From Sulfurimonas gotlandica GD1 (GTDB lineage: Bacteria; Campylobacterota; Campylobacteria; Campylobacterales; Sulfurimonadaceae): DNA of 64,000 bases. Position 1 is the first letter of the stretch. Each line of letters starts with the position of its first letter. This document shows positions 1 to 64,000 of this stretch, piece by piece. The notes under the pieces were generated by a model. It was given only the letters and a program-made list of their open reading frames with translations. It had not been told where the DNA came from and searched no databases. The translations under genes and the position numbers were made by a program. The DNA lies in NCBI RefSeq assembly GCF_000242915.1, contig NZ_AFRZ01000001.1:1984001-2048000 (forward strand). The letters are read 5' to 3'.

Positions 1-31
1 TTTTGAATATTTTCAGATTGGTGTGAACTAA
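1..31 (+). CDS. Possible C-terminal end of an upstream gene (partial)
   Basis: The frame starting at base 2 is open from the window edge and ends at a TAA at 29-31, encoding FEYFQIGVN. The stop lies 3 bases before the next start, typical operon spacing. Another frame also ends nearby (TGA at 24-26), so the reading frame is uncertain and no function can be given. Confidence 0.25.
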   Translation, partial: FEYFQIGVN

Positions 32-34
32 GAG

Positions 35-1000
35 TTGACTATTCTAGTATGTCGCACAGATAAGCTTGGTGATTTTATAACTGCACTTCCTTCTATGTAT
101 GTGCTTAAACATCATAATCCTAACAACAGGATTATAGCTTGTGTAGCTCCGCTAAATAAAACTTTGGCAGAGTCTTGTGACTTCATCGATGAGGTAATTG
201 TAGATAATGGCGATAGCATCTGGACTTTTGCTTCAGAGCTTCGTGCTTTAAAGATTGATGTTTCAATAACTCTCTTCTCAAGCACGCGTATAGCTTTTGT
301 CCAGTTTTTGGCACGAATTCCAAAGCGAATAGCTCCAGCAACAAAAATCGCTCAGATTTTTTATACCCATAGAGTTAAGCAAAGACGCAGCGAAGTGAAG
401 ATGGCTGAGTTTGAGTATAATCTAGAATTAACAAAAACTCTGTTTCCTGATATAAATTTAGACTATAAAAAACCGCTTTTAGAGTTTGATGATGCTAAAA
501 AGATATATGAAGTTTTTAGTATAAACAATGACATAGAAAAAGATGTAATAGCATTTCATGTTGGTTTTGGAGGTTCTTCAGATGCTAACTGGAATCTGGA
601 TGAGTATGAGGAGCTTATACATACTGTCTTGATACAAAATAAGTACCAGGTAGTGCTTACTTTTGGGCCTGATGAAAAAGAGCTTTATGAAGAGATGCAG
701 GGTAGGTTTATGGCTTACAATGTAGTCTTTTATTTTTCTCAAGAGAGTATAAGATACTTTGCAAAGCTTATAAGTAATTTTAAATTATTTGTGAGTACTT
801 CAACGGGAACTTATCATTTAGCATCTCTTGTTGGAACACCTACAATGACATTTTTTGCAGATACTTTATTTGCAAGCTCAAAGAGGTGGAAAAGTATAGG
901 TGATGAAAATAAACAGCAACACTTTATGATTCCACTTGAACAAGATAAGAGACAAAAAATGTTTGATGAAGTACTTCTTTTATTAAAAACTATAGACTAA
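35..1000 (+). CDS. Glycosyltransferase family 9 (heptosyltransferase-like)
   Basis: A 321-aa GT9-family enzyme, expected to transfer an ADP-heptose-type sugar to the LPS core at the cytoplasmic face of the inner membrane. The N-terminus carries the family signature RTDKLGDFITALPS (about residues 7-20). The C-terminal donor-binding half has the STSTGTYHLASLVGTPT stretch near residues 254-270, the place where GT9 enzymes bind ADP-heptose. The start is TTG, chosen because the family signature follows directly and a TAAGAG ribosome site precedes it. It begins the LPS locus; a second GT9 gene lies at 11939-12949. The acceptor and sugar are not readable from sequence. Confidence 0.85.
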   Translation: MTILVCRTDKLGDFITALPSMYVLKHHNPNNRIIACVAPLNKTLAESCDFIDEVIVDNGDSIWTFASELRALKIDVSITLFSSTRIAFVQFLARIPKRIAPATKIAQIFYTHRVKQRRSEVKMAEFEYNLELTKTLFPDINLDYKKPLLEFDDAKKIYEVFSINNDIEKDVIAFHVGFGGSSDANWNLDEYEELIHTVLIQNKYQVVLTFGPDEKELYEEMQGRFMAYNVVFYFSQESIRYFAKLISNFKLFVSTSTGTYHLASLVGTPTMTFFADTLFASSKRWKSIGDENKQQHFMIPLEQDKRQKMFDEVLLLLKTID

Positions 1001-1009
1001 GAATAGATA

Positions 1010-2017
1010 CTATTTAAAATTATTTTTATTATCCTCTAAATATTCTTTTAGCTCTACTTCATTTTTTATAAAATATTTTTGATTGTTTTTAGCAACATAA
1101 TCTATAAATACGTTGTGAACATAGTTTTCATTTAGATGAGACGTTCTATCACTAAATGCTATATATTTATTATCTTTCACTAAATTTGATATATCATCAA
1201 TATACCATAGCGCATGAAACCCTGTTATCCCACCATTTAGTAGTTTTGAGTATTTATCTTTCATGATTTTAATATCCATAAGTTTTAAGTACTTTTGGTA
1301 GTGAGTCGGTGTATAGTAGTCTATATGTATATTGTTAGCTTTACAAAACTTATCAATGTCTAGTAGTGCTTGAATACCATCTTCTTGGTAATATTGTGGA
1401 GTTGCTTTTGATGTGTATTTATCTGGTACATGAAATGATTCATTTGGATTTGATCTAACCATTGAACCATTTTTCTGTAAATAATAATCATAGCTATTGT
1501 TTATATTCCATTCTATGTCATTATATAGCTGCATTAATTTGTTTTTATTTACGTAAGATAAGTCCTTAAGTACATAACTCCAGTAAGAAGCATGGAACTC
1601 TATATCATAGTACTTGGAGAATGAATCAGATTGGTCACTGCCATTTAAACAGTGATCATCAACCAAGTAATAAATTCTATGTATATTTGACAGCCTTTTA
1701 TTGTCAAGTTGTTTTAAGAAGTTTAAAACACTTAAAGAGTTTCCATATAGTGATGAAGAGAAATTTAGTATAGGTATATTCGAATTGTCTGTTTGTAACC
1801 TTTGACTTCTAGATGTTCCAAATATGATTGAGTGTTTTTTTTCTTTGAGCATATCAAATAGTTTGATTGAGTAATATTTTGTAAAATAAAAGTTTTTATC
1901 TGTCAAGCTATAAGGGAGTAATCTATATGGATTTACAAGCACAAACAGTATTATTATTGAGCCAATAATTATAGAAGTTATAATTAAAAAACTTTTTATC
2001 CATTTTTTACTATTCAT
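1010..2017 (-). CDS. Membrane-anchored SGNH/AlgJ-DltD-like protein, partner of MBOAT acyltransferase
   Basis: A 335-aa protein with one N-terminal membrane helix (about residues 8-28) and an extracytoplasmic domain. The GTSRSQ block at residues 67-72 matches the nucleophile region of SGNH-like acyltransferase partners such as AlgJ/AlgX or DltD. It lies 9 bases downstream of the MBOAT gene and is transcribed with it, the usual AlgI/AlgJ-type pairing. The pair would move an acyl group (probably acetyl) across the inner membrane and attach it to a glycan. The distal His-containing motif is not obvious to me, so catalysis is inferred mainly from GTSR and context. Confidence 0.65.
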   Translation of the reverse strand: MNSKKWIKSFLIITSIIIGSIIILFVLVNPYRLLPYSLTDKNFYFTKYYSIKLFDMLKEKKHSIIFGTSRSQRLQTDNSNIPILNFSSSLYGNSLSVLNFLKQLDNKRLSNIHRIYYLVDDHCLNGSDQSDSFSKYYDIEFHASYWSYVLKDLSYVNKNKLMQLYNDIEWNINNSYDYYLQKNGSMVRSNPNESFHVPDKYTSKATPQYYQEDGIQALLDIDKFCKANNIHIDYYTPTHYQKYLKLMDIKIMKDKYSKLLNGGITGFHALWYIDDISNLVKDNKYIAFSDRTSHLNENYVHNVFIDYVAKNNQKYFIKNEVELKEYLEDNKNNFK

Positions 2018-2026
2018 TTATTTCCA

Positions 2027-3415
2027 TTAGAAGTTAAAATATAAAAACTCAGAAGCTTTATTTAGTGATAAGATGCTGTAAACAAAAAGTATTGAGATGA
2101 ACCAAGCAGTTTTTTTATTCATTTTAAAGTTTTCTAACAACTGTACAGAGTTTTTAAATGCAATAGTTAAAATAATCCCTAGTATGATATAAGAATATAT
2201 ATTGTCATCCAAGTAATCAGGTTTAAACTCTGAAAAACTGAACATTTTACTTACAATATTTAGAGCATCTTCAAATGTAGGTGCCCTAAAGAAAACCCAA
2301 GTAAAATTTATAAAGTTAAAAGTAATAAACCAAGCGATAATTTTAGGCATATGAAAGTTTAGATTTGAATATATTCTATGCACAACTAAAGCTATACCGT
2401 GTAAAAATCCCCAAAAAACAAATGTCCACCCAGCCCCATGCCAGATTCCTCCAAGTATAAAAGTGGCTAGAATATTATTGTAAGTTATAAAGTTTCCTTT
2501 TCTATTCCCACCTAGTGGAATGTATATATAATCTCTTAAAAAACGAGAGAGCGTAATATGCCATCTTCTCCAAAAGTCTTGAATATTTCTTGCTTTATAC
2601 GGGGAGTTAAAGTTAATTGGAAGTTTTATATTAAAAAGAAGTGCAGCTCCTATAGCCATGTCTGTATATCCACTAAAATCAAAATATAATTGTAAGGTAT
2701 ATGTCAAAGAAGCTGCCCAAGCTTCTAATATATGTAATGAAGCAGTATCAAGGTAATAATTATTTACATATACTGAAAAGAAGTCAGCAATACCAACTTT
2801 TTTAAACAGTCCTATGGAAAATATAAATATTCCAGCGGCAATATTTTTGTAGTTTTTTGCTAAATTCCATCTGCTTGCAAACTGTGGCATCATCTCAGCA
2901 TGATGTACTATTGGTCCTGCGATTAGTTGAGGAAAAAATGTTACAAAGAGAGCATAGTTTAAAAAGTCATATTCTGCTGTCTCTCTTCTGTAGCTGTCAA
3001 CTAAGTAAGCTATCTGTTGAAATGTAAAAAATGATATAGCTAAAGGAAGAGCTAGGTGTAACAAATTAATCTGTGAGTTAAATGCTATATTGAAGTTATT
3101 TATAAAAAAATCACTATATTTAAAGTATCCAAGAAGAGATAGATTTGCAACAACTCCAAAAGTAAGTAAGGCTTTTTTAGAAATTTTTACTTTTTTAAAG
3201 TTCTCATTTAAACTGTTTCCTATCACATAGTTAAATAGCATAGAAGATAGGATAAGAGGAAGATATGCTATATTCCACCAAGAATAAAAGAAAAGTGAAG
3301 CAAAAACTAAAAAGCCTTTAGCCCCTGTTATAAGCCTTTTATTTAAAAGGTAAAAATATATAAAAAAACTTAATGGTAGAAATAAAAATATAAACTCATA
3401 TGAATTAAAGAGCAT
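2027..3415 (-). CDS. MBOAT family membrane O-acyltransferase (AlgI/DltB-like)
   Basis: A 462-aa polytopic membrane protein with about ten hydrophobic segments. It has the AlgI-type core: FDFSGYTDMAIG, FWRRWHITLSRFLRDY near residue 281, and the invariant catalytic His in GGIWHGAGW near residue 325. Family members load an acyl group from a cytosolic donor and pass it across the membrane to modify a polysaccharide. It is the middle gene of a three-gene minus-strand unit: kinase at 3419-4162, this gene, SGNH partner at 1010-2017. Placement inside an LPS/glycan locus suggests O-acetylation of LPS or a surface polymer. Confidence 0.9.
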   Translation of the reverse strand: MLFNSYEFIFLFLPLSFFIYFYLLNKRLITGAKGFLVFASLFFYSWWNIAYLPLILSSMLFNYVIGNSLNENFKKVKISKKALLTFGVVANLSLLGYFKYSDFFINNFNIAFNSQINLLHLALPLAISFFTFQQIAYLVDSYRRETAEYDFLNYALFVTFFPQLIAGPIVHHAEMMPQFASRWNLAKNYKNIAAGIFIFSIGLFKKVGIADFFSVYVNNYYLDTASLHILEAWAASLTYTLQLYFDFSGYTDMAIGAALLFNIKLPINFNSPYKARNIQDFWRRWHITLSRFLRDYIYIPLGGNRKGNFITYNNILATFILGGIWHGAGWTFVFWGFLHGIALVVHRIYSNLNFHMPKIIAWFITFNFINFTWVFFRAPTFEDALNIVSKMFSFSEFKPDYLDDNIYSYIILGIILTIAFKNSVQLLENFKMNKKTAWFISILFVYSILSLNKASEFLYFNF

Positions 3416-3418
3416 CTA

Positions 3419-4162
3419 TTATTGTCTGCCTTTTAGTTTTCTCTTTAAAAGTACTTTATCTTTGAGTTTTTTATCATGCATTAGAATCTCACTGATCGCC
3501 TTATTTTCATCAAGTCCTGCTATCTTAGAATAGGTTTTTGCAATAGTAATTAAATCTTCTTTGTTAAACCATAGTTTGTTAAAGTTTTCTAAACCTTCAT
3601 ATCCAGTGATAGAGCGAAATTTCATGCGGTTAATATCAACAAGAGAAAATATATATTTATCGCCTTCTTTTCTTATAAGTATATTCCCACCGGAATAATC
3701 TACATGCCAAACACCTTTTTTGTGAATGTCATAAGAAAACTCTGCAAAATCTTCTAAAACTTTCTCTTTATACTTCGGTTGGTCATCTCTTATATGGGCA
3801 ATAGTAAAGTCATATTTAAACTCTTTAGATATGAAGAAGCTTTCTTTTAAAAGACCCATGTTGAAAAATTCTATATAACCGATTGCTTCAGGCGTGCTAA
3901 CTTGGAGCTCATGCAGTTTTGTAGCATTATGAAAAGCTTTGTATGCCTTTGATTTTCTTAGATAAGCGTATACAAATTGATTTAAAAAGTTTGGAACTCG
4001 AAAGGCTTTAACGACTGTTTTTATATTTTCAATTTCAATAACTTTTAGCTCATTTCTGGCTAGATGAATAGTTCCTGAGTTCTGTGAAAAGATTGATTTT
4101 ATATCTAGAAGTATATTTTTGAAGTTTTGAAATTCTTTGTTGTATTCGAGTTTGTAGGACAT
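3419..4162 (-). CDS. LPS core kinase (WaaP / Kdo kinase-like)
   Basis: A 247-aa protein kinase-fold enzyme of the lipopolysaccharide kinase (Kdo/WaaP) group. The catalytic-loop motif HVDYSGGNILI sits near residue 152 (D as base, N for metal), and the metal-binding aspartate follows in LVDINRM near residue 177. Such enzymes phosphorylate heptose or Kdo of the inner core on the cytoplasmic side. Its stop lies 3 bases from the MBOAT start, and it begins a minus-strand unit divergent from the 4213 operon across a 50-base gap with AT-rich promoter-like sequence. Phosphorylation target is inference. Confidence 0.75.
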   Translation of the reverse strand: MSYKLEYNKEFQNFKNILLDIKSIFSQNSGTIHLARNELKVIEIENIKTVVKAFRVPNFLNQFVYAYLRKSKAYKAFHNATKLHELQVSTPEAIGYIEFFNMGLLKESFFISKEFKYDFTIAHIRDDQPKYKEKVLEDFAEFSYDIHKKGVWHVDYSGGNILIRKEGDKYIFSLVDINRMKFRSITGYEGLENFNKLWFNKEDLITIAKTYSKIAGLDENKAISEILMHDKKLKDKVLLKRKLKGRQ

Positions 4163-4212
4163 GGATTTTTAGCTACTTTGTGGTAAAATTAAATAAAAAA
4201 TATTGAGTATAT

Positions 4213-4962
4213 ATGCAAAAAAATATTACAGCAACAATTATAACATTAAATGAGAAGAAACACATCCGTGAAGTAATTTTAAATGTTCAGAAAATTTGTA
4301 ACGAGGTTATAGTTGTTGATTCTTTTAGTAGTGATGAAACTTGTGAAATTGCAAGAGAACTAGGTGTTAAGGTAATAGAACAAAAGTATTTAGGTGATGG
4401 CGGTCAAAAAGCTTTTTGTGAGCAGTTCGCTACAAATGAGTGGATACTAAGTATAGATGCTGATGAGAGACTTGAAGAGGAAGCTGTCGAGTATCTTAAA
4501 AATTTCGATTATGAAAACGGAGATGCTGATGCATACTCTTTTCGCCGTAAAAGTTTCATAGGAAAAAAGTTTATAAAGCAATGGTATCCAGACCGTGTTG
4601 TTAGACTTTACAATAAATCTAAGTGTGGATATAACACTATCGGTGAACATGGAAAAGTTGAGACTGATAATTTCGTAGATTTAGATATAGATATGCTTCA
4701 CTACTCTTTTGAAAACTTTGGAGTTTTGGTTAGCAAAGCGGATAGATTCGCAGTAAACTTGGCAAAAGTAAGATACGCTGAGGGCAAAAGAGCTTCATGG
4801 TATGACCCATTTGTTCACGGAGCAGGTGCCATGTTTAAAGGTCTAATATCAAAAGGTGGAATCTTTGGCGGCATCCATGAATGGCATGTTGCTTTTGCAT
4901 CTGCTTATAACAGTTATATGAAATATGTGATTATGTTAGAGATGCAAGAAAATGAAAAATAG
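4213..4962 (+). CDS. Glycosyltransferase family 2 (WaaE-type LPS core transferase)
   Basis: A 249-aa GT2 enzyme resembling WaaE/KdtX, which add a glucose to heptose I in the LPS inner core. The nucleotide-sugar fold starts with ATIITLNEKKHI, then VVDSFSSDET, and the metal-binding DxD region appears as SIDADERL near residue 82. The protein has the family's usual length. It is first in a four-gene plus-strand run (4213-7880) in which each gene overlaps the next by 4-11 bases. That points to translational coupling and one transcript. Confidence 0.82.
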   Translation: MQKNITATIITLNEKKHIREVILNVQKICNEVIVVDSFSSDETCEIARELGVKVIEQKYLGDGGQKAFCEQFATNEWILSIDADERLEEEAVEYLKNFDYENGDADAYSFRRKSFIGKKFIKQWYPDRVVRLYNKSKCGYNTIGEHGKVETDNFVDLDIDMLHYSFENFGVLVSKADRFAVNLAKVRYAEGKRASWYDPFVHGAGAMFKGLISKGGIFGGIHEWHVAFASAYNSYMKYVIMLEMQENEK

Positions 4963-6058
4963 TAATATTTTAGAGCTTTGTTTATCCCCTGATTTGGGTG
5001 GGTTAGAACTTTATATGGTTCGTGCATCACATTTTTTACATGACAAAGCAAATGTTATAAGTGTTATAAATGAGTCTGGAAAGCTAGAACAGTACTATAA
5101 AGATACAGAATATAAGTATGAAAAAATAAAAAGAAGTTCAACCTTACTTTCTTTTTTAACTGCAAAAAAACTGGCAAAAATTATAGACGATAATAGCATC
5201 GATGTAGTTCATCTTCACTGGACGAAAGATATTCCGGTAGCTGTTTTAGCAAAACTTCTTTCAAAGAAAAAGCCTAACCTTGTTCAAACTAGAAATATGA
5301 CTATGACAAGATTTAAAGATGATTTTTATCATAGATTTTTATATAAAAATATGGACTTAATGCTTCCCGTTACATATCAAGTAAAAGAGCAGATAGAAAA
5401 CTTTATACCAAGGGATATAAGACCAAAGGTTGAGGTTTTGTATATGGGGGCGGAGAAACCTCAAATAATAAGTGATGAAGAAAAAGAGACTTTACGCGAT
5501 AAATATAATTTGGAAAAATCATTCACTATTGGAATAGTAGGCCGAATAGAAGAGGGTAAAGGGCAATATCTAGTAATAGATGCTATTAAAGAGCTTGCAA
5601 GCAAAAGGATAGATGCTAAGGCCCTTATTGTTGGTCATGCAATGAATGATACTTACTTAGAGTCTCTAAAAAACAGTATTGAAAAAGACGGTATAAGAGA
5701 GAGAATAGTATTCACAGGTTTTACCACAGAAGTCCAAAAGCTTATGCAGGTCTGTGATGTGATTGTTCTCGCAACTGATAGAGAGACTTTTGGACTCGTT
5801 TTAATAGAAGCTATGCAGTGTGAAATAGCAGTAGTTGGAAGTGACAGTGGCGGACCTTTAGAGATTATTGATGATAATGAAAATGGACTGCTATTTAAAA
5901 CTAAAGATTCAAATGATTTAGTTAAAAAGATAGAAATACTATTTAATGATAAAGCTTTAAGAAAGAATCTTGCACAAGAGGGTAAACTCAAAGCTGATGA
6001 GAAGTTTTACAGCGAGAAACAGTTTGAAAAATTAAAAATTATTTTGGAGAATTTATGA
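4952..6058 (+). CDS. Glycosyltransferase family 4
   Basis: A 368-aa GT4 (GT-B fold) enzyme. The second domain contains IVGRIEEGKGQ, then the nucleotide-sugar binding stretch ETFGLVLIEAMQCEIAVVG with the family's conserved E-x7-E pattern, and SGGPLEII. The first domain includes VVHLHWTKDI. It probably adds a hexose during LPS core or glycan assembly in the cytoplasm. It overlaps the preceding WaaE-like gene by 11 bases and the following gene by 4. Donor and acceptor cannot be told from sequence. Confidence 0.85.
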   Translation: MKNSNILELCLSPDLGGLELYMVRASHFLHDKANVISVINESGKLEQYYKDTEYKYEKIKRSSTLLSFLTAKKLAKIIDDNSIDVVHLHWTKDIPVAVLAKLLSKKKPNLVQTRNMTMTRFKDDFYHRFLYKNMDLMLPVTYQVKEQIENFIPRDIRPKVEVLYMGAEKPQIISDEEKETLRDKYNLEKSFTIGIVGRIEEGKGQYLVIDAIKELASKRIDAKALIVGHAMNDTYLESLKNSIEKDGIRERIVFTGFTTEVQKLMQVCDVIVLATDRETFGLVLIEAMQCEIAVVGSDSGGPLEIIDDNENGLLFKTKDSNDLVKKIEILFNDKALRKNLAQEGKLKADEKFYSEKQFEKLKIILENL

Positions 6059-7041
6059 AAATATTGTACATAAATACACCTACCGCAGATTATGTTCAAG
6101 ATTTAACATATACTGGACTTGTAAAAAAGTTTGGTTTAAATAATGTTATAGACTATAGATGGAATAAAAAATATCATGTTCCATATAAAAAATATCCAAA
6201 AAATATAGGTTATGTTGAAGGTTCACTATTTAGTTCAATCTTTAGAAGTTTTAATTTTAGTGAAATTGATTATGTTTTTATTGGTGCATGTAAAGTAGAG
6301 GCATTTGAGACTTATATTGAAATAGCACATAAGATACCTTCACATGTACCTGTGATATTTATAGATGGTGGTGATGGCAATAAAGTAGGGATAGACTTGG
6401 TGGCTTATAAAAGACCAGATTTGTATGAAAAAGCATTATCTGTTCGCCCTTTTGACTTTACATTTAAAAGAGAATATTTGATTGATGGAGTTTATGATTC
6501 AAATGTAGCACCTCTTCCAATGTCTTTTAACTTTGATAGATTACCATCTCTTCCAACGGACCATAAATATGATGTCTCATTTTGGGCTGTTGAATCACAC
6601 ACATTAAGGACTCAAGCATTAGATATGCTAGAGAATATGTATGACTGTAAAGAAAATGGTACTACAAGAAATCAGAAATTTAGCAAATATAAAAGAAAAG
6701 GTTCATTCTATCTTCAAGAATTAGCTGACTGTAAAATAATCATAAATATCAGAGGTGGTGGCTGGGATACAATGCGTTATTGGGAAACTCCGGCTGTCGG
6801 TGCATTTATGCTTAGTCAAAAACCTCAGATTGTTATACCTGATAATTTTGAGCATGAAAAAGATGTTGTGTTTTTTAAAGATGATTTATCAGATTTACAA
6901 GATCTTTGTGATTTTTACTTGAAAAATGATGCTAAACGAGAAGAGATAGCAAAATCTGGATTACAAAAGATGAAAGACTTTCATACAGACGAGAAGAGAA
7001 TAGATTATATTTTTAAAACAATAAATAAAGAAATGAAATGA
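6055..7041 (+). CDS. CgeB-like glycosyltransferase (GT group 1, C-terminal type)
   Basis: A 328-aa protein whose C-terminal half resembles CgeB / group 1 glycosyltransferases: INIRGGGWDTMRYWETPAVGAF followed by VVFFKDDLSDLQDL. These regions match the E-containing nucleotide-sugar pocket and the trailing helix typical of the group. The N-terminal half is poorly conserved and may bind an acceptor specific to this glycan. It overlaps both neighbours by 4 bases (ATGA), so it is co-translated with the GT4 and GT2 genes. The exact sugar is unknown. Confidence 0.65.
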   Translation: MKILYINTPTADYVQDLTYTGLVKKFGLNNVIDYRWNKKYHVPYKKYPKNIGYVEGSLFSSIFRSFNFSEIDYVFIGACKVEAFETYIEIAHKIPSHVPVIFIDGGDGNKVGIDLVAYKRPDLYEKALSVRPFDFTFKREYLIDGVYDSNVAPLPMSFNFDRLPSLPTDHKYDVSFWAVESHTLRTQALDMLENMYDCKENGTTRNQKFSKYKRKGSFYLQELADCKIIINIRGGGWDTMRYWETPAVGAFMLSQKPQIVIPDNFEHEKDVVFFKDDLSDLQDLCDFYLKNDAKREEIAKSGLQKMKDFHTDEKRIDYIFKTINKEMK

Positions 7042-7880
7042 AAGTAAGTTTAATAGTAGCTGTTTATAAAGATATTGAAGCTCTTGATTTAATAGTGCAA
7101 GCTCTAAAAACTCAGACATACAAAAACTTTGAGTTTATAATCGCAGAAGATAATAACTCTAAAGAGATGAAAGATTATGTTAGTTCAATTGAAGGTATAG
7201 AAGTAAAGCATACATTCCAAGAAGATAGTGGTATAAGAAAGATGAGGTCACTCAATAATGCTATTATAGCTAGTGAAGGAGACTATCTTGTATATATTGA
7301 TGGTGATTGTATCCCTTATTCAACTTTTATTGAGTCACATATTAAACTTGCTGAAGATGGATATATTGTTAGTGGCAGAAGATGTAATCTAGGTCCAAGG
7401 TATGCACAAAAGCTAAGGTCAAAAGAGATGACTCCATTTGAGTTGGAAAAGTCATTTGTATGGAGGTTTCCATTTATTGCAAAGGACGCTATAGAGAGAC
7501 ATGCTGAAGCAGGATTTTATTTTTCTCCAGATGGGTTTATATATAATAACTTTTTGAAAAACAGCAATAGAAGTACTAATATGCTCGGCTGCAATTATTC
7601 ATGCTTTAAAAAAGATATGTTAGCCATCAACGGATACGATGAAGGATATGGACAGTCTGCAGTAGGTGATGATACTGATCTGCAGTGGCGGTTTAAAGGT
7701 TTAGGCTTAAAAGTAAAATCAGCTAAAAATGTTGCCAATATATTTCATCTCTATCATGAAAGAGGATTTAGAAAAGACATCCCATGGGAAATGGAGCTTG
7801 AGAAAATGAAAATAAATAGATCAGATAATATTTTTGTATGTAAAAAAGGACTTAATAGTCACGATAATTTTTCTAAATAG
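7038..7880 (+). CDS. Glycosyltransferase family 2 with galactosyltransferase-type C-terminus
   Basis: A 280-aa GT2 enzyme. The N-terminal Rossmann-like part has SLIVAVYKDIEALDL and the DxD-type motif YIDGDCIPY near residue 92. The C-terminal part (MLGCNYSCFKKDMLAINGYDE...GDDTDLQWRF) matches the galactosyltransferase/chondroitin-polymerase-like module, where GYDE and DDTD bind metal and acceptor. It closes the 4213-7880 operon and converges with the O-antigen ligase gene across 23 bases. Confidence 0.82.
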   Translation: MKVSLIVAVYKDIEALDLIVQALKTQTYKNFEFIIAEDNNSKEMKDYVSSIEGIEVKHTFQEDSGIRKMRSLNNAIIASEGDYLVYIDGDCIPYSTFIESHIKLAEDGYIVSGRRCNLGPRYAQKLRSKEMTPFELEKSFVWRFPFIAKDAIERHAEAGFYFSPDGFIYNNFLKNSNRSTNMLGCNYSCFKKDMLAINGYDEGYGQSAVGDDTDLQWRFKGLGLKVKSAKNVANIFHLYHERGFRKDIPWEMELEKMKINRSDNIFVCKKGLNSHDNFSK

Positions 7881-7903
7881 AGTATATGAATTATATTTTA
7901 TCT

Positions 7904-9136
7904 TTATACAGAAGACGAATTAATGCTTTTATTTTTGTAAACAACTATTGATAATAGTAAAAATATCAACATAAAAATTGTATTATATGGTTTCATTAGC
8001 AACAAAATATCAAAGATACCAGAAAAAAATGTTATAGAAAAAAATACAATTCCAATTGTAAAAAATAATTCTAAGTCCCGTAAATAGTATAAAAGTAAGA
8101 AGACACTGCTCCACAATAATATATACCCAATTATTCCATATCTAGTTAAGGTGTCAAGGTGTTGATTGTGAAATGACCTTAACCACGTAGAATCACTTGG
8201 ATGAGTTTTAGTATAATTAATAAATTCATCTATATTGTCTCCAGCTCCAGTACCAAATATGGGGTTTTCTTTTACTATATGTATTCCTGCAAACCACATA
8301 TATGCTCTACCACCCCAGCTTCCTGAAAAATTGTTATTTTGAACTTCTTTGAGCTCATTGATTCCATATTTAAATTTATCTATTTTATTAAAGCTATTTA
8401 ATAGATATAGACTGGTAGATATAAGAATAATTATAGTAATAAGAATTTTTATATTAAGAATATTTTTTCTGTATATAATAAATAGAAAAAATATTGTTAT
8501 AAAAAAAGAAAGCTGGCCTGATCTGCCATTATTTATAAACAGTCCTATTAATGATAAAAATGTAATAATTAAAAAAATGGTTTTTAGTGCATTTGATTTA
8601 CTATAGTACGATATTAATAGTGAAGATAGGGTTCCAATTGCCATGTATATGGTTACTATGGAGTAAGATAATATTCCTCTTGGATTAGAGATATTGTTTT
8701 GGAATACATGTAGTACATTTAAATATATTAAAATTGAGAAGAGAGCATACCCTCCTATACTAAGAACAAATACATATAACCCATTTTTTGCTTGCTCCTT
8801 TGTTAATGTTGTAAAAAGAACAGGTATCATGATCCAGTAGTATTTATAATATTTTAAAGCGGTTTTAGCTGTTTCAAAGTTATCTGTCCATAGAAGTGAG
8901 AGATAAGAATATGCAAAAAATAAAATGATTAATAGTAGTGGTTTAAATTCAAAAATTATTTTTAATTTTGAAAAATATTCTCTTTTTTTACCAATAATTA
9001 ACCACCAGATAAGTAAAATAATGCTCAAAACACCCATTTGACCATTTGAAAAATTCCATGGCATTAAAAAGATATATAAATAAATATAACTTATGAAGTA
9101 GTCTTCTTTTATTTTATTCATCGCTATTGCAAACAT
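7904..9136 (-). CDS. O-antigen ligase family membrane protein (WaaL/Wzy_C type)
   Basis: A 410-aa polytopic membrane protein with about ten to twelve hydrophobic helices and one larger periplasmic loop near residues 260-320. That loop carries GTGAGDNIDEF and HNQHLDTLTRYGIIGYILL, the pattern of the Wzy_C / O-antigen ligase family, where a conserved His is essential. It would join a lipid-linked glycan to lipid A-core in the periplasm. Ligase and polymerase activity cannot be separated by sequence alone. Its ATG overlaps the stop of the upstream epimerase gene by one base (TAATG). Confidence 0.8.
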   Translation of the reverse strand: MFAIAMNKIKEDYFISYIYLYIFLMPWNFSNGQMGVLSIILLIWWLIIGKKREYFSKLKIIFEFKPLLLIILFFAYSYLSLLWTDNFETAKTALKYYKYYWIMIPVLFTTLTKEQAKNGLYVFVLSIGGYALFSILIYLNVLHVFQNNISNPRGILSYSIVTIYMAIGTLSSLLISYYSKSNALKTIFLIITFLSLIGLFINNGRSGQLSFFITIFFLFIIYRKNILNIKILITIIILISTSLYLLNSFNKIDKFKYGINELKEVQNNNFSGSWGGRAYMWFAGIHIVKENPIFGTGAGDNIDEFINYTKTHPSDSTWLRSFHNQHLDTLTRYGIIGYILLWSSVFLLLYYLRDLELFFTIGIVFFSITFFSGIFDILLLMKPYNTIFMLIFLLLSIVVYKNKSINSSSV

Positions 9137-9972
9137 TAATTAATTCCATTTTCAGATTTAATTTTTTCTAAGATATACTCTTCTACTTTTTTAAAGGAGT
9201 AGTTTCCAATTATTTTAAGCAGTATTTTATTTTCAGATATAGAAACCATTAACTCTTTCTTGAAAATTTCATTTGTTTTTAGTTCTATAGAGTTTTTTCG
9301 TAAATAATTTAATATATATAAGATTGATTTACCTTCGGCAGTTCCTATATTTATAATTGGTGTATTTTTAGTTTTTAGTATTTTTATATAACTGTGAACT
9401 ACATCATCAATATGAATGAAGTCTCTTATTGCTTCACCATTGTTTACAAGCGTTAAAGTCTCATTTTTTTTGTAAAAATTTATAATCTTTGAGATAACAG
9501 AGAAGTTGTCATCTCCTCCATACATATTGAAAACTCTAGTTATAGTGTAGTCAATATCATTGTCTGAGCAAAATTTTTCTATCAATCTTTCATTCGCAAC
9601 TTTTAATGAAGAGTGAAGGCTTAATGGATGTGTTTCGTTGCTTTCTGAGCAAGAAATATTATTTCCATACACAGAACTGCTGCTTGTGTAAATTATTTTA
9701 TTTATTTGAATTGAGTTAGATTTTATATACTCTAAAACTTCAGCAGTAGTTACTATACTTCTGTTGATATAGTCTATTGGACTTTCTAGTTCATATAGTT
9801 TTGTAGAAATTTGAAACTGATTAAATATAATATTGATTTTTTTATAGTCTTTAACATCAATTGCTTTTAAAGCTTGTATGTTTGATGATGATACTAAAAA
9901 TGTATTTTCTATAGTGTTCTTTAAATGTGTAGATAAATTACTATTCTTACCAATTATTATAGTTAGTACCAT
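9136..9972 (-). CDS. NAD-dependent epimerase/dehydratase family (divergent SDR)
   Basis: A 278-aa extended-SDR-like protein. The catalytic region has YTSSSSVYGN and, further on, a serine/lysine context SLHSSLKVANERL. In this family a YxxxK is expected at that place, but here the Tyr appears replaced by SLK. The later part, RVFNMYGGDDNF and INIGTAEGKSIL, fits the family. The N-terminal nucleotide motif is a poor GxxGxxG (IIGKNSNLSTHL), so NAD binding may be altered. It probably makes or modifies a nucleotide sugar for this locus; a non-catalytic role is possible given the missing residues. Confidence 0.65.
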   Translation of the reverse strand: MVLTIIIGKNSNLSTHLKNTIENTFLVSSSNIQALKAIDVKDYKKINIIFNQFQISTKLYELESPIDYINRSIVTTAEVLEYIKSNSIQINKIIYTSSSSVYGNNISCSESNETHPLSLHSSLKVANERLIEKFCSDNDIDYTITRVFNMYGGDDNFSVISKIINFYKKNETLTLVNNGEAIRDFIHIDDVVHSYIKILKTKNTPIINIGTAEGKSILYILNYLRKNSIELKTNEIFKKELMVSISENKILLKIIGNYSFKKVEEYILEKIKSENGIN

Positions 9973-9979
9973 ATCTATT

Positions 9980-11044
9980 CTACTTTAAAATTTCTAAGTA
10001 TTGTGCTATCTCTTTTTCTTCAGAGAAGACAGTCTGTATTATATTGTTGTTACTGATTGTAGCTTGTTTTTCTTCATCTATATTTTTACAAACTGATAAT
10101 AATATTTTACTTAAATCTTCAATATCTCTATCTTTGCATAGGTGAAATTTTAATCCTAAGTCCTGAAGTTCTGGGAATGAAGTATTGTCATACGTTAGAC
10201 ATATCAAGTTATTTGCTAAGGCTTCTCTAAATGAGAGGCTTAAACCTTCCCCATAACTTGGGAACATGAAAATATCTGCTTTTTTAAGATATTGGGCTAC
10301 ATTATCTGTAAATCCTACAAACTCTATATTATCTTTATAATCAATATTTTTGTAAAACTTTAAAAATTTTTCTTTATACTCATCATCGTAACCACCGACT
10401 ATAAATAGCTTGAAGTCTATTTTATTATCAATTAATATTTTACAAGCTAATATCGCATCAGTCTGACCTTTGGCATCTGCAATTCTTCCCGTGTGAACTA
10501 TATTTATTCCATCGTGCTCTATGTGTTTTGGTTCATTAAATGAAAATGAAGAGTATATCATTTGTGATTTGGAATTTTTGCCAAAAGGAATTATATATTC
10601 TACGTTTCGCTCTAAATGTTTTGAAGTTGAAATATGATAGTTTACATTACTATAGATTAGTTTATGAAACCAATCTTTTTTTGGTGTTGATTTTGTAGTG
10701 CTGTGTCTGATAATAAGATTGATGTCAAGCCCTAAAAAAGCAAAATATAGAGATTTTAGTTCACTGGCACCAAAAAATACTACATTTTTAATGCCATATT
10801 TTTTAATTATTTTTTTAGTAGTGCTTATAATAGATAAGCTAAAAGATCTGGAAAAGTTTATTGTTTCATAAGTAATAATTTGGTCATTTTCGAGTTTATC
10901 GTGCATAAAACTGTTTTCTTTAACAATTAAAACAGTTTCCATATGTGGAGCAAGCTTTTTTGAAAAAGATATTGCATCCAGCTCCATACCTCCACGATAT
11001 GGCGATAAGCAAATGACAGCTGTAGGACTTTTAATTATTTCCAA
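9980..11044 (-). CDS. Glycosyltransferase family 4
   Basis: A 354-aa GT4 enzyme. The C-terminal domain shows NIVHTGRIADAKGQTDAI, FVGFTDNVAQYLKKADIFMFPS and the donor-site block YGEGLSLSFREALANNLICL with the E-x7-E spacing. The N-terminal domain begins CLSPYRGGMELDA, a glycine-rich acceptor/donor loop usual in GT4. It overlaps the upstream epimerase gene by 10 bases, so the two are co-translated. It likely acts in the same surface-glycan pathway, but the sugar is unknown. Confidence 0.82.
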   Translation of the reverse strand: MEIIKSPTAVICLSPYRGGMELDAISFSKKLAPHMETVLIVKENSFMHDKLENDQIITYETINFSRSFSLSIISTTKKIIKKYGIKNVVFFGASELKSLYFAFLGLDINLIIRHSTTKSTPKKDWFHKLIYSNVNYHISTSKHLERNVEYIIPFGKNSKSQMIYSSFSFNEPKHIEHDGINIVHTGRIADAKGQTDAILACKILIDNKIDFKLFIVGGYDDEYKEKFLKFYKNIDYKDNIEFVGFTDNVAQYLKKADIFMFPSYGEGLSLSFREALANNLICLTYDNTSFPELQDLGLKFHLCKDRDIEDLSKILLSVCKNIDEEKQATISNNNIIQTVFSEEKEIAQYLEILK

Positions 11045-11901
11045 TTATAAGCTCTCAACTCTTCAATATACTCTTTAATAGTTCTAGTTGGTTTCCATCC
11101 AAGAGCTTCAGTTTTAGCCGATATTACATCCGCAGTCATTCTGTTACCTTTTCTCTCAGGCAGCATTTGAATCTCACCGTCATACATTTCAGCAATTTCT
11201 TTGATGCTGTATGCTTCAGGACTTCCTATGCCAAACTCATCTCCATAGCCATTTTCACCAACTAAAACTAAACCATCTATAATATCGTCGATATGAGTGA
11301 AATTTCTTTTCTGAGAACCTGGACTGACTATTGTAAGAGGCTCGCCATTTTTCATCTTCTCTTTAAACAGTGCTATCAGAGTTGCATATTTTCCGGTTTG
11401 TATTTCTCTAGATCCATATACATTATAAAAATATGTAATCGCATAAGGAACATTAAACCAAGCTCCATAATTTTGTACAAGTTCAGTGTTTGTAGCTTTT
11501 GTCCAAGCGTAAGGGCTAGCACTTCTACCTAACCCACCATCTCCAAACTTTGTACTGCTTCCGGCATAAAGTATTTTACATCCATGTTTTCTGACAAACT
11601 CCAGAACTGCAAAAATGCCGTCTTTATTAAATTTCCAAACTTTTTCAATATCATCAAAGCTCTGTTCAACTCTTGAATATTCCCCAAGGTGATAAACCAT
11701 ATCTGGTGCGAAATCAATTAATTTGTCGATGTCTGCTGTTAAACCTTCTATATAAGTTACATTCGCTACATGATTGTCTTTAGAGCCAGTGAAATAGTTG
11801 TCCAGTGAATATACATCATTGTTAGAATCGCTTGCCAGTCTTTCACAAAGGTGACTTCCAACAAATCCAGCTCCACCAGTTACTAATATCTTTTTTCTCA
11901 T
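11035..11901 (-). CDS. NAD-dependent nucleotide-sugar epimerase/dehydratase (extended SDR)
   Basis: A 288-aa enzyme with an intact Rossmann motif VTGGAGFVGSHLCE at residues 7-20. It also has an AGSST block followed by SPYAWTKATNTE, which supplies the YxxxK catalytic pair. Later come FYNVYGSREIQTG and RNFTHIDDIIDGL, the standard UDP-glucose 4-epimerase / dTDP-glucose dehydratase-like pattern. It would make an activated sugar for the nearby transferases. It is somewhat shorter than GalE (about 330 aa). It is second in the minus-strand unit 12949-7904, 37 bases after the heptosyltransferase-like gene. Confidence 0.85.
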   Translation of the reverse strand: MRKKILVTGGAGFVGSHLCERLASDSNNDVYSLDNYFTGSKDNHVANVTYIEGLTADIDKLIDFAPDMVYHLGEYSRVEQSFDDIEKVWKFNKDGIFAVLEFVRKHGCKILYAGSSTKFGDGGLGRSASPYAWTKATNTELVQNYGAWFNVPYAITYFYNVYGSREIQTGKYATLIALFKEKMKNGEPLTIVSPGSQKRNFTHIDDIIDGLVLVGENGYGDEFGIGSPEAYSIKEIAEMYDGEIQMLPERKGNRMTADVISAKTEALGWKPTRTIKEYIEELRAYNWK

Positions 11902-11938
11902 ATTGCTTTGTACCTATAGATTAATTTAAGAATGGATT

Positions 11939-12949
11939 TTACACTATACTTGCTGATTTTATGCTGTTATAGACTTCTTCTACAGTTATATTCTTCATAC
12001 AAATATTGTCTTTGCAGTTTTTCATAACTTCAGTTTTATAGCATGGTGAGCATGGCAAGTTTGCACTTAAAATGTGGACTTTGTTAGTAGGACTTTGGTA
12101 TGGTCCTGTTTCATATGCTGGTGTTGGGCCAATTAGTGCGAAGATTTCAGTTTCAACTGCAGAAGCCATATGTGCTGTTCCTGTGTCTGTTGCAACTAAT
12201 CCAGCAGCATTATCTATAACACCAACTAAGTCCGGAAGTGATGTTTTTGCGACTAAATCAACAACATTATTTGGATATGGTTTTAGAAGATTAAAAAAAT
12301 CATCCTCTGCTTTATTTCCAACAATTACAACTTCTATCTCTTTACTTAATCTTTCTATTAGCTCTATCCAACTACTGTTTTGCCAAGCACGGTAATTTAA
12401 GATATTTCTTTTTTGATGTGAGTTGCTTGGGCTGATAATTATGTATTTTTCGTTTAAATTAAACTTCTTTTTTAACTCATCTTGTGGAGTTCCAATAAGT
12501 TTTGGAAAGCTTTTGTTAAATATATCTTTACTAACGATATCTTTGAATGATAGTTTTGTAATATCTACCATGTGAACTACATCTTTTGGTATTGTCATAT
12601 CGCTAAAAAAGTATCCTGTTTTTTTTGTGGCATTGATAGCGTTTACCAAGCTTTTAAACTGTCTGCCACTCTCAAAGTTAATTAGTAAATCGTAAGCTTT
12701 TTTTTGTGAGTTTTTTATGATCTCTTTTTTTTGTGAGCTTAGAAAAATAGGTATTTTTTTATGCTTTAAAGGAAAAACTCTATTGACTCTTGAATCTTTA
12801 TTGAAAAGTGTTCCACTGCCTGGAGTTGAGACAAAATCAATGATAGTATCATTACCAAATTGAAGTTTTAGTGCATCGATTACACTTGTCGCATAGACTA
12901 GGTCACCTAAAGCCCCACAGCGGATAATTAATACAGACTTTACTGACAT
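11939..12949 (-). CDS. Glycosyltransferase family 9 (heptosyltransferase-like)
   Basis: A 336-aa GT9 enzyme. The N-terminus has IIRCGALGDLVYATSVIDAL (residues 8-27), the family's acceptor-side glycine loop. The C-terminal donor side has GLVATDTGTAHMASAVETEIFALIG and a late Cys-rich tail (CSPCYKTEVMKNCKDNICMKNI) common in LPS heptosyltransferases of this group. It would transfer heptose onto Kdo or the first heptose. It leads the minus-strand operon and is divergent from the msbA-like gene, with about 100 bases between the two starts. Confidence 0.87.
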   Translation of the reverse strand: MSVKSVLIIRCGALGDLVYATSVIDALKLQFGNDTIIDFVSTPGSGTLFNKDSRVNRVFPLKHKKIPIFLSSQKKEIIKNSQKKAYDLLINFESGRQFKSLVNAINATKKTGYFFSDMTIPKDVVHMVDITKLSFKDIVSKDIFNKSFPKLIGTPQDELKKKFNLNEKYIIISPSNSHQKRNILNYRAWQNSSWIELIERLSKEIEVVIVGNKAEDDFFNLLKPYPNNVVDLVAKTSLPDLVGVIDNAAGLVATDTGTAHMASAVETEIFALIGPTPAYETGPYQSPTNKVHILSANLPCSPCYKTEVMKNCKDNICMKNITVEEVYNSIKSASIV

Positions 12950-13048
12950 ATAGAGTTTGCCTTGAGTTAATTTTTGTAATTATAACAAGTTTAATTTCTA
13001 ATGAGTATAGTTAGTGTAAAATACGGCTATTACTTCATGGAGATATAT

Positions 13049-14758
13049 TTGAAAAAAGTTTTAAAAAGATTCTTCCCATACATAAAAGAGTACAAATTAC
13101 AATATTTTCTAGTTCTGATTGGAATAATTCTTACCGTTAGTGCAACTGCCGCTACTGCTCATATTATGAAACCACTTATGGATGACATGTTTATTGATAG
13201 AAAAGAAGAGATGCTGCTTCTAATTCCTATAGGACTTATTGGCATCTACTTTTTAAAAGCCATTGGCCGTTATGTACAATCAGTATATATGAACTATATT
13301 GGGCTTCATATAGTTACTCGTTTTAGAGAGGTACTTCTTGAGAAGATGATAAGTCTTGACATGGGTTTTTTATATATGAACAGAAGTGGTGAACTGATTT
13401 CACGTGTTACAAATGATATTAACAGAATTCAATATTTTGTATCAAATATGCTACCAGAACTTTTTCGTGAATCATTAACTGTAGTTGCTCTTATTATATA
13501 TATTATATACCTGAATCCAATGCTGGCTCTTTACTCGCTTGTTGTAGTGCCTTTGGTCATTTACCCACTTATTTTAATAGCTAAAAAGTTGAAAAAATAC
13601 TCTCACCGCTCACAAGCAAAAAATGCTGACGTTGTAACAAGGCTGACTGAGGTCTTTAACAACAGTGAAATCATTAAAGCAAATGCAACAGAAAAGTTTG
13701 AACTAGATCGTTTTAATGTGCAAAACTGGCAGTTTTTCAAGATAAATATGAAATCGGTTTATGTTGGTGAGATAGTTTCTCCTATGATGGAGATAATTGG
13801 AGCGGCTGGACTTGCGGCAGTCATTTTTGTAGGCGGTAGAGAAGTTTACAATGAAAATATGACAGTTGGTGAATTTACAGCATTCTTGACTGCTGTTGGA
13901 CTTGTTTTTCAACCAATTCGCCGCATCGGTTCAATATATTCAAAAATCCAAGATGCAGTGGCTGCTAGTGAGAGAGTTTTTGAAATAATTGATACAAAAA
14001 GTAAAATAAAAGATGGTCAAGAGCTTTTAGAAGATGATATAAAAGAGATAGAGTTTAAAAACGTAGCCCTTAAATATGAAAACACATATGCGCTCAATGA
14101 CATAAATATCTCAATAAAGCAAGGTGAAAATATTGCTCTTGTCGGAGACAGTGGAGGAGGAAAGAGTACCTTTATAAACATGCTTCTTCGTTTTTATGAT
14201 CCAGATGCAGGTAGTGTTTTGGTAAATAAAAAAGACATAAAAAGCTATACTAATGACTCTTTAAAGCATCATATTTCGTTGGTAACTCAAAGAATTTATA
14301 TTTTTCAAGACTCGCTAGCAGCAAATGTTGCTTATGGACAGGAAATAGATGTAAATAGAGTAGAATATGCTTTAGAGTTAGCAGATGCTTCTGCTTTTGT
14401 AGCGTCACTTAGTGATGGTATAGATACTATGATGGAAGAGTTTGGATCTAATCTCTCAGGCGGTCAGCGTCAAAGAGTTGCAATTGCAAGAGCAATTTAT
14501 AAACATTCTTCTCTTTTACTTTTTGATGAAGCAACATCTGCACTTGACAATGAAAGTGAAAAAAGAATTCAAGCTTCTTTGGATAAGTACACAAAAGATA
14601 AGATAACTATCACTATAGCCCATAGATTAAGTACAATCGAGCATGCTGATAAGATTTTAGTAATGCAAAAAGGCAAAATAGTTGCATCTGGAAATCATAC
14701 TGAACTTTTAGCTACTTCAGAGGTTTACAAAAGATTAGCCGGAGAGTTTGAAAAATAG
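13049..14758 (+). CDS. msbA: Lipid A / LPS export ABC transporter, MsbA type (fused permease-ATPase)
   Basis: A fused half-transporter of about 570-585 aa: six membrane helices in the first ~320 residues, then an ATPase domain. The ATPase shows Walker A GDSGGGKST, signature LSGGQRQR, Walker B LLLFDEATSALD and the switch His in ITIAHRLST. MsbA proteins flip lipid A-core across the inner membrane, consistent with its place in an LPS locus. I chose TTG 13049 because GGAGA (13039-13043) precedes it at good spacing and the protein then starts LKKVLKRFFPYIKEYK as in relatives. ATG 13037 and ATG 13001 are in-frame alternatives. Confidence 0.87.
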   Translation: MKKVLKRFFPYIKEYKLQYFLVLIGIILTVSATAATAHIMKPLMDDMFIDRKEEMLLLIPIGLIGIYFLKAIGRYVQSVYMNYIGLHIVTRFREVLLEKMISLDMGFLYMNRSGELISRVTNDINRIQYFVSNMLPELFRESLTVVALIIYIIYLNPMLALYSLVVVPLVIYPLILIAKKLKKYSHRSQAKNADVVTRLTEVFNNSEIIKANATEKFELDRFNVQNWQFFKINMKSVYVGEIVSPMMEIIGAAGLAAVIFVGGREVYNENMTVGEFTAFLTAVGLVFQPIRRIGSIYSKIQDAVAASERVFEIIDTKSKIKDGQELLEDDIKEIEFKNVALKYENTYALNDINISIKQGENIALVGDSGGGKSTFINMLLRFYDPDAGSVLVNKKDIKSYTNDSLKHHISLVTQRIYIFQDSLAANVAYGQEIDVNRVEYALELADASAFVASLSDGIDTMMEEFGSNLSGGQRQRVAIARAIYKHSSLLLFDEATSALDNESEKRIQASLDKYTKDKITITIAHRLSTIEHADKILVMQKGKIVASGNHTELLATSEVYKRLAGEFEK

Positions 14759-14824
14759 ATTTAATAGGTTTATTAGTAAAGTTTAGAGATAATCGCGGTA
14801 ATTAATTACATATGGATTATACAG

Positions 14825-16192
14825 ATGTTAGATTTTTCAAAATTTTTAAAGTATTCAAAACCAGGACCTCGTTATACAAGTTACCCAACTGCGCTAGAAT
14901 TTAGTGACGCTTATGGATATGATGAATATATCCAAAAGCTAGAGTCACAAGACTCTTCTCGCCCTATTAGCCTATATTTTCACCTTCCTTTTTGCAAAAA
15001 TGCTTGTTACTTCTGTGGCTGTAATGTTGTATTTACTTCTAAAGAAGATAAAATGCTTCGTTATATGGACTATTTAAAAAGAGAGTTGGTAATACTTTCA
15101 AAGCATGTAGATTGCAATCGTGAAGTTCTTCAAATGCACTTTGGTGGCGGTACACCAACATTCTTTAGTGCCGCACAACTTAAAGAAATAATCGCAGAGA
15201 TTAAATCATACTTTCCAAACTTCCGCGCAGATGCTGAGATTAGTTGTGAGATAGATCCTCGCCACATAGATGAAGATCAGATGCGTGTTATGAGTGAAGC
15301 CGGTTTTAATCGCGTGAGTTTTGGTATTCAAGACTTTAACGAAAAAGTACAAATTGCAGTACACCGTGTACAACCTTATGCTATAACAAAATATGCAATG
15401 GACTTAGCTAGAAAATATAATATGATATCAGTAAATGTAGATCTGATTTACGGACTTCCATTTCAAAGTCTAGAAACATTTAAAGAGACCCTTGCTCTTT
15501 CTCTTACGTTAAATCCGGATAGATTTGCTGTATTTAATTATGCGCATGTTCCTTGGCTTAAAAAGACGATGAGAAAGATAGATGAAACTACTCTTCCATT
15601 GCCTGATGAGAAACTTCAGATTATGCAATACACTATAGACTTTTTAACTTCTCATGGTTACAAGATGATTGGAATGGATCACTTTGCAAAACCAGAAGAT
15701 GAACTATTTAAAGCTATTAGCAAGGGTGAACTGCATAGAAACTTCCAAGGTTACACTACAAAAGGTGGAGCTGACTTAATCGGAGTAGGGCTTACTTCTA
15801 TTGGGGAGGGTGTTGACTCTTATAACCAAAATTTTAAAGTTATGGGTGAATACGAAGAAGCTATAGATGCTGGAAAACTTCCGTTTGAACGTGGTATTGT
15901 TCTTAACGAAGATGATCAGATCAGACAATATGTGATTATGGAGTTGATGAGTAATTTTAAACTTGACATAAAAAGATTTGAAAAACTTTTTAACATAGAG
16001 TTTAAGACATATTTTGCAGATGCAATAGAAGCACTTAAGCCTTTTGCAGAAGATGAACTTTTAACTATGGATGAAAATATTATAGAATGTAGTGAAACAG
16101 GAACACTTCTTATACGCAATATTGCGATGCCGTTTGACGCGTATATGAAAAAACATGCTTCAAGCTCAAAAGCATTCTCAAAAACGGTGTAG
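14825..16192 (+). CDS. hemN: Oxygen-independent coproporphyrinogen III oxidase (radical SAM)
   Basis: A 455-aa HemN. It catalyses anaerobic oxidative decarboxylation of coproporphyrinogen III to protoporphyrinogen IX in heme synthesis. The N-terminal PGPRYTSYPTA is a HemN hallmark. The radical SAM cluster motif CKNACYFCGC sits at residues about 57-66, and HFGGGTPTF follows as the SAM-binding glycine motif. Length fits true HemN rather than the shorter HemW. It is followed after 2 bases by an Fe-S protein gene and then lgt, a probable three-gene operon. Confidence 0.95.
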   Translation: MLDFSKFLKYSKPGPRYTSYPTALEFSDAYGYDEYIQKLESQDSSRPISLYFHLPFCKNACYFCGCNVVFTSKEDKMLRYMDYLKRELVILSKHVDCNREVLQMHFGGGTPTFFSAAQLKEIIAEIKSYFPNFRADAEISCEIDPRHIDEDQMRVMSEAGFNRVSFGIQDFNEKVQIAVHRVQPYAITKYAMDLARKYNMISVNVDLIYGLPFQSLETFKETLALSLTLNPDRFAVFNYAHVPWLKKTMRKIDETTLPLPDEKLQIMQYTIDFLTSHGYKMIGMDHFAKPEDELFKAISKGELHRNFQGYTTKGGADLIGVGLTSIGEGVDSYNQNFKVMGEYEEAIDAGKLPFERGIVLNEDDQIRQYVIMELMSNFKLDIKRFEKLFNIEFKTYFADAIEALKPFAEDELLTMDENIIECSETGTLLIRNIAMPFDAYMKKHASSSKAFSKTV

Positions 16193-16194
16193 TA

Positions 16195-17478
16195 ATGAGC
16201 AAGACGCCTCAAGAGATTTTTGATTATGCTAATATCACTGATGACTGTGTTAAGTGTGGAAAGTGTATACCCGTTTGTACTATACATAATGTAAATGCCG
16301 ATGAGGTTACATCCCCTCGTGGTTTTTTAGACCTTCTTGGTGCTTACCAAAGAGGAAAACTAGACTTAGATAAAAATGTAAAAGACATCTTTGAGAGCTG
16401 TTTTTTATGTACTAACTGTGTAGATGTCTGTCCTAAGTCTCTTCCTACAGATATGGTAATAGAGCAAGTTCGTTCTGATATTTCTAAAAAGTTTGGTATA
16501 GCTTGGTATAAAAAAGCCTTTTTCCTGTTGCTTCGTCATCGTTGGATGAATGATCTTGCTTTTAAACTTGGCTGGGTATTTCAGACTTGTGGATTTAAGA
16601 TTAAAGCCGACATAGATTCCATGAACTCACGCTTTTCTATTCCTATGTTAAAAGCGGATAGACTGCTTCCAAGTCTCAGAAAAACATCATTTTTAAATAC
16701 ATATCCTGAAAATATTAATAATGGCGGGAAAAGAAAAGTAGCTATTTTTATAGGTTGTTTAGGTAACTACAACTACAAGGATGTTGGAACTGGTCTCTTA
16801 GAAATATTGGGTCACTTAGAGATAGATGCATTTCTTGCAAAAGACCAAAAGTGCTGTTCAGCTCCTGCATATTTTACTGGTGACTTTGATACGGTTGATT
16901 ACAATGCAAAGTTCAATATTGAGTACTTTGAGAGTTTTTCAAAAGATGTAGAGGCAATAATAGTTCCTGAAGCTACTTGTTCTGCGATGCTTAAAATCGA
17001 CTATGAACATTATTTTCATGACCAGCCTGAGTGGAAAGCTAGAGCAGCTGCTATAAAGGGTAAAATCTTTATGGCTACGGAGTGGCTGCAGCATCATACA
17101 CACTTAGAAACGCTTCTTGCATCTAAGAAAAAGGACACAAGAATCGTAACTTATCATGATCCATGCCATGCTAAGAAGATGCAAGGTATTCATGCTGAAC
17201 CAAGAAACTTAATCAGTAAAAACTACAATATAGTAGAGATGAGTGATCCAAATGTTTGTTGTGGTTTTGGTGGTGTAACTATGCAGAGTGAAAAGTATCA
17301 CTTTGCAAAAGCTGCAGGTGTTCCAAAAGCTGCAATGATTAAAAATACACATGCAGATGTTGTTAGTGCAGAGTGTAGTGCATGTAGAATGCAGATAAAT
17401 GCGTCTATGAGTTATGCAGAAGTTGAGACTGTATTTAAAAACCCGATAGAGCTTATAGCAGAAGCATTAAGAAAATAG
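16195..17478 (+). CDS. Fe-S oxidoreductase with two 4Fe-4S clusters and CCG domains (GlcF/HdrB-like)
   Basis: A 427-aa protein with two ferredoxin-type cluster motifs near the N-terminus (CVKCGKCIPVC and CFLCTNCVDVC). Two cysteine-rich CCG domains follow: GCLGNYNYK...KCCSAP, and HDPCHAKK...CCGFGG. This layout matches the Fe-S subunit of glycolate/lactate oxidase or heterodisulfide-reductase-like complexes. The partner flavoprotein is not nearby, so the electron donor is unknown. Its ATG lies 2 bases after the hemN stop and its own stop is immediately followed by the lgt ATG, so the three genes are likely co-transcribed. Confidence 0.85.
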   Translation: MSKTPQEIFDYANITDDCVKCGKCIPVCTIHNVNADEVTSPRGFLDLLGAYQRGKLDLDKNVKDIFESCFLCTNCVDVCPKSLPTDMVIEQVRSDISKKFGIAWYKKAFFLLLRHRWMNDLAFKLGWVFQTCGFKIKADIDSMNSRFSIPMLKADRLLPSLRKTSFLNTYPENINNGGKRKVAIFIGCLGNYNYKDVGTGLLEILGHLEIDAFLAKDQKCCSAPAYFTGDFDTVDYNAKFNIEYFESFSKDVEAIIVPEATCSAMLKIDYEHYFHDQPEWKARAAAIKGKIFMATEWLQHHTHLETLLASKKKDTRIVTYHDPCHAKKMQGIHAEPRNLISKNYNIVEMSDPNVCCGFGGVTMQSEKYHFAKAAGVPKAAMIKNTHADVVSAECSACRMQINASMSYAEVETVFKNPIELIAEALRK

Positions 17479-18315
17479 ATGACAGCTTGGAATCATATAT
17501 ATGACACCTTCGATCCTGTAGCTTTTCATATAATCTCATTTCCAGTTCATTGGTATGGGATTATGTATGTTCTGGCGCTTGTGAGTGCTTTGTACATCGG
17601 TAAGTACTTTATTAAAAGAGATAAGCTTGACTTTAAAAGTAAAGAACTTGATAACTATTTTATCTATGTAGAGATAGGTGTTATACTTGGAGCTAGACTT
17701 GGTTACATCCTGTTTTACGACACAGAGACACTCTACTACTTATCTCATCCTTGGCAGATATTTAACCCTTTTCAAAATGGTGAATTTGTAGGAATTCGAG
17801 GCATGAGTTATCATGGTGCTATCTTTGGTTTTCTTATAAGTACATATCTATACTCCAGAAAACACAAAGTTGCCTTTGGTGGGATAATGGATTTAGTTGC
17901 TATAAGTGTACCGCTTGCTTTTGTCTTTGGTCGCATTGGTAACTTTTTAAATCAAGAACTTATAGGCCGTGAAACAGATGTTAGTTGGGGGATCTTAGTA
18001 GATGGCGTTCTACGTCATCCTTCACAACTTTATGAAGCAATTTTAGAAGGTTTTGGTGTTTTTATAGTTGTGTATGCTTATCGAAAATACCAAAGATTTA
18101 GCGGAGAGCTTATTTTAGTTTATGCTATTAGTTATGGTATATTTAGAGCTATTGCTGAGATTTACCGTGCTCCTGATGTACAAATTGGTTATGTGTGTTG
18201 CAACATGATAACTCAAGGTCAAGTTATGAGTCTGGCTATGAGTTTAGTTGGAGTAATAGCTTGGGTTTATTATGAGAGACTAGCAAAAACAAAAGGTCTT
18301 AAGAAAAACTCTTAA
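17479..18315 (+). CDS. lgt: Prolipoprotein diacylglyceryl transferase
   Basis: A 278-aa inner-membrane enzyme that transfers diacylglycerol from phosphatidylglycerol to the lipobox cysteine, the first step in lipoprotein maturation. It has seven or so membrane helices and the Lgt signatures RGMSYHGAIFG (near residue 107), GRIGNFLNQELIGRETD (near 154) and HPSQLYEA (near 178). The ATG follows directly after the previous stop (TAGATG). Its stop overlaps by 4 bases the end of the convergent DUF2062 gene. Confidence 0.96.
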   Translation: MTAWNHIYDTFDPVAFHIISFPVHWYGIMYVLALVSALYIGKYFIKRDKLDFKSKELDNYFIYVEIGVILGARLGYILFYDTETLYYLSHPWQIFNPFQNGEFVGIRGMSYHGAIFGFLISTYLYSRKHKVAFGGIMDLVAISVPLAFVFGRIGNFLNQELIGRETDVSWGILVDGVLRHPSQLYEAILEGFGVFIVVYAYRKYQRFSGELILVYAISYGIFRAIAEIYRAPDVQIGYVCCNMITQGQVMSLAMSLVGVIAWVYYERLAKTKGLKKNS

Positions 18316-18318
18316 GAC
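18296..18318. terminator. Bidirectional hairpin terminator between lgt and the DUF2062 gene
   Basis: A perfect 9-bp inverted repeat GTCTTAAGA...TCTTAAGAC with a 5-base loop (AAAAC) covers the stop codons of two convergent genes. It is flanked by A-rich and T-rich runs, so it can serve both strands. Confidence 0.7.
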
Positions 18319-18815
18319 TTTCTATCTTTACGATGAAGTTTTTTATCTCTCTCAACTGAGCCTCTCCAGAAATGATTAACCAACCAGTATCCAGTTAGTG
18401 AACCAACAACAGAGTAAAAAAGTGTTCCTGTATAAAGATCAATAAAAATATCATCAAGATTCTCACTAAACCATGCCAGTGTCATCTCAACTTCTAAAGG
18501 CTTACTTCCTAAAAAGAATGAACCTGTTAAATACTCCATATAGTACATAGGCGGCATTGTAAAAGGATTACTCAGCCAACACATTGCAAGACCTATAGGC
18601 ACGTTAAACTTAAAAAATGGCATCATAGCAAGTACCAGCAGCATCTGCATAGGCATCGGTATAAAAGCGATAAACAAGCCTATAAGAACCGCTTTAGAAA
18701 CCATCTTCCTGTTTGTTGATAGGTACTCAGGCGGCACTTTGTATTTTTTGATAAATTCTTTTAGTTTTTCACTTTTACTAATTTTTTTGAGATTCTTTCT
18801 AACCATAGGTACCAC
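18312..18815 (-). CDS. DUF2062 membrane protein
   Basis: A 167-aa inner-membrane protein of the DUF2062 type. It has the central block FIAFIPMPMQMLLVLAMMPFFKFNVPIGLAMCWLSNPFTMPPMYY, split over about residues 50-95, where the proline-rich P-M-P-M-Q and the NP-x-T segments are family hallmarks. Two to three hydrophobic segments are present and the N- and C-termini are basic. The biochemical role of the family is not known. It converges on lgt with shared terminator sequence. Confidence 0.8.
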   Translation of the reverse strand: MVPMVRKNLKKISKSEKLKEFIKKYKVPPEYLSTNRKMVSKAVLIGLFIAFIPMPMQMLLVLAMMPFFKFNVPIGLAMCWLSNPFTMPPMYYMEYLTGSFFLGSKPLEVEMTLAWFSENLDDIFIDLYTGTLFYSVVGSLTGYWLVNHFWRGSVERDKKLHRKDRKS

Positions 18816-18878
18816 TTATTATTTTATTGCAATGATTATATCTTTATGCAACTTACATTTTAAATAATATCTTAGAGT

Positions 18879-20843
18879 TTACTCTATATTTTCACTCGGT
18901 TCACCAAAGTAGTAGCCTTGAGCAAAATCAACATCGAGCTCTACAACTTTGTCAAAAATATTTTTAGAGTAAACGAACTCTGCTACTGTCTGAATGTTCA
19001 TCTTTTTTGCAAAGTCAACTATTGTTTGTGTAATAAGTTGAGAGTTTTTATTTGTATCTATATTTTTTATCATTGAACCATCTATTTTGATGTAGTCCAC
19101 TTTTAGCTTCATAAGGTATTCGAAGTTGGAGTATCCAGTTCCAAAGTCATCTATAGATACTCTGGCATCATACTTTTTAACTTCATTAATAAATTCGATT
19201 ACTTCATGGAAGTTCTCTATACCCTCGGACTCTATAATCTCGAAAATAACTCTTCCGCCCATTTGAGAATTGCGTAGTTTTTCCAGTATAAAGTTGTAGA
19301 TATCTCTATTTAATATATCTTCAACAGAAATGTTTATTGACACAAGATATGAAACATCTCTGAATTTTTCAAATGTTTTATCTATCATTATTTTTGTAAG
19401 TTGATGATATAGTTTATTTCTTTTGGCAAGTTCTAAAAAGTGAATAGGTGCTATGTAAGTATTGTCTTCATCAACGATTCTCATGAGAGACTCATACTTA
19501 ACAATCTTTTGTGTTTTAGCATCTACTATTGGTTGAAATAGAGGTACTATTCTATTCTCATCTATTGCCTTTTTTAGGCGTTTTGTCCAGCTAAAGTTCT
19601 TTTCATACTCTTTTGCCATTGCCATAGATTCATTATAAAGCAGGTAGTGTTTTCTGTTTTTCTTAGCTACTACTAGAGCTGTATCTGCATTTACAAGAAG
19701 CATCTCTGTGCCGTAAGCCATGCCAATAGTTGCACTTAGGTTCACTTCACTTTTTGCGTCTATTTTAAAGCTCTCTTGGGAAATTCTTTCACTTATTAAA
19801 GAAGCAAAGATTAAAAATTCTTTTAGATCTATCCCTTTTTGACATAGATAAGCAAACTCATCTGAATGAAGTCTGTATAGTGCTCCCTCACTCGGTATGT
19901 TCTTGTGCAAAAATGTAGCAAATTCTTTTAAGAGTTTGTCTCCAGCCTCATCACCGTATAAATCATTTATTTCTTGAAAAGAATCAATATTTATTATCAT
20001 CAGAAAAGAGTTGAGTCGTAATTCAAGTTTCTCTGTTAATCTTCTTCTGTTTTGAAGACCTGTTAAGTTGTCAAAGTAAAATTGATGCTCTATAGAATCA
20101 AGCATAGTATTGAAAACATCTTTTATAGCATCTATCTCTTCTATGTTGTCATTTACTTCTACGCGCTTTGTCATATCATGAGAGCTTGTAATATTTTTAA
20201 TTACATTTGAGAAATTTTTAATTGGTTTTATTAAGTACCTGTCAAGCTCTATAAAAATTGCTAAGAATATTACCAATGAAAATACAGCGATGAATAGAAT
20301 AAAAAAGTTTATCATTTCATTTAGAGATACTTTTAACTCATTTACAGGGTATGAGATATCTATAACACCTAATGTGTCACCGGTTTTTGCATTAGTGTGA
20401 CAATTTAAACAAGCATCTTTGGCTACTACAGGATAATAATAGTTTATGAAGTCCAAATTAGAAATATTAAGAGACTCCTGACCCTTCATTGCCTTTTTAA
20501 TTGTTAAAATTGATTCTCTAGCTATTTTATCCTTTTCAATGTCCCCATATAGACTAGCAACAATACTACTTCTATAGACATTTATTTTCATATTCTTATC
20601 TACTGTGTTCAATCTATCGATAATCTCATTGAGGTCATCTTTACTCCAACCTCTTTGCATAGCAGAATAAAGTGCCTCAAACACAAGCATGCTAGTCTTT
20701 TTAGCATCTATATGTGCTAAAGTGGATATCGCATTTTTTTTCATATATTCGCTGTAGATGTATGCAGAAAGGAGCGTAAAAAAAAGGGTAATTATTATGA
20801 TTTTAGCTGTTATTTTTGTATAAGTGGTTTTTTGAGCCTTCAA
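18879..20843 (-). CDS. Membrane GGDEF-EAL protein with a periplasmic heme-binding (Tll0287/DUF3365-like) sensor
   Basis: A 654-aa protein. TM helix about residues 12-30; periplasmic domain with a c-type heme motif CLNCH near residues 146-150; second TM about 183-203; HAMP-like linker; GGDEF about 255-410; EAL about 420-650. The GGDEF signature is degenerate (LHSDEF), so cyclase activity is unlikely. The EAL domain reads ESL at the signature but keeps DDFGTGYSNF, the IIESE glutamate and the KIDG lysine, so it probably hydrolyses c-di-GMP. The heme domain suggests redox or gas sensing. It is a single gene divergent from the RhlE-type helicase. Confidence 0.85.
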   Translation of the reverse strand: MKAQKTTYTKITAKIIIITLFFTLLSAYIYSEYMKKNAISTLAHIDAKKTSMLVFEALYSAMQRGWSKDDLNEIIDRLNTVDKNMKINVYRSSIVASLYGDIEKDKIARESILTIKKAMKGQESLNISNLDFINYYYPVVAKDACLNCHTNAKTGDTLGVIDISYPVNELKVSLNEMINFFILFIAVFSLVIFLAIFIELDRYLIKPIKNFSNVIKNITSSHDMTKRVEVNDNIEEIDAIKDVFNTMLDSIEHQFYFDNLTGLQNRRRLTEKLELRLNSFLMIINIDSFQEINDLYGDEAGDKLLKEFATFLHKNIPSEGALYRLHSDEFAYLCQKGIDLKEFLIFASLISERISQESFKIDAKSEVNLSATIGMAYGTEMLLVNADTALVVAKKNRKHYLLYNESMAMAKEYEKNFSWTKRLKKAIDENRIVPLFQPIVDAKTQKIVKYESLMRIVDEDNTYIAPIHFLELAKRNKLYHQLTKIMIDKTFEKFRDVSYLVSINISVEDILNRDIYNFILEKLRNSQMGGRVIFEIIESEGIENFHEVIEFINEVKKYDARVSIDDFGTGYSNFEYLMKLKVDYIKIDGSMIKNIDTNKNSQLITQTIVDFAKKMNIQTVAEFVYSKNIFDKVVELDVDFAQGYYFGEPSENIE

Positions 20844-20902
20844 CTAAAAGTCCTTTAAATGTATTAGTAATATTTGTGATAGAATAATACTATAATAGAA
20901 TA

Positions 20903-20940
20903 AAATATCTATTGTACTCAGGTACAATAGATATTTTTTT
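20903..20940 (+). terminator. Strong rho-independent-type hairpin in a divergent intergenic region
   Basis: A 15-bp stem (left arm 20903-20917, right arm 20922-20936, loop TCAG) is followed by a run of seven T on the plus strand. No gene ends here: the minus-strand GGDEF-EAL gene starts at 20843 and the helicase starts at 21009, both leading away. It may end a short upstream RNA or act as a leader attenuator for the helicase. Confidence 0.65.
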
Positions 20941-21008
20941 ATCAATTCCCCTTATTCTTTTAATAATATGCTAAAATTCGATTTATATTTTAATAAGGTT
21001 GTTTATTT

Positions 21009-22304
21009 ATGTCATTTGAAAAACTAGGGCTAATCAAGCCATTGCTTGGAGCTATTAAAGAGTTAGGTTATGAACATCCAACGCTTATACAAAAAAGAGC
21101 TATTCCTTTAGTCTTGGCAAAGAGCGATATATTCGCTACTGCTCAGACAGGAACAGGCAAAACAGCAGCTTTTGCTCTTCCGATTTTACAAAAACTCAGA
21201 AACACTACTGCCGATGAAAACAGAACAATCAGAGCTGTGATTTTATCACCTACACGTGAGCTTTCTATCCAGATACATGAAGATGTGAAAAACTACTCAA
21301 AACATATGAGTTTGACTAGTGCAATTCTAGTTGGTGGAAAAGATATTGAGGCTCAACAACGTATGCTAAAAACTGGCATCGATATTGTCATAGGAACTCC
21401 TGGACGTTTTATGGAGCTTATGGACAAAGGCTTGGATATTACAAATATAGAAGTTTTTGTAGTTGATGAAGCAGATAGAATGCTAGATATGGGTTTTTCA
21501 AAAGAGATAAGAAGAATTCATCTTCAACTGCCGCGTAGACATCAAACTCTTCTATTTTCAGCTACTTACAGTGACAAAGTTAGAAAACTATCAAAGCAGA
21601 TACTTACAAAACCTGCATTCATAGAAACTGCTAAGAAGAATACAACAGTAGACACTATAAATCAAGTTGCATACATGGTTGATACGGATAGAAAAGCTGA
21701 GCTTTTAGCTTATCTTATCGGTTCAAGAAACTTTCCTCAGGTTTTAGTCTTTACAAAAACAAAAGTTAGTGCAGATGCACTTTTTATTGAACTTAAAAAA
21801 GATGGTTTGAAATGTGGAATTATTCATGGAGATAAAACACAAGCTAACAGACAAAAAACTCTTACTCAGTTCAAAGAGGGACAAATCAGAGTTCTTGTAG
21901 CAACAGATATAGCATCTAGAGGTTTAGATATTGAAGAACTTCCATATGTTATTAACTATGAACTTCCATCAATTCCTGAAGATTATGTTCACAGAGTTGG
22001 AAGAACAGGTAGAGCAGGAAGAGATGGTCAGGCTATTTCACTTTTAGATGTATATGATAAGTATAATATCAAAGATGTAGAGAGACTCATCGGTCAAAAA
22101 ATTCCACAGGAAGTTGTTGAAGGATTTGAACCTGATCCTACTATCAGAAGAAAAGATGAAGATGAAGTAAAGTTAAAAAGTGAACATAAAAGAGTAGAGA
22201 ATAAAAGACCTACAAAAAAATCTGAAAAAATACCTGCAAAAAAACCTTTTGTAAAACCGGTTTCAAAGAAAAAACGAAAAACTACTAAGAGAGATGCTAA
22301 GTAA
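21009..22304 (+). CDS. rhlE: DEAD-box ATP-dependent RNA helicase, RhlE type
   Basis: A 431-aa two-domain SF2 helicase that unwinds RNA with ATP, probably in ribosome or mRNA turnover in the cytoplasm. Motifs in order: Q motif TLIQKRAIPLVL, motif I AQTGTGKT, PTRELS, TPGRF, DEAD in VVDEADRMLDMGF, SAT in LLFSATY, ATDIASRGLD, and motif VI HRVGRTGRAGR. The last ~60 residues are a lysine-rich tail common in cold-responsive RhlE-type proteins. A strong hairpin with T-run lies 70 bases upstream and could regulate its leader. Confidence 0.93.
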   Translation: MSFEKLGLIKPLLGAIKELGYEHPTLIQKRAIPLVLAKSDIFATAQTGTGKTAAFALPILQKLRNTTADENRTIRAVILSPTRELSIQIHEDVKNYSKHMSLTSAILVGGKDIEAQQRMLKTGIDIVIGTPGRFMELMDKGLDITNIEVFVVDEADRMLDMGFSKEIRRIHLQLPRRHQTLLFSATYSDKVRKLSKQILTKPAFIETAKKNTTVDTINQVAYMVDTDRKAELLAYLIGSRNFPQVLVFTKTKVSADALFIELKKDGLKCGIIHGDKTQANRQKTLTQFKEGQIRVLVATDIASRGLDIEELPYVINYELPSIPEDYVHRVGRTGRAGRDGQAISLLDVYDKYNIKDVERLIGQKIPQEVVEGFEPDPTIRRKDEDEVKLKSEHKRVENKRPTKKSEKIPAKKPFVKPVSKKKRKTTKRDAK

Positions 22305-22314
22305 TTAGTATCTT

Positions 22315-23250
22315 TTAAAGAATAGAGATAGTGTTTCTACCGCTATCTTTTGCCTTATAAAGAGCTTTATCAACTCTGCTAAAGAGTGATTCCTCATCAT
22401 CTTCGTCTTCATAGTGAGTCACTCCAAAACTACAAGTTATATTATTAACAACTTCAAATGAATGAGATTCTATTAACTGTCTAAACATCTCAGCTCTTGC
22501 TGATGAACTCACTTTATTTGATTTTGGCATAAGTATAATAAACTCTTCACCACCCCATCTGGCAAATATATCAGAATCTCTAATCTGGGTTTTTATTAGA
22601 TTTGATAGTGAAACCAAGATCCTATCTCCAACATCATGACCATGGTTGTCATTGACATGTTTAAAGTGGTCAATATCAAATAAGATTATAGCTAGTGAAG
22701 TTTCATTTATTTTAGAATTTTTTATCTCAAATGATAGTAGTTCATCAAACTTCTTTCTGTTATATATCTTTGTTAGGTGGTCTTTTGTAGAAATCTCATA
22801 AAGCTCTTTAGCTTCTTTTTTAGCAGTGAAAATAGTTTCGTTGAATGTTTCTAAGACACCTTTGAAGTTTGTATCAAAAACATAACTTATATTTTCATAG
22901 AGTTCTTCGTTCATCTCATGTTTTTGAAAGATATCTTTTATGATTGCTTTTCTGAAGTTTATGCATATCATGAAAAGTTCAGAAGAAGAGATGTTTTTTT
23001 CTTTTAAGTACTCTAGGAGTTTAGTTATTACGGGACAGTCACCAATCTTTTGAGTTCCATGAACTACATCGATAAAGTAATTTAGTACAGGGTGTGCATA
23101 GTTATGTTTAAACATATCAATATCAACACCATGAAAGTTAAGTATTTCTTGAACGTCAGCATCCGATAACCAAATGTTTACGATGTCTTTCCTTGAATTA
23201 TCAATAACACTAATATTGTTTTTTAGTTCTCTTATCTTGTTAAAGTCCAA
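22315..23250 (-). CDS. Diguanylate cyclase (GGDEF) with helical N-terminal sensor domain
   Basis: A 311-aa soluble protein. Residues about 1-140 are an all-helical domain without membrane segments, possibly of the globin-like / RsbR-N type. Residues about 150-311 form a GGDEF domain with an intact active site ARWGGEEFIILMP and the DHFKHVNDNHGHDVGD start, so it should make c-di-GMP. No RxxD inhibitory site is evident to me (the residues before GGEEF do not show it clearly). It is convergent with the helicase gene 10 bases away. Confidence 0.88.
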   Translation of the reverse strand: MDFNKIRELKNNISVIDNSRKDIVNIWLSDADVQEILNFHGVDIDMFKHNYAHPVLNYFIDVVHGTQKIGDCPVITKLLEYLKEKNISSSELFMICINFRKAIIKDIFQKHEMNEELYENISYVFDTNFKGVLETFNETIFTAKKEAKELYEISTKDHLTKIYNRKKFDELLSFEIKNSKINETSLAIILFDIDHFKHVNDNHGHDVGDRILVSLSNLIKTQIRDSDIFARWGGEEFIILMPKSNKVSSSARAEMFRQLIESHSFEVVNNITCSFGVTHYEDEDDEESLFSRVDKALYKAKDSGRNTISIL

Positions 23251-23315
23251 AACATAGTCTCCTTTGTACTTGTATTGTCTCTATCCTAGCATAAGTTTTG
23301 TAATTTGTTGTTTAA

Positions 23316-23342
23316 AGTGATATTAAAAAATGTGATATCACT
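23316..23342 (-). terminator. Weak hairpin after the membrane protein gene
   Basis: AGTGATAT and ATATCACT form an 8-bp stem with an 11-base loop directly downstream of the stop of the minus-strand gene at 23344. The T-run on the minus strand is short, so it is a modest terminator candidate. Confidence 0.35.
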
Positions 23343-23343
23343 A

Positions 23344-23964
23344 CTATTCATCAAATAAACGGTGATAAAGTAAACCATAACTAATATATGTCATTGGTAT
23401 AGTCCAAATTAGACCGATGCCAAGAGGTAAGGCACTGATTATAATGATAATGCCACTAAGAAGAGATAATCCAAAGAACTTAAACCACTGCTCAGTCACA
23501 GTTTTACGAGATAGCTCCATAGCTTCCCAAACACCAAGTCCCTTGTCTACTATAAGTGTATAAACAAAAGCGTAAGAGACAGCAAGATAGATGCCGGGAA
23601 TGATAAGAAGCACAAAACCAATAGTAAGAATTAGTGTCATCGCAATGTAAGCTAACATTATCGGAATAATCATCCCAAAGTAATCAAAGATAGATGGAAT
23701 ACTCAACTCTTCTTCTCTTGCACGTTTTACTCCAAGAAGCATGATTCCGATTAAGATAGGAAGAGTAAAGAGCATCTCTACGGTTGAAGAAGCATAAGCA
23801 TTTGCAAGTGATTCACTGTTTGGAAATATAAACTCTACAAGTGATTTTACAAATAGAGCGATTAGAGCATATATTATTATTGAGCCAACAAAAGTAAGTT
23901 TGACTCCCTCTGTACGACGAAAGCCCTCTTTTAAAACACCGGTTATGGAGAAATCGTAAGTCAT
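23344..23964 (-). CDS. Polytopic membrane protein of unknown function (DUF975/YciC-like)
   Basis: A 206-aa protein with about five hydrophobic segments. The pattern IIPGIYLAVSYAFVYTLIVDKGLGVWEAMELSRKTV, spread over about residues 120-160, recalls DUF975/YciC-like membrane families, where a PGIYL turn precedes an amphipathic helix with A-L-x-x-S. No catalytic residues are visible. It is divergent from truC with 29 bases between the starts. Function unknown. Confidence 0.6.
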   Translation of the reverse strand: MTYDFSITGVLKEGFRRTEGVKLTFVGSIIIYALIALFVKSLVEFIFPNSESLANAYASSTVEMLFTLPILIGIMLLGVKRAREEELSIPSIFDYFGMIIPIMLAYIAMTLILTIGFVLLIIPGIYLAVSYAFVYTLIVDKGLGVWEAMELSRKTVTEQWFKFFGLSLLSGIIIIISALPLGIGLIWTIPMTYISYGLLYHRLFDE

Positions 23965-23993
23965 ATCAAGCCTTTTTTGATATTATACCAATT

Positions 23994-24746
23994 ATGTTTA
24001 AAGATTATAAATTAGAAATTTTATATCAAGATGGATATCTTGTCTGCATCAACAAACCAAGTGGACTTCTTGTCCATAAGTCTATGATAGATAGGCATGA
24101 GATATATTTTGCTATGAAGATGCTGCGTGATCAGATAGGGCAGTGGGTATATCCTATTCACAGGTTGGATAAACCGACATCAGGTGTTTTACTTTTCGCA
24201 CTTGACAAAGAGACGGCAAAACTTATGTCAGAGCAGTTTAAAGAGCACACAACTAAAAAAACATATATCTGTGTAGTACGCGGATATACAGAGGTCTTTG
24301 GACTTATAGACCATGCTCTAAAAGAGAAACTAGATAAGATAGCAGACAAGGACGCCAAAGAAGAGAAAGAGGCTCAGGAAGCTGCAACTGAGTATGAAAG
24401 GCTTGATACAGTAGAACTTGATTTTGCAGTAGGGCGATATGATAAGACTAGATACTCTCTTGTAAAAGTAAAACCCAAAACAGGGCGAAAGCATCAGATA
24501 CGAAGACATATGAAACATATCTCGCATCATATCTTGGGTGATACGAAGTATGGGAGGGGGGAGCATAATGTATTTGTAAGAGAAGAGTTTGATTGTCATA
24601 GACTCTTACTTCATGCTCTGTCTTTGGAGTTTAAGCATCCATATACTTATGAGACACTACTGATAGATGCAGGAATGGATGATACTTTTAACTCTATTCT
24701 TGGTTCATTTTTCCCACAGCACACGACACAAAACTCTTTGCTTTAA
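23994..24746 (+). CDS. truC: tRNA pseudouridine(65) synthase
   Basis: A 250-aa RluA-family enzyme that isomerises U65 in tRNA. It starts LEILYQDGYLVCINKPSGLLVHKS and has YPIHRLDKPTSGVLLFALD, where HRLD carries the catalytic aspartate, then VKPKTGRKHQIRRHMKHISH. The N-terminal pattern and internal ELDKIADK-like KLDKIADKDA match TruC rather than RluC/D, and no S4 domain is present. Its last 53 bases overlap on the opposite strand with the HMA gene. Confidence 0.9.
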   Translation: MFKDYKLEILYQDGYLVCINKPSGLLVHKSMIDRHEIYFAMKMLRDQIGQWVYPIHRLDKPTSGVLLFALDKETAKLMSEQFKEHTTKKTYICVVRGYTEVFGLIDHALKEKLDKIADKDAKEEKEAQEAATEYERLDTVELDFAVGRYDKTRYSLVKVKPKTGRKHQIRRHMKHISHHILGDTKYGRGEHNVFVREEFDCHRLLLHALSLEFKHPYTYETLLIDAGMDDTFNSILGSFFPQHTTQNSLL

Positions 24747-24978
24747 GTCCAGTTGCTCTAAAAGTTCCAAGTATTTCATCATCCATCGGATAACCTAGAC
24801 CTCTCATCTTTTTGCGAAATAGCTTTTCATGTTCTTCATCTTTTATCTCAAGGGTAACTACTCTAGGTTCTTGTTCTAAGTCTACTTCTACCTCACCAAA
24901 CTCTTCTTTTAGAGACTGCATAACCGTATTTGCACATCCAGCACATTTTATGTTTAGTGCTTTAAAACTTTTTTTCAT
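24694..24978 (-). CDS. Heavy-metal-associated (HMA) domain protein
   Basis: A 94-aa protein with an HMA fold. The metal site is KCAGCANTV at residues about 11-19 (CxxC), followed by EVEVDLEQEPRVVTLEI. It probably binds copper or another soft metal and may act as a chaperone. The C-terminal ~35 residues extend past the HMA fold and include another cysteine (FVSCAVGK). Its 3' end overlaps truC by 53 bases in convergent orientation; it overlaps the AsmA-like gene by 4 bases and is probably co-transcribed with it. Confidence 0.78.
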   Translation of the reverse strand: MKKSFKALNIKCAGCANTVMQSLKEEFGEVEVDLEQEPRVVTLEIKDEEHEKLFRKKMRGLGYPMDDEILGTFRATGLKAKSFVSCAVGKMNQE

Positions 24979-27848
24979 TTGTTGTCCTTTTGCATTTTTT
25001 TTGGATGCTCTACTTTGCCATCATATATTACACTGCACCCTTTAGGCATAATTATGCTTGAAGTTGATTTTATAAGAGATGAACTCTCGGAAATTATGTC
25101 TGAAGTTATAGAAACCTTTTTATCTGTTCTGAGAACTTTTTGCGCTCCAAACGAAGCTACATCATCAATCGTCTTCGTACCAAAATCAAGAATTTTTTTG
25201 CCAGTATTTAAAATCGCAGATGGCACATGTTCTACAATATTAACGAGGGTTGAAGTAGTCTGAGCTATTTTTGGGTTTTTAATATTCCCTCTTAAGCCCT
25301 GAGTGATTATCGCACAGCCATTTCTGTCTACTATACTTACTTTTAGAGAGTTTATATCACCATTTTGTTGTAAGTTTCCTAAAGAAACGATGAGAAATTT
25401 GTTAGTACTCAGAGCTACATCATCAAGGCTTACATTTTTATCTTTTAGTGAGACATTAAACTGCAGATGCTCTATGTTTGTCTGACTTTTGTTTGCATCT
25501 GAAAAGTTAGAGATGATAGATTTAGACATGTTTATGACATCCAATCCCATAGCGTCATTAAATGTGGATATTTTTTCATCTACATTTATCCCGTTTAAAA
25601 TAACAGAACTGAGAGCCAAGTCAGTTTTTGCTGTTTTCTCCTTAATCTCATAGGTAGCATCTCCATTTAAAGTACCACTCTCTAAAACACCGTCTTTTGC
25701 GATTAAGTTGGCTACTTTTGTTATATCTACTTCTTTTAGTTTTACCAAGAGATCACTCTTGTTTAGATTGACTTTGATCTCTCCGCCTAGAGAATTTGTT
25801 GTGATATTGAGAGCATCTGTATATTTGCCGTCTATTCTCATAGGACCGTGAAAAGTATTTTTCATTAAGGCTCTGTACTTATAGAGGTCTTGTATATCTA
25901 CTAAAAAGTCACTTTTAACCTGTTCTTCCTCATAAGAAAAAGAGTGTATAACAATCTTGTCTTTTCTATTTATAAATGTAGCATTTGACTTATATGGAGG
26001 CGTTAGCTCTATCTTTGCACCTAGCGTTATGGGGATATGTTCTTTTTTATAGTGCATAACAAAAGTATCTTTTAGTGTTACTAGCTTGGGTGTGTAGTGC
26101 CCGCTAACATCTAGTGATAGTGAGTTCTCTATTCTTCCTAGTTTAAAATTTCTGCGTAGTTCTTCACTCTTTATCTTGAAGTCTATATCTTTTAAATTTC
26201 CCTCAGCTGTGATGTCAACAAGTCCGTAAATTATTTTTGGTTTATTAAGTGCAGATGCTAGTTCATGAAGGTTCAGATCATGCGTGTAAAATTTAAAATG
26301 TTCACCCTCAAGTGTCAGAAGTGTCTGCGAAGAAAAACTTGAACTATGCGCATGAAGCTTTAAATGGTTTTTGTAGCTTAGCTTTCCACCTACATCAAAA
26401 GACTTTTTCTCGATAGGCACAGATGCTTTGAAATCTGACGCTAGTAGTTTTGATTTTATGTTGTAAGAACCATTCGCCTCTGCGTGAATGTTACGTTTTT
26501 TTACTTTAGCATCTGTCTTTATGGAGAAATTTACTTTTTCAAAATCACCGTTTGCATCTAGGTCTATCAGCCCTGTAGCATGAGGTTCTTGGGATGTAAA
26601 CTTTAAAAGTTCTTTGATGTCTATATTCTTCATAGTGATATTAAATTTATTATCTTTTAGATTAAAAGTTGTTTTACCCTTGAAGTCACTGCTTTTTGCA
26701 TTTAATTTTAAAACATCTTTGAACTCAACATCACCGTTAAACGAAAAAAGCTTTTTCATAAAAGCCGCGTTTAGTCTGTAAGAAGTAGTTAGTTTTTTAT
26801 CTCTGTACTTCAAGTCAGGAACTGATAGTTTTATCTTTTCTATCCTCTGTTTGTCCGCTACAATCCAAGGAGAGCTAAAAAGGAAATCGGTATCGAGTGT
26901 TTTTGTATTTAGCTTTCCTTTTAGGTTTAGATATCCACGTGCATGAGGTTTTTGTTCTGTGGCTTTTAAGACCTTTGATAGATGCAAATTCTTAGCGTTA
27001 TAGTAGAGCATATCTTTTTTGTAAGTAGCATCCAGATGCCCGCCAAATGATGAAGTGTGTAGTGATGTTTCTAGAGTTTTAGCGTCTATCTTCAATCTAT
27101 CTATATCTATCTTTACATTTTTAAAAGCGATGTTAGTAGATGCTGTAATGTTTCCGTCTTTGAGAGTTCCATTGGCATCTAGACTTGTTTTGTAAAAGTT
27201 TGCTGGTTTAAAAGAAGAGACTATTTTATATCTCTCTTTTTCATAGTTGATTTTTAGGTCTACATCTTTTATATGTGTACCTGAGATATTTATACCCTCA
27301 CTACGCAAATCAAGTGAGATATTTGAAAGTGAGATGTTGGCATCTGTGTAGAGATTAAAGTCGAAATCTACTACTGCATCTGCTTTTACTTCTTTGCCGT
27401 TTTGTTCTTGAAGAGTTTTTAGATTTAGCGACTTTGCATCTACACCGACATACCAGCTCTCTTTGAGCTGTTTAACCATTACTTTTGCATCTGCTCCGTA
27501 AAGAGATGCTTCACCCTCTATGATAAGCTTCTTATCATAGCTGATATCTGCAGTAGCTTCACTGTGACCTTTTAGGGGATGGTAAGTCTTGAATGCATCT
27601 ATGTCACCGCTGTAGTAAGCTCGAATTTTTAGTGGAGAGATGCTGATGATATTTGCACTGATACTATTGTCTGACTCATAGATGTAAGCATCTGCTCTTA
27701 GTGGAATAATGCTAATGGAAGTGACTTTTACTTTTTGTTCGAGAAGCTCAGAAGCGTAGTCCTCTATAAAGTGAGAAGTAACAGGCTTAAAAAGAAAAAG
27801 TATAGTGATAGTAATAATGCCGAATATATACTTTATCACTTTACTCAT
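24975..27848 (-). CDS. Giant AsmA-like (DUF748/repeat beta) envelope protein
   Basis: A 957-aa protein with a single N-terminal membrane helix (about residues 7-22). The rest is a long string of beta-rich repeats of the kind DLxANGDFEKVNFSIKTDAKV or LKGKLNTKTLDTDF. This recurring pattern is typical of AsmA-like / DUF748 and TamB-like proteins, which make periplasmic beta-groove bridges thought to move lipids between membranes. The C-terminal ~80 residues (VNIVEHVPSAILNTGKKIL) resemble AsmA tails. It leads a two-gene unit with the HMA protein. Lipid transport is inference from fold. Confidence 0.65.
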   Translation of the reverse strand: MSKVIKYIFGIITITILFLFKPVTSHFIEDYASELLEQKVKVTSISIIPLRADAYIYESDNSISANIISISPLKIRAYYSGDIDAFKTYHPLKGHSEATADISYDKKLIIEGEASLYGADAKVMVKQLKESWYVGVDAKSLNLKTLQEQNGKEVKADAVVDFDFNLYTDANISLSNISLDLRSEGINISGTHIKDVDLKINYEKERYKIVSSFKPANFYKTSLDANGTLKDGNITASTNIAFKNVKIDIDRLKIDAKTLETSLHTSSFGGHLDATYKKDMLYYNAKNLHLSKVLKATEQKPHARGYLNLKGKLNTKTLDTDFLFSSPWIVADKQRIEKIKLSVPDLKYRDKKLTTSYRLNAAFMKKLFSFNGDVEFKDVLKLNAKSSDFKGKTTFNLKDNKFNITMKNIDIKELLKFTSQEPHATGLIDLDANGDFEKVNFSIKTDAKVKKRNIHAEANGSYNIKSKLLASDFKASVPIEKKSFDVGGKLSYKNHLKLHAHSSSFSSQTLLTLEGEHFKFYTHDLNLHELASALNKPKIIYGLVDITAEGNLKDIDFKIKSEELRRNFKLGRIENSLSLDVSGHYTPKLVTLKDTFVMHYKKEHIPITLGAKIELTPPYKSNATFINRKDKIVIHSFSYEEEQVKSDFLVDIQDLYKYRALMKNTFHGPMRIDGKYTDALNITTNSLGGEIKVNLNKSDLLVKLKEVDITKVANLIAKDGVLESGTLNGDATYEIKEKTAKTDLALSSVILNGINVDEKISTFNDAMGLDVINMSKSIISNFSDANKSQTNIEHLQFNVSLKDKNVSLDDVALSTNKFLIVSLGNLQQNGDINSLKVSIVDRNGCAIITQGLRGNIKNPKIAQTTSTLVNIVEHVPSAILNTGKKILDFGTKTIDDVASFGAQKVLRTDKKVSITSDIISESSSLIKSTSSIIMPKGCSVIYDGKVEHPKKMQKDNK

Positions 27849-27910
27849 CCTCTTTTTTTAAACATTTTACTACATTGAACCTTGTCAATGTTTAATTTAT
27901 ACTCTTTATG

Positions 27911-27916
27911 TATAAT
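27911..27916 (+). promoter_or_regulatory. -10 box TATAAT
   Basis: A perfect TATAAT lies 26 bases upstream of the 27943 ATG, with an AGGAG ribosome site at 27932-27936. No clear -35 is needed in this group; a T-rich stretch precedes it. Confidence 0.6.
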
Positions 27917-27942
27917 CGCACTATATATTCACAGGAGAAATC

Positions 27943-28386
27943 ATGGAAGCAATCTATCCATACGCAAACATCATTCATTTGATTTTAGCAATCATCTTTT
28001 TAGGTTATGTCTTTAGTGACTTGGCGGTTATCTCAACGCTTAAAAACAAGTTTGAAAAAGAGACACAGCAAAAGATAAACCAGACTCTTGGAAAAAGAAG
28101 TTTTAAGATATTCCCACTAACACTTCTGTTTCTTGTTTTAACAGGCGGTATGATGATGTCAAAGTACCTTAACTCAAATGCAGGTTTCTTCGAGACTGAT
28201 TTGCAAAAGATTTTAGTATTTAAAATCGCTTTAGTTCTTATCATAGTAGCCGGAGTTGGTTCTAACCTTTATGTGAAGTTTACAAAGGGCAAAAAGAGCA
28301 ACTTTATGGAAAATCACTTTCATAAACTTGTAATAGTTCTAGGACTATTCATAGTGATAGCTGCTAAGTGGATGTTTTTAGTTTAA
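27943..28386 (+). CDS. Small four-helix membrane protein (CopD-like)
   Basis: A 147-aa integral membrane protein with four hydrophobic helices (about residues 7-28, 52-70, 88-108, 124-145). Conserved histidines sit inside or near helices (H12 in NIIHLILA, and HFHKLVIVLG), which resembles CopD-like or heme-binding four-helix proteins. No function can be assigned with certainty. A consensus -10 and good ribosome site precede it; the radical SAM gene follows after 7 bases, so the two are likely co-transcribed. Confidence 0.7.
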   Translation: MEAIYPYANIIHLILAIIFLGYVFSDLAVISTLKNKFEKETQQKINQTLGKRSFKIFPLTLLFLVLTGGMMMSKYLNSNAGFFETDLQKILVFKIALVLIIVAGVGSNLYVKFTKGKKSNFMENHFHKLVIVLGLFIVIAAKWMFLV

Positions 28387-28393
28387 CCCACAG

Positions 28394-29272
28394 ATGCTAG
28401 AGTACTTATACCCGCTTTACAGACCACCCGCAGAAGCTGACAATATAATCATTCAGGCTACTTACGGGTGTAGTTACAACAACTGCACCTTTTGTTCGAT
28501 GTACAAAACAAAGAGCTTTGAAGTAAGAATCATAGAAGATGTCTTTAGAGATGTCGATACTCTCGCACACTCATATCCAGATGCCAGAAAAGTTTTTCTA
28601 GCTGATGGAGATGCTCTCTCACTAGAAACTGAGTATCTTATAAGACTTCTTAAATATCTCAAACAATCATTCTCAAAACTTGGACGTGTCTCTCTCTATG
28701 CATCTGCTCAAAACATACTGAACAAATCAAGCCAAGAGCTAGAGATGCTAAAAGAAAACGGTCTAAGTCTTATCTACTACGGAGTAGAGACGGGCAGTGA
28801 GACAGTTCTAAAAAAGATTACCAAGGGTGTAAACCAAAGCGAGATTATCGAGTCGCTAAACAAAGCCTCAGATGCAGGCATAAAAATATCTGCCACAGTC
28901 ATCCTCGGCATTGGTGGAACGAAATACACTGACGAGCATATAAGTGAGAGTGCAAAGGTTATAAACGCCACTAGAGTTAATTACCTATCAACTCTGCAAC
29001 TAGGACTTGAAGATGACTCAAAAGAAAAGTTCTACAAACACTTCAGTGACTTTGAAATGCTAGACGATACAGAGCTACTACAAGAGCAAAAAAAGTTTCT
29101 ACAACTCCTAAACCCAACTAACAAAATCATCTTCCGCTCAAACCACGCATCTAACGCCTTGCATCTAGCAGGAAACCTACCAAGAGAGAAGGGTAGACTC
29201 ATAGAAGAACTAGACAATGCGCTGAGTATTGGTAAGATGGCTTTTGTTCCGATGATTTTTAGAGGGTTTTAA
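28394..29272 (+). CDS. Radical SAM protein
   Basis: A 292-aa radical SAM enzyme. The cluster motif is GCSYNNCTFC near residues 25-34, i.e. C-x4-C-x2-C, slightly longer than the classic C-x3-C-x2-C and seen in the Elp3/MiaB-like branch. Later motifs LADGDALSL, SLIYYGVETGSETVLKKI and ATVILGIGG match SAM-binding and barrel strands of this branch. The substrate is unknown. It follows the CopD-like gene and converges with the CNBD gene with 1 base between the stops. Confidence 0.82.
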   Translation: MLEYLYPLYRPPAEADNIIIQATYGCSYNNCTFCSMYKTKSFEVRIIEDVFRDVDTLAHSYPDARKVFLADGDALSLETEYLIRLLKYLKQSFSKLGRVSLYASAQNILNKSSQELEMLKENGLSLIYYGVETGSETVLKKITKGVNQSEIIESLNKASDAGIKISATVILGIGGTKYTDEHISESAKVINATRVNYLSTLQLGLEDDSKEKFYKHFSDFEMLDDTELLQEQKKFLQLLNPTNKIIFRSNHASNALHLAGNLPREKGRLIEELDNALSIGKMAFVPMIFRGF

Positions 29273-29273
29273 G

Positions 29274-29747
29274 TTATGGTACTTTTTGTCCACGGTGCTT
29301 GATTAAAATAGTAGTTAATCTTTGGAGTATTTGGTTCTGTGCTTTTATAATACCTTTATATAAATGCATACCTATACGTGGAAACAGCTTTTCTATTTTT
29401 TTCATATTATTATTGTGTATGGCAAGGAGTATAGTTTTTTCTGTAGCTACGATTTCTATACCGGGTGATTTTTTTGTTGATACATTATATACACCAACTG
29501 GGTAGCGTTTGTATGAACCAAGCCTAACTACCTTGTCTTCTTCTGTATTATAGACATAGTAATCTACATTACCTTCATAGATAGTAGCGATATAATCAAA
29601 TGGTTCATCTACTGAAAATATAATTTCATCTTTTTCAAATTCAAGTACCTCAATAAATGATATTAAGCTTCTTAGTTCACTCGGTGATAGTTTATTGTAT
29701 ATAGGAAATTCTTGGAGTATAGTTTCTAAGTCCATTGAGTTCTCCAT
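29274..29747 (-). CDS. Cyclic nucleotide-binding-like domain protein without DNA-binding domain
   Basis: A 157-aa protein that covers one CNBD/cupin fold: YNKLSPSELRSLISFIEVLEFEKDEIIFS followed by YIATIYEGNVDYYV and ATEKTILLAI. The phosphate-binding cassette arginine/glutamate pair of true cAMP binders is not evident, and there is no C-terminal helix-turn-helix as in Crp/Fnr. It may be a stand-alone sensor or scaffold. Two start codons (MENSM) are possible five codons apart. Confidence 0.65.
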   Translation of the reverse strand: MENSMDLETILQEFPIYNKLSPSELRSLISFIEVLEFEKDEIIFSVDEPFDYIATIYEGNVDYYVYNTEEDKVVRLGSYKRYPVGVYNVSTKKSPGIEIVATEKTILLAIHNNNMKKIEKLFPRIGMHLYKGIIKAQNQILQRLTTILIKHRGQKVP

Positions 29748-29916
29748 TTATAAATTTAAGTGCAATAAATTATATCTTATTTTTTAAGTGCAGAAATTGA
29801 AATTAAATATATTTAATAGTTGGTGCTCTATTGAGGAAATTGTTCTTCATACGTTTCAAGGTTTTTAAAAGATATCAAAAAACTAGTGTGTAAAAAGCTT
29901 TTATTTACTTATGTGA

Positions 29917-29922
29917 TATAAT
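29917..29922 (+). promoter_or_regulatory. -10 box TATAAT for the Sel1 gene
   Basis: TATAAT inside GTGATATAATC, 41 bases upstream of the Sel1-protein ATG, with a T-rich block before it. A weak GGGAA ribosome site at 29953-29957 precedes the ATG. Confidence 0.55.
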
Positions 29923-29963
29923 CTAAAATAACCGAAATACATTGATGAAACAGGGAATTATAG

Positions 29964-30566
29964 ATGAAAAAATTAATCTTAGTAATATGTTTATTGTTTA
30001 GTGTAAATGTGTATGCAGACTTAGTTGATGATGGGATTTTAGCTACAAAACAATTTAATTATAAAAAAGCCGAAAAACTATATTCTAAATCTTGTGATAA
30101 AGGTGAAGGAGAAGGGTGCTTTTATTTAGCTCGGCTTAATTACAATGGGTTTGGAGTAAAAGAAGATAACACTAAAGCTTTTGAACTATGGAATAAAGCC
30201 TGCGAAGCTGGATATTTGAGAGGATGCCTATCACTAGGAATTGTGTTTGAATATGGTGGAGGTATGGAGATAGACCACAAGAAAGCTATGCAATACTATA
30301 CTAAAGCATGTGATGGTGGAGATACTAATTCATGTATCAATTTGGGAAGCATGTATTATCAAGGAAAATCTGTAGACAAAGATTTTGAAAAAGCTGTTAA
30401 TTATTTTAAGAAAACTTGCGACTTGGGAGATTCTACTGGATGTGTATTTGCAGCAGATGTCTACATGAGTGCAACAGATGAAACTAAAAATAGAGATGCT
30501 GCTAAAGAACTATATTCAAAAGGCTGTTATTTAGGAAATATCTATGGATGTGCAAGATCTAAATAA
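29964..30566 (+). CDS. Secreted cysteine-rich Sel1-repeat (Hcp-like) protein
   Basis: A 200-aa protein with a signal peptide (MKKLILVICLLFSVNVYA, cleavage near residue 18) and about five Sel1-like repeats. Each repeat carries paired cysteines (CDKGEGEGC, CEAGYLRGC, CDGGDTNSC, CDLGDSTGC, CYLGNIYGC). This C-x7-C spacing is that of Helicobacter cysteine-rich proteins (Hcp), where the pair forms an internal disulphide. It should be periplasmic or secreted. Hcp proteins bind peptidoglycan-type ligands in some species, but the role here is unknown. It is the last gene before the tRNA scar. Confidence 0.85.
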   Translation: MKKLILVICLLFSVNVYADLVDDGILATKQFNYKKAEKLYSKSCDKGEGEGCFYLARLNYNGFGVKEDNTKAFELWNKACEAGYLRGCLSLGIVFEYGGGMEIDHKKAMQYYTKACDGGDTNSCINLGSMYYQGKSVDKDFEKAVNYFKKTCDLGDSTGCVFAADVYMSATDETKNRDAAKELYSKGCYLGNIYGCARSK

Positions 30567-30620
30567 GATGTTAATTTTAAGTTTTGATTGTTTGTTTTTG
30601 AAGGGTTCTACAAAATGAAA

Positions 30621-30667
30621 TGGTGTCAGAGGGGGGACTCGAACCCCCGACCCCCGGCTTATGAGGC
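30621..30667 (-). tRNA. 3' half of a CAU-anticodon tRNA (partial; likely attachment site)
   Basis: Read on the minus strand, the block begins in the anticodon loop (CTCATAA, anticodon CAU) and continues with the stem GCCGG. Then come a GGGTC variable loop, a perfect T arm (GGGGG-TTCGAGT-CCCCC), acceptor CTCTGAC, discriminator A and encoded CCA. The 5' half is missing: the bases to the right show no D arm and no GTCAGAG acceptor strand. A tRNA 3' half that starts at the anticodon loop is the usual product of integration into a tRNA gene. The remaining bases to 30960 hold no gene that I can support. Confidence 0.8.
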
Positions 30668-30960
30668 TAATGTAATGAAAATAGTGTTCCATCAACAACC
30701 TATACCAAGAGGCTTATAAAGAAAAATGACGAGCCTACTTTAGTGCCTTCTTTATACAATTGTTAGACTAGAACGACTCAATTTCAAAGGCATAAGCTGC
30801 AAGGCACACCGTAAATTTATGCCGAAATTCTAGATATATATCTAAATAATTAGTTATAAACACTCTGATTTAAAGTTTAAATACACCTATTTTATTACCC
30901 AGACATAAAGCTGTCAATTAGCAATCTTATACTTCTTTTATAAAATTAGAGGAGTTTGAG

Positions 30961-31548
30961 ATGAGACGAAGAAAAATAGTTACAACATCCCTAGAAGAGT
31001 TTGATAAAACAGAACTTGTGGAAAAAGAATTAGTAGGTAAAATTTCTCTATGGATGTTAAGAATAATTATAAAACTTGGAGGTAGTAAAGAGTTTCTTGA
31101 TAAGGACAATCGTTTCAATAAAGATTCTATTGCATGCTTTTTGGATGTTGGTCAATATACAGAGATGGATAGTGATGACTTTAAAAGAAGTGAAGTTCTC
31201 GCAATACTGAAAAAGAATCTTATTAAACTAGAAAAAAGAAAACGAGTTACAAGTTCTAAACTTCTCACAAAAAATATAAAACAGATCTCAAAGCTTATGA
31301 ATTTAAACATTTATGAAGAGCAGATTCTGGAATTTAAAGTTTTACAAAATCAATATGAGATTTTAGATGAAACTGCTGACTTACTTGGTAATACTTTAAA
31401 TTCATCACAAACAAAAAAAGTATTAAGTGTTATCTTGAATATACCTATAAAAAACATAAATGAAGCATTTAAATCAACCTCCAAATTGAGCAGGTCATCT
31501 ATCGTATCAGTGGAATGTCCCCTATTTAATAGACAATATCATATCTGA
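30961..31548 (+). pseudogene. Truncated N-terminal fragment, probably of an AAA+ ATPase
   Basis: A 195-aa open frame with a GAGG ribosome site. It is all-helical and ends ILDETADLLGNTLNSSQTKK, then INEAFKSTSKLSRSSIVS. From family memory this resembles the helical domain that precedes the ATPase core in a group of bacterial AAA+ proteins, where S-x-L-x-x-S-G-L leads to Walker A; no Walker motif remains here. Homology stops exactly where a 26-bp IS-end-like repeat starts (31510); the last ~12 residues are read from the repeat. The AAA+ call is inference; truncation at the repeat is direct. Confidence 0.5.
31510..31535 (-). repeat. IS-end-like 26-bp repeat, copy 1
   Basis: GTGGAATGTCCCCTATTTAATAGACA. 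Three bases differ from the other copies. It resembles an IS3/IS150-type terminal inverted repeat (TG-x3-TG-x-CCCC...GGACA-like), outer end to the left. It cuts the AAA+-like fragment and supplies the last codons of the Fic gene from the other side. Confidence 0.7.
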
Positions 31549-32656
31549 TATTTCTTCCTTGAGTACCTTCAATCTGATGTAAACAACCTAATTTCACAAG
31601 CTCTTGTATATCTCTTTTTGCTGTTGCCAAAGATGTTTTGGTCATTGCAACATATTTTTTTGTAGTAAGCCCGCCTTGAAATTCTCCTTCGTTATACTCT
31701 AATAACTTGCTCAGCACTTTTAATTGGCGCTGATTTAAAGTAATTTGACGCACCTTATCCCAAAACTTTGTTTTTTGTATAACTCTGTTGATTGCATCAA
31801 GTGTCTCTTGAAGTGAGTCGTTAAATCTATCTAAATACCATGATACCCAAGCTGTACAATCTAAATCTGGATTGTCTATCAAGTTTTGAGACATCTCTAG
31901 TTTGTCATAATAATTTTTACGATCCTTTGCTATTGCACTAGAGATAGAAAAATATTTATATTCTATCCCAAAATCTTTTGAGATTATGTAATCACTTATG
32001 ATTCTTGCCATTCTGCCATTGCCGTCATCATAAGGGTGAGTAGTTACAAACCATAAATGTGCTATCGCGCTTTTAATATAGATATCGTCATCGCTTGTAT
32101 TAATATACTTCAACAAAGCATCCATATCATTATCTATTCTCTTAGCAGGCACTCCTACGAAATGTACTTTTTCTTTGCCAATTACGCCTGAGACAATTTG
32201 CATGTCATCATAATCACGAAACACTCCCAGTTTGATTTTAGTAAAACGGCTTGGAGTTTGGGAAAGAAGTGAAATATGCCATTTATGTAAACGCTCTAAT
32301 TCTAGTGGCGTTGTGTTGAGTATGGTATCCATTAAAATATCCGCGAGAGAGTCAGTGTGATGGGTAGACTTGTCATATACTTTGTCAAATGTTGCATCTA
32401 GTTTTTTTCTTATTGAAGATCTTACACTCTCTCTTTGAAGATGTTCCCCCTCTATTGCAGAAGTGGAAACAATCTCGCTTGTAAAAAGATCTATCTTAAT
32501 GTTGGTTTGAGTATCTTTATCAAGAAGCGTGATTAATGCTTTTACTTGACCTATACTCTGAGATATTTGTGTGATTTTAGGAAGAAGTTCACGAAGGTTA
32601 TAATGAAATTTTGGATAATAGGGATGTTGCCAAATCCATAGTTGTTTCTTTTGCAT
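31526..32656 (-). CDS. Fic family protein with DUF4172 N-terminus and inhibitory helix
   Basis: A 376-aa Fic protein. The N-terminal DUF4172 region starts WIWQHPYYPKFHYN. The inhibitory helix motif TSAIEGE appears near residues 71-77, the class II arrangement where a glutamate blocks ATP. The active-site motif HPYDDGNGRMARI (near 212) is complete, so AMP transfer to a hydroxyl of a target protein is likely. A C-terminal winged-helix (about 300-376) may bind DNA. No antitoxin gene is beside it. The last codons fall in the repeat at 31510-31535. First cargo gene of the IR-bounded segment. Confidence 0.9.
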   Translation of the reverse strand: MQKKQLWIWQHPYYPKFHYNLRELLPKITQISQSIGQVKALITLLDKDTQTNIKIDLFTSEIVSTSAIEGEHLQRESVRSSIRKKLDATFDKVYDKSTHHTDSLADILMDTILNTTPLELERLHKWHISLLSQTPSRFTKIKLGVFRDYDDMQIVSGVIGKEKVHFVGVPAKRIDNDMDALLKYINTSDDDIYIKSAIAHLWFVTTHPYDDGNGRMARIISDYIISKDFGIEYKYFSISSAIAKDRKNYYDKLEMSQNLIDNPDLDCTAWVSWYLDRFNDSLQETLDAINRVIQKTKFWDKVRQITLNQRQLKVLSKLLEYNEGEFQGGLTTKKYVAMTKTSLATAKRDIQELVKLGCLHQIEGTQGRNIRYDIVY

Positions 32657-32738
32657 TTTTACCTCATGAGCTGATTAGTTTTCTAATCGTATCATTATAT
32701 GAGCTACTTGTCAATTATAAATAGCTCATATTTTAGAT

Positions 32739-32771
32739 AGTTCCAAATGTTACTATATATGGAACTAACCT
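32739..32771. repeat. Small palindrome resembling the cassette repeat family
   Basis: AGTTCCA...TGGAACT with centre AATGTTACTATATA, followed by AACCT. It shares GTTCC/GGAAC and AACCT with the larger palindromes but is short and lacks the outer arms, so membership is doubtful. It lies upstream of the Fic gene. The rest of 32657-32909 shows nothing else. Confidence 0.3.
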
Positions 32772-32909
32772 AAAAACTTCTTCAACACCCTAACGGTATC
32801 TCCTAGTATGGCTATGTGGAAGATTGCGAATTTATTGGGAAATGACCTCTTAAAAAAGAGGTTGTTGAGAGAGTTGTATTATTTTATAAAACACGATATA
32901 TGGTAACTT

Positions 32910-33848
32910 CTATTGCTTAGCATCCAACAAATGAGAATTAATCTCTGCTTTACAAACTACTATATAACTATCCTCTTTTCTTTCATACCAATCAAATGCT
33001 TTTACTTTTTGCTGCCCTCTAGTACTCCAGTAGACAGATGTTTCGGTGCCTTTATCAGTTGCAATATTTACTTGTGGTGAAGTCCTCGAAGGTATAAAAA
33101 ATGGAAACAACTCATCTTGAAAAGAGTATTTGTTGTTTTCATCCCTATCTATAAGTTCCCACTTAAGACTTCCAACATTAATATTTCCACAAGCTTTATT
33201 TATCTCTTTACTTTGTGCTTTTGTATATTTTTTATTCATATCCACATAATAGAACTTTTTCCATTTTTGCGAATAAAAAATATTTTTGTTATTAAGTAGT
33301 TCTTTCCATTGTGGTATAACCTTTTCAAATCTATCTATATTCTTTTTTAATTTATTACTAGCTACTCTTGACGATGTTTGAGATTCAAATTTATTTACTT
33401 CTTTTAAGATGTCATTTAATCTTTCCAATGCATTATCAACACTGTTTACATCCTTAGATATACTAATTCCATCTGCCTTTAATAATAAATCAGCTAAATA
33501 CAGCAGATTATTTTTATCTTCATCACTCAATATCCCAGTTGCTTTATCTTTAAAAAAGCCCATTATTCCAGTTTTTTTAGAATCTTGCCATTTTTTTATA
33601 GCTGTTCTAGAATCAAATGTATTTAAATTACCATCTATTTTGTATGAATAAAATCCTAGTAATTCTAGTATTGACTGAAGTTTTTTTGCTTCAAGTTTTT
33701 CTTTATCTTCAATTGAAATATTTTTACCTCCATTTGACATGAGTGCATTCGCCGCTGCACTTGACATAAAACCACTTAAAAAACCAGCCTCTAAACCACT
33801 TGATAAAATAGCTATTAATAACCCAGCAATTAAACTTTTTCTTAACAT
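32910..33848 (-). CDS. Exported protein with peptidoglycan-binding-like domain
   Basis: A 312-aa protein with an N-terminal signal sequence (RKSLIAGLLIAILSSGLEAG). A PG_binding_1-like module lies near residues 55-110: QSILELLGFYSYKIDG followed by FDSRTAIKKWQDS. A helical middle and a unique C-terminal part with two cysteines (CGNINVG, VVCKAEIN) follow. It should act in the periplasm, possibly bound to the wall. Function unknown. It has its own AT-rich upstream region and is followed on the island by palindrome A, which lies upstream of its start. Confidence 0.7.
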   Translation of the reverse strand: MLRKSLIAGLLIAILSSGLEAGFLSGFMSSAAANALMSNGGKNISIEDKEKLEAKKLQSILELLGFYSYKIDGNLNTFDSRTAIKKWQDSKKTGIMGFFKDKATGILSDEDKNNLLYLADLLLKADGISISKDVNSVDNALERLNDILKEVNKFESQTSSRVASNKLKKNIDRFEKVIPQWKELLNNKNIFYSQKWKKFYYVDMNKKYTKAQSKEINKACGNINVGSLKWELIDRDENNKYSFQDELFPFFIPSRTSPQVNIATDKGTETSVYWSTRGQQKVKAFDWYERKEDSYIVVCKAEINSHLLDAKQ

Positions 33849-33960
33849 AACAGAACCTTTTATATTTAATTAAAATATTTTATTGTATTTATTCTTAAAA
33901 GTTGATTTATGATATGCGAATACATAATATCGCTAAATTAAAACCTCATAAACTCTATAT

Positions 33961-34018
33961 TCTCTAGGTTTTGGAGTAAATAAAGCTGTTATCAATTTTG
34001 CTCCACAAGGTACAGTTT
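33961..34018 (+). repeat. Cassette palindrome A
   Basis: Arms CTAGGTTTTGGAG and TTGCTCCACAAGGTACAG around the centre TAAATAAAGCTGTTATCAA. It is preceded by AACCTCAT as in copy F. Short form of the family (58 bp). It separates the PG-binding gene from the phosphoesterase operon. Confidence 0.7.
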
Positions 34019-34032
34019 ATGAATATACCAAC

Positions 34033-34637
34033 TTATAACTCTATTGCATAATAGTTTGGAATACCGGAGTTCTTATTAACTCCTGGATTATAAAAAATAG
34101 TGTTTCTAATTTTATCTACAGTTTCAATTGGTCTATGCATTTGACCACAAAGAATAACCCCTTTGGACTTATAATGTTGTTTTTAAGAGCATTATATAGC
34201 TCTGTATCTCCCCAATCATCGTTATCTGTATTTGTGGAAGTTTTTGTATAAGCTGGTGGAACGTGTGTGATTAAAACATCACACTCATCATATTCAAAAT
34301 ATCCATCAGCACCTATGTAAGGGTAGCAACCAAACTTTATGTTCCCAATTACCTTGATAAAGTTATCAGCATAATAATTTAAAGTATCAATTTTGCTTAA
34401 CCAATCTTCATTATCAAATTCTTCTATATCATGATTACCACTACATACAAAAAGTGGCTTATTGAACTTTTTTATCCATGATGTTATCCATTCAATCTGT
34501 ACTATAAGTGTTTCATCTTTTGAATCTTCTAGAAAATCTCCGCTAATACAAAATATATCAAAATTATTCTCTTGTTCCGCTATCCATTCAAACCATTTTT
34601 TATTAAAATGTAGATCAGTGGTGTGTAATATTTTCAA
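34033..34637 (-). pseudogene. Metallophosphoesterase broken by a -1 frameshift
   Basis: The intact frame gives 173 aa: TTDLHFNKKW (metal ligands D and H), ISGDFLED, VCSGNHDIEE and ITHVPPAYTK, the ordered motifs of calcineurin-type phosphoesterases. After SPKG the frame shifts at a GGGG run near 34160. In the other frame the homology continues: LCGQMHRPIETVDKIRN...FYNPGVN to a stop at 34033. One extra G would restore a ~200-aa enzyme, although the usual GHxH reads GQMH. It overlaps the 115-aa gene upstream by 4 bases. It may be a true mutation, phase variation at the G run or a sequencing error. Confidence 0.8.
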
Positions 34638-34981
34638 TACTTTGCCTGAAATATTTTGTAATGCATATCATATTGGAATAAAACATTACTTTCATTTAAA
34701 TTAAAAGCTTCTATTATTAATTTTTTAGCTTCACTTGAGTTAATAATATTATCGTTGGAATAAACAATATATCGTAAATTTTCAACGTCATATATTACTC
34801 TACCTCTTGGAATATCTTCATATTCATAAAGATAAAAATCTTTGTTCTGTAAAGATATTTCATCCCATATTTGATAGTGTGCAAAATCGCTGTCTATAAA
34901 GTTGTTAATAACTTTTACGGTATCTATACTTATGCATTTTAAATATATTTCTTGTTTATATATCCAAAATACTCCTACCAT
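34634..34981 (-). CDS. Hypothetical protein, phosphoesterase neighbour
   Basis: A 115-aa protein with no motif that I can name with certainty. The middle reads YEDIPRGRVIYDVENLRYIVYSND, a pattern that I associate with small proteins encoded next to metallophosphoesterases; this is memory-based inference. It overlaps the downstream phosphoesterase by 4 bases (ATGA) and the upstream fragment by 7, so it is co-translated with them. Confidence 0.6.
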   Translation of the reverse strand: MVGVFWIYKQEIYLKCISIDTVKVINNFIDSDFAHYQIWDEISLQNKDFYLYEYEDIPRGRVIYDVENLRYIVYSNDNIINSSEAKKLIIEAFNLNESNVLFQYDMHYKIFQAKY

Positions 34982-35091
34982 TTATACCGACCTTCATATC
35001 CTTCTATGATCTTTTTATTTTCTAAATATTCTACATCAACATCAAGCCATGTTTTATTGAGGTGTAAGTCAGTAGTATCTAATAGCCTCAT
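34975..35091 (-). pseudogene. 38-aa remnant of a second metallophosphoesterase N-terminus
   Basis: The frame starts MRLLDTTDLHLNKTWLDVD and ends KWRYG-like (…GYEGRYKW) at 34975. Its first 16 residues align with the start of the neighbouring phosphoesterase (MKILHTTDLHFNKKWFE), including the DxH metal motif. Nothing of the rest of the enzyme is present. It is a partial duplication inside the same operon, or a short peptide that is still translated. Confidence 0.6.
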
Positions 35092-35100
35092 ATTTTCATA

Positions 35101-35715
35101 CTACTTTTTTGAAAATAATATTGCAACACTACTCCAAGCCCACATGGAATCATTACTTGCTTCTGTAGGATGAAACATATCTGTCATATATTTATATTGT
35201 AGTTCATCTATCCCATATCTACAGTTTTTAATTAAATCTAGAGTCATTTTTTCAACATCTTGTTGTGTTATTGATGGTTTTTGAAATTCTGAGATAAATG
35301 CAATAATTCCATACTCAATTACTTCATCTTTGAGTAGCTGCTTAATTCGTGTTATATCAAGCATTACTTTTTCTTGGTTCTTAACAGAGTTTTTAACTTC
35401 AATAATTGCTAAAGGATTTTTATTTTTCAAGTATATGGCAATATCCGCTCTACCACCTTTTCTACTATAATCCTCTATTTCTTTAGGTGCTTTTTTCCCA
35501 ACTGCTTCATATAAGTCCTTAATATGCTCTTCAACATAGACAGAGCCTATATCTTCACTGTCGCCAATAGTTTCAGCTATATATGTAGTTAATACATATT
35601 CTGCTCCATTACTAACTCCCTCTTCATCATTTGTCCATTTTAGGTGTTTCTTTTGAGCTTTATTCAAACCTTTTATTGTAGCTTCCAATATTGTTTCTCT
35701 ACTAATTTTTGCCAT
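35101..35715 (-). CDS. PD-(D/E)XK nuclease-like protein
   Basis: A 204-aa soluble protein. The motif GRADIAIYLKNKNPLAIIEVKNS (about residues 88-110) has the D...(E)xK arrangement of PD-(D/E)XK nucleases: Asp in ADIAIY, then E and K in IIEVK. A preceding helix with a glutamate (EEHIKDLYEAVG) fits the fold's first helix. Such proteins are common in restriction and defence systems. It is downstream of a winged-helix gene in a compact operon. Nuclease activity and target are inference. Confidence 0.65.
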   Translation of the reverse strand: MAKISRETILEATIKGLNKAQKKHLKWTNDEEGVSNGAEYVLTTYIAETIGDSEDIGSVYVEEHIKDLYEAVGKKAPKEIEDYSRKGGRADIAIYLKNKNPLAIIEVKNSVKNQEKVMLDITRIKQLLKDEVIEYGIIAFISEFQKPSITQQDVEKMTLDLIKNCRYGIDELQYKYMTDMFHPTEASNDSMWAWSSVAILFSKK

Positions 35716-35735
35716 CTAAATATCCTTTTTATTTT

Positions 35736-36041
35736 TTACTTCAATATTTTTCTAATACCGTTTTCATCACGAAAGGATATTACGTCATCAAGTTCTAATT
35801 GTTCTATAGCTTTATTTACTGCATTATAACCAAGTCCAAGTTTTCTTTGTATGTATGAAACAGAAGTTTTTTTATCATTAAAAACTATGCTTTTAACCTT
35901 TTTGTAAACCATTTCTTCGTTTTCATTTGTAGATATTTTTTCAGAAGTATTCACTGTTTTATCACTACAAAGAGAATTTTTATCAAAGTTTAGTGTTTGT
36001 ATAAACTTCATAAACTCTATCACATCCTTCATTGTATTCAT
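35736..36041 (-). CDS. Small protein with FtsK-gamma-like winged helix
   Basis: A 101-aa protein. The C-terminal ~55 residues, KTSVSYIQRKLGLGYNAVNKAIEQLELDDVIS, match the gamma domain of FtsK (SxSxLQRxxxIGYNRAAxxxxxLExxGIV), which recognises KOPS DNA. The motor part of FtsK is absent. It could guide a partner, perhaps the nuclease encoded 20 bases downstream, to particular DNA, or act as a repressor of its own operon. Confidence 0.75.
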   Translation of the reverse strand: MNTMKDVIEFMKFIQTLNFDKNSLCSDKTVNTSEKISTNENEEMVYKKVKSIVFNDKKTSVSYIQRKLGLGYNAVNKAIEQLELDDVISFRDENGIRKILK

Positions 36042-36044
36042 TTC

Positions 36045-36548
36045 TCATCCTTTCTCTGAGAGTGAGTTCACATGTTCTATAGTTGATGGCAATAGGTCTA
36101 TCCATTCAAAATACAGAGAACCACAAGAAGACTCTATACCATTATCATCTTTTTCGATTGTATACCTAGCTCCATTAAAGTATTTTGATATATATGTTTT
36201 CCCATAAGTTAAACCACCACTTGTTTCACCAATATATTTTAAAGTCCTTACACATTTCCGACGAGTGAAAACAGAGTTATAAGAAGGATCTACTTCACAT
36301 ATCATGTCTTTTGCTTTACTGCTCATATAGAATGTTGTATCTTGGTGCATTTGTCTATAAAGAGCTTGAATCAAGGTATAGTCTTTATTAAATAGCATGG
36401 TACTTTCTACATGTTTTTCAAAGATCGAAATAATCTGATTGACTCGCTTATCTATGGAATCAACTTTTTTATATCTAATAGAATCCCATATGTTCATGTA
36501 CTTTTCTTCTTTTTCAAAACCGAGATAGTGATTTAAATTATTACTCAT
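36045..36548 (-). CDS. Hypothetical protein
   Basis: A 167-aa soluble protein that I do not recognise. The N-terminal half is helical (SIRYKKVDSIDKRVNQIISIF); the C-terminal half has several aromatic and glycine-rich turns (YIGETSGGLTYGKTYISKYF). No catalytic motif is visible. It overlaps the upstream gene by 4 bases (ATGA) and is 3 bases from the FtsK-gamma-like gene, so it is part of the same translated block. Confidence 0.6.
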   Translation of the reverse strand: MSNNLNHYLGFEKEEKYMNIWDSIRYKKVDSIDKRVNQIISIFEKHVESTMLFNKDYTLIQALYRQMHQDTTFYMSSKAKDMICEVDPSYNSVFTRRKCVRTLKYIGETSGGLTYGKTYISKYFNGARYTIEKDDNGIESSCGSLYFEWIDLLPSTIEHVNSLSEKG

Positions 36549-36934
36549 TTGAACCCTTTATATTCTTCATCTGTGTCTTCATCAAATGAAACTGCAAATT
36601 TCATATCTGGCCACTCTTGTTTTAATTTTTCATAATTAAATACTTTAGTGCCTAGTCTATGGAATGTGTTGCTAATCATTGCATATGGAATTTTATTTTC
36701 TTCTAACTTATCCATTAAATCCATTGCTTTTTTAAATGACAACTTATGTTCTTCTTTCCAAAACACTTCTTTTGCTGATTCATAAGGCATTTCATAGTGG
36801 TAAATCCAAAAATAACGCTTTTTTAATTTTGGATTTTCAATTATATTTGTAGAACTAATTCTTGTGCCTATCCAACCAAGGGTAGACAACTGTTCTTTTA
36901 AATATTCCTTGGTAACTTTTTCTGGACGTGTCAT
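36545..36934 (-). CDS. Hypothetical protein
   Basis: A 129-aa soluble, charged protein without a family that I can name. It has a tryptophan/tyrosine-rich centre (KKRYFWIYHYEMPYESAKEVFW) and an acidic C-terminus (DEDTDEEYKG). ATGA overlaps join it to both neighbours (the LRR gene upstream and the 167-aa gene downstream). Confidence 0.6.
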   Translation of the reverse strand: MTRPEKVTKEYLKEQLSTLGWIGTRISSTNIIENPKLKKRYFWIYHYEMPYESAKEVFWKEEHKLSFKKAMDLMDKLEENKIPYAMISNTFHRLGTKVFNYEKLKQEWPDMKFAVSFDEDTDEEYKGFK

Positions 36935-37425
36935 ATCAGTTTCCTATTTGTATTTTTTACACGATTCCATGAAGTATCTAATTTTTCTAATCCATCCATC
37001 GAGGATAAAAAACTAGGTAGTTGATTCATATGGTTCCACGATATGTTTAAGCTTTTCAGCGAGAGTAACTTTGCTATATCAGGAGGAAGCTTTTCTATAT
37101 GGTTTGATGATAAGTCCAATGTATGCAAGTTAAATAAGTTACCTATAGATGAAGGGATAGACGATAATAAATTTTTTGAAATATTTACAGACTCTAAATG
37201 AATTAATTTTCCTATAGAGTTAGGAAGATATTCAATTCCTTTTCCTGATGCATTGATGCATTGTAAACTTATTAAAGCTTCTTCGTAAGTTTGATAGTTA
37301 TGAGTATTACAAATCTGCATAACATCAGTGACATTATATTTGTCTGCCCACTCTAATACTTCATAAACCCATTGACTGTTTAAATCACTGTCTGTGATTA
37401 AATTTTTTATTTGATTTTTTTTCAT
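36931..37425 (-). CDS. Leucine-rich repeat protein
   Basis: A 164-aa protein with four bacterial LRR units of about 23 residues: LPNSIGKLIHLESVNISKN, IPSSIGNLFNLHTLDLSSN, LPPDIAKLLSLKSLNISWN, LPSFLSSMDGLEKLDTSWN. LRRs form a curved protein-binding surface. A short non-repeat N-terminal domain precedes them (residues 1-65). No signal peptide, so it is probably cytosolic. It is first in the compact operon down to 34033. It may be a recognition part of the set, but that is inference. Confidence 0.85.
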   Translation of the reverse strand: MKKNQIKNLITDSDLNSQWVYEVLEWADKYNVTDVMQICNTHNYQTYEEALISLQCINASGKGIEYLPNSIGKLIHLESVNISKNLLSSIPSSIGNLFNLHTLDLSSNHIEKLPPDIAKLLSLKSLNISWNHMNQLPSFLSSMDGLEKLDTSWNRVKNTNRKLI

Positions 37426-37647
37426 TTTCTCTCCTTTGTCTTCACATACAAATCAGCTTCGAAATAATTTCGCGAAAGATGGTAAAAATGGGATAAATTT
37501 GTAAATTCATATAATTATGTAACAATATGAATCATTTATGAAGCTAAAAAGTATATTTATAGGGTCAAAACTGTGCTTAAACATGACTTGTAATGAAGAA
37601 GTTGGAATATTTTTATAAAACTATAAGGTCCTCTCAATAAACACTTA

Positions 37648-37735
37648 TATTTGGAACAAGTAAAGCTGTTATAAATCTTGTTCCACAAAGACCTGAATTT
37701 TGGAACAACAACTTTTTTGCTCCAAAACTTACATA
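37648..37735 (+). repeat. Cassette palindrome B
   Basis: TATTTGGAACAAG...CTTGTTCCACAAAG forms a hairpin around TAAAGCTGTTATAAAT (loop shared with copy A), followed by TTTTGGAACAACAAC and TTGCTCCAAAACTTACAT. Long form, about 88 bp. It lies in a gap of about 400 bases (37426-37841) in which I see nothing else. Confidence 0.7.
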
Positions 37736-37841
37736 TCAAGAGAATAAACGTAAAAATTTTACTTTGAATCGAAAATCACAAAAGATTCGTATTCTAGGTT
37801 GTGATATAATTCAAAATACTGAAATAGAGGGTTTTGATATT

Positions 37842-38018
37842 ATGACTTATGGAGAATATTATTACCGTGTTAAGTATGATATGAAACTTGTAAATGGAAA
37901 CTGGGTATCAAAACCAGCTTATATGAAAATCCCTCGAAGAATGTCTAGAAAAGATGCTGCCATTTATTACACTGAAAAACTTAGAAAGTATTGGGACAAT
38001 ATAAAGGAAAATAAATAA
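37842..38018 (+). CDS. Small conserved protein, MTYGEY family (copy 1)
   Basis: A 58-aa protein starting MTYGEYYYRVKYDMKLVNG. An upstream in-frame ATG (37764) exists, but the ATG at 37842 is chosen because a paralogue at 43488-43658 starts at the same residue and a GAGGG site lies nearby. The two paralogues share KYDMKL, KIP-R-MSR and YYT-K-R-YW. No known family is recognised. Both sit between palindromes, so they may belong to the mobile unit. Confidence 0.65.
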   Translation: MTYGEYYYRVKYDMKLVNGNWVSKPAYMKIPRRMSRKDAAIYYTEKLRKYWDNIKENK

Positions 38019-38027
38019 GTATTTTTC

Positions 38028-38059
38028 AAAAAAGTTCCAAAACCTACAGGTTTGATAAC
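38028..38059 (+). repeat. Cassette palindrome C (right arm only)
   Basis: AAGTTCCAAAACCTACAGGTTTGATAAC. It matches the right-hand arm of the family (GTTCCAAAAGGTACAGGTT). The left arm is missing or eroded. It follows the small MTYGEY gene by 9 bases. Confidence 0.55.
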
Positions 38060-38110
38060 TCTCAAATTACACTCTACCATGGTTCTTTTATAATAACTTG
38101 TGAAGGTCTA

Positions 38111-38614
38111 TTATTTTATCTTTTGTTTATTTAAAAATATTTTTTCACTGGCGATTGTGTGGTTAACTCTTGGCTTGCACCAAAAACTGTTTTGTTTGGA
38201 GTGTGGCTTTGAATTATCAACTCTTCTTAGTGAGCAACCTTCTTCAAATAAAGTAGATGTATCATTATGAAAATTTTTAAATTCTTTCCATTCGGAGCAA
38301 AGTACTCCTTTTTCTTTTAATGTTTGCCACCTATTGTAAAGTCTGCTATCACATAATCCATGCTTTATTTTATTAACACTAAGATTTTTATCTCTACAGT
38401 ACTGGCATCCTTTAGTATTACCAGATAGTAAATTAGATGATGAGACTATAGATGATTTTTTACATTTATTGCAAATCACATTCCACATTGCATGCGTATT
38501 ATTTACATGACTAAATTCCTTAATCAATAAATTCCCAAAAGTTTTATTGGTTAAATCTTTTCTTACACTCATATTATATTTCCTAAAAATTGTATGTATG
38601 TCGTGCTTAGGCAT
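38111..38614 (-). CDS. Phage-type zinc-ribbon protein (AP2/HNH-associated type)
   Basis: A 167-aa protein. The first part, KDLTNKTFGNLLIKEF...MWNVICNKCKKSSIVSSSNLLSGNTKGCQYC, matches the short domain with two CxxC pairs seen at the start of phage AP2/HNH homing-type proteins (DLTGxxFGxLxV...SCGC). It is followed by HGLCDSRLYNRWQTLK, also typical. A complete HNH nuclease domain is not visible, so it may be truncated or only a DNA-binding piece. Confidence 0.65.
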   Translation of the reverse strand: MPKHDIHTIFRKYNMSVRKDLTNKTFGNLLIKEFSHVNNTHAMWNVICNKCKKSSIVSSSNLLSGNTKGCQYCRDKNLSVNKIKHGLCDSRLYNRWQTLKEKGVLCSEWKEFKNFHNDTSTLFEEGCSLRRVDNSKPHSKQNSFWCKPRVNHTIASEKIFLNKQKIK

Positions 38615-38775
38615 TTCTTTTATTATAAACTATTGTACTGAAAAACTACTCGCTAACCTATTTAATATTAAGGATAGGCTTGTTCCTAAAAGAACAGATT
38701 TTTGAACTTAATCAATTTTTTAATTATAAAGTTTGAAGATGAAAATACTCGATGATGATTTGCTTAGTTATAAGA

Positions 38776-40059
38776 TTAAATATTATGTATAATTACCTTA
38801 TTCCGTCCAGTATCTTTAGCTTCATACAATGCTTCATCAGATACTTTAAGAAGTGCATTTATATCTATACTTTTACCATAGGCTATACCTAAGGATACTG
38901 TATATTTTAAACTTATATCATCTACTTTTATTTCATTATTTTCAAAATTACTACGTATCTTTTCAAATAAATGTTTTGTATCCTCTAGAGATATATCTTC
39001 AAGTAAAATACAATATTCTTCTCCACCAAACCTAGCCACTAAATCAGATGTTCTTAACGTTTTGTCTAAAATTATTGCTATTTCTTGAATAGCAACATCT
39101 CCAACATCATGACCATAAGTATCATTCACATTTTTAAAAAGGTCAATATCCAAGGTCGCTACGGCTACTTCTTTATCTTTACGTTGATTTTTATTAAGTA
39201 TTGCTTTACTAGATTCAAAGAAGTATCTTCTATTATAGGAACCTGTTAAAAAATCTTTATTTGCTAAATCCTTTGTTTGCTTGAAAAGTTCTAGGGTGTC
39301 TAAGTTTGAATGTACTCGCACATTTAATTCTTCAAATTTATGTGGTTTACTTATAAAGTCATTTGCACCTTCTTTAATGAAGTCCGATAAAATATTGAGT
39401 TCTTCTGAAGCACTAAGTGCAATAATTGATAAAACATCTTTATCATACTTTTGTCTTAACTTTATTGTTAGCTCAACCCCGTCCATATTTGGCATATTGT
39501 AATCTGTCAAAATCAAAGAAATATTATTATCAGGATTATCCATAATAGCAAGAGCCTCTTTACCATCTTCTGCTTCAAGTACATTAATACGTAGTTTTTC
39601 TAAGTCAGTTCTAAAGGCATTTCTAGAGACTTTAGAATCATCCACGACAAGAGCTGTTGTTTCATAATTACGTAAAACCTTCTTTACAAAATTTGATACA
39701 TACTCGATACTATTCATAGAGTCTTTTTTAGTGTAATCTAAAACATCTTTTTTTAATAATAAAGCTTTTACATCATCATTATCGACTGTTGATAAAACAA
39801 TAGTAGGTATTTTATGTGTACTTGTTAATAATACTGCTTGCCCTGATTTACAATCTGGTAAGTTTAAATCAACAACAGCTACATAAATATCTTTATGCTC
39901 TTTTCTAATAATCTTACTAGCTTCAGTAAAAGTTTCAGCTTTGAGTATCTCAAAATTATGTACACACTTACCTGCAATACATCGAAAAATTTCACTTTCT
40001 AAAGCATTTAAAATTGTTTTACTATCATCTATTAATAATATTTTAATTGTTTTTTTCAT
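38776..40059 (-). CDS. REC-REC-GGDEF response regulator (diguanylate cyclase)
   Basis: A 427-aa PleD-like protein. REC 1 about residues 5-120 (phosphorylatable Asp in VVDLNLPD), REC 2 about 130-255 (LTDYNMPNMDG with DD in VVDDSKVS), GGDEF about 265-427 with the intact site RFGGEEYCILL near 346. PleD-type proteins dimerise through REC domains upon phosphorylation and make c-di-GMP. It lies between palindromes C and E and next to the HD-GYP gene at 40333, an opposing enzyme pair. Confidence 0.92.
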   Translation of the reverse strand: MKKTIKILLIDDSKTILNALESEIFRCIAGKCVHNFEILKAETFTEASKIIRKEHKDIYVAVVDLNLPDCKSGQAVLLTSTHKIPTIVLSTVDNDDVKALLLKKDVLDYTKKDSMNSIEYVSNFVKKVLRNYETTALVVDDSKVSRNAFRTDLEKLRINVLEAEDGKEALAIMDNPDNNISLILTDYNMPNMDGVELTIKLRQKYDKDVLSIIALSASEELNILSDFIKEGANDFISKPHKFEELNVRVHSNLDTLELFKQTKDLANKDFLTGSYNRRYFFESSKAILNKNQRKDKEVAVATLDIDLFKNVNDTYGHDVGDVAIQEIAIILDKTLRTSDLVARFGGEEYCILLEDISLEDTKHLFEKIRSNFENNEIKVDDISLKYTVSLGIAYGKSIDINALLKVSDEALYEAKDTGRNKVIIHNI

Positions 40060-40151
40060 ATATTCTCATAATCACAAGATTTTTACTACTATCATTAGTA
40101 TACAGCTTAAATGTTTAATGTTAAATTTTTCATGCGATAAAAAGTTTAAAT

Positions 40152-40221
40152 ACCTCTAGGTTTTGGAACAACTATTTCGCAATATTGAAAAATGAAGGAA
40201 AAGTTCCAAAAGGTACTGGTT
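40152..40221 (+). repeat. Cassette palindrome E
   Basis: ACCTCTAGGTTTTGGAAC and GTTCCAAAAGGTACTGGTT are inverted arms with a mostly unrelated 30-base centre. Short form, 70 bp. It lies between the GGDEF and the HD-GYP genes. Confidence 0.75.
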
Positions 40222-40332
40222 GTGGAGATTTCTAGACCATAAAATAAACTGTGTAAACCAACTTATTACCCATTAATCACTTGGTATTTTAGGATATATA
40301 TGGCAGTTCCAGTATTCTGAGCTAAATTATGA

Positions 40333-42528
40333 TTATATTACATCTTTATATTTATCACGTATAGCTATAAACTTCTCTTTATTATCTAAAAATAAATCAG
40401 CGAGTTTAGGATCAAAGTGTTTTCCTTTTTCTTCTTCAAAAAGATTAAAAATACGCTCATCATCCCAAGCTTTTTTATAACATCTATCACTACCCAGTGC
40501 ATCAAAGACATCTGCTATTGCAGTGATTCTTCCATAAATATGAATTTTTTCTCCAACAATAGCATTTGGATATCCAGAACCATCCCATTTTTCATGATGA
40601 CTATACGAAACCATCGCCGCAGCTTTTAAAATTGGTCTTTTTGATTCTTTTAATATGTTATATCCTATCTTAGCATGACTTCTCATAACTATCCACTCAT
40701 CATCATCAAGTTTACCAGGTTTTTTAAGTATGCTGTCTGGAATAGCCACTTTTCCAATATCGTGCATAGGTGAAGCTGAATATAATAATTCTGCTTTTTC
40801 AGTGCTTAGACCTGCTAAAAGTGCTAAAGTTCTTGAATACTCTGCTACACGTTTTACATGGAAACCTGTCTCTTTAGAACGGCTCTCTCCAACTTCACCC
40901 ATTTTATGAATAATCTCTTTTTGAGTATTCTCCATCTCTGTATGCATATTGACTATGTCAGTTACATCATGTCTAATAGCTAGGTATTCAGTAATATTTT
41001 CATTATTATCAATAATAGGAATTATTGTACTTTCTACGTTATAAGTACTTCCATCTTTTGCTCTATTTTTAAGTTGTCCATGCCACACTTTACCATCAGT
41101 TATCGTTTTCCATAAATCTAAATAAAGTTCTTTAGGATTATCTGGATGTTTAACTAAACTATGTGATTGCCCAATTAGTTCTTCTTTAGAGTAGCCTGAT
41201 ATTTCACAGAACTTATTATTCGCATAAGTGATTTTTCCTTTTGTATCTGCACGAGATAGTATATTGCTTTCATCTATTGCTCTTTGATATTCTTGTGAAA
41301 TCTTATATGCTTCACTAAAATTATCATTTGATATATTAAGGTTTGTTTCTAACTCTGATTTGATATTTTCTAACTCTGTAATATCTGTTCTGATACCGAT
41401 ATACTCTACTATATTGCCATCATAATCAACTATTGGATTAATAACAGTATTTACCCAATAGTAGCCACCATCTTTAGTTTTATTTTTTACTTTTCCAAAC
41501 CATGGTTTTTTATCTTCAATTGTTTTCCACATTTCTTCAAAAGTAGATTTAGGCATATCAGGATGTCTAACCATATTATGATTTTTACCAACAAGCTCTT
41601 CTATTTTATATCCAGAAATGTCACAAAATTTATCATTCACAAAAGTTATAATTCCTTTTGTATTTGTTTTTGAAACAATACTACTTCTGTCTACTGCATC
41701 TTTATAATCATTAAGAATTTGTTGTCTACAAAGTATATCTCTATTTCGTCTGTCAGATTTAATTTCAATATCAGCTTTTAAAATAAGTTCTTCTGCATTA
41801 AAAGGTTTGTGTATAAAATCAGATGCACCTGCTTTTAAACTATCTCTAACAAGTTCAGCTGTACTAGAACCTGATAACATAATAACAGGTATGTCAGAAA
41901 AATTTTTGTTTTTTCTTATTCTTTTTAAAAGTTCCAGACCATTTATTCCAGGTAACTGCATGTCTAAAATGATTAGGTTTACATGATGAGATTCTAACTT
42001 TTCCAATCCAACTTCAGCACTTATGGCATGGATTATATTGTAGTTTCTTACTCCTAAAAGCTTACCAATATATGTTTGTAAAAAACTAGAATCATCTACA
42101 ACAAGTATGTTGCTGTTTTTATTAAGTTCTAATTCTTTAATTGTTTTGCTTATATCAGATACACCACTATTAAAGTATTTATCCTTTACTATATAGTCTA
42201 AAATACCATTTTTAAAAAGGTCTTCTCTTTGTTCAACATCTGTTTCTGCAGTTAGAATAATTATTTTTGCTTTTGTTAGATACTCAGTTTCATCCAGTAG
42301 TTTTAAACCTGAACCATCAGGTAAATTTAAATCAAGTAAAACAAAATCATATTCTTTTAGCTTTACCTTATCTGTAGCTTCTTTTACAGTAAATGCTTGG
42401 TCACATGAATAATGAAACCTTGATAATGTCTTTAGTACAGAATTGTTAATAAATTCGGTATCTTCAACAATCAATATTTTATATTTTTCATTACTGGGTA
42501 ATTCAATTAGAGTATCACAATTTAGCAT
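40333..42528 (-). CDS. REC-REC-PAS-PAS-HD-GYP response regulator (c-di-GMP phosphodiesterase)
   Basis: A 731-aa protein. REC 1 about 12-130 (LLDLNLPDGSG), REC 2 about 138-260 (ILDMQLPGINGLELL), PAS/PAC about 275-395 and 420-520 (both with G-x-I-T-x-x-N-x-K-F-C-x-I-S-G-Y), HD-GYP about 545-731. The HD-GYP site is complete: HDIGKVAIPDSIL near 588 and HHEKWDGSGYPN near 642-652. It should degrade c-di-GMP in answer to two phosphorylation inputs and a PAS ligand. No kinase is adjacent. Confidence 0.92.
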   Translation of the reverse strand: MLNCDTLIELPSNEKYKILIVEDTEFINNSVLKTLSRFHYSCDQAFTVKEATDKVKLKEYDFVLLDLNLPDGSGLKLLDETEYLTKAKIIILTAETDVEQREDLFKNGILDYIVKDKYFNSGVSDISKTIKELELNKNSNILVVDDSSFLQTYIGKLLGVRNYNIIHAISAEVGLEKLESHHVNLIILDMQLPGINGLELLKRIRKNKNFSDIPVIMLSGSSTAELVRDSLKAGASDFIHKPFNAEELILKADIEIKSDRRNRDILCRQQILNDYKDAVDRSSIVSKTNTKGIITFVNDKFCDISGYKIEELVGKNHNMVRHPDMPKSTFEEMWKTIEDKKPWFGKVKNKTKDGGYYWVNTVINPIVDYDGNIVEYIGIRTDITELENIKSELETNLNISNDNFSEAYKISQEYQRAIDESNILSRADTKGKITYANNKFCEISGYSKEELIGQSHSLVKHPDNPKELYLDLWKTITDGKVWHGQLKNRAKDGSTYNVESTIIPIIDNNENITEYLAIRHDVTDIVNMHTEMENTQKEIIHKMGEVGESRSKETGFHVKRVAEYSRTLALLAGLSTEKAELLYSASPMHDIGKVAIPDSILKKPGKLDDDEWIVMRSHAKIGYNILKESKRPILKAAAMVSYSHHEKWDGSGYPNAIVGEKIHIYGRITAIADVFDALGSDRCYKKAWDDERIFNLFEEEKGKHFDPKLADLFLDNKEKFIAIRDKYKDVI

Positions 42529-42735
42529 TTTAAGTCCTAATTTATCTATTCGCTTATTTTAAAATAAACTTATCACACTTATATAATATTATGATATTCT
42601 ATCTTTTATAACTTAAAAATAATTCATGTAGTTTATTTATTTTTTTTAAAACTCTGTAAATACTGTATTTAGTGCTATTATCTAGTCTACCAAGTTAGCT
42701 ACAGTATTCGAAGCCATACTAAATTTAAACCTCAT

Positions 42736-42811
42736 AACCTCTAAGTTTTGGAGCAAATTTTAGTAACGGAAATATTGTTCCAAATAGAGTTGAATTTTGG
42801 AACAATATTTT
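42736..42811 (+). repeat. Cassette palindrome F
   Basis: AACCTCTAAGTTTTGGAGCA, then the conserved centre TTTTAGTAACGGAAATATTGTTCCAAATAG, then TGAATTTTGGAACAATATTTT. The inner arms give a 15-bp stem (AAATATTGTTCCAAA). The outer right arm is lost. It starts 5 bases after the recombinase stop, so it may also end that transcript. Confidence 0.75.
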
Positions 42812-42816
42812 ATGGG

Positions 42817-43380
42817 CTACTTCTTTTTAGCTACATCTTTAATAGCTCTATAAATCGTATTACGAGCAACATGAAAAAACTTTGAAAGCCATGCAACAGA
42901 CTTTCCTTTTTCGTGCTGTTTGCATATGACCTTTTTATCCTTGAAAGATAAAATAGCTCTTCTTCCAAACTGAACACCTTTTCTTTTTGCAGCCTCAATA
43001 CCTTCTTTAACACGTTCATTTATTAAATCACGTTCAAACTCTGCAATAGCACCTAACATGGTAAATAATAATCTTCCTGCTGGTGTTGTAGTATCAATGT
43101 TCTGTTGAATGACTTTGAGATTAACATTTTTATCTTCTAAAAACTTAGCAATATTCTGAAGGTCTATTACAGACCTTGCTAATCTATCAAGCTTTGTAAT
43201 AAATAGGATATCTCCCTCTCGAACGAAATCCATCATGACATTAAACTGTTGACGATCAGCTTTATTTTTACCAGATTTTTTTTCAGAGAAAATCTTTACA
43301 CAGCCAGCATCTTTAAGTTGATCAATTTGATTCTCAAGATTTTGGCTGGAAGTTGAAACTCTTGCATAACCTACATACAT
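42817..43380 (-). CDS. Serine recombinase, resolvase/invertase family
   Basis: A 187-aa Tn3-resolvase/Hin-type enzyme. The catalytic serine is in YARVSTSSQ (S9), and the arginine-rich active site follows as KLDRLARSVIDL with the conserved TKLDRLAR. The dimerisation helix is TMLGAIAEFERDLINERVKEGI, and a C-terminal helix-turn-helix (about residues 148-185) contains VAWLSKFFHVARNTIYRAI. It cuts and rejoins DNA at short palindromic-core sites. Palindrome F follows its stop immediately. Whether it acts on the island's repeats is a guess. Confidence 0.94.
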   Translation of the reverse strand: MYVGYARVSTSSQNLENQIDQLKDAGCVKIFSEKKSGKNKADRQQFNVMMDFVREGDILFITKLDRLARSVIDLQNIAKFLEDKNVNLKVIQQNIDTTTPAGRLLFTMLGAIAEFERDLINERVKEGIEAAKRKGVQFGRRAILSFKDKKVICKQHEKGKSVAWLSKFFHVARNTIYRAIKDVAKKK

Positions 43381-43444
43381 AATAAATCCTTTTTATTGAA
43401 CTTACTATTTATCGCATATATTATGAAGAATTGTAAAGGGTAGG

Positions 43445-43465
43445 TTTGCTCCACAAGGTACAGGC
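43445..43465 (+). repeat. Cassette palindrome G (right arm only)
   Basis: TTGCTCCACAAGGTACAGGCT: the right-hand arm of the family, identical to copy A over GCTCCACAAGGTACAG. The left arm is absent. It lies 22 bases after the stop of the small gene at 43488. Confidence 0.55.
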
Positions 43466-43487
43466 TAGAAGAATATAAATATTGTAT

Positions 43488-43658
43488 TTATATGTCAAAC
43501 TTCTTCCAATACTCTCTAAATTTAAGTGTGTAATATTTATCGGCCTCTTCTCTAGACATTCTAATTGGTATCTTTATATTTGGCTTATTAGCCTTCCATA
43601 CACCATCTTTTAATTTCATGTCATACTTAACTTGATAGTGATACTCGCCATATGTCAT
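43488..43658 (-). CDS. Small conserved protein, MTYGEY family (copy 2)
   Basis: A 56-aa protein: MTYGEYHYQVKYDMKLKDG, then IKIPIRMSREEADKYYT and REYWKKFDI at the C-terminus. It is a clear paralogue of the plus-strand gene at 37842-38018, about 55-60% identical by eye. Because both copies stay open and conserve the same residues, they are probably real genes. Function unknown. Confidence 0.65.
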   Translation of the reverse strand: MTYGEYHYQVKYDMKLKDGVWKANKPNIKIPIRMSREEADKYYTLKFREYWKKFDI

Positions 43659-43750
43659 GTAAATTCCTATAAAAAAATTCAGATGAATTATAACATTTCT
43701 CTATTATTTACAATTGTATCTGTCGTTATATGTATTTTTGAACAATTATA

Positions 43751-43779
43751 CTTGCTCCACAAAGTACAGGTTTAGTAAC
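43751..43779 (+). repeat. Cassette palindrome H (right arm only)
   Basis: CTTGCTCCACAAAGTACAGGTTTAGTAAC, right-hand arm of the family. It runs directly into the IS-end-like repeat at 43780. Confidence 0.55.
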
Positions 43780-43805
43780 TGTCTAGTTTATAAGGGACAT
43801 TCCAC
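43780..43805 (+). repeat. IS-end-like 26-bp repeat, copy 2
   Basis: TGTCTAGTTTATAAGGGACATTCCAC, one base different from copy 3. In this orientation its outer (TGGAATG) end faces right. It joins palindrome H without spacing. Confidence 0.7.
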
Positions 43806-43848
43806 ATCATTGAAATCTATAGAAATACCTTCTATTGTAAGGGTTAGG

Positions 43849-44001
43849 ATGACAAAAAAATATGCCATAAATGCTTATGCAGCATGTGATGGAGTGTTAA
43901 GTGATAAAAAATTGAATAGATTGGCAAAAATAATCACCAATATGCAATCAATGGAGAAGCAAATCACAAAGCTCTCAAAAACAAAAGTAAAGTTGCTATA
44001 G
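43849..44001 (+). CDS. Possible small protein or gene remnant
   Basis: A 50-aa frame (MTKKYAINAYAACDGVLSDKKL...) with TAAGGG before the ATG. It is basic and helical without a known family. Other short frames follow with no gap (for example 44002-44097), which suggests the debris of a longer gene. From 44098 to 44197 I see only an AT-rich leader. Confidence 0.3.
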   Translation: MTKKYAINAYAACDGVLSDKKLNRLAKIITNMQSMEKQITKLSKTKVKLL

Positions 44002-44197
44002 ATGCAAGTCTTATCAAGAGCTAAGCAAGTAAAAGTGGGCTTGTGGAAGGACAGAGTAGAAGAAATAGAGTGTTTAGATGAAGCTAGGAATGAATAGTTT
44101 ATTTATGAAGAACTAATTTACCATAAGCTATGATATTACTACTACTAAAACAAAAGATATGTGTGAATAATATGAGTGATATTACAAAGGAAGACAG

Positions 44198-44680
44198 ATG
44201 AACATTGATATAGATGGTGATAACATTAATTTAGAAGAGTCTCAAGAAGATTTACAACGGATGAAAAACCTTTATTATAATAATGATATAGATGCAGACA
44301 AGATTGACTTAGATAAGTATTCAGAAGATTTATATAAATTTTATTTTTTTCTTACGAAGCGACATTATCCAGATGAAATATTTCAAGTTGAAGGTATTAG
44401 TGAGTCGGAACTAAGAGAGATAACAGAAGAAAGTATAAAAAATAATAAAAAGGATATCTATTATGCATTTAAAGTTATAAAAACACTTCAGAATGCTGCT
44501 AGAATACTAGAAGAAGAAGCTTATACTCCTGAAATGAGAAACTATTTTGCTGTTACATATAGATATTTATATGAGTGTTTTTCTTTTGATAGTGCAAATG
44601 AAATTGATGAAAAAGAGTATGAACTATTTAAATATAATTTCAAAGAATTTAATGATTCGCATGAGGGTATATATTTTTAA
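44198..44680 (+). CDS. Hypothetical acidic protein
   Basis: A 160-aa, strongly acidic, helical protein without membrane segments. It starts MNIDIDGDNINLEESQEDL and has a weak internal similarity (NNDIDADKIDLDKYSEDLYK repeats the opening pattern). AAGGAAG precedes the ATG. Acidic single-gene cargo can be an immunity or anti-defence protein, but nothing specific supports this. It sits between two IS-end-like repeats (43780 and 44794). Confidence 0.6.
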   Translation: MNIDIDGDNINLEESQEDLQRMKNLYYNNDIDADKIDLDKYSEDLYKFYFFLTKRHYPDEIFQVEGISESELREITEESIKNNKKDIYYAFKVIKTLQNAARILEEEAYTPEMRNYFAVTYRYLYECFSFDSANEIDEKEYELFKYNFKEFNDSHEGIYF

Positions 44681-44773
44681 CAATATCAAAGGCGAATTTA
44701 ATTATAAAGTAACGAAAGAGCCTAAGAAAGAGAGTGTAAATCTAACTGTGTAAACCCACCTTCTATTCCTAAA

Positions 44774-45376
44774 CTACTTACAGGTTGTGGAGCTGTCTAG
44801 TTTATAGGGGACATTCCACTTATCTCTATCTTGAAACTTGTCTGGATGATTTAAATGTGCAGCTTTTTTGTATGCTTTTTTTAATTGCAAAAGTGTGTAA
44901 TCGTGTGATAAACTAAAAAGTACTAAACTCCTTTCTAGTTGAGTGTTTATATAGTTTTTGAACTCATCTTCAAACGACTGCTGTTGTTCTTGAAACTGCT
45001 CTTGCTGACTTTCTTCATATGAGTATCTTGTTTTTTCATTTTTTTGTTCACCATTAATTTTAGTATTTAGCTTTATTGAGTTGTATATATTGTCTAAAAC
45101 AAAAACTAGCACAAGTAAAAATATAGATAATATTAAAAAACTTTTGTGTGCAAAAAGGTAGTTATATGCAATCAATCCAAGTAAAACAACTATCGTTACT
45201 TCAGGAATATGATAAGTTCTTTTCAAAAAATGTTTATTATATATTGCATGAATAAAAATATATGTAACACTAAGTAAAGATAGAATGTTTACTTTCTCAA
45301 TAAATAGCTCAATCTCCATATAGGTAAGTATACGAAAAATAATAGCATTTAAGAATAGTATTATATATATTTGCAT
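44774..45376 (-). CDS. Membrane J-domain protein, truncated in the J-domain
   Basis: A 200-aa protein. About four hydrophobic segments (residues 1-100), then a polar linker rich in Q/E, then a C-terminal J-domain that starts YTLLQLKKAYKKAAHLNHPDKF with the essential HPD. Right after HPDKFQDRDK the sequence enters the repeat at 44794-44819 and adds 14 foreign residues (WNVPYKLDSS...). The J-domain lacks its last helices, so Hsp70 stimulation is doubtful. A GGAG ribosome site precedes the start. It ends the gene cluster 49470-44774. Confidence 0.8.
   Translation of the reverse strand: MQIYIILFLNAIIFRILTYMEIELFIEKVNILSLLSVTYIFIHAIYNKHFLKRTYHIPEVTIVVLLGLIAYNYLFAHKSFLILSIFLLVLVFVLDNIYNSIKLNTKINGEQKNEKTRYSYEESQQEQFQEQQQSFEDEFKNYINTQLERSLVLFSLSHDYTLLQLKKAYKKAAHLNHPDKFQDRDKWNVPYKLDSSTTCK
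44794..44819 (+). repeat. IS-end-like 26-bp repeat, copy 3
   Basis: TGTCTAGTTTATAGGGGACATTCCAC. It follows a partial palindrome arm (CTTACAGGTTGTGGAG, 44777-44792) directly. Outer end to the right, where it cuts into a J-domain gene. Together with copy 1 (31510) it bounds 13.3 kb in inverted orientation. Confidence 0.75.
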
Positions 45377-45465
45377 GATTACTCCTTTTTCTTGGAAGTA
45401 AGTTTATTAAATTTATATGACACGTTATGTCACTGAAAATATTCTAATTTTTCCCCAAATAATTT

Positions 45466-46824
45466 TTATCTGTTGTCTAGTTTATTAGAGGCTGTATATT
45501 TTTTATCTAGAATATAATAGTATTTCCTTTTGTTTGTTGCAACATTTAGAATAATTGCTCTTTTGTACCCATCTGGACGACTATATATCCATCCAAGTGG
45601 CAATGGATTATCCATTAAGTTTTGCCATCTCATCTGAGCTAGCACTTTTTCTTTGTTTGTCAAAAATATTGGTTTTGCAAGAGACTTTTTATTTTTATGT
45701 ATAAACTCAAAAGTATCAAGTGAATTTTCCATATGATTCGCATATTCATAGTTATGCAGAATATTGCCTAAAAACTCATTGCACTTTGTGTCACCAATTT
45801 TATTTTCAAGTTGACGGATATTTTGCATTGCAGCTATAAGTTCAACATTCATTTCGCGAAATAAATCTATATACGGAATATTATTCTCGCTTACACTCCT
45901 TTGAAATTCATCAATAAAAAGTGTAATAGGCCTTGAGTTATCTCTAATAAGTAGTCTTTTATAAAGTATGTTCATAACTGACAATGTAATGTTTTCATCA
46001 AATGAATCAGCACGTAATATAACAATACTACCTCTCTCAAGTAGTTTTTTCAACTCAGTATCTCCATCAAGACTAATTTGAGAAAAGTTTTGTAAAAGAC
46101 TTCGCAACGTGAACAACACACCTCCAGAACCTGCTGCAGGGTTGTCTTGGTCAATATCGGAATAAAACATTTTTATATTTTTAGAAGCTGCGGAAAAATC
46201 ATTTGCAAACTGAGCTATTAAATATAAATCGTTTTTACTTATTCCATATTTATACATATTTGCTATGTTTTTAATCTCTAACATTCTGCTTATTTTTTCA
46301 CAGGCATCAATAAATTCCTTTACAGAAGAGTAGGATGACAGTATTTCATTAATTGATTTGGGATTAAAAGTATAATTAAACTGAATGTTTTGTTTGTTTC
46401 TAAGTAATTCCTCCAGATTTTTACCTATTGAAAAAACATCGTATATCTGACCTGCAATATTAAGCGCCGATGATATCCAAAACCTATCTTTTGTTTCTCC
46501 GTGAACGTTGCTTAGTGTGTCCAGAAATAGAGATCTAGAAATATTTTCAAATATATTTATATTATCTCCCCATGGCACTCCAATTTCTTTGACATCTTTA
46601 ATTCTTCCATGTTTACTTGCTATTGCTTTTACATGCGAATGTAAATTTCCTTTAATATCAACTATCAACATCCCATAATTTTCTTGAATTCTATTAGATA
46701 TATTAGGCAGCATAAATGATGTTGTTTTTCCACATCCTGTCTCACCAATACATAATGCATGTCTAAAATCATTTTTAACTATTGGTGTTTCTTCTGGAGT
46801 ACTCTCTTTAATAAATCCTGCCAT
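45466..46824 (-). CDS. VirD4/TraG-like ATPase without membrane anchor
   Basis: A 452-aa P-loop ATPase. Walker A is GETGCGKT at residues 27-34, close to the N-terminus; Walker B is TLFIDEF near residue 305; a Q-containing sensor stretch (AAMQNIRQLENKIGD) follows. Order and motifs match VirD4/TraG/TraD coupling ATPases, but the two N-terminal TM helices of that group are missing. The membrane part may be supplied by the neighbour proteins. No relaxase or other conjugation gene is nearby. AAAGGAC ribosome site before the ATG. Confidence 0.8.
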   Translation of the reverse strand: MAGFIKESTPEETPIVKNDFRHALCIGETGCGKTTSFMLPNISNRIQENYGMLIVDIKGNLHSHVKAIASKHGRIKDVKEIGVPWGDNINIFENISRSLFLDTLSNVHGETKDRFWISSALNIAGQIYDVFSIGKNLEELLRNKQNIQFNYTFNPKSINEILSSYSSVKEFIDACEKISRMLEIKNIANMYKYGISKNDLYLIAQFANDFSAASKNIKMFYSDIDQDNPAAGSGGVLFTLRSLLQNFSQISLDGDTELKKLLERGSIVILRADSFDENITLSVMNILYKRLLIRDNSRPITLFIDEFQRSVSENNIPYIDLFREMNVELIAAMQNIRQLENKIGDTKCNEFLGNILHNYEYANHMENSLDTFEFIHKNKKSLAKPIFLTNKEKVLAQMRWQNLMDNPLPLGWIYSRPDGYKRAIILNVATNKRKYYYILDKKYTASNKLDNR

Positions 46825-46890
46825 ATTCTGTCCTTTTAGAGGTTTAATATGGATATATTACAGGATATGGATGACAATATTTGTCATATG

Positions 46891-48552
46891 TTATATATTC
46901 GAACTAGTATGATCTATCTGTTTGAACTGCTCCTCTTCTGAAAGATCTTTTATATATATTAAATCAGGATTTGAACGATATGGGCTATTAAGTATGGACG
47001 CCTTAGTCTCATCGGTTATTTCATTATAAATCTTTAAGTTTTTTGATCTAACGAGATAGTTGTAATTCTGTGATTTTAAATCTTCGTTAAACTTTTCCGC
47101 AACTTGTGAATCAATACTATCAACGTCAAAAAGAGATAAGTTGTTGAGATAAATTTTTTTCTTAAACTTATCCGCTACTTTTGAATCGACGCCATGCGCG
47201 CCATTACGTGAATGTGTGATTTTAAACATATCGCCATCCGCAATTTTCCATTTCTGCAATTCAGGGCCTATCAAGGCCAATGAAATAGAACCAATCAGGA
47301 TAAACATCACGTGTCCAGTTTGATAATTGTAAAGAAATTTCGAAATTGGTCTTGCAACAATTCCACCAACGACAATCACAAATAAAAAGTATAAAGGCAC
47401 TGCAACAACTATCTCAAAAATAAATTCTAAAAAATCCCAAAATCCATGAATGTGACTAAAGTCTTCAATCGTAGAACTTATAATAGGAAGTAAAGTAACA
47501 AAAAGAAACGCTAACATCATTTTCGCACTATATATGTTTCTCAAAATCAACACAACAAGCGTAAAAACAATAAGGACAAGCAAACTTGGTAAAAAGGTTT
47601 GAGGCGTCAGCACAGATAAAAAAAGCGCCATACCCACATATAAGAACAAAGTTCCAGCTACGTAATTTATTCCATAAGACACTATGTTACGCTCTTTATT
47701 TAAAGGCAAAAGCAACATGGTGTCTTCGAAAAATTTAAACAGATAGCTCACTACCGTTACGGATATCACGCTTGTAATGACGCCAAACACCATTGAATAC
47801 GTTTCAATATCATAATATACGCTTTTATTCACATAAAAAAACGCAATCAGGAAAACAGATACAAACACTAAAATAGAGACGAACCACCTAAGTCTTAAAA
47901 CATTTTTTATCAACTCCAATTCATCATGAAAAACAGCCAAATATCTAATAAAAAGATTTCCTAATGAAACCAACAAGATGCCACTTACCTGTAAAAAAGC
48001 CCAAACAGAAAAGGATATTTCGGTTATAAATTCTATTACATAGTATGTTTTCAATATATTCAACCCAATCATTACCATCAAAGGAATAATAAATAAATAT
48101 ATTTTTAAAAAAGGAAGTTTAAACTTTAGCTTCGTTTTGTTAAACACAATAAATGTATAAACACTATTTATCACAAGTAAAGCAATGGAAACATATTCAG
48201 AATAAAGCAATACGGTATAGTCGATATTTACGTTAAGACCCGTTTCTACGCTTTCAGAAAATCTATTTAACGATATGAATATAGTTGGAATAACAAGCAA
48301 TAGTCCCCAACCAAGAGCTGGACCACCATATACCAAAAGCGCTATCATTATTATAGATATAATAAGGTACTGTATCTCCATCTTAAACGTCGTGTCAAAT
48401 GATATTGTGCCGGCATACATACTAAAAGAAAACCATGCAAACATTACCGCTAAATAAACTAAGTTAACTTTTTTTAAGAAGCTGCTTGCATGCATCTCAT
48501 TGTTTGCAATAGTAGTAAAATACTTTTCTCTCTCTAAATCGGTTACTTTCAT
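46891..48552 (-). CDS. Large polytopic membrane protein of unknown family
   Basis: A 553-aa protein with about 12 hydrophobic helices in residues 25-440 and a soluble C-terminal tail of ~110 residues (WKIADGDMFKITHSRNGAHG onwards). The tail contains two repeats of a short pattern (HGVDSKVADKFKKK and DSIDSQVAEKFNED). It is no transporter family that I can name. It lies 66 bases upstream of the ATPase gene on the same strand. It may be the membrane platform for that ATPase. Confidence 0.65.
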   Translation of the reverse strand: MKVTDLEREKYFTTIANNEMHASSFLKKVNLVYLAVMFAWFSFSMYAGTISFDTTFKMEIQYLIISIIMIALLVYGGPALGWGLLLVIPTIFISLNRFSESVETGLNVNIDYTVLLYSEYVSIALLVINSVYTFIVFNKTKLKFKLPFLKIYLFIIPLMVMIGLNILKTYYVIEFITEISFSVWAFLQVSGILLVSLGNLFIRYLAVFHDELELIKNVLRLRWFVSILVFVSVFLIAFFYVNKSVYYDIETYSMVFGVITSVISVTVVSYLFKFFEDTMLLLPLNKERNIVSYGINYVAGTLFLYVGMALFLSVLTPQTFLPSLLVLIVFTLVVLILRNIYSAKMMLAFLFVTLLPIISSTIEDFSHIHGFWDFLEFIFEIVVAVPLYFLFVIVVGGIVARPISKFLYNYQTGHVMFILIGSISLALIGPELQKWKIADGDMFKITHSRNGAHGVDSKVADKFKKKIYLNNLSLFDVDSIDSQVAEKFNEDLKSQNYNYLVRSKNLKIYNEITDETKASILNSPYRSNPDLIYIKDLSEEEQFKQIDHTSSNI

Positions 48553-48628
48553 GCTTATAGATCTACCTTATAATTTAAATGTTTGAATTGATTTTTTTTG
48601 TTGTGTTTGTGTAGTGTAACGAAGAGAA

Positions 48629-49258
48629 TTACTCTTCGTTGTTCGCAGGAACTTTTTGTCTAGCAAATTTTTGTTTTAGGTTCAAAAATTTTTCTTCTAA
48701 CAAGTCGATATTTCTCTTTATAGTCTCTTTTATTTCAGAAAAATCTTTATGTATAAGATATATAACTATGAAAACTGGTATTAGCATCATTAAAAACACA
48801 GTTTTAGATATCCAAAAAACTAGTCGAAAAACCTGTTTCACTGATACAAAAAATCCGGCAGAGGTACCTGTATTTAAACCTATAGTATTGTTTCGACTTT
48901 GTTCTTCCCTAACAGCTGCGTCTTGGGCCATTATAGCGCTTTCTTCGGCATATCTCTGCTCTGCTTTTGCTTCTTTTATCTCTCTGTTAACCTTATCTAT
49001 TTCTTCTGCTTCAGCATAACTTACACCTTTAATGATGGCAGTAAGGAATATGCTAGCTGACTCAGCAACGACATAAACTCCAAGCCAAGCAATACCAGCA
49101 GTCAACCAATAAAACCAGCGTAATATTTCATGCCTTGCAAAAGGAGATAATGCATACGCAACAGATCCAATTATAAGTATTCCAACATATACTATTAGCC
49201 ATTTGTCAACGCCATCAATAATCGACTGGGTTCTAATCCCTATTTCTTTTGTACTCAT
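48629..49258 (-). CDS. Membrane protein with central coiled coil
   Basis: A 209-aa protein. Two hydrophobic segments near the N-terminus (about 20-40 and 48-78), a charged helical middle (AEEIDKVNREIKEAKAEQRYAEES), one or two further TM segments (about 145-170), then a basic/acidic helical C-terminus. No known family. Its start overlaps the small gene upstream by 4 bases. Confidence 0.65.
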   Translation of the reverse strand: MSTKEIGIRTQSIIDGVDKWLIVYVGILIIGSVAYALSPFARHEILRWFYWLTAGIAWLGVYVVAESASIFLTAIIKGVSYAEAEEIDKVNREIKEAKAEQRYAEESAIMAQDAAVREEQSRNNTIGLNTGTSAGFFVSVKQVFRLVFWISKTVFLMMLIPVFIVIYLIHKDFSEIKETIKRNIDLLEEKFLNLKQKFARQKVPANNEE

Positions 49259-49470
49259 TTTATAACTACTCCTGTTCCGCCGCTGCTATGTGCATCTTTT
49301 TCAATAGCTCTGTAAGCATCATCTCTTGACCTGAAACTTCCAATTCCCGTCCCGCCTCCAAAAGTTCCTCTCTTCGCTCTATACTCACCATTGTAATACT
49401 CTATTGAGTATTTGTCGTTTGGTATTGAACCATTTTTACAACTTACATTAAATGTTTCTGTTGCTGCCAT
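49255..49470 (-). CDS. Small glycine-rich protein (DUF2188-like fold?)
   Basis: A 71-aa soluble protein: IEYYNGEYRAKRGTFGGGTGIGSFRSRDDAYRAIEKDAHSSGG, split over residues 23-66. The alternation of a short beta start, S-x-R-D-x-A and A-I-x-x-A recalls DUF2188-type mini-domains, a weak resemblance. AAAAAGGAG precedes the ATG. First gene of the cluster down to 44774. Function unknown. Confidence 0.65.
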   Translation of the reverse strand: MAATETFNVSCKNGSIPNDKYSIEYYNGEYRAKRGTFGGGTGIGSFRSRDDAYRAIEKDAHSSGGTGVVIK

Positions 49471-49576
49471 TTTATATCTCCTTTTTTATTTTTGTTTAAC
49501 GATAGTAATCAGTTTTAAAGCCAATTAATATTAATTAACGTCAATTAAAAGTATATATAAAAAATATAACAAAATA

Positions 49577-49592
49577 TGTTACAAAAAGTCAC
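49577..49592. promoter_or_regulatory. Candidate regulator site 1 (TGTTAC-n5-GTCAC)
   Basis: TGTTACAAAAAGTCAC, 107 bases upstream of the 49470 start in an AT-rich promoter region (49471-49626). Similar spaced half-sites occur at 50985-51001 and 51726-51743. It may be bound by the adjacent OmpR-type regulator; similarity is loose. Confidence 0.3.
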
Positions 49593-49626
49593 TAAAAATC
49601 ATTCCTGTTATTAATATTATTTATAT

Positions 49627-50910
49627 TTAGAATTTCAAGCTAAAACTGTACTTCTCATTAGAGTTGATTACATACTTACCTTTTAGCTGTGCTGTAGATA
49701 AGTTTTGAATGAGAAAACTCCCAAGAGATTTATTATGCTCGCCATATCCAGTGCCATTGTCTTTGTATACAAACACGTTGCCATTTTCTTCATTTAAACT
49801 AATAGAGATTTTTGGATTTTTTATGTTTACAAAAGCATGTTTTATTGAGTTTGTTATAAGCTCATTGATTATAAGAGCCAATGGAGTAAGTTTTTCAACA
49901 CTTAAAGATATACTTTCTTCACAATGTAGAGTAAATTCTATCTCTTTATTCAACGCTCTGTACGGCTCAAGCATTGTCTGTAAATACTCATACATGTTCA
50001 CTTTGCCAACAAGTTTGGAGTTTTGAAGGTTTTCATGTATGAGCGAGATGCTACGTATTCTGTTTATCGTATGTTGAAGATACTCTTTAACTTCAAGCTC
50101 TTTAACTCTACTTTTTTGCAGCGACAAAATACTAATGACAGACTGCAGATTATTCTGAATACGATGCGAAAGTTCTTTAAACAGAAGTTCATTTTGTCTT
50201 AGTTTAAAAATGCTCTCTTTATGCTTGTAAGAGACTGCAAATGAGAAAAGAGTCGCCTCCCAAAGAAGAAAAAATTCGACAATATAAGTCATGTTTGGAC
50301 TTAAACCAACAATGTTGAAGTAACTTAAAAAAGCGATAATTACGGAAACAAGTATGCCAATAAAACTCAGAAGATAAAAACGTGCATATACTTCTTTTTT
50401 TACTAAGCTCAAATAAAAAGAGCTTACTAAAAGAAGTAAAGCGAGTAAAATAACATAGACAATGGCAACATTAACTATTATACTATTTGTGTTCGTTATC
50501 GGAAAAACAGAGAGTGCAAAAAATAGCAAAAGTATATATTGCAAATATTTAATGTAACGCTCTGAATCTGAGTAGATTTTGTCCAAGTCTAAAAAGTTTT
50601 TACTAAAGGACAAAAGCGCCATAGTCGCAAACAAAAAAAGTCCGACTGGAATACTCTGCAGACTAAACTCAAGAAGAGTATCATCAAACATTCCAGAGTA
50701 AAAGAGCATAATGACAAATACCAAAGTATGAAATAAAAAATAGTCCGCGTAGATTTTATCTTTTATGACAATGTAATATCCTAGATTGTAAATGACAATC
50801 ATGCCAAACGCACCGAAAAATAAAAAATCTAATTGATCATGTTGTAGCTCAAAAGAAGCTGCATTTGCATAAACAAAACATAGTAACAAGCCTGAAAGTA
50901 TTTTTAACAT
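49627..50910 (-). CDS. 7TM-sensor histidine kinase, HisKA_2 type
   Basis: A 427-aa kinase. Signal/first hydrophobic stretch, then seven TM helices (7TMR-DISM-like, about residues 25-215), then a dimerisation domain with the HisKA_2 phospho-acceptor ELSHRIQNNLQSVISILSLQ near residue 233. The ATPase domain has LALIINELITNSIKHAF (N box) and VYKDNGTGY (G1). It phosphorylates a response regulator, most likely the divergent one at 51034. HisKA_2 kinases usually pair with other regulator types, so this OmpR pairing is somewhat unusual. Confidence 0.87.
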   Translation of the reverse strand: MLKILSGLLLCFVYANAASFELQHDQLDFLFFGAFGMIVIYNLGYYIVIKDKIYADYFLFHTLVFVIMLFYSGMFDDTLLEFSLQSIPVGLFLFATMALLSFSKNFLDLDKIYSDSERYIKYLQYILLLFFALSVFPITNTNSIIVNVAIVYVILLALLLLVSSFYLSLVKKEVYARFYLLSFIGILVSVIIAFLSYFNIVGLSPNMTYIVEFFLLWEATLFSFAVSYKHKESIFKLRQNELLFKELSHRIQNNLQSVISILSLQKSRVKELEVKEYLQHTINRIRSISLIHENLQNSKLVGKVNMYEYLQTMLEPYRALNKEIEFTLHCEESISLSVEKLTPLALIINELITNSIKHAFVNIKNPKISISLNEENGNVFVYKDNGTGYGEHNKSLGSFLIQNLSTAQLKGKYVINSNEKYSFSLKF

Positions 50911-50984
50911 TATCTTACCTTTATAGAACTATTATTGTATCAAAAGTGTTCCAAATTTGAATCGTTTAAGTGTAAAGTAACATT

Positions 50985-51001
50985 GTGACAAAAAAAGTTA
51001 C
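50985..51001. promoter_or_regulatory. Candidate regulator site 2 in the kinase/regulator divergent promoter
   Basis: GTGACAAAAAAAGTTAC, inside a larger inverted repeat GTAAC...GTTAC (50977-51001). It lies between the divergent kinase (start 50910) and regulator (start 51034), so autoregulation is possible. In reverse complement it reads like site 1. Confidence 0.35.
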
Positions 51002-51033
51002 ATTTTTTTATATAAATTAAGTAGAATCAATAT

Positions 51034-51729
51034 ATGAAAATTTTGATTGTAGAAGACGACTTTTTGATAGTCGCACAGATTCGAGAGTGTTTAGAGCGAC
51101 TAAACCATGAAGTTATAGCTACATTTGACGATGCCAATCTAGCTTTGGCGTTTGTAGAAAACAATAGACCGGACTTTGTTTTTATGGATATCGAATTAAA
51201 CGGTCCGTTAGATGGCATACAGTGTGCCAATGCTCTAAGAAACAGATACTCTATTCCATCCATATTTGTAACTTCACACCATGAAACTGACATTTTAAAC
51301 GAGTCAATGGCAGTAGCTCCCTTGAACTTTCTGCCAAAACCATTTGAAGATAGCAACATAGAAGCCGTTGTCGCTCTTGCCGCCATAACTCTAAAACTTA
51401 ATCCACTTAACGATACTCCAAACATCGTTCAAATACAAGAGTATGAATTTAATTTTGAATATGATTCATTAAAAAAAGATGGTCAAATAATAAAACTTAC
51501 GGATAAAGAGCTACTACTTGCTTCACTTTTGTTCAAAAATGTTGGAAACATTGTAAGTAAAGAAGAGATAAGTAAATATGTCTATGAAGGCGATCTAACT
51601 ACAGATAGTTCTCTAAGACGACTTGTCAGCAGAACAAGAGAAAAACTTCCTGGACTCAACATTCAATCAGAATCAAAACAGGGTTATTTTTTAACAAAAA
51701 ACAAAACAAGCAACATTAAAAGTTTGTGA
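51034..51729 (+). CDS. Response regulator, REC + OmpR-type winged helix
   Basis: A 231-aa regulator. REC about residues 1-120: acidic pocket VEDDFL, phospho-acceptor Asp in FVFMDIELNGPLDG, Thr/Ser in FVTSHH and Lys in LPKPFED. Trans_Reg_C about 135-225: KLTDKELLLASLLFKN...SSLRRLVSRTREKL...SKQGYFL. It would bind direct repeats and activate nearby promoters. Divergent from the HisKA_2 kinase. Confidence 0.92.
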   Translation: MKILIVEDDFLIVAQIRECLERLNHEVIATFDDANLALAFVENNRPDFVFMDIELNGPLDGIQCANALRNRYSIPSIFVTSHHETDILNESMAVAPLNFLPKPFEDSNIEAVVALAAITLKLNPLNDTPNIVQIQEYEFNFEYDSLKKDGQIIKLTDKELLLASLLFKNVGNIVSKEEISKYVYEGDLTTDSSLRRLVSRTREKLPGLNIQSESKQGYFLTKNKTSNIKSL

Positions 51730-51743
51730 CAAGAGATGTCATA
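51726..51743. promoter_or_regulatory. Candidate regulator site 3
   Basis: GTGACAAGAGATGTCATA overlaps the end of the regulator gene and lies 44 bases before the 51-aa gene. It shares TGTGACA with site 2. Weak evidence. Confidence 0.25.
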
Positions 51744-51786
51744 AACTTGATTTACAATACACTACATTTAAATAAAAAGGATATAC

Positions 51787-51942
51787 ATGATTAAACTTTT
51801 ACTACTGGCTGTCGCTGTCGCTTTTGTTTTTGGGGTAATTGCATACGATAACGATAAAGTCGTCATAGACACTCAAAAAGCAAAAAGCATTATGGAAAAA
51901 AGTAAAAAAGCCATTGAAGATAACGTTGAGATAAAAAAATGA
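51787..51942 (+). CDS. 51-aa membrane or exported peptide
   Basis: MIKLLLLAVAVAFVFGVIAYDNDK is a hydrophobic helix or signal anchor. It is followed by a charged helix (KAKSIMEKSKKAIEDNVEIKK). AAAAAGGAT precedes the ATG. Its stop overlaps the start of the TPR gene (ATGA), so it is translated with it. No family recognised; length is short for automated callers but coding signals are good. Confidence 0.7.
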   Translation: MIKLLLLAVAVAFVFGVIAYDNDKVVIDTQKAKSIMEKSKKAIEDNVEIKK

Positions 51943-53303
51943 GTACTATAATATATAGCCCAAAAATAGTTGCCAATGAATTACTTCTTACTGAAGACGA
52001 AAGCATTGAATTACTTGGCGGCTTTATAGAACAAGCATACGGCTTTAAAAATGAAATCTATGAGAGCTTAGCTGAAAATGCTGAAATGGAAAATTTCTAT
52101 TCTCTCACAGATAAATTGTATAGTGGAGCAAAGATCTTGTCTATTAGAAATATGCAAGAATCCTTGGAAAGCATAAAGAGCTCTACCCAGAGAGCTCAAA
52201 TCATGCAATCATTGGAAATATTTTATGCACAGATTGATGAATTAAAAAATAATTTTGTCAAAGAATCAGATATTAAAATAGAAAATAAAGTCGAAAATAA
52301 ATCAAATAAACATAACTTAAAAGAATCGTATTCGACTATCGAAGAAGTTGAAGAAGATGTACAAAAGATTTTAAAGATAGCCAGAGAGTCAAATGATGAT
52401 TCTGACTGGAAACTGTATGCATCACTGGTATTGGATACTATGCATAAATATGATAATTTCGATAAAGCTATAGCAGTTTCAGAAGAATTTTTTTCAATTG
52501 CTAAGGATGTTTCTGTCATTTATGAATCAGCAGTAATAAATTATGCTCAAATGAAAAAAATGAATAATGAACTAGATGAAGCAATCGTACTTTACAAGGA
52601 AGCTTTAGAGCTTATGACGAAAAGAGATGCTGGTGCTGAAGCTATCATATTTGAAACAAAAATACTTATTACGATCTACATTCATAAGGGTTATATAAAA
52701 GAAGCCGAAAGCTTAGAAGAGACATACATACAGTGGTGTAAGAGAAGTTTTAGAACAAGTATATATTACTCTAAAAAGCTTATCGATTTAGCAAATGTCT
52801 ATAAATATAATAAATACTTTAGCAGAGCAATTAAGCTTTACGAAGAGGCTATAGAGATTTTAAGAAACGATTCTGAAAAAATATCACATGACATGAATGC
52901 TACAACAAATAGTTATACTTCTTTATTAAGAACTCTTGCTGATTTATATCAATCTACTGATCAAAATGATAAAGAATTGAAAATTTATATAGAGCTTGCA
53001 CAAGTGGTAGACATCTTGTATCAAGAACTTCCAGATGAAAATCTAGCGATCTATCTACACTCATTTATTCTTTTAGGGAATCAGTATTACATGCAAACAC
53101 AATTTTATAAAGCTATTAAAGTATTTGAAAAGCGATATAGCATTACAAAAGAATTATATTCAACACATCATTTAAAAGGGAAAGATACACACCTGCAGAG
53201 TATATCATTTTTGGCTAAAGTATACAGAGGTTATCAAATGCCCGAAGAAGCTGCAATGTTAGAACAAGAAGCAGCTGAAATTTCTACTAATTTCACAGAG
53301 TGA
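51939..53303 (+). CDS. TPR protein with degenerate Hpt-like N-terminus (copy 1)
   Basis: A 454-aa cytosolic protein. Residues about 1-110 (ELLLTEDESIELLGGFIEQAYGF...LTDKLYSGAKILSI) look like a four-helix Hpt domain in which the phosphorylatable His is replaced by Asp (TDKLYSGAK against HxLKGxA). Residues about 150-450 are TPR-like helices (LDEAIVLYKEALELM, FSRAIKLYEEAIEIL, FYKAIKVFEKRYSI). A second protein of the same design is encoded at 54128. It may bind signalling partners. A 46-bp piece of this gene recurs at 56250. Confidence 0.75.
   Translation: MSTIIYSPKIVANELLLTEDESIELLGGFIEQAYGFKNEIYESLAENAEMENFYSLTDKLYSGAKILSIRNMQESLESIKSSTQRAQIMQSLEIFYAQIDELKNNFVKESDIKIENKVENKSNKHNLKESYSTIEEVEEDVQKILKIARESNDDSDWKLYASLVLDTMHKYDNFDKAIAVSEEFFSIAKDVSVIYESAVINYAQMKKMNNELDEAIVLYKEALELMTKRDAGAEAIIFETKILITIYIHKGYIKEAESLEETYIQWCKRSFRTSIYYSKKLIDLANVYKYNKYFSRAIKLYEEAIEILRNDSEKISHDMNATTNSYTSLLRTLADLYQSTDQNDKELKIYIELAQVVDILYQELPDENLAIYLHSFILLGNQYYMQTQFYKAIKVFEKRYSITKELYSTHHLKGKDTHLQSISFLAKVYRGYQMPEEAAMLEQEAAEISTNFTE
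52377..52422 (+). repeat. 46-bp sequence duplicated at 56250-56295
   Basis: ATAGCCAGAGAGTCAAATGA...GTATGCAT is base-for-base the same at 56250-56295 in the same orientation. Here it is inside the TPR gene; there it is outside any gene. Confidence 0.85.
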
Positions 53304-53440
53304 GTAAACAAAAGTGTCTTGACTTGGGAGAGTGCTAAATACTGCCATGAGAGTTTTTTTGTCTTGATGCTTTTAGAAGAGAACTAAAAGCTATGTGGCA
53401 CTTTTACTTAGTCCATCTTTGAGCATTTTATGAATCATTT

Positions 53441-53875
53441 TTACTTCACCTTGAAGTAAATATCACTTGCTCCATAACCAACACAGGTTCTCAAAACAAG
53501 GTCAAGAAGGACTAAAGCCGATGGAGCTAGTCCTTTATCCTCGGACTTACTATGTGAATAAAGCTCTTCTCTTGTTTTTTTTATCAATTCTTTTACTGCA
53601 TGCTCAAGTTCAAGTCTAGGAAACGAAGATTCAATCTGTTCTCGTGTTGCTAATACTATCTTGACTACTTTTTTAGGAAAAAATCTCTGCATTGCTTCTA
53701 AATTTATATGATCGTTAAGCGCAATGGTTACACTCATATCATCTCGAGATATTGGAATCGCTCCATATTTCTTTAGTTGTGCTGCTGGTATATTCTTGCT
53801 CGAGCTATAATTTACAGATTCTAAATCAAAATCAAAAAATGGTATGCCTAAGAGTTCTGCCAGTTTTTTTAGCAC
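53441..53875 (-). pseudogene. Truncated PilB/GspE N-terminal domain (T2SSE_N / MshEN-like), second half
   Basis: A 144-aa frame from GTG 53875. LAELLGIPFFDFDLESVN...LKKYGAIPISRDDMSVTIALNDHINLEAMQRFF matches the N-terminal domain of type IV pilus / type II secretion ATPases (where c-di-GMP binds in MshE). It stops at GASDIYFKVK, exactly where the ATPase's ASDIHxEP block should continue into the Walker motor. No motor domain is present. It overlaps the 80-aa gene upstream by 7 bases. It is a remnant or a free regulatory domain. Confidence 0.65.
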
Positions 53876-54111
53876 ATCTTTTCATTAATATACTCATGCT
53901 TATCTATAACTGATAAACTATAGACTCCACTCTCAATATTTTTGGCTATGAATTCAACTAGAGTGTCTGTGGTCAAAAAACCAATTTTGATTAGAGTTTT
54001 AATAATTAAATCTTCTTTAAAACCCTTTTCTCGCAACCTATTGACTTGTTCATCTATAACGATGCCTTCAGAAAGTAAATCTTGTAAAATTATGTTTATG
54101 TTAGTTGTCAT
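53869..54111 (-). CDS. Small MshEN-like/T2SSE_N first-half protein
   Basis: An 80-aa protein: ILQDLLSEGIVIDEQVNRLREKGF...LIKIGFLTTDTLVEFIAKN. This repeats the helix pattern of the first part of PilB/GspE N-terminal domains (L-x-x-x-G-x-I-x-x-x-x-L). Taken with the following frame it may be one ancestral domain split in two. The key RLG of the c-di-GMP motif is missing. Confidence 0.5.
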   Translation of the reverse strand: MTTNINIILQDLLSEGIVIDEQVNRLREKGFKEDLIIKTLIKIGFLTTDTLVEFIAKNIESGVYSLSVIDKHEYINEKMC

Positions 54112-54127
54112 TGTATTTTCTATATTA

Positions 54128-56185
54128 TTAATTTAAAAAGATTTTTACAAAAATCTCATATTTCTCTCTATCAAAAGCATCTTCTGAATCTCTCAATGTC
54201 ATATAACCATCATGTAGTTTTACTATTTCTTCTTGATACTTTTCAGCTAGTTTTTCTTTGTATAAGGCTATGAGCTTTAAAGCCAACTCGTCTAAGTCAT
54301 CAATAGCGATGCTATTTCCAAGTCTCTGCTCACACTGATACCATTTAACAAATGGATAGATAAACCAAATAATTTCATCCTTTTGATGAAAATCAATTAT
54401 CTCAAAATATTTTGAAAACAGTTGTACTGCTTCTGTATAGTTTGTATTTTTGGCTTTAGTAGTGGCCAGCCCCTGTAGTACATCTATATAACTATATTTC
54501 TCTTGCGGGTCTATTTTGTAAAGATATTCTAGGACTTCAAGCCTCTTTTCTTCTAATAACATCGTTTCATCGAAATGTTTTTGATCATAGTGCATTTTGC
54601 CTAGATCAGTTAAAGCTTTTAAGTAATACTCTGCACATTTTTCAGGTTCTGTTTTATAAAGCTCCTCCAGGATATTAAGACTCTTCTCTTGGAGTGTTAT
54701 TGCTTCGTCTAGACAGTTTACACATTTGTATGAATAGCCTAAATTGTTTAGAGCCATTGAATACCTCAATACCCAGTTTTCAGAGTCTTTTTTGTAAAGC
54801 TCTTCTATGAATGCAAGACTCTTCTCATATAATGGTATCGCTTCATCAAACCGCTCTTGTTCCACGTAGAAAACACCTAGTAGATTCTGTACTCTAGCGT
54901 AAACCACTGTCCAATGTTCAGGGTCTGTTTTATAAAGCTCTTCATGGATTCTAAGACTCTTTTCCTGTAGTGGAATCGCTTTATTGAAAGATTTTTGATT
55001 ATAGTATGCATCGGCTAGAGCATTTAAAACTATTGAATACGTATATACCAATTTTTTTGGATCTGCTTCATAAAGTTCTTCCAAGACAGGAAGAACCTTC
55101 TCGTATAATGCTATTGCTTCATTTTGACGATTTACTTTTGTGTATAAATCAGCTAGATCACTTTGGGTACGTACATAATCCTGATCTGCTATAGCACATT
55201 CTTCATAAATTACAATCTTCTTCTCTTGCGGTGCTATCGCTTCATCAAAGCGCTCTTGTCGCTTGAATAAATCTGATAGTGTACTCAGTTCCATGGTATA
55301 AGGCATCATCCATTTACTATCTGTTTTATAAAATTCTTCATAAATTACATTCTTCTTCTCTTGCAGTGCTATCGCTTCATCCAAACGGTTTTGTCTTTTG
55401 AATGAAATTGCTAAAGAAGTTAAATGTTTAAGATACTCACTTTCCCATTTTTTTGGATCTATTTGGTAAAGCTCTTGAAGGATTGCAAGTCTCTGCTCAT
55501 CTAACGCGTTTGCTTCGTTGAAACAGTTTACTCTACGATATGCAATGGCTGTCTTTCTTAAACTACTAATGTAGTCCATTGTACATTTCTCAGGATCTTT
55601 TTTATATAGTACTTCATACAGAGCAAGGCTCTTTTTATGGATTGCAAGGCTCTTTTCATGGATTGCAATCGCTTTATCCAAGCGGCCTTGTTTATCGTAT
55701 AAAGTGACAAGTTCATCCATAGTCTTGGTGTAATCATCAGCCCATTTGAGAGGATCAATTGCGTAAGAATCTTCAAGGGTCTTTAGCCTCTCTTCTTGAA
55801 GTAATATCTCTTCATCAACAGATATTAGCTTAATATTTTTAAGTTTTTCAATCACTTCATAAAATTGGTCCGTATGCGTTACAAGAACGATTTTGTCTTT
55901 GGACTCTTTTACTGTCTTCATAGAAGCGACAGCGTCTTCAATCATTAAGTTTTTCGCAACGCCCAGTAGTTTATCTGAAAGTATGGAAGCACTTTCAAAA
56001 TCATCCTCTTCGATAGATCTATAGAGTTCATCCTTAAACTCTTCTGCTTTTGCAATAAAGTCTCCAACAAACTCTAAAATCAAGTCAAGAGGAAGGCCAA
56101 GCTCTTCTGCTGCAATATTTGGATTGTAAATATAAGTATCTGGGTCGGATTGCGGTTTTATAGCTTCTGAGGTTTTTTTCGACAT
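54128..56185 (-). CDS. TPR protein with degenerate Hpt-like N-terminus (copy 2)
   Basis: A 685-aa protein. Residues about 20-125 are Hpt-like with Asp at the phospho-site (LSDKLLGVAKNLMIEDA). Residues about 150-560 hold roughly nine TPR/kinesin-light-chain-like repeats of 42 residues with the pattern (L)DEAIALQEKSLxIxEELYKTDPExW. The C-terminal ~100 residues (YPFVKWYQCEQRLGNSIA...) recur in a fragment at 56316-56602. The repeats are very regular, suggesting recent repeat expansion. Cytosolic scaffold is likely. Confidence 0.78.
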   Translation of the reverse strand: MSKKTSEAIKPQSDPDTYIYNPNIAAEELGLPLDLILEFVGDFIAKAEEFKDELYRSIEEDDFESASILSDKLLGVAKNLMIEDAVASMKTVKESKDKIVLVTHTDQFYEVIEKLKNIKLISVDEEILLQEERLKTLEDSYAIDPLKWADDYTKTMDELVTLYDKQGRLDKAIAIHEKSLAIHKKSLALYEVLYKKDPEKCTMDYISSLRKTAIAYRRVNCFNEANALDEQRLAILQELYQIDPKKWESEYLKHLTSLAISFKRQNRLDEAIALQEKKNVIYEEFYKTDSKWMMPYTMELSTLSDLFKRQERFDEAIAPQEKKIVIYEECAIADQDYVRTQSDLADLYTKVNRQNEAIALYEKVLPVLEELYEADPKKLVYTYSIVLNALADAYYNQKSFNKAIPLQEKSLRIHEELYKTDPEHWTVVYARVQNLLGVFYVEQERFDEAIPLYEKSLAFIEELYKKDSENWVLRYSMALNNLGYSYKCVNCLDEAITLQEKSLNILEELYKTEPEKCAEYYLKALTDLGKMHYDQKHFDETMLLEEKRLEVLEYLYKIDPQEKYSYIDVLQGLATTKAKNTNYTEAVQLFSKYFEIIDFHQKDEIIWFIYPFVKWYQCEQRLGNSIAIDDLDELALKLIALYKEKLAEKYQEEIVKLHDGYMTLRDSEDAFDREKYEIFVKIFLN

Positions 56186-56249
56186 AAAAATATCCTTCTG
56201 TTTATGGAATTATTGTTCATTTTAAAAAGTATATCAAAAGAGTAAGATA

Positions 56250-56295
56250 ATAGCCAGAGAGTCAAATGATGATTCTGACTGGAAACTGTATGCAT
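56250..56295 (+). repeat. 46-bp copy of the first TPR gene's interior
   Basis: Identical to 52377-52422. It ends in TGCAT and is then followed by unrelated sequence. It lies 65 bases upstream of the second TPR gene's start. Confidence 0.85.
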
Positions 56296-56315
56296 GATTT
56301 AGTTCATGCTCAAAA

Positions 56316-56602
56316 TCATTCACTCAAAAAGACTTTAACAAAAATCTCATATTTCTCTCTATCAAAAGCATCTTCTGAATCTCTCAATGTCATATAACCA
56401 TCATGTACTTTTACTATTTCTTCTTGATACTTTTCACCTAGTTTTTCTTTGTACAAGTCTATGAGCTTTAAAGCCAACTTTTCTAAGTCATCAATAGCGA
56501 TGTTATTTCCAAGTTTCTGCTCACACTGATACCATTTAATAAATGGATAGATAAACAAAATAATTTCATCCTTTGGATCAAAGTCAATAATCTCAAAATG
56601 TA
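56316..56602 (-). pseudogene. C-terminal fragment of a third TPR-Hpt gene
   Basis: The frame EIIDFDPKDEIILFIYPFIKWYQCE...DREKYEIFVKVFLSE matches the last ~95 residues of the protein encoded at 54128-56185 (about 85% identity at DNA level by eye), including the tail LRDSEDAFDREKYEIF. No start, Hpt or TPR region remains. The fragment is open throughout, so it was lost recently. Confidence 0.8.
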
Positions 56603-56722
56603 AGGAGAGAATCTGTTACTATTGGTACCTTAAAGAGCAAAAGTAAGAAAACTTGTTTTATTACTCTTCAAAAACGGGATTATTGATAGTATAGTAACTA
56701 ATCTTAAAATAAAGGGAATAAA

Positions 56723-56902
56723 ATGGGAAAAGCAACTTGTCCAAACTGTGGGAAAACAGAAATTATATACGAATGTAAATCATGTGGGAAAGTTCAGTGT
56801 TCGTCGTGTTCGTCGAGTCATGGTTTCAGTAATCACTGTCTTAACAAAGGTAGTATTTGTAGTCCAAGTGATGGTAAAGGTTTTTTAAAGCAAATTAGTT
56901 AA
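56723..56902 (+). CDS. 59-aa zinc-finger-like protein
   Basis: MGKATCPNCGKTEIIYECKSCGKVQCSSCSSSHG: three CxxC pairs plus later histidines and cysteines (HGFSNHCLNKGSICS), enough for two zinc ribbons. AAAGGGAA precedes the ATG. No family is named with certainty. From 56903 to 57141 I see no gene. Confidence 0.6.
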   Translation: MGKATCPNCGKTEIIYECKSCGKVQCSSCSSSHGFSNHCLNKGSICSPSDGKGFLKQIS

Positions 56903-57141
56903 AAAGAAAAGAATTAAAGGTATTAGAATCCAGTTCTTTTACCTTGCTACTATAAATATGTTAATCCTAATAAAGTTCTTCCATATCCCTCATAAATTTC
57001 AGTTATTTTATTTCAATAATTTGTTTATTTTTTTCTATAACACTATGTGCTTTTTAAGTATCTAAGACTACTTTATCGTTGTCGTAAGTAATAACTAAAA
57101 AAACAAAGCTACACGACAGCTAGTAGTATAAATTTTATGTA

Positions 57142-57168
57142 GTGGAATGTCCCCCTATAAACTAGACA
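57142..57168 (-). repeat. IS-end-like repeat, copy 4
   Basis: GTGGAATGTCCCCCTATAAACTAGACA, one extra C against copy 3. Outer end faces left. Palindrome J follows within 30 bases. Confidence 0.75.
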
Positions 57169-57194
57169 CATTTTAATTCAATAAAATTTCAAAA

Positions 57195-57288
57195 GCTCTT
57201 GTATTTGGAACAGTTTTTAGTAACAGAAAGAATGTTCCACAAAGAGTTGAATTTTTGAACATACTCCAAAACATACAGGTTATTGAAC
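57195..57288 (+). repeat. Cassette palindrome J (full length)
   Basis: GCTCTTGTATTTGGAACAG, centre TTTTTAGTAACAGAAAGAATGTTCCACAAAG, then TGAATTTTTGAACATA and CTCCAAAACATACAGGTT. It aligns along its entire length with copy K. It lies beyond the 3' end of the 57401 gene; 57289-57400 holds nothing else. Confidence 0.8.
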
Positions 57289-57400
57289 TTACATTAAACT
57301 TTTTTATAATATTAACACTATGTAGAAAAATCGATACATCATTTTTTATCAGATACTTTAAGATTTATACATGGTTTAAGTCTTTCAAAGAGTTGAAAAG

Positions 57401-60322
57401 TTATTGTTTTTCCATTTTTTTCACAAGTGATTTAAGCTCTTTACTACGTAATTTTAAAAATTTATATTGCTTTTTTGCGTTTTCTATATTATTATCAAGC
57501 ATCAATTTATGAATATCATCAGCAATTTCATGTACTTCATGATGTATTGCTTGAAGAAATGGATAGCTTTCTTTACTACCATGCCTAGTTCTTCCCGCTC
57601 CTTTATACCATTTTGAAAACTGACAAATGGCTTCTGAAACAGGTATTTCATTTAAAGTTCCAGTTAGAAACTCTTTAATTTCTTTCATCCACATTTGATG
57701 ACTAAATAATGCTACATTTATACTATTCTCACCTTCAATGTCTTTATACTTCATCATATGTTTCCATAGTTTATTACTTTTCCAAGAACTTATCCAATCT
57801 TGAATATTATCAAGTGGCATAGGTTTGGCTATGCCATACCCTTGTGCATAATCACTACCTAAATATAGTAACATTAAAGCTATTTCAAGTGTTTCGACAC
57901 CTTCTGCAACAACAGGTCTTTTGAGTGCTTTTGCTAGTTGAATAACACCTTCGACAATGTCAAGATCATCAGAGTTTTCTATCATATCTATAACAAAATT
58001 TTGATCTATTTTTAAAATATCGATTGGAAGTCTATGGAAATGTGTTAGTGAAGAATAGCCTGTTCCAAAATCATCAAGTGAAAACTTGACACCAAGATTT
58101 TTACATTTATTCATAACATGGACAACATTTGTCAAATCAGTAACACCAGCAACTTCTAATATTTCAAGTTCAAGTTTACTAGCGAATTTATTTGAATAAA
58201 TAGATAGTGCTTTTTCCAAATAATCAGCAAATCCTTGAAGTTGAATATGTCTTGGTGAAATATTAACGCTAATTGTATATGTATACCCATTTTTGTGCCA
58301 ATTATTTAATACAGCCAAGGCCTCTTTAATAACCCATTCACCCAAGGCTATCTCTTGAGGTGTATTTTCAATAATATGAATAAAAGAAGCGGGATACAAC
58401 ATCCCTTTTTCAGGATGATTCCATCTTGATAGAGCTTCAAATCCTATTATTGAACTATCATAAAGGCTGACTTTTGGTTGGTAGTGTAAAACTACTTCTG
58501 ACCTGCCTAAAGCATGTGAAAAATCTTCAAGTAATTTTTCATTTTCTTGTGAATCTATATTTTCTATTGGAGTATATATGATGTAATTAGATTTTCCTAT
58601 CTCTTTTGCCCGATACATAGCTTGATCAGCATGTCGAATTAGAGTATCTGTATCACTATTGTCAATTGGATAAATCGTTGCACCAATACTGCAAGAAATA
58701 TGAATACGGTTTTGATCTATTTCAAATGGTATATTTGCAGTATCAATTAATCTTACTAGAATCTCTTTTAGCTGTTTTTGTGATTCAAAACCTGATAATA
58801 GTAATATAAATTCATCACCACCAATGCGTGAAATCGTATCACCTTCTCGTAAATGTTCTTTAAATCTTTGCGCAAATAATTTTAAAAGTTTATCTCCTGT
58901 TTCATGTCCAAATTTATCATTAATCGGTTTAAATCCATCTAAGTCTAAATAACATATCGCAACTGGTTGTTTTGTTCTATTCGATAATGCTATTGACTGT
59001 TTTAGTCTATCGGTCAATAACTCTCTGTTTGGTAAACCAGTTAAAACGTCATAATAAGCCATAAACTCTATTTTGCTTTCAGCTAAAAGTCGTTGGTGGT
59101 ATTCATATGCTATATTCGATATTTTTTCAACAATTTCGACATCTTTTTGAGTGTAATCACTCTCCTTATTCCCAACACCAACAATCGTAACAACTTTTTC
59201 ATTTTTAAATTGAGGTACTGAAATGAAACCTTTTAATGGAGCATGACCTTCTGGAAGACCCTTTTTATGAGGTAAAGATTCATAATCATTATAAATGACA
59301 GCTTTTTGTTGATGGATACAATCTACCCAAACACCAGCTTCACTAATAGGATAGTGAAAATCAGCTCCCTCTGCAAAACACATTTTTTTAAGTGTATTTG
59401 TAGACCATACTTGCAGGGATACATGTTCTTGATCATCATCTACAAAATGGAAAAACCCTATTTTACTATTTGTGATTGCTTCCGCTTCATCTAAAGCAGT
59501 TTGCAAAAGAAGCTCTTTTGCAACATTATCATGTACTAAATTTGAAAGCTTTAATCTAAGGTCTGAAAGTTTTTTATCCAAATTTCGTTCTGTAATATCA
59601 CGTAGTAAAGAGAAAAATACACCATTTTCTATTTTGGCATAACTGACAGAAATCTCGAGATCTATTAGAGTTCCATCTTTTTTATAATGAGAGGTTTCAA
59701 AAAGTCCACCTCCATTCTTAATAATATTTTCAAGATTTTTCTTTATATATTCTTCATCTTGAGTAGCTTCAAATGCAGAAATTTTGCTACCTATGATTTC
59801 ATCTTTACTATAGCCACTCATAAGGCAATATGCTTCGTTAACATCAAGAATAGTTTCAGTACTGTCAACCATCCAAAAACCATCTTGGGCTGATTCTAAA
59901 AGAGCTATATATTTGTTACGTTCTTTATGAAGAGAAGTAGTTAAGTTGTTTGTTTCTGTAATATCTACAAATGTACCATAGACAAAATTATCTTTTCTGT
60001 AGTATCTTACTTCACACCATTTTAAAGAACCATCTTTACAAGTAATTTTTACATTGAAAGGTTCTGAGTAACATTTCCCTTGAGCCTCAGTTTCATTTAT
60101 TTTTTCTTGCCAAAGTTGTAAAACTTGATTTCTATATTGTCCATCAGGATAAGCTTTTAAAAACCATTTGTCCATTGTATCAATATCAGATACTTCCCAT
60201 CCGAACATTTCTATCAAGAATTTATTAAAACGATTAGGCAATTTACCCGTAGTATCGTTTCTAGCTATTCCAATAGGAAAATCATCAATAAATTCGTTTA
60301 AATAGTTTGTGTCGAGAATCAT
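57401..60322 (-). CDS. PAS-PAS-GAF-GGDEF-EAL-CZB c-di-GMP signalling protein
   Basis: A 973-aa soluble protein. PAS/PAC about residues 10-125 and 135-255; GAF about 265-420 (HYPISEAGVWVDCI); GGDEF about 430-590 with RIGGDEFILLL near 497; EAL about 605-850 with FEALSRW near 627, DDFGTGYSS and the catalytic Glu in AEGVE; C-terminal CZB-like zinc domain about 860-973 (H-x-x-W-x-x-x-I-x-x-F-L, CQFSKWYKGAG, HHEVHEIADDIH). All catalytic motifs look intact, so it may both make and degrade c-di-GMP. CZB suggests zinc or hypochlorite sensing. Flanked by palindromes J and K as a single-gene unit. Confidence 0.9.
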   Translation of the reverse strand: MILDTNYLNEFIDDFPIGIARNDTTGKLPNRFNKFLIEMFGWEVSDIDTMDKWFLKAYPDGQYRNQVLQLWQEKINETEAQGKCYSEPFNVKITCKDGSLKWCEVRYYRKDNFVYGTFVDITETNNLTTSLHKERNKYIALLESAQDGFWMVDSTETILDVNEAYCLMSGYSKDEIIGSKISAFEATQDEEYIKKNLENIIKNGGGLFETSHYKKDGTLIDLEISVSYAKIENGVFFSLLRDITERNLDKKLSDLRLKLSNLVHDNVAKELLLQTALDEAEAITNSKIGFFHFVDDDQEHVSLQVWSTNTLKKMCFAEGADFHYPISEAGVWVDCIHQQKAVIYNDYESLPHKKGLPEGHAPLKGFISVPQFKNEKVVTIVGVGNKESDYTQKDVEIVEKISNIAYEYHQRLLAESKIEFMAYYDVLTGLPNRELLTDRLKQSIALSNRTKQPVAICYLDLDGFKPINDKFGHETGDKLLKLFAQRFKEHLREGDTISRIGGDEFILLLSGFESQKQLKEILVRLIDTANIPFEIDQNRIHISCSIGATIYPIDNSDTDTLIRHADQAMYRAKEIGKSNYIIYTPIENIDSQENEKLLEDFSHALGRSEVVLHYQPKVSLYDSSIIGFEALSRWNHPEKGMLYPASFIHIIENTPQEIALGEWVIKEALAVLNNWHKNGYTYTISVNISPRHIQLQGFADYLEKALSIYSNKFASKLELEILEVAGVTDLTNVVHVMNKCKNLGVKFSLDDFGTGYSSLTHFHRLPIDILKIDQNFVIDMIENSDDLDIVEGVIQLAKALKRPVVAEGVETLEIALMLLYLGSDYAQGYGIAKPMPLDNIQDWISSWKSNKLWKHMMKYKDIEGENSINVALFSHQMWMKEIKEFLTGTLNEIPVSEAICQFSKWYKGAGRTRHGSKESYPFLQAIHHEVHEIADDIHKLMLDNNIENAKKQYKFLKLRSKELKSLVKKMEKQ

Positions 60323-60398
60323 ATACTTAACTTCCTGATATTTATATGCCTAAATTATATTAAAGTTATCTATCTTTTAACTTTAAAATCGTTTCAAT

Positions 60399-60493
60399 AG
60401 TACTAGGTTTTGGAGCAGTTTTTAGTAACAGAGAAGTTGTTCCAAATAGCATTGAATTTTTGAACATGCTCCAAAAGGTACAGGTTGAGTAAC
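60399..60493 (+). repeat. Cassette palindrome K (full length)
   Basis: AGTACTAGGTTTTGGAGCAG, centre TTTTTAGTAACAGAGAAGTTGTTCCAAATAG, TGAATTTTTGAACA, TGCTCCAAAAGGTACAGGTTGAG. The best-preserved copy: TTTTGGAGCA and TGCTCCAAAA are perfect 10-bp outer arms and GGTACAGGTT completes the right end. Confidence 0.85.
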
Positions 60494-60570
60494 AAATATT
60501 TATTTCAAAGTATTCTTGTTTTTTATGGAATTTAGATACAATTAAATGACTTTTGTTGGAAAGGACTTAT

Positions 60571-61491
60571 ATGTATAGGTTTGTAATAATATCATTTTTA
60601 GTAGTCATTCTCGGTGCAAACGAGCCAATATTATCTTTACCATTGACTGAGCAACCAATCTCTGATAAAGTAAAATTGGGTAAGAAACTTTTTTTTGATA
60701 CAAGATTATCAAAAGACAATACTATATCATGTGCAACTTGCCATCCAATTCATATGGGTGGTATGGATAATCTAGAAAAATCTTTTGGTGTAAATGGTGT
60801 GGAAGGTGATGTAAACTCCCCTACAGTTTTAAACAGTGGCTTTAATTTTGTACAGTTTTGGGATGGTCGAGTACGAACTCTTGAAGAACAGGTGGAAGGC
60901 CCATTACACAATCCAAAAGAGATGGCAACAAACTGGCCTGAGACTACAGAAAAACTACGCAAAGATCAACAATACAAAGAACTCTTTCAAAAAGTTTATA
61001 ATGATGAAATAACAATCGATCATATTAAAAATGCTATTGCCGAATATGAACGATCACTGATAGCACCTGGTAGATTTGATCGTTTTTTAAATGGTGATAC
61101 AAAAGCTATAAGTAAAATAGAACAAGAGGGCTATGAATTATTTAAAAGTTACGGGTGTTCATCATGTCATCAGGGTATTAATGTAGGTGGAAATATGTAT
61201 GAAAAACTTGGTGTATTTACACCATACTTTTATGATAGAAATATCACTAAAGCTGATAAGGGACGCTTCAATGTAACTAATGATATAGTCCATCTTCATG
61301 AGTTTAAAGTACCATCATTAAGAAATGTTGCTAAGACCTATCCATATTTTCATGATGGGTCTGTTAAAACACTTCAAGAGGCTATCAAGATAATGGCTAA
61401 ACATCAAGTAGGTCAATCTATTTCGGATGAGGATATTGAAAAAATAGTTAAGTTTTTAAATACTCTTACATGGGAAAAACTTGAAAAGTAG
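60571..61491 (+). CDS. Di-heme cytochrome-c peroxidase
   Basis: A 306-aa periplasmic enzyme that reduces hydrogen peroxide with electrons from cytochrome c. Signal peptide MYRFVIISFLVVILGANE; first heme CATCHPIHMGG near residue 54 with the usual FFDTRLSKD before it; second heme CSSCHQG near 203; distal region VPSLRNVAKTYPYFHDGS with the axial Met/His context. ATG 60571 is chosen over an in-frame TTG (60553) since GGAAAGGA lies just ahead. It is 10 bases before the sensor kinase gene, a probable operon. Confidence 0.93.
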   Translation: MYRFVIISFLVVILGANEPILSLPLTEQPISDKVKLGKKLFFDTRLSKDNTISCATCHPIHMGGMDNLEKSFGVNGVEGDVNSPTVLNSGFNFVQFWDGRVRTLEEQVEGPLHNPKEMATNWPETTEKLRKDQQYKELFQKVYNDEITIDHIKNAIAEYERSLIAPGRFDRFLNGDTKAISKIEQEGYELFKSYGCSSCHQGINVGGNMYEKLGVFTPYFYDRNITKADKGRFNVTNDIVHLHEFKVPSLRNVAKTYPYFHDGSVKTLQEAIKIMAKHQVGQSISDEDIEKIVKFLNTLTWEKLEK

Positions 61492-61501
61492 GTTTGTAAA
61501 T

Positions 61502-64000
61502 ATGTTAAGACTACCAAAACAGTATCTTCAATTAATAATCACACTCGCATTAGGCGCTTTACTTGTTCTGGCATATATAAATAGTGATCTTGCTGATCAA
61601 AAAAATAATCAAAAAATATTAAATTATTTTTCTAAAGTAGAGGTACTTGACAAAGAGGTTAATAAAAATAGAGTTGAATTACGACTGATGACGTATGTCC
61701 ACTTTGATACAATAACCGATAATACTATAAAACTTTACAATGAAACATTGGAGTTAATAAAGTTAATAAATCTGATGACAGGTCATACTTTAAAAAATGA
61801 AACTGACAATCTTCTAATAAAATTAAAGAAAAAAGAAAATAGTACTAACGATTTAAAGTCACATATAGCGGTATATAAAAATTTTATATACTCATATCCA
61901 AAAGCAACATCTTTGTTAAAAACATCATTAAAAAATAAACATCATGATACTTATGAGGTGATAAACGAACTTTTCAATAAATTAATGCTTCACTCTTTTA
62001 TTTCGGTATCAAATCATAATAAAGATATAGAAAATTTAATAAAAAAACTAGAGGCAACAAAAAACCTTTCAGATATTGATTCTAAAAAATTATCACATCT
62101 AATTCAACATTCCAAAAAAATATATTACTTTATGAATGAGATAAATAAGCTTGAGGAAAAGGCACATCCTATTGATTTCGATAAGGACCTATTTATATTA
62201 AGAGATTCTTACAATATCTATTTTAATGGTGTGTCAGAACGTGCAAAGCTATACCAAATAATACTTCTTATAGTTGGTCTGTTGATGTTTGTTTGGGTAA
62301 TGTACTCAATAATTAGAATAAGACTCTCAGAGGCAGAAAAAGAAAACGCTTTAAACGAATTGCATTTTCAAAAATTTGCACTGGATGAACATGCTATCGT
62401 TAGTATAACAGATGCTAAGGGTAAGATACTTTATATAAATGATAAATTTTGTGAGATTAGTCAATTTCAAAGAGGTGAATTAATAGGTAAAAACCATCGT
62501 GTTATTAAATCTAATGAACATCCTGATTCTCTATTTAAAGAGATGTGGGAGACAATAAGCAGTGGTTCAGTATGGCATGGAGAGATAAAAAATAGGAAAA
62601 AAGATGGAAGTTTCTATTGGGTTAAATCTACAATAGTACCTTTCGTTGATGATAGTGGAAAACCATTTCAGTATATTTCAATTAGAACGGATACAACTAA
62701 GCAAAAAGAATTAGAAGAGCGTTTTCAAGATCAAGCAAATTTTTTAAATTCGATTACTGATAATATAACTGAAGGACTTATGGTAATTGACGATACAGGT
62801 AATTTGATATATTCAAATAAATCAGCTTCTACATTATTAGAACAAAGAGATGATGAGCTACTTGATTCTAATTTTTATTCTGATGTCCTTGTTGAAAATG
62901 AAAATATAACTTTGAGTAAGTTTGATAGTTTAATGAAAAAGAGTGGTGTATTGCACTCTGACGATGTACTATTTAAGACTAAAAATGGTAAAAATATTGA
63001 TATTGAAATGAGTGCAGTGTCTGTTTTAAGACATAATAAAAAATCATTAATTGTCGTATTTAAAGATATATCAGATCGTAAAATACTTCAAGATTCTCTT
63101 ATAGAAGCAAAACTTATAGCAGAAGAAGCAAGTAAGACTAAAAGTAATTTCCTTGCTAATATGAGTCATGAATTGCGTACACCATTGAATGGAATTATAG
63201 GTATGAGTTATATTGCGCTAAATCAGGATACTGATCCACGAATTAAAAATTATCTTGATAAAATTCACACCTCAGGTAACATTCTTCTAAAAATAATTAA
63301 TGATATTCTTGATTTTTCTAAAATTGAAGCAGGTAAGTTAGATGTTGAATCTATAGAGTTTAACTTGGACGATATGCTTAAAAAACTTTCTGATTTTATT
63401 CATCTAAAAGCATACGAAAAAGATCTTGAGTTAGTTATTTTTAAAGACCAAAATACTCCTACTTCTGTTATTGGAGATCCATTAAGAATAAATCAAATAT
63501 TACTAAATCTATTAAGTAATTCTATTAAATTTACAGATCATGGAGAGATTGAAATAAGTGTTGAAGCATTAATACTTGATGCTGCTGATTCTAAGTTAGT
63601 CTTTACTATTAGAGATACTGGTGTTGGGATGACTAAAGAAGAGCTAGATAGAATATTTAACTCTTTCTCTCAAGCTGATAGTACCATAGCTAGGCGTTAT
63701 GGAGGAACAGGTCTTGGGCTTACGATTACAAAGCAGCTTATTGAGCTAATGGATGGAAATATTAGTGTTGAAAGTGAAAAAGGAGTTGGTACTACCTTTA
63801 AGGTAGAGTTGCCTTTACATACATCTAAGCGTGATATAGTTGTTAAACAATATTCTGAAAAACTGCAAAACATACATTGCTACTTATTTAAGCTAAATAG
63901 TGTTTTTGAACGTCAAATCAATAAAATTCTTACATCGATGAATATTAAATCAACTTCAGCAGATTCTTTTGATTTAATTCCTAAAAATATAGATGAAGAT
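61502..64000 (+). CDS. Hybrid-type sensor histidine kinase, PAS-PAS-HisKA-HATPase (partial, runs off the edge)
   Basis: 833 codons are open to the window edge. TM about residues 9-25; periplasmic helical domain to about 255 (DAHL-like); TM about 256-276; PAS about 290-405 (ITDAKGKILYINDKFCEIS); PAS about 415-530; HisKA with MSHELRTPLNGIIG near 555; HATPase about 650-775 (N box LLNLLSNSIKFTD, G1 RDTGVGM, G2 GGTGLGL). A REC domain would be expected beyond the edge. It is co-directional and nearly joined to the peroxidase gene; peroxide or redox sensing is inference. Confidence 0.88.
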   Translation, partial: MLRLPKQYLQLIITLALGALLVLAYINSDLADQKNNQKILNYFSKVEVLDKEVNKNRVELRLMTYVHFDTITDNTIKLYNETLELIKLINLMTGHTLKNETDNLLIKLKKKENSTNDLKSHIAVYKNFIYSYPKATSLLKTSLKNKHHDTYEVINELFNKLMLHSFISVSNHNKDIENLIKKLEATKNLSDIDSKKLSHLIQHSKKIYYFMNEINKLEEKAHPIDFDKDLFILRDSYNIYFNGVSERAKLYQIILLIVGLLMFVWVMYSIIRIRLSEAEKENALNELHFQKFALDEHAIVSITDAKGKILYINDKFCEISQFQRGELIGKNHRVIKSNEHPDSLFKEMWETISSGSVWHGEIKNRKKDGSFYWVKSTIVPFVDDSGKPFQYISIRTDTTKQKELEERFQDQANFLNSITDNITEGLMVIDDTGNLIYSNKSASTLLEQRDDELLDSNFYSDVLVENENITLSKFDSLMKKSGVLHSDDVLFKTKNGKNIDIEMSAVSVLRHNKKSLIVVFKDISDRKILQDSLIEAKLIAEEASKTKSNFLANMSHELRTPLNGIIGMSYIALNQDTDPRIKNYLDKIHTSGNILLKIINDILDFSKIEAGKLDVESIEFNLDDMLKKLSDFIHLKAYEKDLELVIFKDQNTPTSVIGDPLRINQILLNLLSNSIKFTDHGEIEISVEALILDAADSKLVFTIRDTGVGMTKEELDRIFNSFSQADSTIARRYGGTGLGLTITKQLIELMDGNISVESEKGVGTTFKVELPLHTSKRDIVVKQYSEKLQNIHCYLFKLNSVFERQINKILTSMNIKSTSADSFDLIPKNIDED

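What the first reader, a model, noticed from the sequence alone, without database searches (positions are those of the whole stretch)
44774..49470. Candidate undescribed membrane system: anchor-less VirD4-like ATPase with two orphan membrane proteins and a membrane J-protein
Five co-directional genes: a 71-aa soluble protein, a coiled-coil membrane protein, a ~12-TM protein with a repeated C-terminal tail, a VirD4/TraG-like ATPase whose Walker A starts at residue 27, and a membrane J-domain protein. No relaxase, mating-pair or secretion genes are near, so this is not ordinary conjugation. A coupling ATPase that borrows its membrane platform, with an Hsp70 co-chaperone, would suit a protein-export or DNA-translocation machine, possibly a defence or contact system.
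Basis: inference. Interest (0 to 1): 0.75.

Follow-up and report, generated by a model that had tools for sequence, protein, structure and literature searches.

The report
Operator-marked soluble VirD4-like ATPase locus
The five genes are not one membrane machine: the conserved element is a soluble ATPase related to conjugation pumps, present without any VirB-type secretion system, tied to a sensor-regulator gene pair and sharing a DNA switch site with conflict-type genes, while its membrane neighbours are strain-specific and the chaperone gene is broken by a mobile element.

Summary
Five co-directional ORFs exist as described, but they are not one conserved system. (1) The 452-aa ATPase is a real VirD4/TraG-like P-loop ATPase with no membrane anchor. 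Seven relatives (42-69% identity, one a fragment) share this, and VirB4 (PF03135) is absent from all eight carrier genomes. (2) The 71-, 209- and 553-aa proteins have no detectable relative in 151 family genomes; pooled, they gave only spurious low scores in 399 order genomes. They are not conserved with the ATPase. (3) The 'J-protein' is a remnant: its J domain is cut just after HPD by an exact 25-bp terminal repeat of the genome's own IS3-family element. (4) The conserved partner was missed: a 7TM histidine kinase plus OmpR-type regulator just upstream, co-occurring with the ATPase in 6 of 7 carrier genomes (Fisher p about 3e-9) and adjacent in four relatives. (5) A 15-bp palindrome, TGACA-N5-TGTCA, lies 36-48 nt before the ATPase start in all eight orthologues (0-3 mismatches). 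G000 has only five exact copies, three here. In relatives it precedes conflict-type island genes (STAND/DUF4062, MoxR-like AAA, AAA-M41 protease, cas2 once). Best reading: a tightly regulated soluble translocase in a conflict regulon; substrate and regulator unproven.

The parts
45466..46824 (-). Anchor-less VirD4/TraG-like ATPase, 452 aa; Walker A at residue 27, Walker B LFIDE, conserved R in 'FRE'
   Evidence: Pfam T4SS-DNA_transf 5e-11 and TraG-D_C 5e-5; orthologues and alignment
46872..46886 (-). Palindromic site TGACAAATATTGTCA, 47 nt upstream of the ATPase start, just after the 553 stop
45418..45432 (-). Palindromic site TGACATAACGTGTCA, 41 nt upstream of the J-gene start; directly followed by TATAAAT
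44774..45376 (-). Membrane J-protein remnant (4 hydrophobic segments, J domain cut after HPD)
   Evidence: Pfam DnaJ 0.005, profile positions 8-35 of 63 only; NCBIfam DjlA 3e-4; junction
44794..44818 (-). Exact 25-bp terminal inverted repeat of the resident IS3-family element (TGGAATGTCCCCTATAAACTAGACA) that truncates the J gene
   Evidence: intact copies with OrfA/OrfB in L054
49627..50910 (-). 7TMR-DISM / HisKA_2 histidine kinase, conserved companion of the ATPase
   Evidence: Pfam; co-occurrence; adjacency in relatives
51034..51729 (+). Response regulator: receiver + Trans_reg_C winged helix
   Evidence: Pfam; orthologues 54-64% identical beside HK and ATPase in L005, L007 and L008
50986..51000 (+). 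Imperfect copy of the site (TGACAAAAAAAGTTA) between HK and RR
   Evidence: better copies at the same place in G013, G049, G055, G048
51727..51741 (+). Exact site TGACAAGAGATGTCA at the 3' end of RR, 197 nt upstream of the TPR gene 51939-53303
   Evidence: also at the RR 3' end in G009 (L104)
46891..48552 (-). 553-aa orphan polytopic membrane protein (about 12 TM)
   Evidence: no family; no relative
48629..49258 (-). 209-aa orphan coiled-coil/TM protein
   Evidence: no relative
49255..49470 (-). 71-aa orphan soluble protein, overlapping 209 by 4 nt
   Evidence: no relative
49567..49581 (-). Weak copy (TAACATATTTTGTTA) 96 nt upstream of the 71-aa gene; may be chance
   Evidence: 2 mismatches, shuffle P=0.023

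Best explanation
The unit is a soluble, probably hexameric, FtsK/HerA-superfamily translocase (a VirD4-type motor without its membrane domain). It is encoded as its own transcription unit behind a 15-bp palindromic operator and is functionally tied to a divergent 7TM histidine kinase / OmpR-type regulator pair. It sits in variable islands whose genes share the operator and look like conflict (anti-phage or stress) genes. Most likely the operator keeps the ATPase silent until a signal, then the motor pumps or remodels nucleic acid (less likely protein) in the cytoplasm as an effector or effector helper. Shown: ATPase motifs, lack of anchor, absence of VirB4, co-occurrence with HK/RR, operator position and rarity, and its sharing with island genes in relatives. 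Inferred: hexamer, repression, substrate, defence role, and which regulator binds. The 71/209/553 genes are strain-specific neighbours and the J gene is a casualty of an IS insertion.
For: ATPase motifs and lack of anchor in the orthologues plus ten distant homologues. VirB4 PF03135 in 0 of 8 carrier genomes. HK in 6 of 7 ATPase-clade genomes against 1 of 144 others, p=3e-9; adjacency in G013, G049, G055, G048. Site 36-48 nt upstream in all eight ATPase orthologues, 0-3 mismatches, five at shuffle P<=0.003. Five exact sites in 2.95 Mb, three in this 6.3 kb; 6 of 7 in G139 within one 45-kb stretch with two such ATPases. In five genomes without the ATPase 15 of 16 sites lie inside ORFs, whereas in ATPase genomes intergenic sites precede STAND/DUF4062, AAA_5, FGase and cas2 genes and the AAA-M41 unit.
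Against: Function is inferred from domains and company only. The HK/RR is missing from G139, the closest ATPase relative (69%), and from G097/G105, which still have the site, so the RR may not be the binder. The G009 ATPase and HK lie on different contigs. The site is poor upstream of the G139 and G009 ATPases (2 and 3 mismatches; P=0.06 and 0.28). PADLOC's mad8 hit (2e-12) is partly a generic P-loop signal, since the same model hits an AAA-M41 protein. The motif was first seen by eye in these promoters.
Confidence: 0.5

Rival explanations
1. One reading: ATPase, 553, 209, 71 and the J-protein form one membrane export or contact machine.
For: Co-directional, closely spaced genes; the J gene and the ATPase both carry the exact operator, and a weak copy precedes the 71-aa gene.
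Against: 553/209/71 absent from every relative that has the ATPase; ATPase and J are separate transcription units behind their own sites; J domain truncated by an IS end.
Confidence: 0.07
2. Orphan coupling-protein remnant: a decayed leftover of a conjugative element that lost its T4SS.
For: Best Pfam match is T4SS-DNA_transf; distant relatives sit on Arcobacter-type plasmids; IS ends and a resolvase nearby.
Against: Catalytic motifs intact in the seven full-length orthologues (the six relatives at 42-69% identity); conserved operator and HK/RR company; anchor missing in the whole family, not in one lineage; no VirB4 in eight genomes.
Confidence: 0.13
3. The HK/RR is the regulator: a dedicated two-component switch that binds the palindrome and turns the ATPase on in response to an envelope signal. 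(A variant of the best explanation, not exclusive of it.)
For: Site in the HK/RR intergenic region in the window, G013, G049, G055 and G048; HK/RR-ATPase co-occurrence.
Against: Exact sites persist in G139, G097 and G105 islands without this HK; OmpR-type regulators usually bind direct repeats (general knowledge).
Confidence: 0.3
4. A WYL- or S24-type repressor, encoded elsewhere, binds the palindrome and holds a defence regulon (including the ATPase) off, as BrxR/CapW do. (A variant of the best explanation, not exclusive of it.)
For: WYL genes in six relatives' ATPase neighbourhoods, directly behind the ATPase in G097; BrxR sites are inverted repeats with a 5-bp spacer (PMC9122601, PMC9122589) and CapW sites overlap the -10 (PMC9122588); an S24 repressor in G082 has the exact site 30 nt upstream.
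Against: No WYL or S24 gene in the loci read from G000; its whole genome was not searched for them.
Confidence: 0.35

Closest known systems
VirD4/TraG type IV coupling proteins (PF02534, PF12696)
   Same: RecA-like motor domain with the TraG-D_C region; Walker A/B conserved
   Different: No N-terminal membrane domain; no VirB4 in the genome; own operator; two-component company
HerA/FtsK-superfamily ATPases of defence systems (PADLOC HerA; MADS mad8)
   Same: Soluble pumping-type ATPase; weak profile matches (mad8 2e-12, HerA 0.008)
   Different: No partner of those systems adjacent; the mad8 match is partly generic
BrxR/CapW WYL-repressed defence islands (PMC9122601, PMC9122589, PMC9122588)
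   Same: Inverted repeat in the promoters of island genes, with the 5-bp spacer reported for BrxR; WYL genes in several related islands
   Different: Half-sites here are short (5 bp conserved) against 10-11 bp in BrxR; the binder here is unidentified; no WYL gene near the window locus
MoxR-vWA / STAND conflict systems (Kaur et al. 2020, PMC7159879)
   Same: Relatives' islands carry MoxR-like AAA genes, STAND and TPR proteins
   Different: VirD4/TraG not mentioned there; no MoxR-vWA pair was found at the window locus

Membership tests
VirD4/TraG coupling protein of a T4SS | T4CP motor domain | tested here: met
   PF02534 42.5 bits against cut-off 20.1; PF12696 23.6 against 22
VirD4/TraG coupling protein of a T4SS | N-terminal transmembrane anchor | tested here: not met
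   Walker A at residue 27, no TM segment, family-wide
VirD4/TraG coupling protein of a T4SS | VirB4-type ATPase in the same genome | tested here: not met
   PF03135 0 of 8 carrier genomes
VirD4/TraG coupling protein of a T4SS | Relaxase or relaxosome nearby | tested here: not met
   None among Pfam-checked window proteins; not every window ORF was scanned and relaxases were not searched genome-wide
J-domain co-chaperone | HPD motif | tested here: met
   sequence ...NHPDK
J-domain co-chaperone | Complete J domain (helices I-IV) | tested here: not met
   match covers profile 8-35 of 63, then IS terminal repeat
MADS (mad8) defence system | mad8-like ATPase | tested here: inconclusive
   2.3e-12 but the same model also hits an AAA-M41 protein
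MADS (mad8) defence system | other mad genes beside it | tested here: not met
   no mad hit in the other module proteins
BrxR/CapW-type WYL regulon | 5-bp-spaced inverted repeat in the promoter | tested here: met
BrxR/CapW-type WYL regulon | WYL regulator that binds it | tested here: inconclusive
   present in several relatives' islands, not in the G000 loci read

The most novel reading that the evidence does not exclude
A previously undescribed operator-defined conflict regulon, probably of Campylobacterota: one palindrome, TGACA-N5-TGTCA, co-controls anchor-less VirD4-like translocases, a 7TM two-component pair, AAA-M41 proteases, MoxR-like AAA genes, STAND proteins and, in one genome, a cas locus, so that this class of VirD4-like motors works as an inducible cytoplasmic defence effector rather than in secretion.
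Probability: 0.33. Interest if true: 0.72.

Novelty: new variant of a known kind. Interest (0 to 1): 0.5.

Why it matters
VirD4-like ATPases are usually read as conjugation or secretion parts. A family that lacks the anchor, lives without VirB4, and shares a rare operator with conflict-type genes would show such motors recruited for another job. The operator gives a sequence handle for finding the rest of the regulon, which makes the role testable.

Tried and rejected
Relatives of the ATPase and 553 by the search for related loci in genome and viral contigs: none. 553/209/71 in plasmids: none. The two extra order-level hits to the pooled 71+209+553 query (E 2e-4, 4e-4) run through stop codons and were rejected. 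AlphaFold of ATPase and 553 from single sequences failed (pLDDT 34 and 42.5), so no fold search was run. PDB sequence search gave no significant match. The 71-aa protein and the 201-aa membrane protein upstream of the G139 ATPase are not similar by BLASTP. PADLOC '1TM-TIR' for the 209-aa protein (1e-4) covers only its C-terminal TM/coiled-coil part and was not taken as homology. The sigma-70 scan is no richer than shuffles (41 against 38), so the -35/-10 reading is by eye. Literature searches for MADS/mad8, orphan VirD4 and HerA-ClpP gave no matching system.

Full report
Observation. The ATPase matches PF02534 and PF12696 above their curated cut-offs. Its Walker A starts at residue 27, it has no TM segment, and the open frame is only 463 aa, so no anchor is hidden upstream. 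An alignment with six full-length orthologues and ten distant homologues keeps Walker A, the Walker B 'DE', the 'R' of FRE and a downstream Q, and none of them carries an N-terminal anchor.

Among 151 family genomes the ATPase has orthologues in G139 (69%), G013 (57%), G009 (51%), G049 (49%), G055 (48%) and a fragment in G048; at order level G259 (42%) joins. The 553-, 209- and 71-aa proteins match only the window's own genome in those 151. A pooled query in 399 order genomes added only two hits that run through stop codons. Plasmid searches for all three, and viral and genome contig searches for 553, found nothing.

The J-protein is a remnant. The J-domain match stops at profile position 35 of 63. 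The frame after ...HPDKFQDRDK is an exact 25-bp repeat (44794-44818) that occurs about twenty times in the genome. It forms the two ends of elements of about 1.3 kb with an OrfA (HTH_Tnp_1) and an OrfB (rve), i.e. an IS3-family element. The last 14 residues of the ORF therefore come from IS-end sequence.

The conserved company is a two-component pair. Just upstream lie a 7TMR-DISM/HisKA_2 kinase and a divergent receiver + Trans_reg_C regulator. Close relatives of the kinase occur in only six of 151 genomes at E<=1e-60, plus one cut by a contig edge in G049. Six of these seven are ATPase-clade genomes; the seventh, G007, has a shortened kinase and no ATPase. Fisher p=3e-9, without correction for relatedness; the six genomes span five genera. 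ATPase and HK/RR are neighbours in G013, G049, G055 and G048, on the RR side there but on the HK side in the window. In G009 they are on different contigs, and G139 lacks the kinase.

A shared operator. Reading the spacers showed a palindrome, TGACA-N5-TGTCA, upstream of the ATPase, upstream of the J gene and in the HK/RR spacer. It was found by eye, so these cases are not independent evidence. Tests after the fact: in all eight ATPase orthologues the best match is 36-48 nt before the start codon (mismatches 0,0,0,1,1,2,2,3; five at shuffle P<=0.003). G000 has five exact copies in 2.95 Mb, three of them in this 6.3 kb; the other two lie in coding sequence. In G139 six of seven exact copies lie in a 45-kb island with two such ATPases. 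In five same-genus genomes without the ATPase, 15 of 16 copies lie inside ORFs. In loci around the ATPases, exact or one-mismatch sites 25-80 nt before a start were found 30 times against 0-3 for eleven control palindromes, although part of those loci had been picked for the site.

What else carries the site. In relatives: DUF4062 STAND proteins (G105), a MoxR-like AAA_5 gene with a ~500-aa partner (G013, G097, G139), the AAA-AAA-M41 protease or its partner gene (G048, G139), an ankyrin-type protein and an inositol-phosphatase gene (G139), N-formylglutamate amidohydrolase (G097), an S24 repressor (G082) and cas2 in G188. Neighbourhood clustering also shows WYL regulators in six genomes, calcineurin-type phosphoesterases, and ClpP-like partners of more distant ATPases. 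This is the company of conflict or defence islands, but no complete known system was recognised at a carrier locus.

Not a conjugation part. VirB4 (PF03135) is absent from all eight carrier genomes; the control search rings in Caulobacter. Membership in the T4SS coupling-protein class therefore fails on anchor and apparatus, while 'works like a VirD4-type motor' stays likely.

Mechanism. Shown: intact ATPase motifs, soluble form by sequence, own promoter-proximal palindrome, HK/RR co-occurrence, island company. Inferred: the palindrome is a repressor site (it sits at the presumed core promoter, and BrxR sites also have a 5-bp spacer: PMC9122601, PMC9122589), the ATPase is a hexamer that moves nucleic acid, and its use is against invaders or stress. 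The binder is open: RR, WYL or S24 type. No genome search was left to look for WYL/S24 in G000.

Limits. Structures could not be predicted without an alignment. Operator P-values for the window itself are post hoc.

Noticed in passing
window 33900-44820: Many degraded IS ends and related repeats (families D3-D7, two copies of the IS3-family end at 43780-43804 and 44794-44818) around small cassettes: metallophosphatase 34116-34637, HSDR_N/Tin-like 35101-35715, LRR protein 36931-37425, resolvase 42817-43380. Looks like an IS-driven variable region.
   Followed up: partly
L132 (G188) 6636-6968 and 12604-13599: The same palindrome lies 45 nt upstream of cas2 and 138 nt upstream of cas6 in one genome; CRISPR genes may belong to the same regulon there.
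   Followed up: partly
L028 2913-5897, L129 11274-14018, L029 12398-15142, L091 286-3105: A ~914-994-aa protein with two AAA modules (AAA_2 + AAA) fused to an FtsH-type M41 peptidase recurs near these ATPases in four genomes, paired with a 171-210-aa protein of unknown family in three of them.
   Followed up: partly
L002, L092, L093, L101, L107: In a more distant branch the VirD4-like ATPase gene is preceded by a ClpP-like protease gene.
   Followed up: partly
L031 11253-11267 (G139): One copy of the palindrome is embedded in a longer inverted repeat (AACTAGT..TGACATAAGCTGTCA..ACTAGTT), so the full operator may be longer than 15 bp.
   Followed up: no
window 51727-51741 and L104 2709-2723: An exact palindrome sits at the 3' end of the response-regulator gene in two genera; its target gene is unclear.
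   Followed up: no
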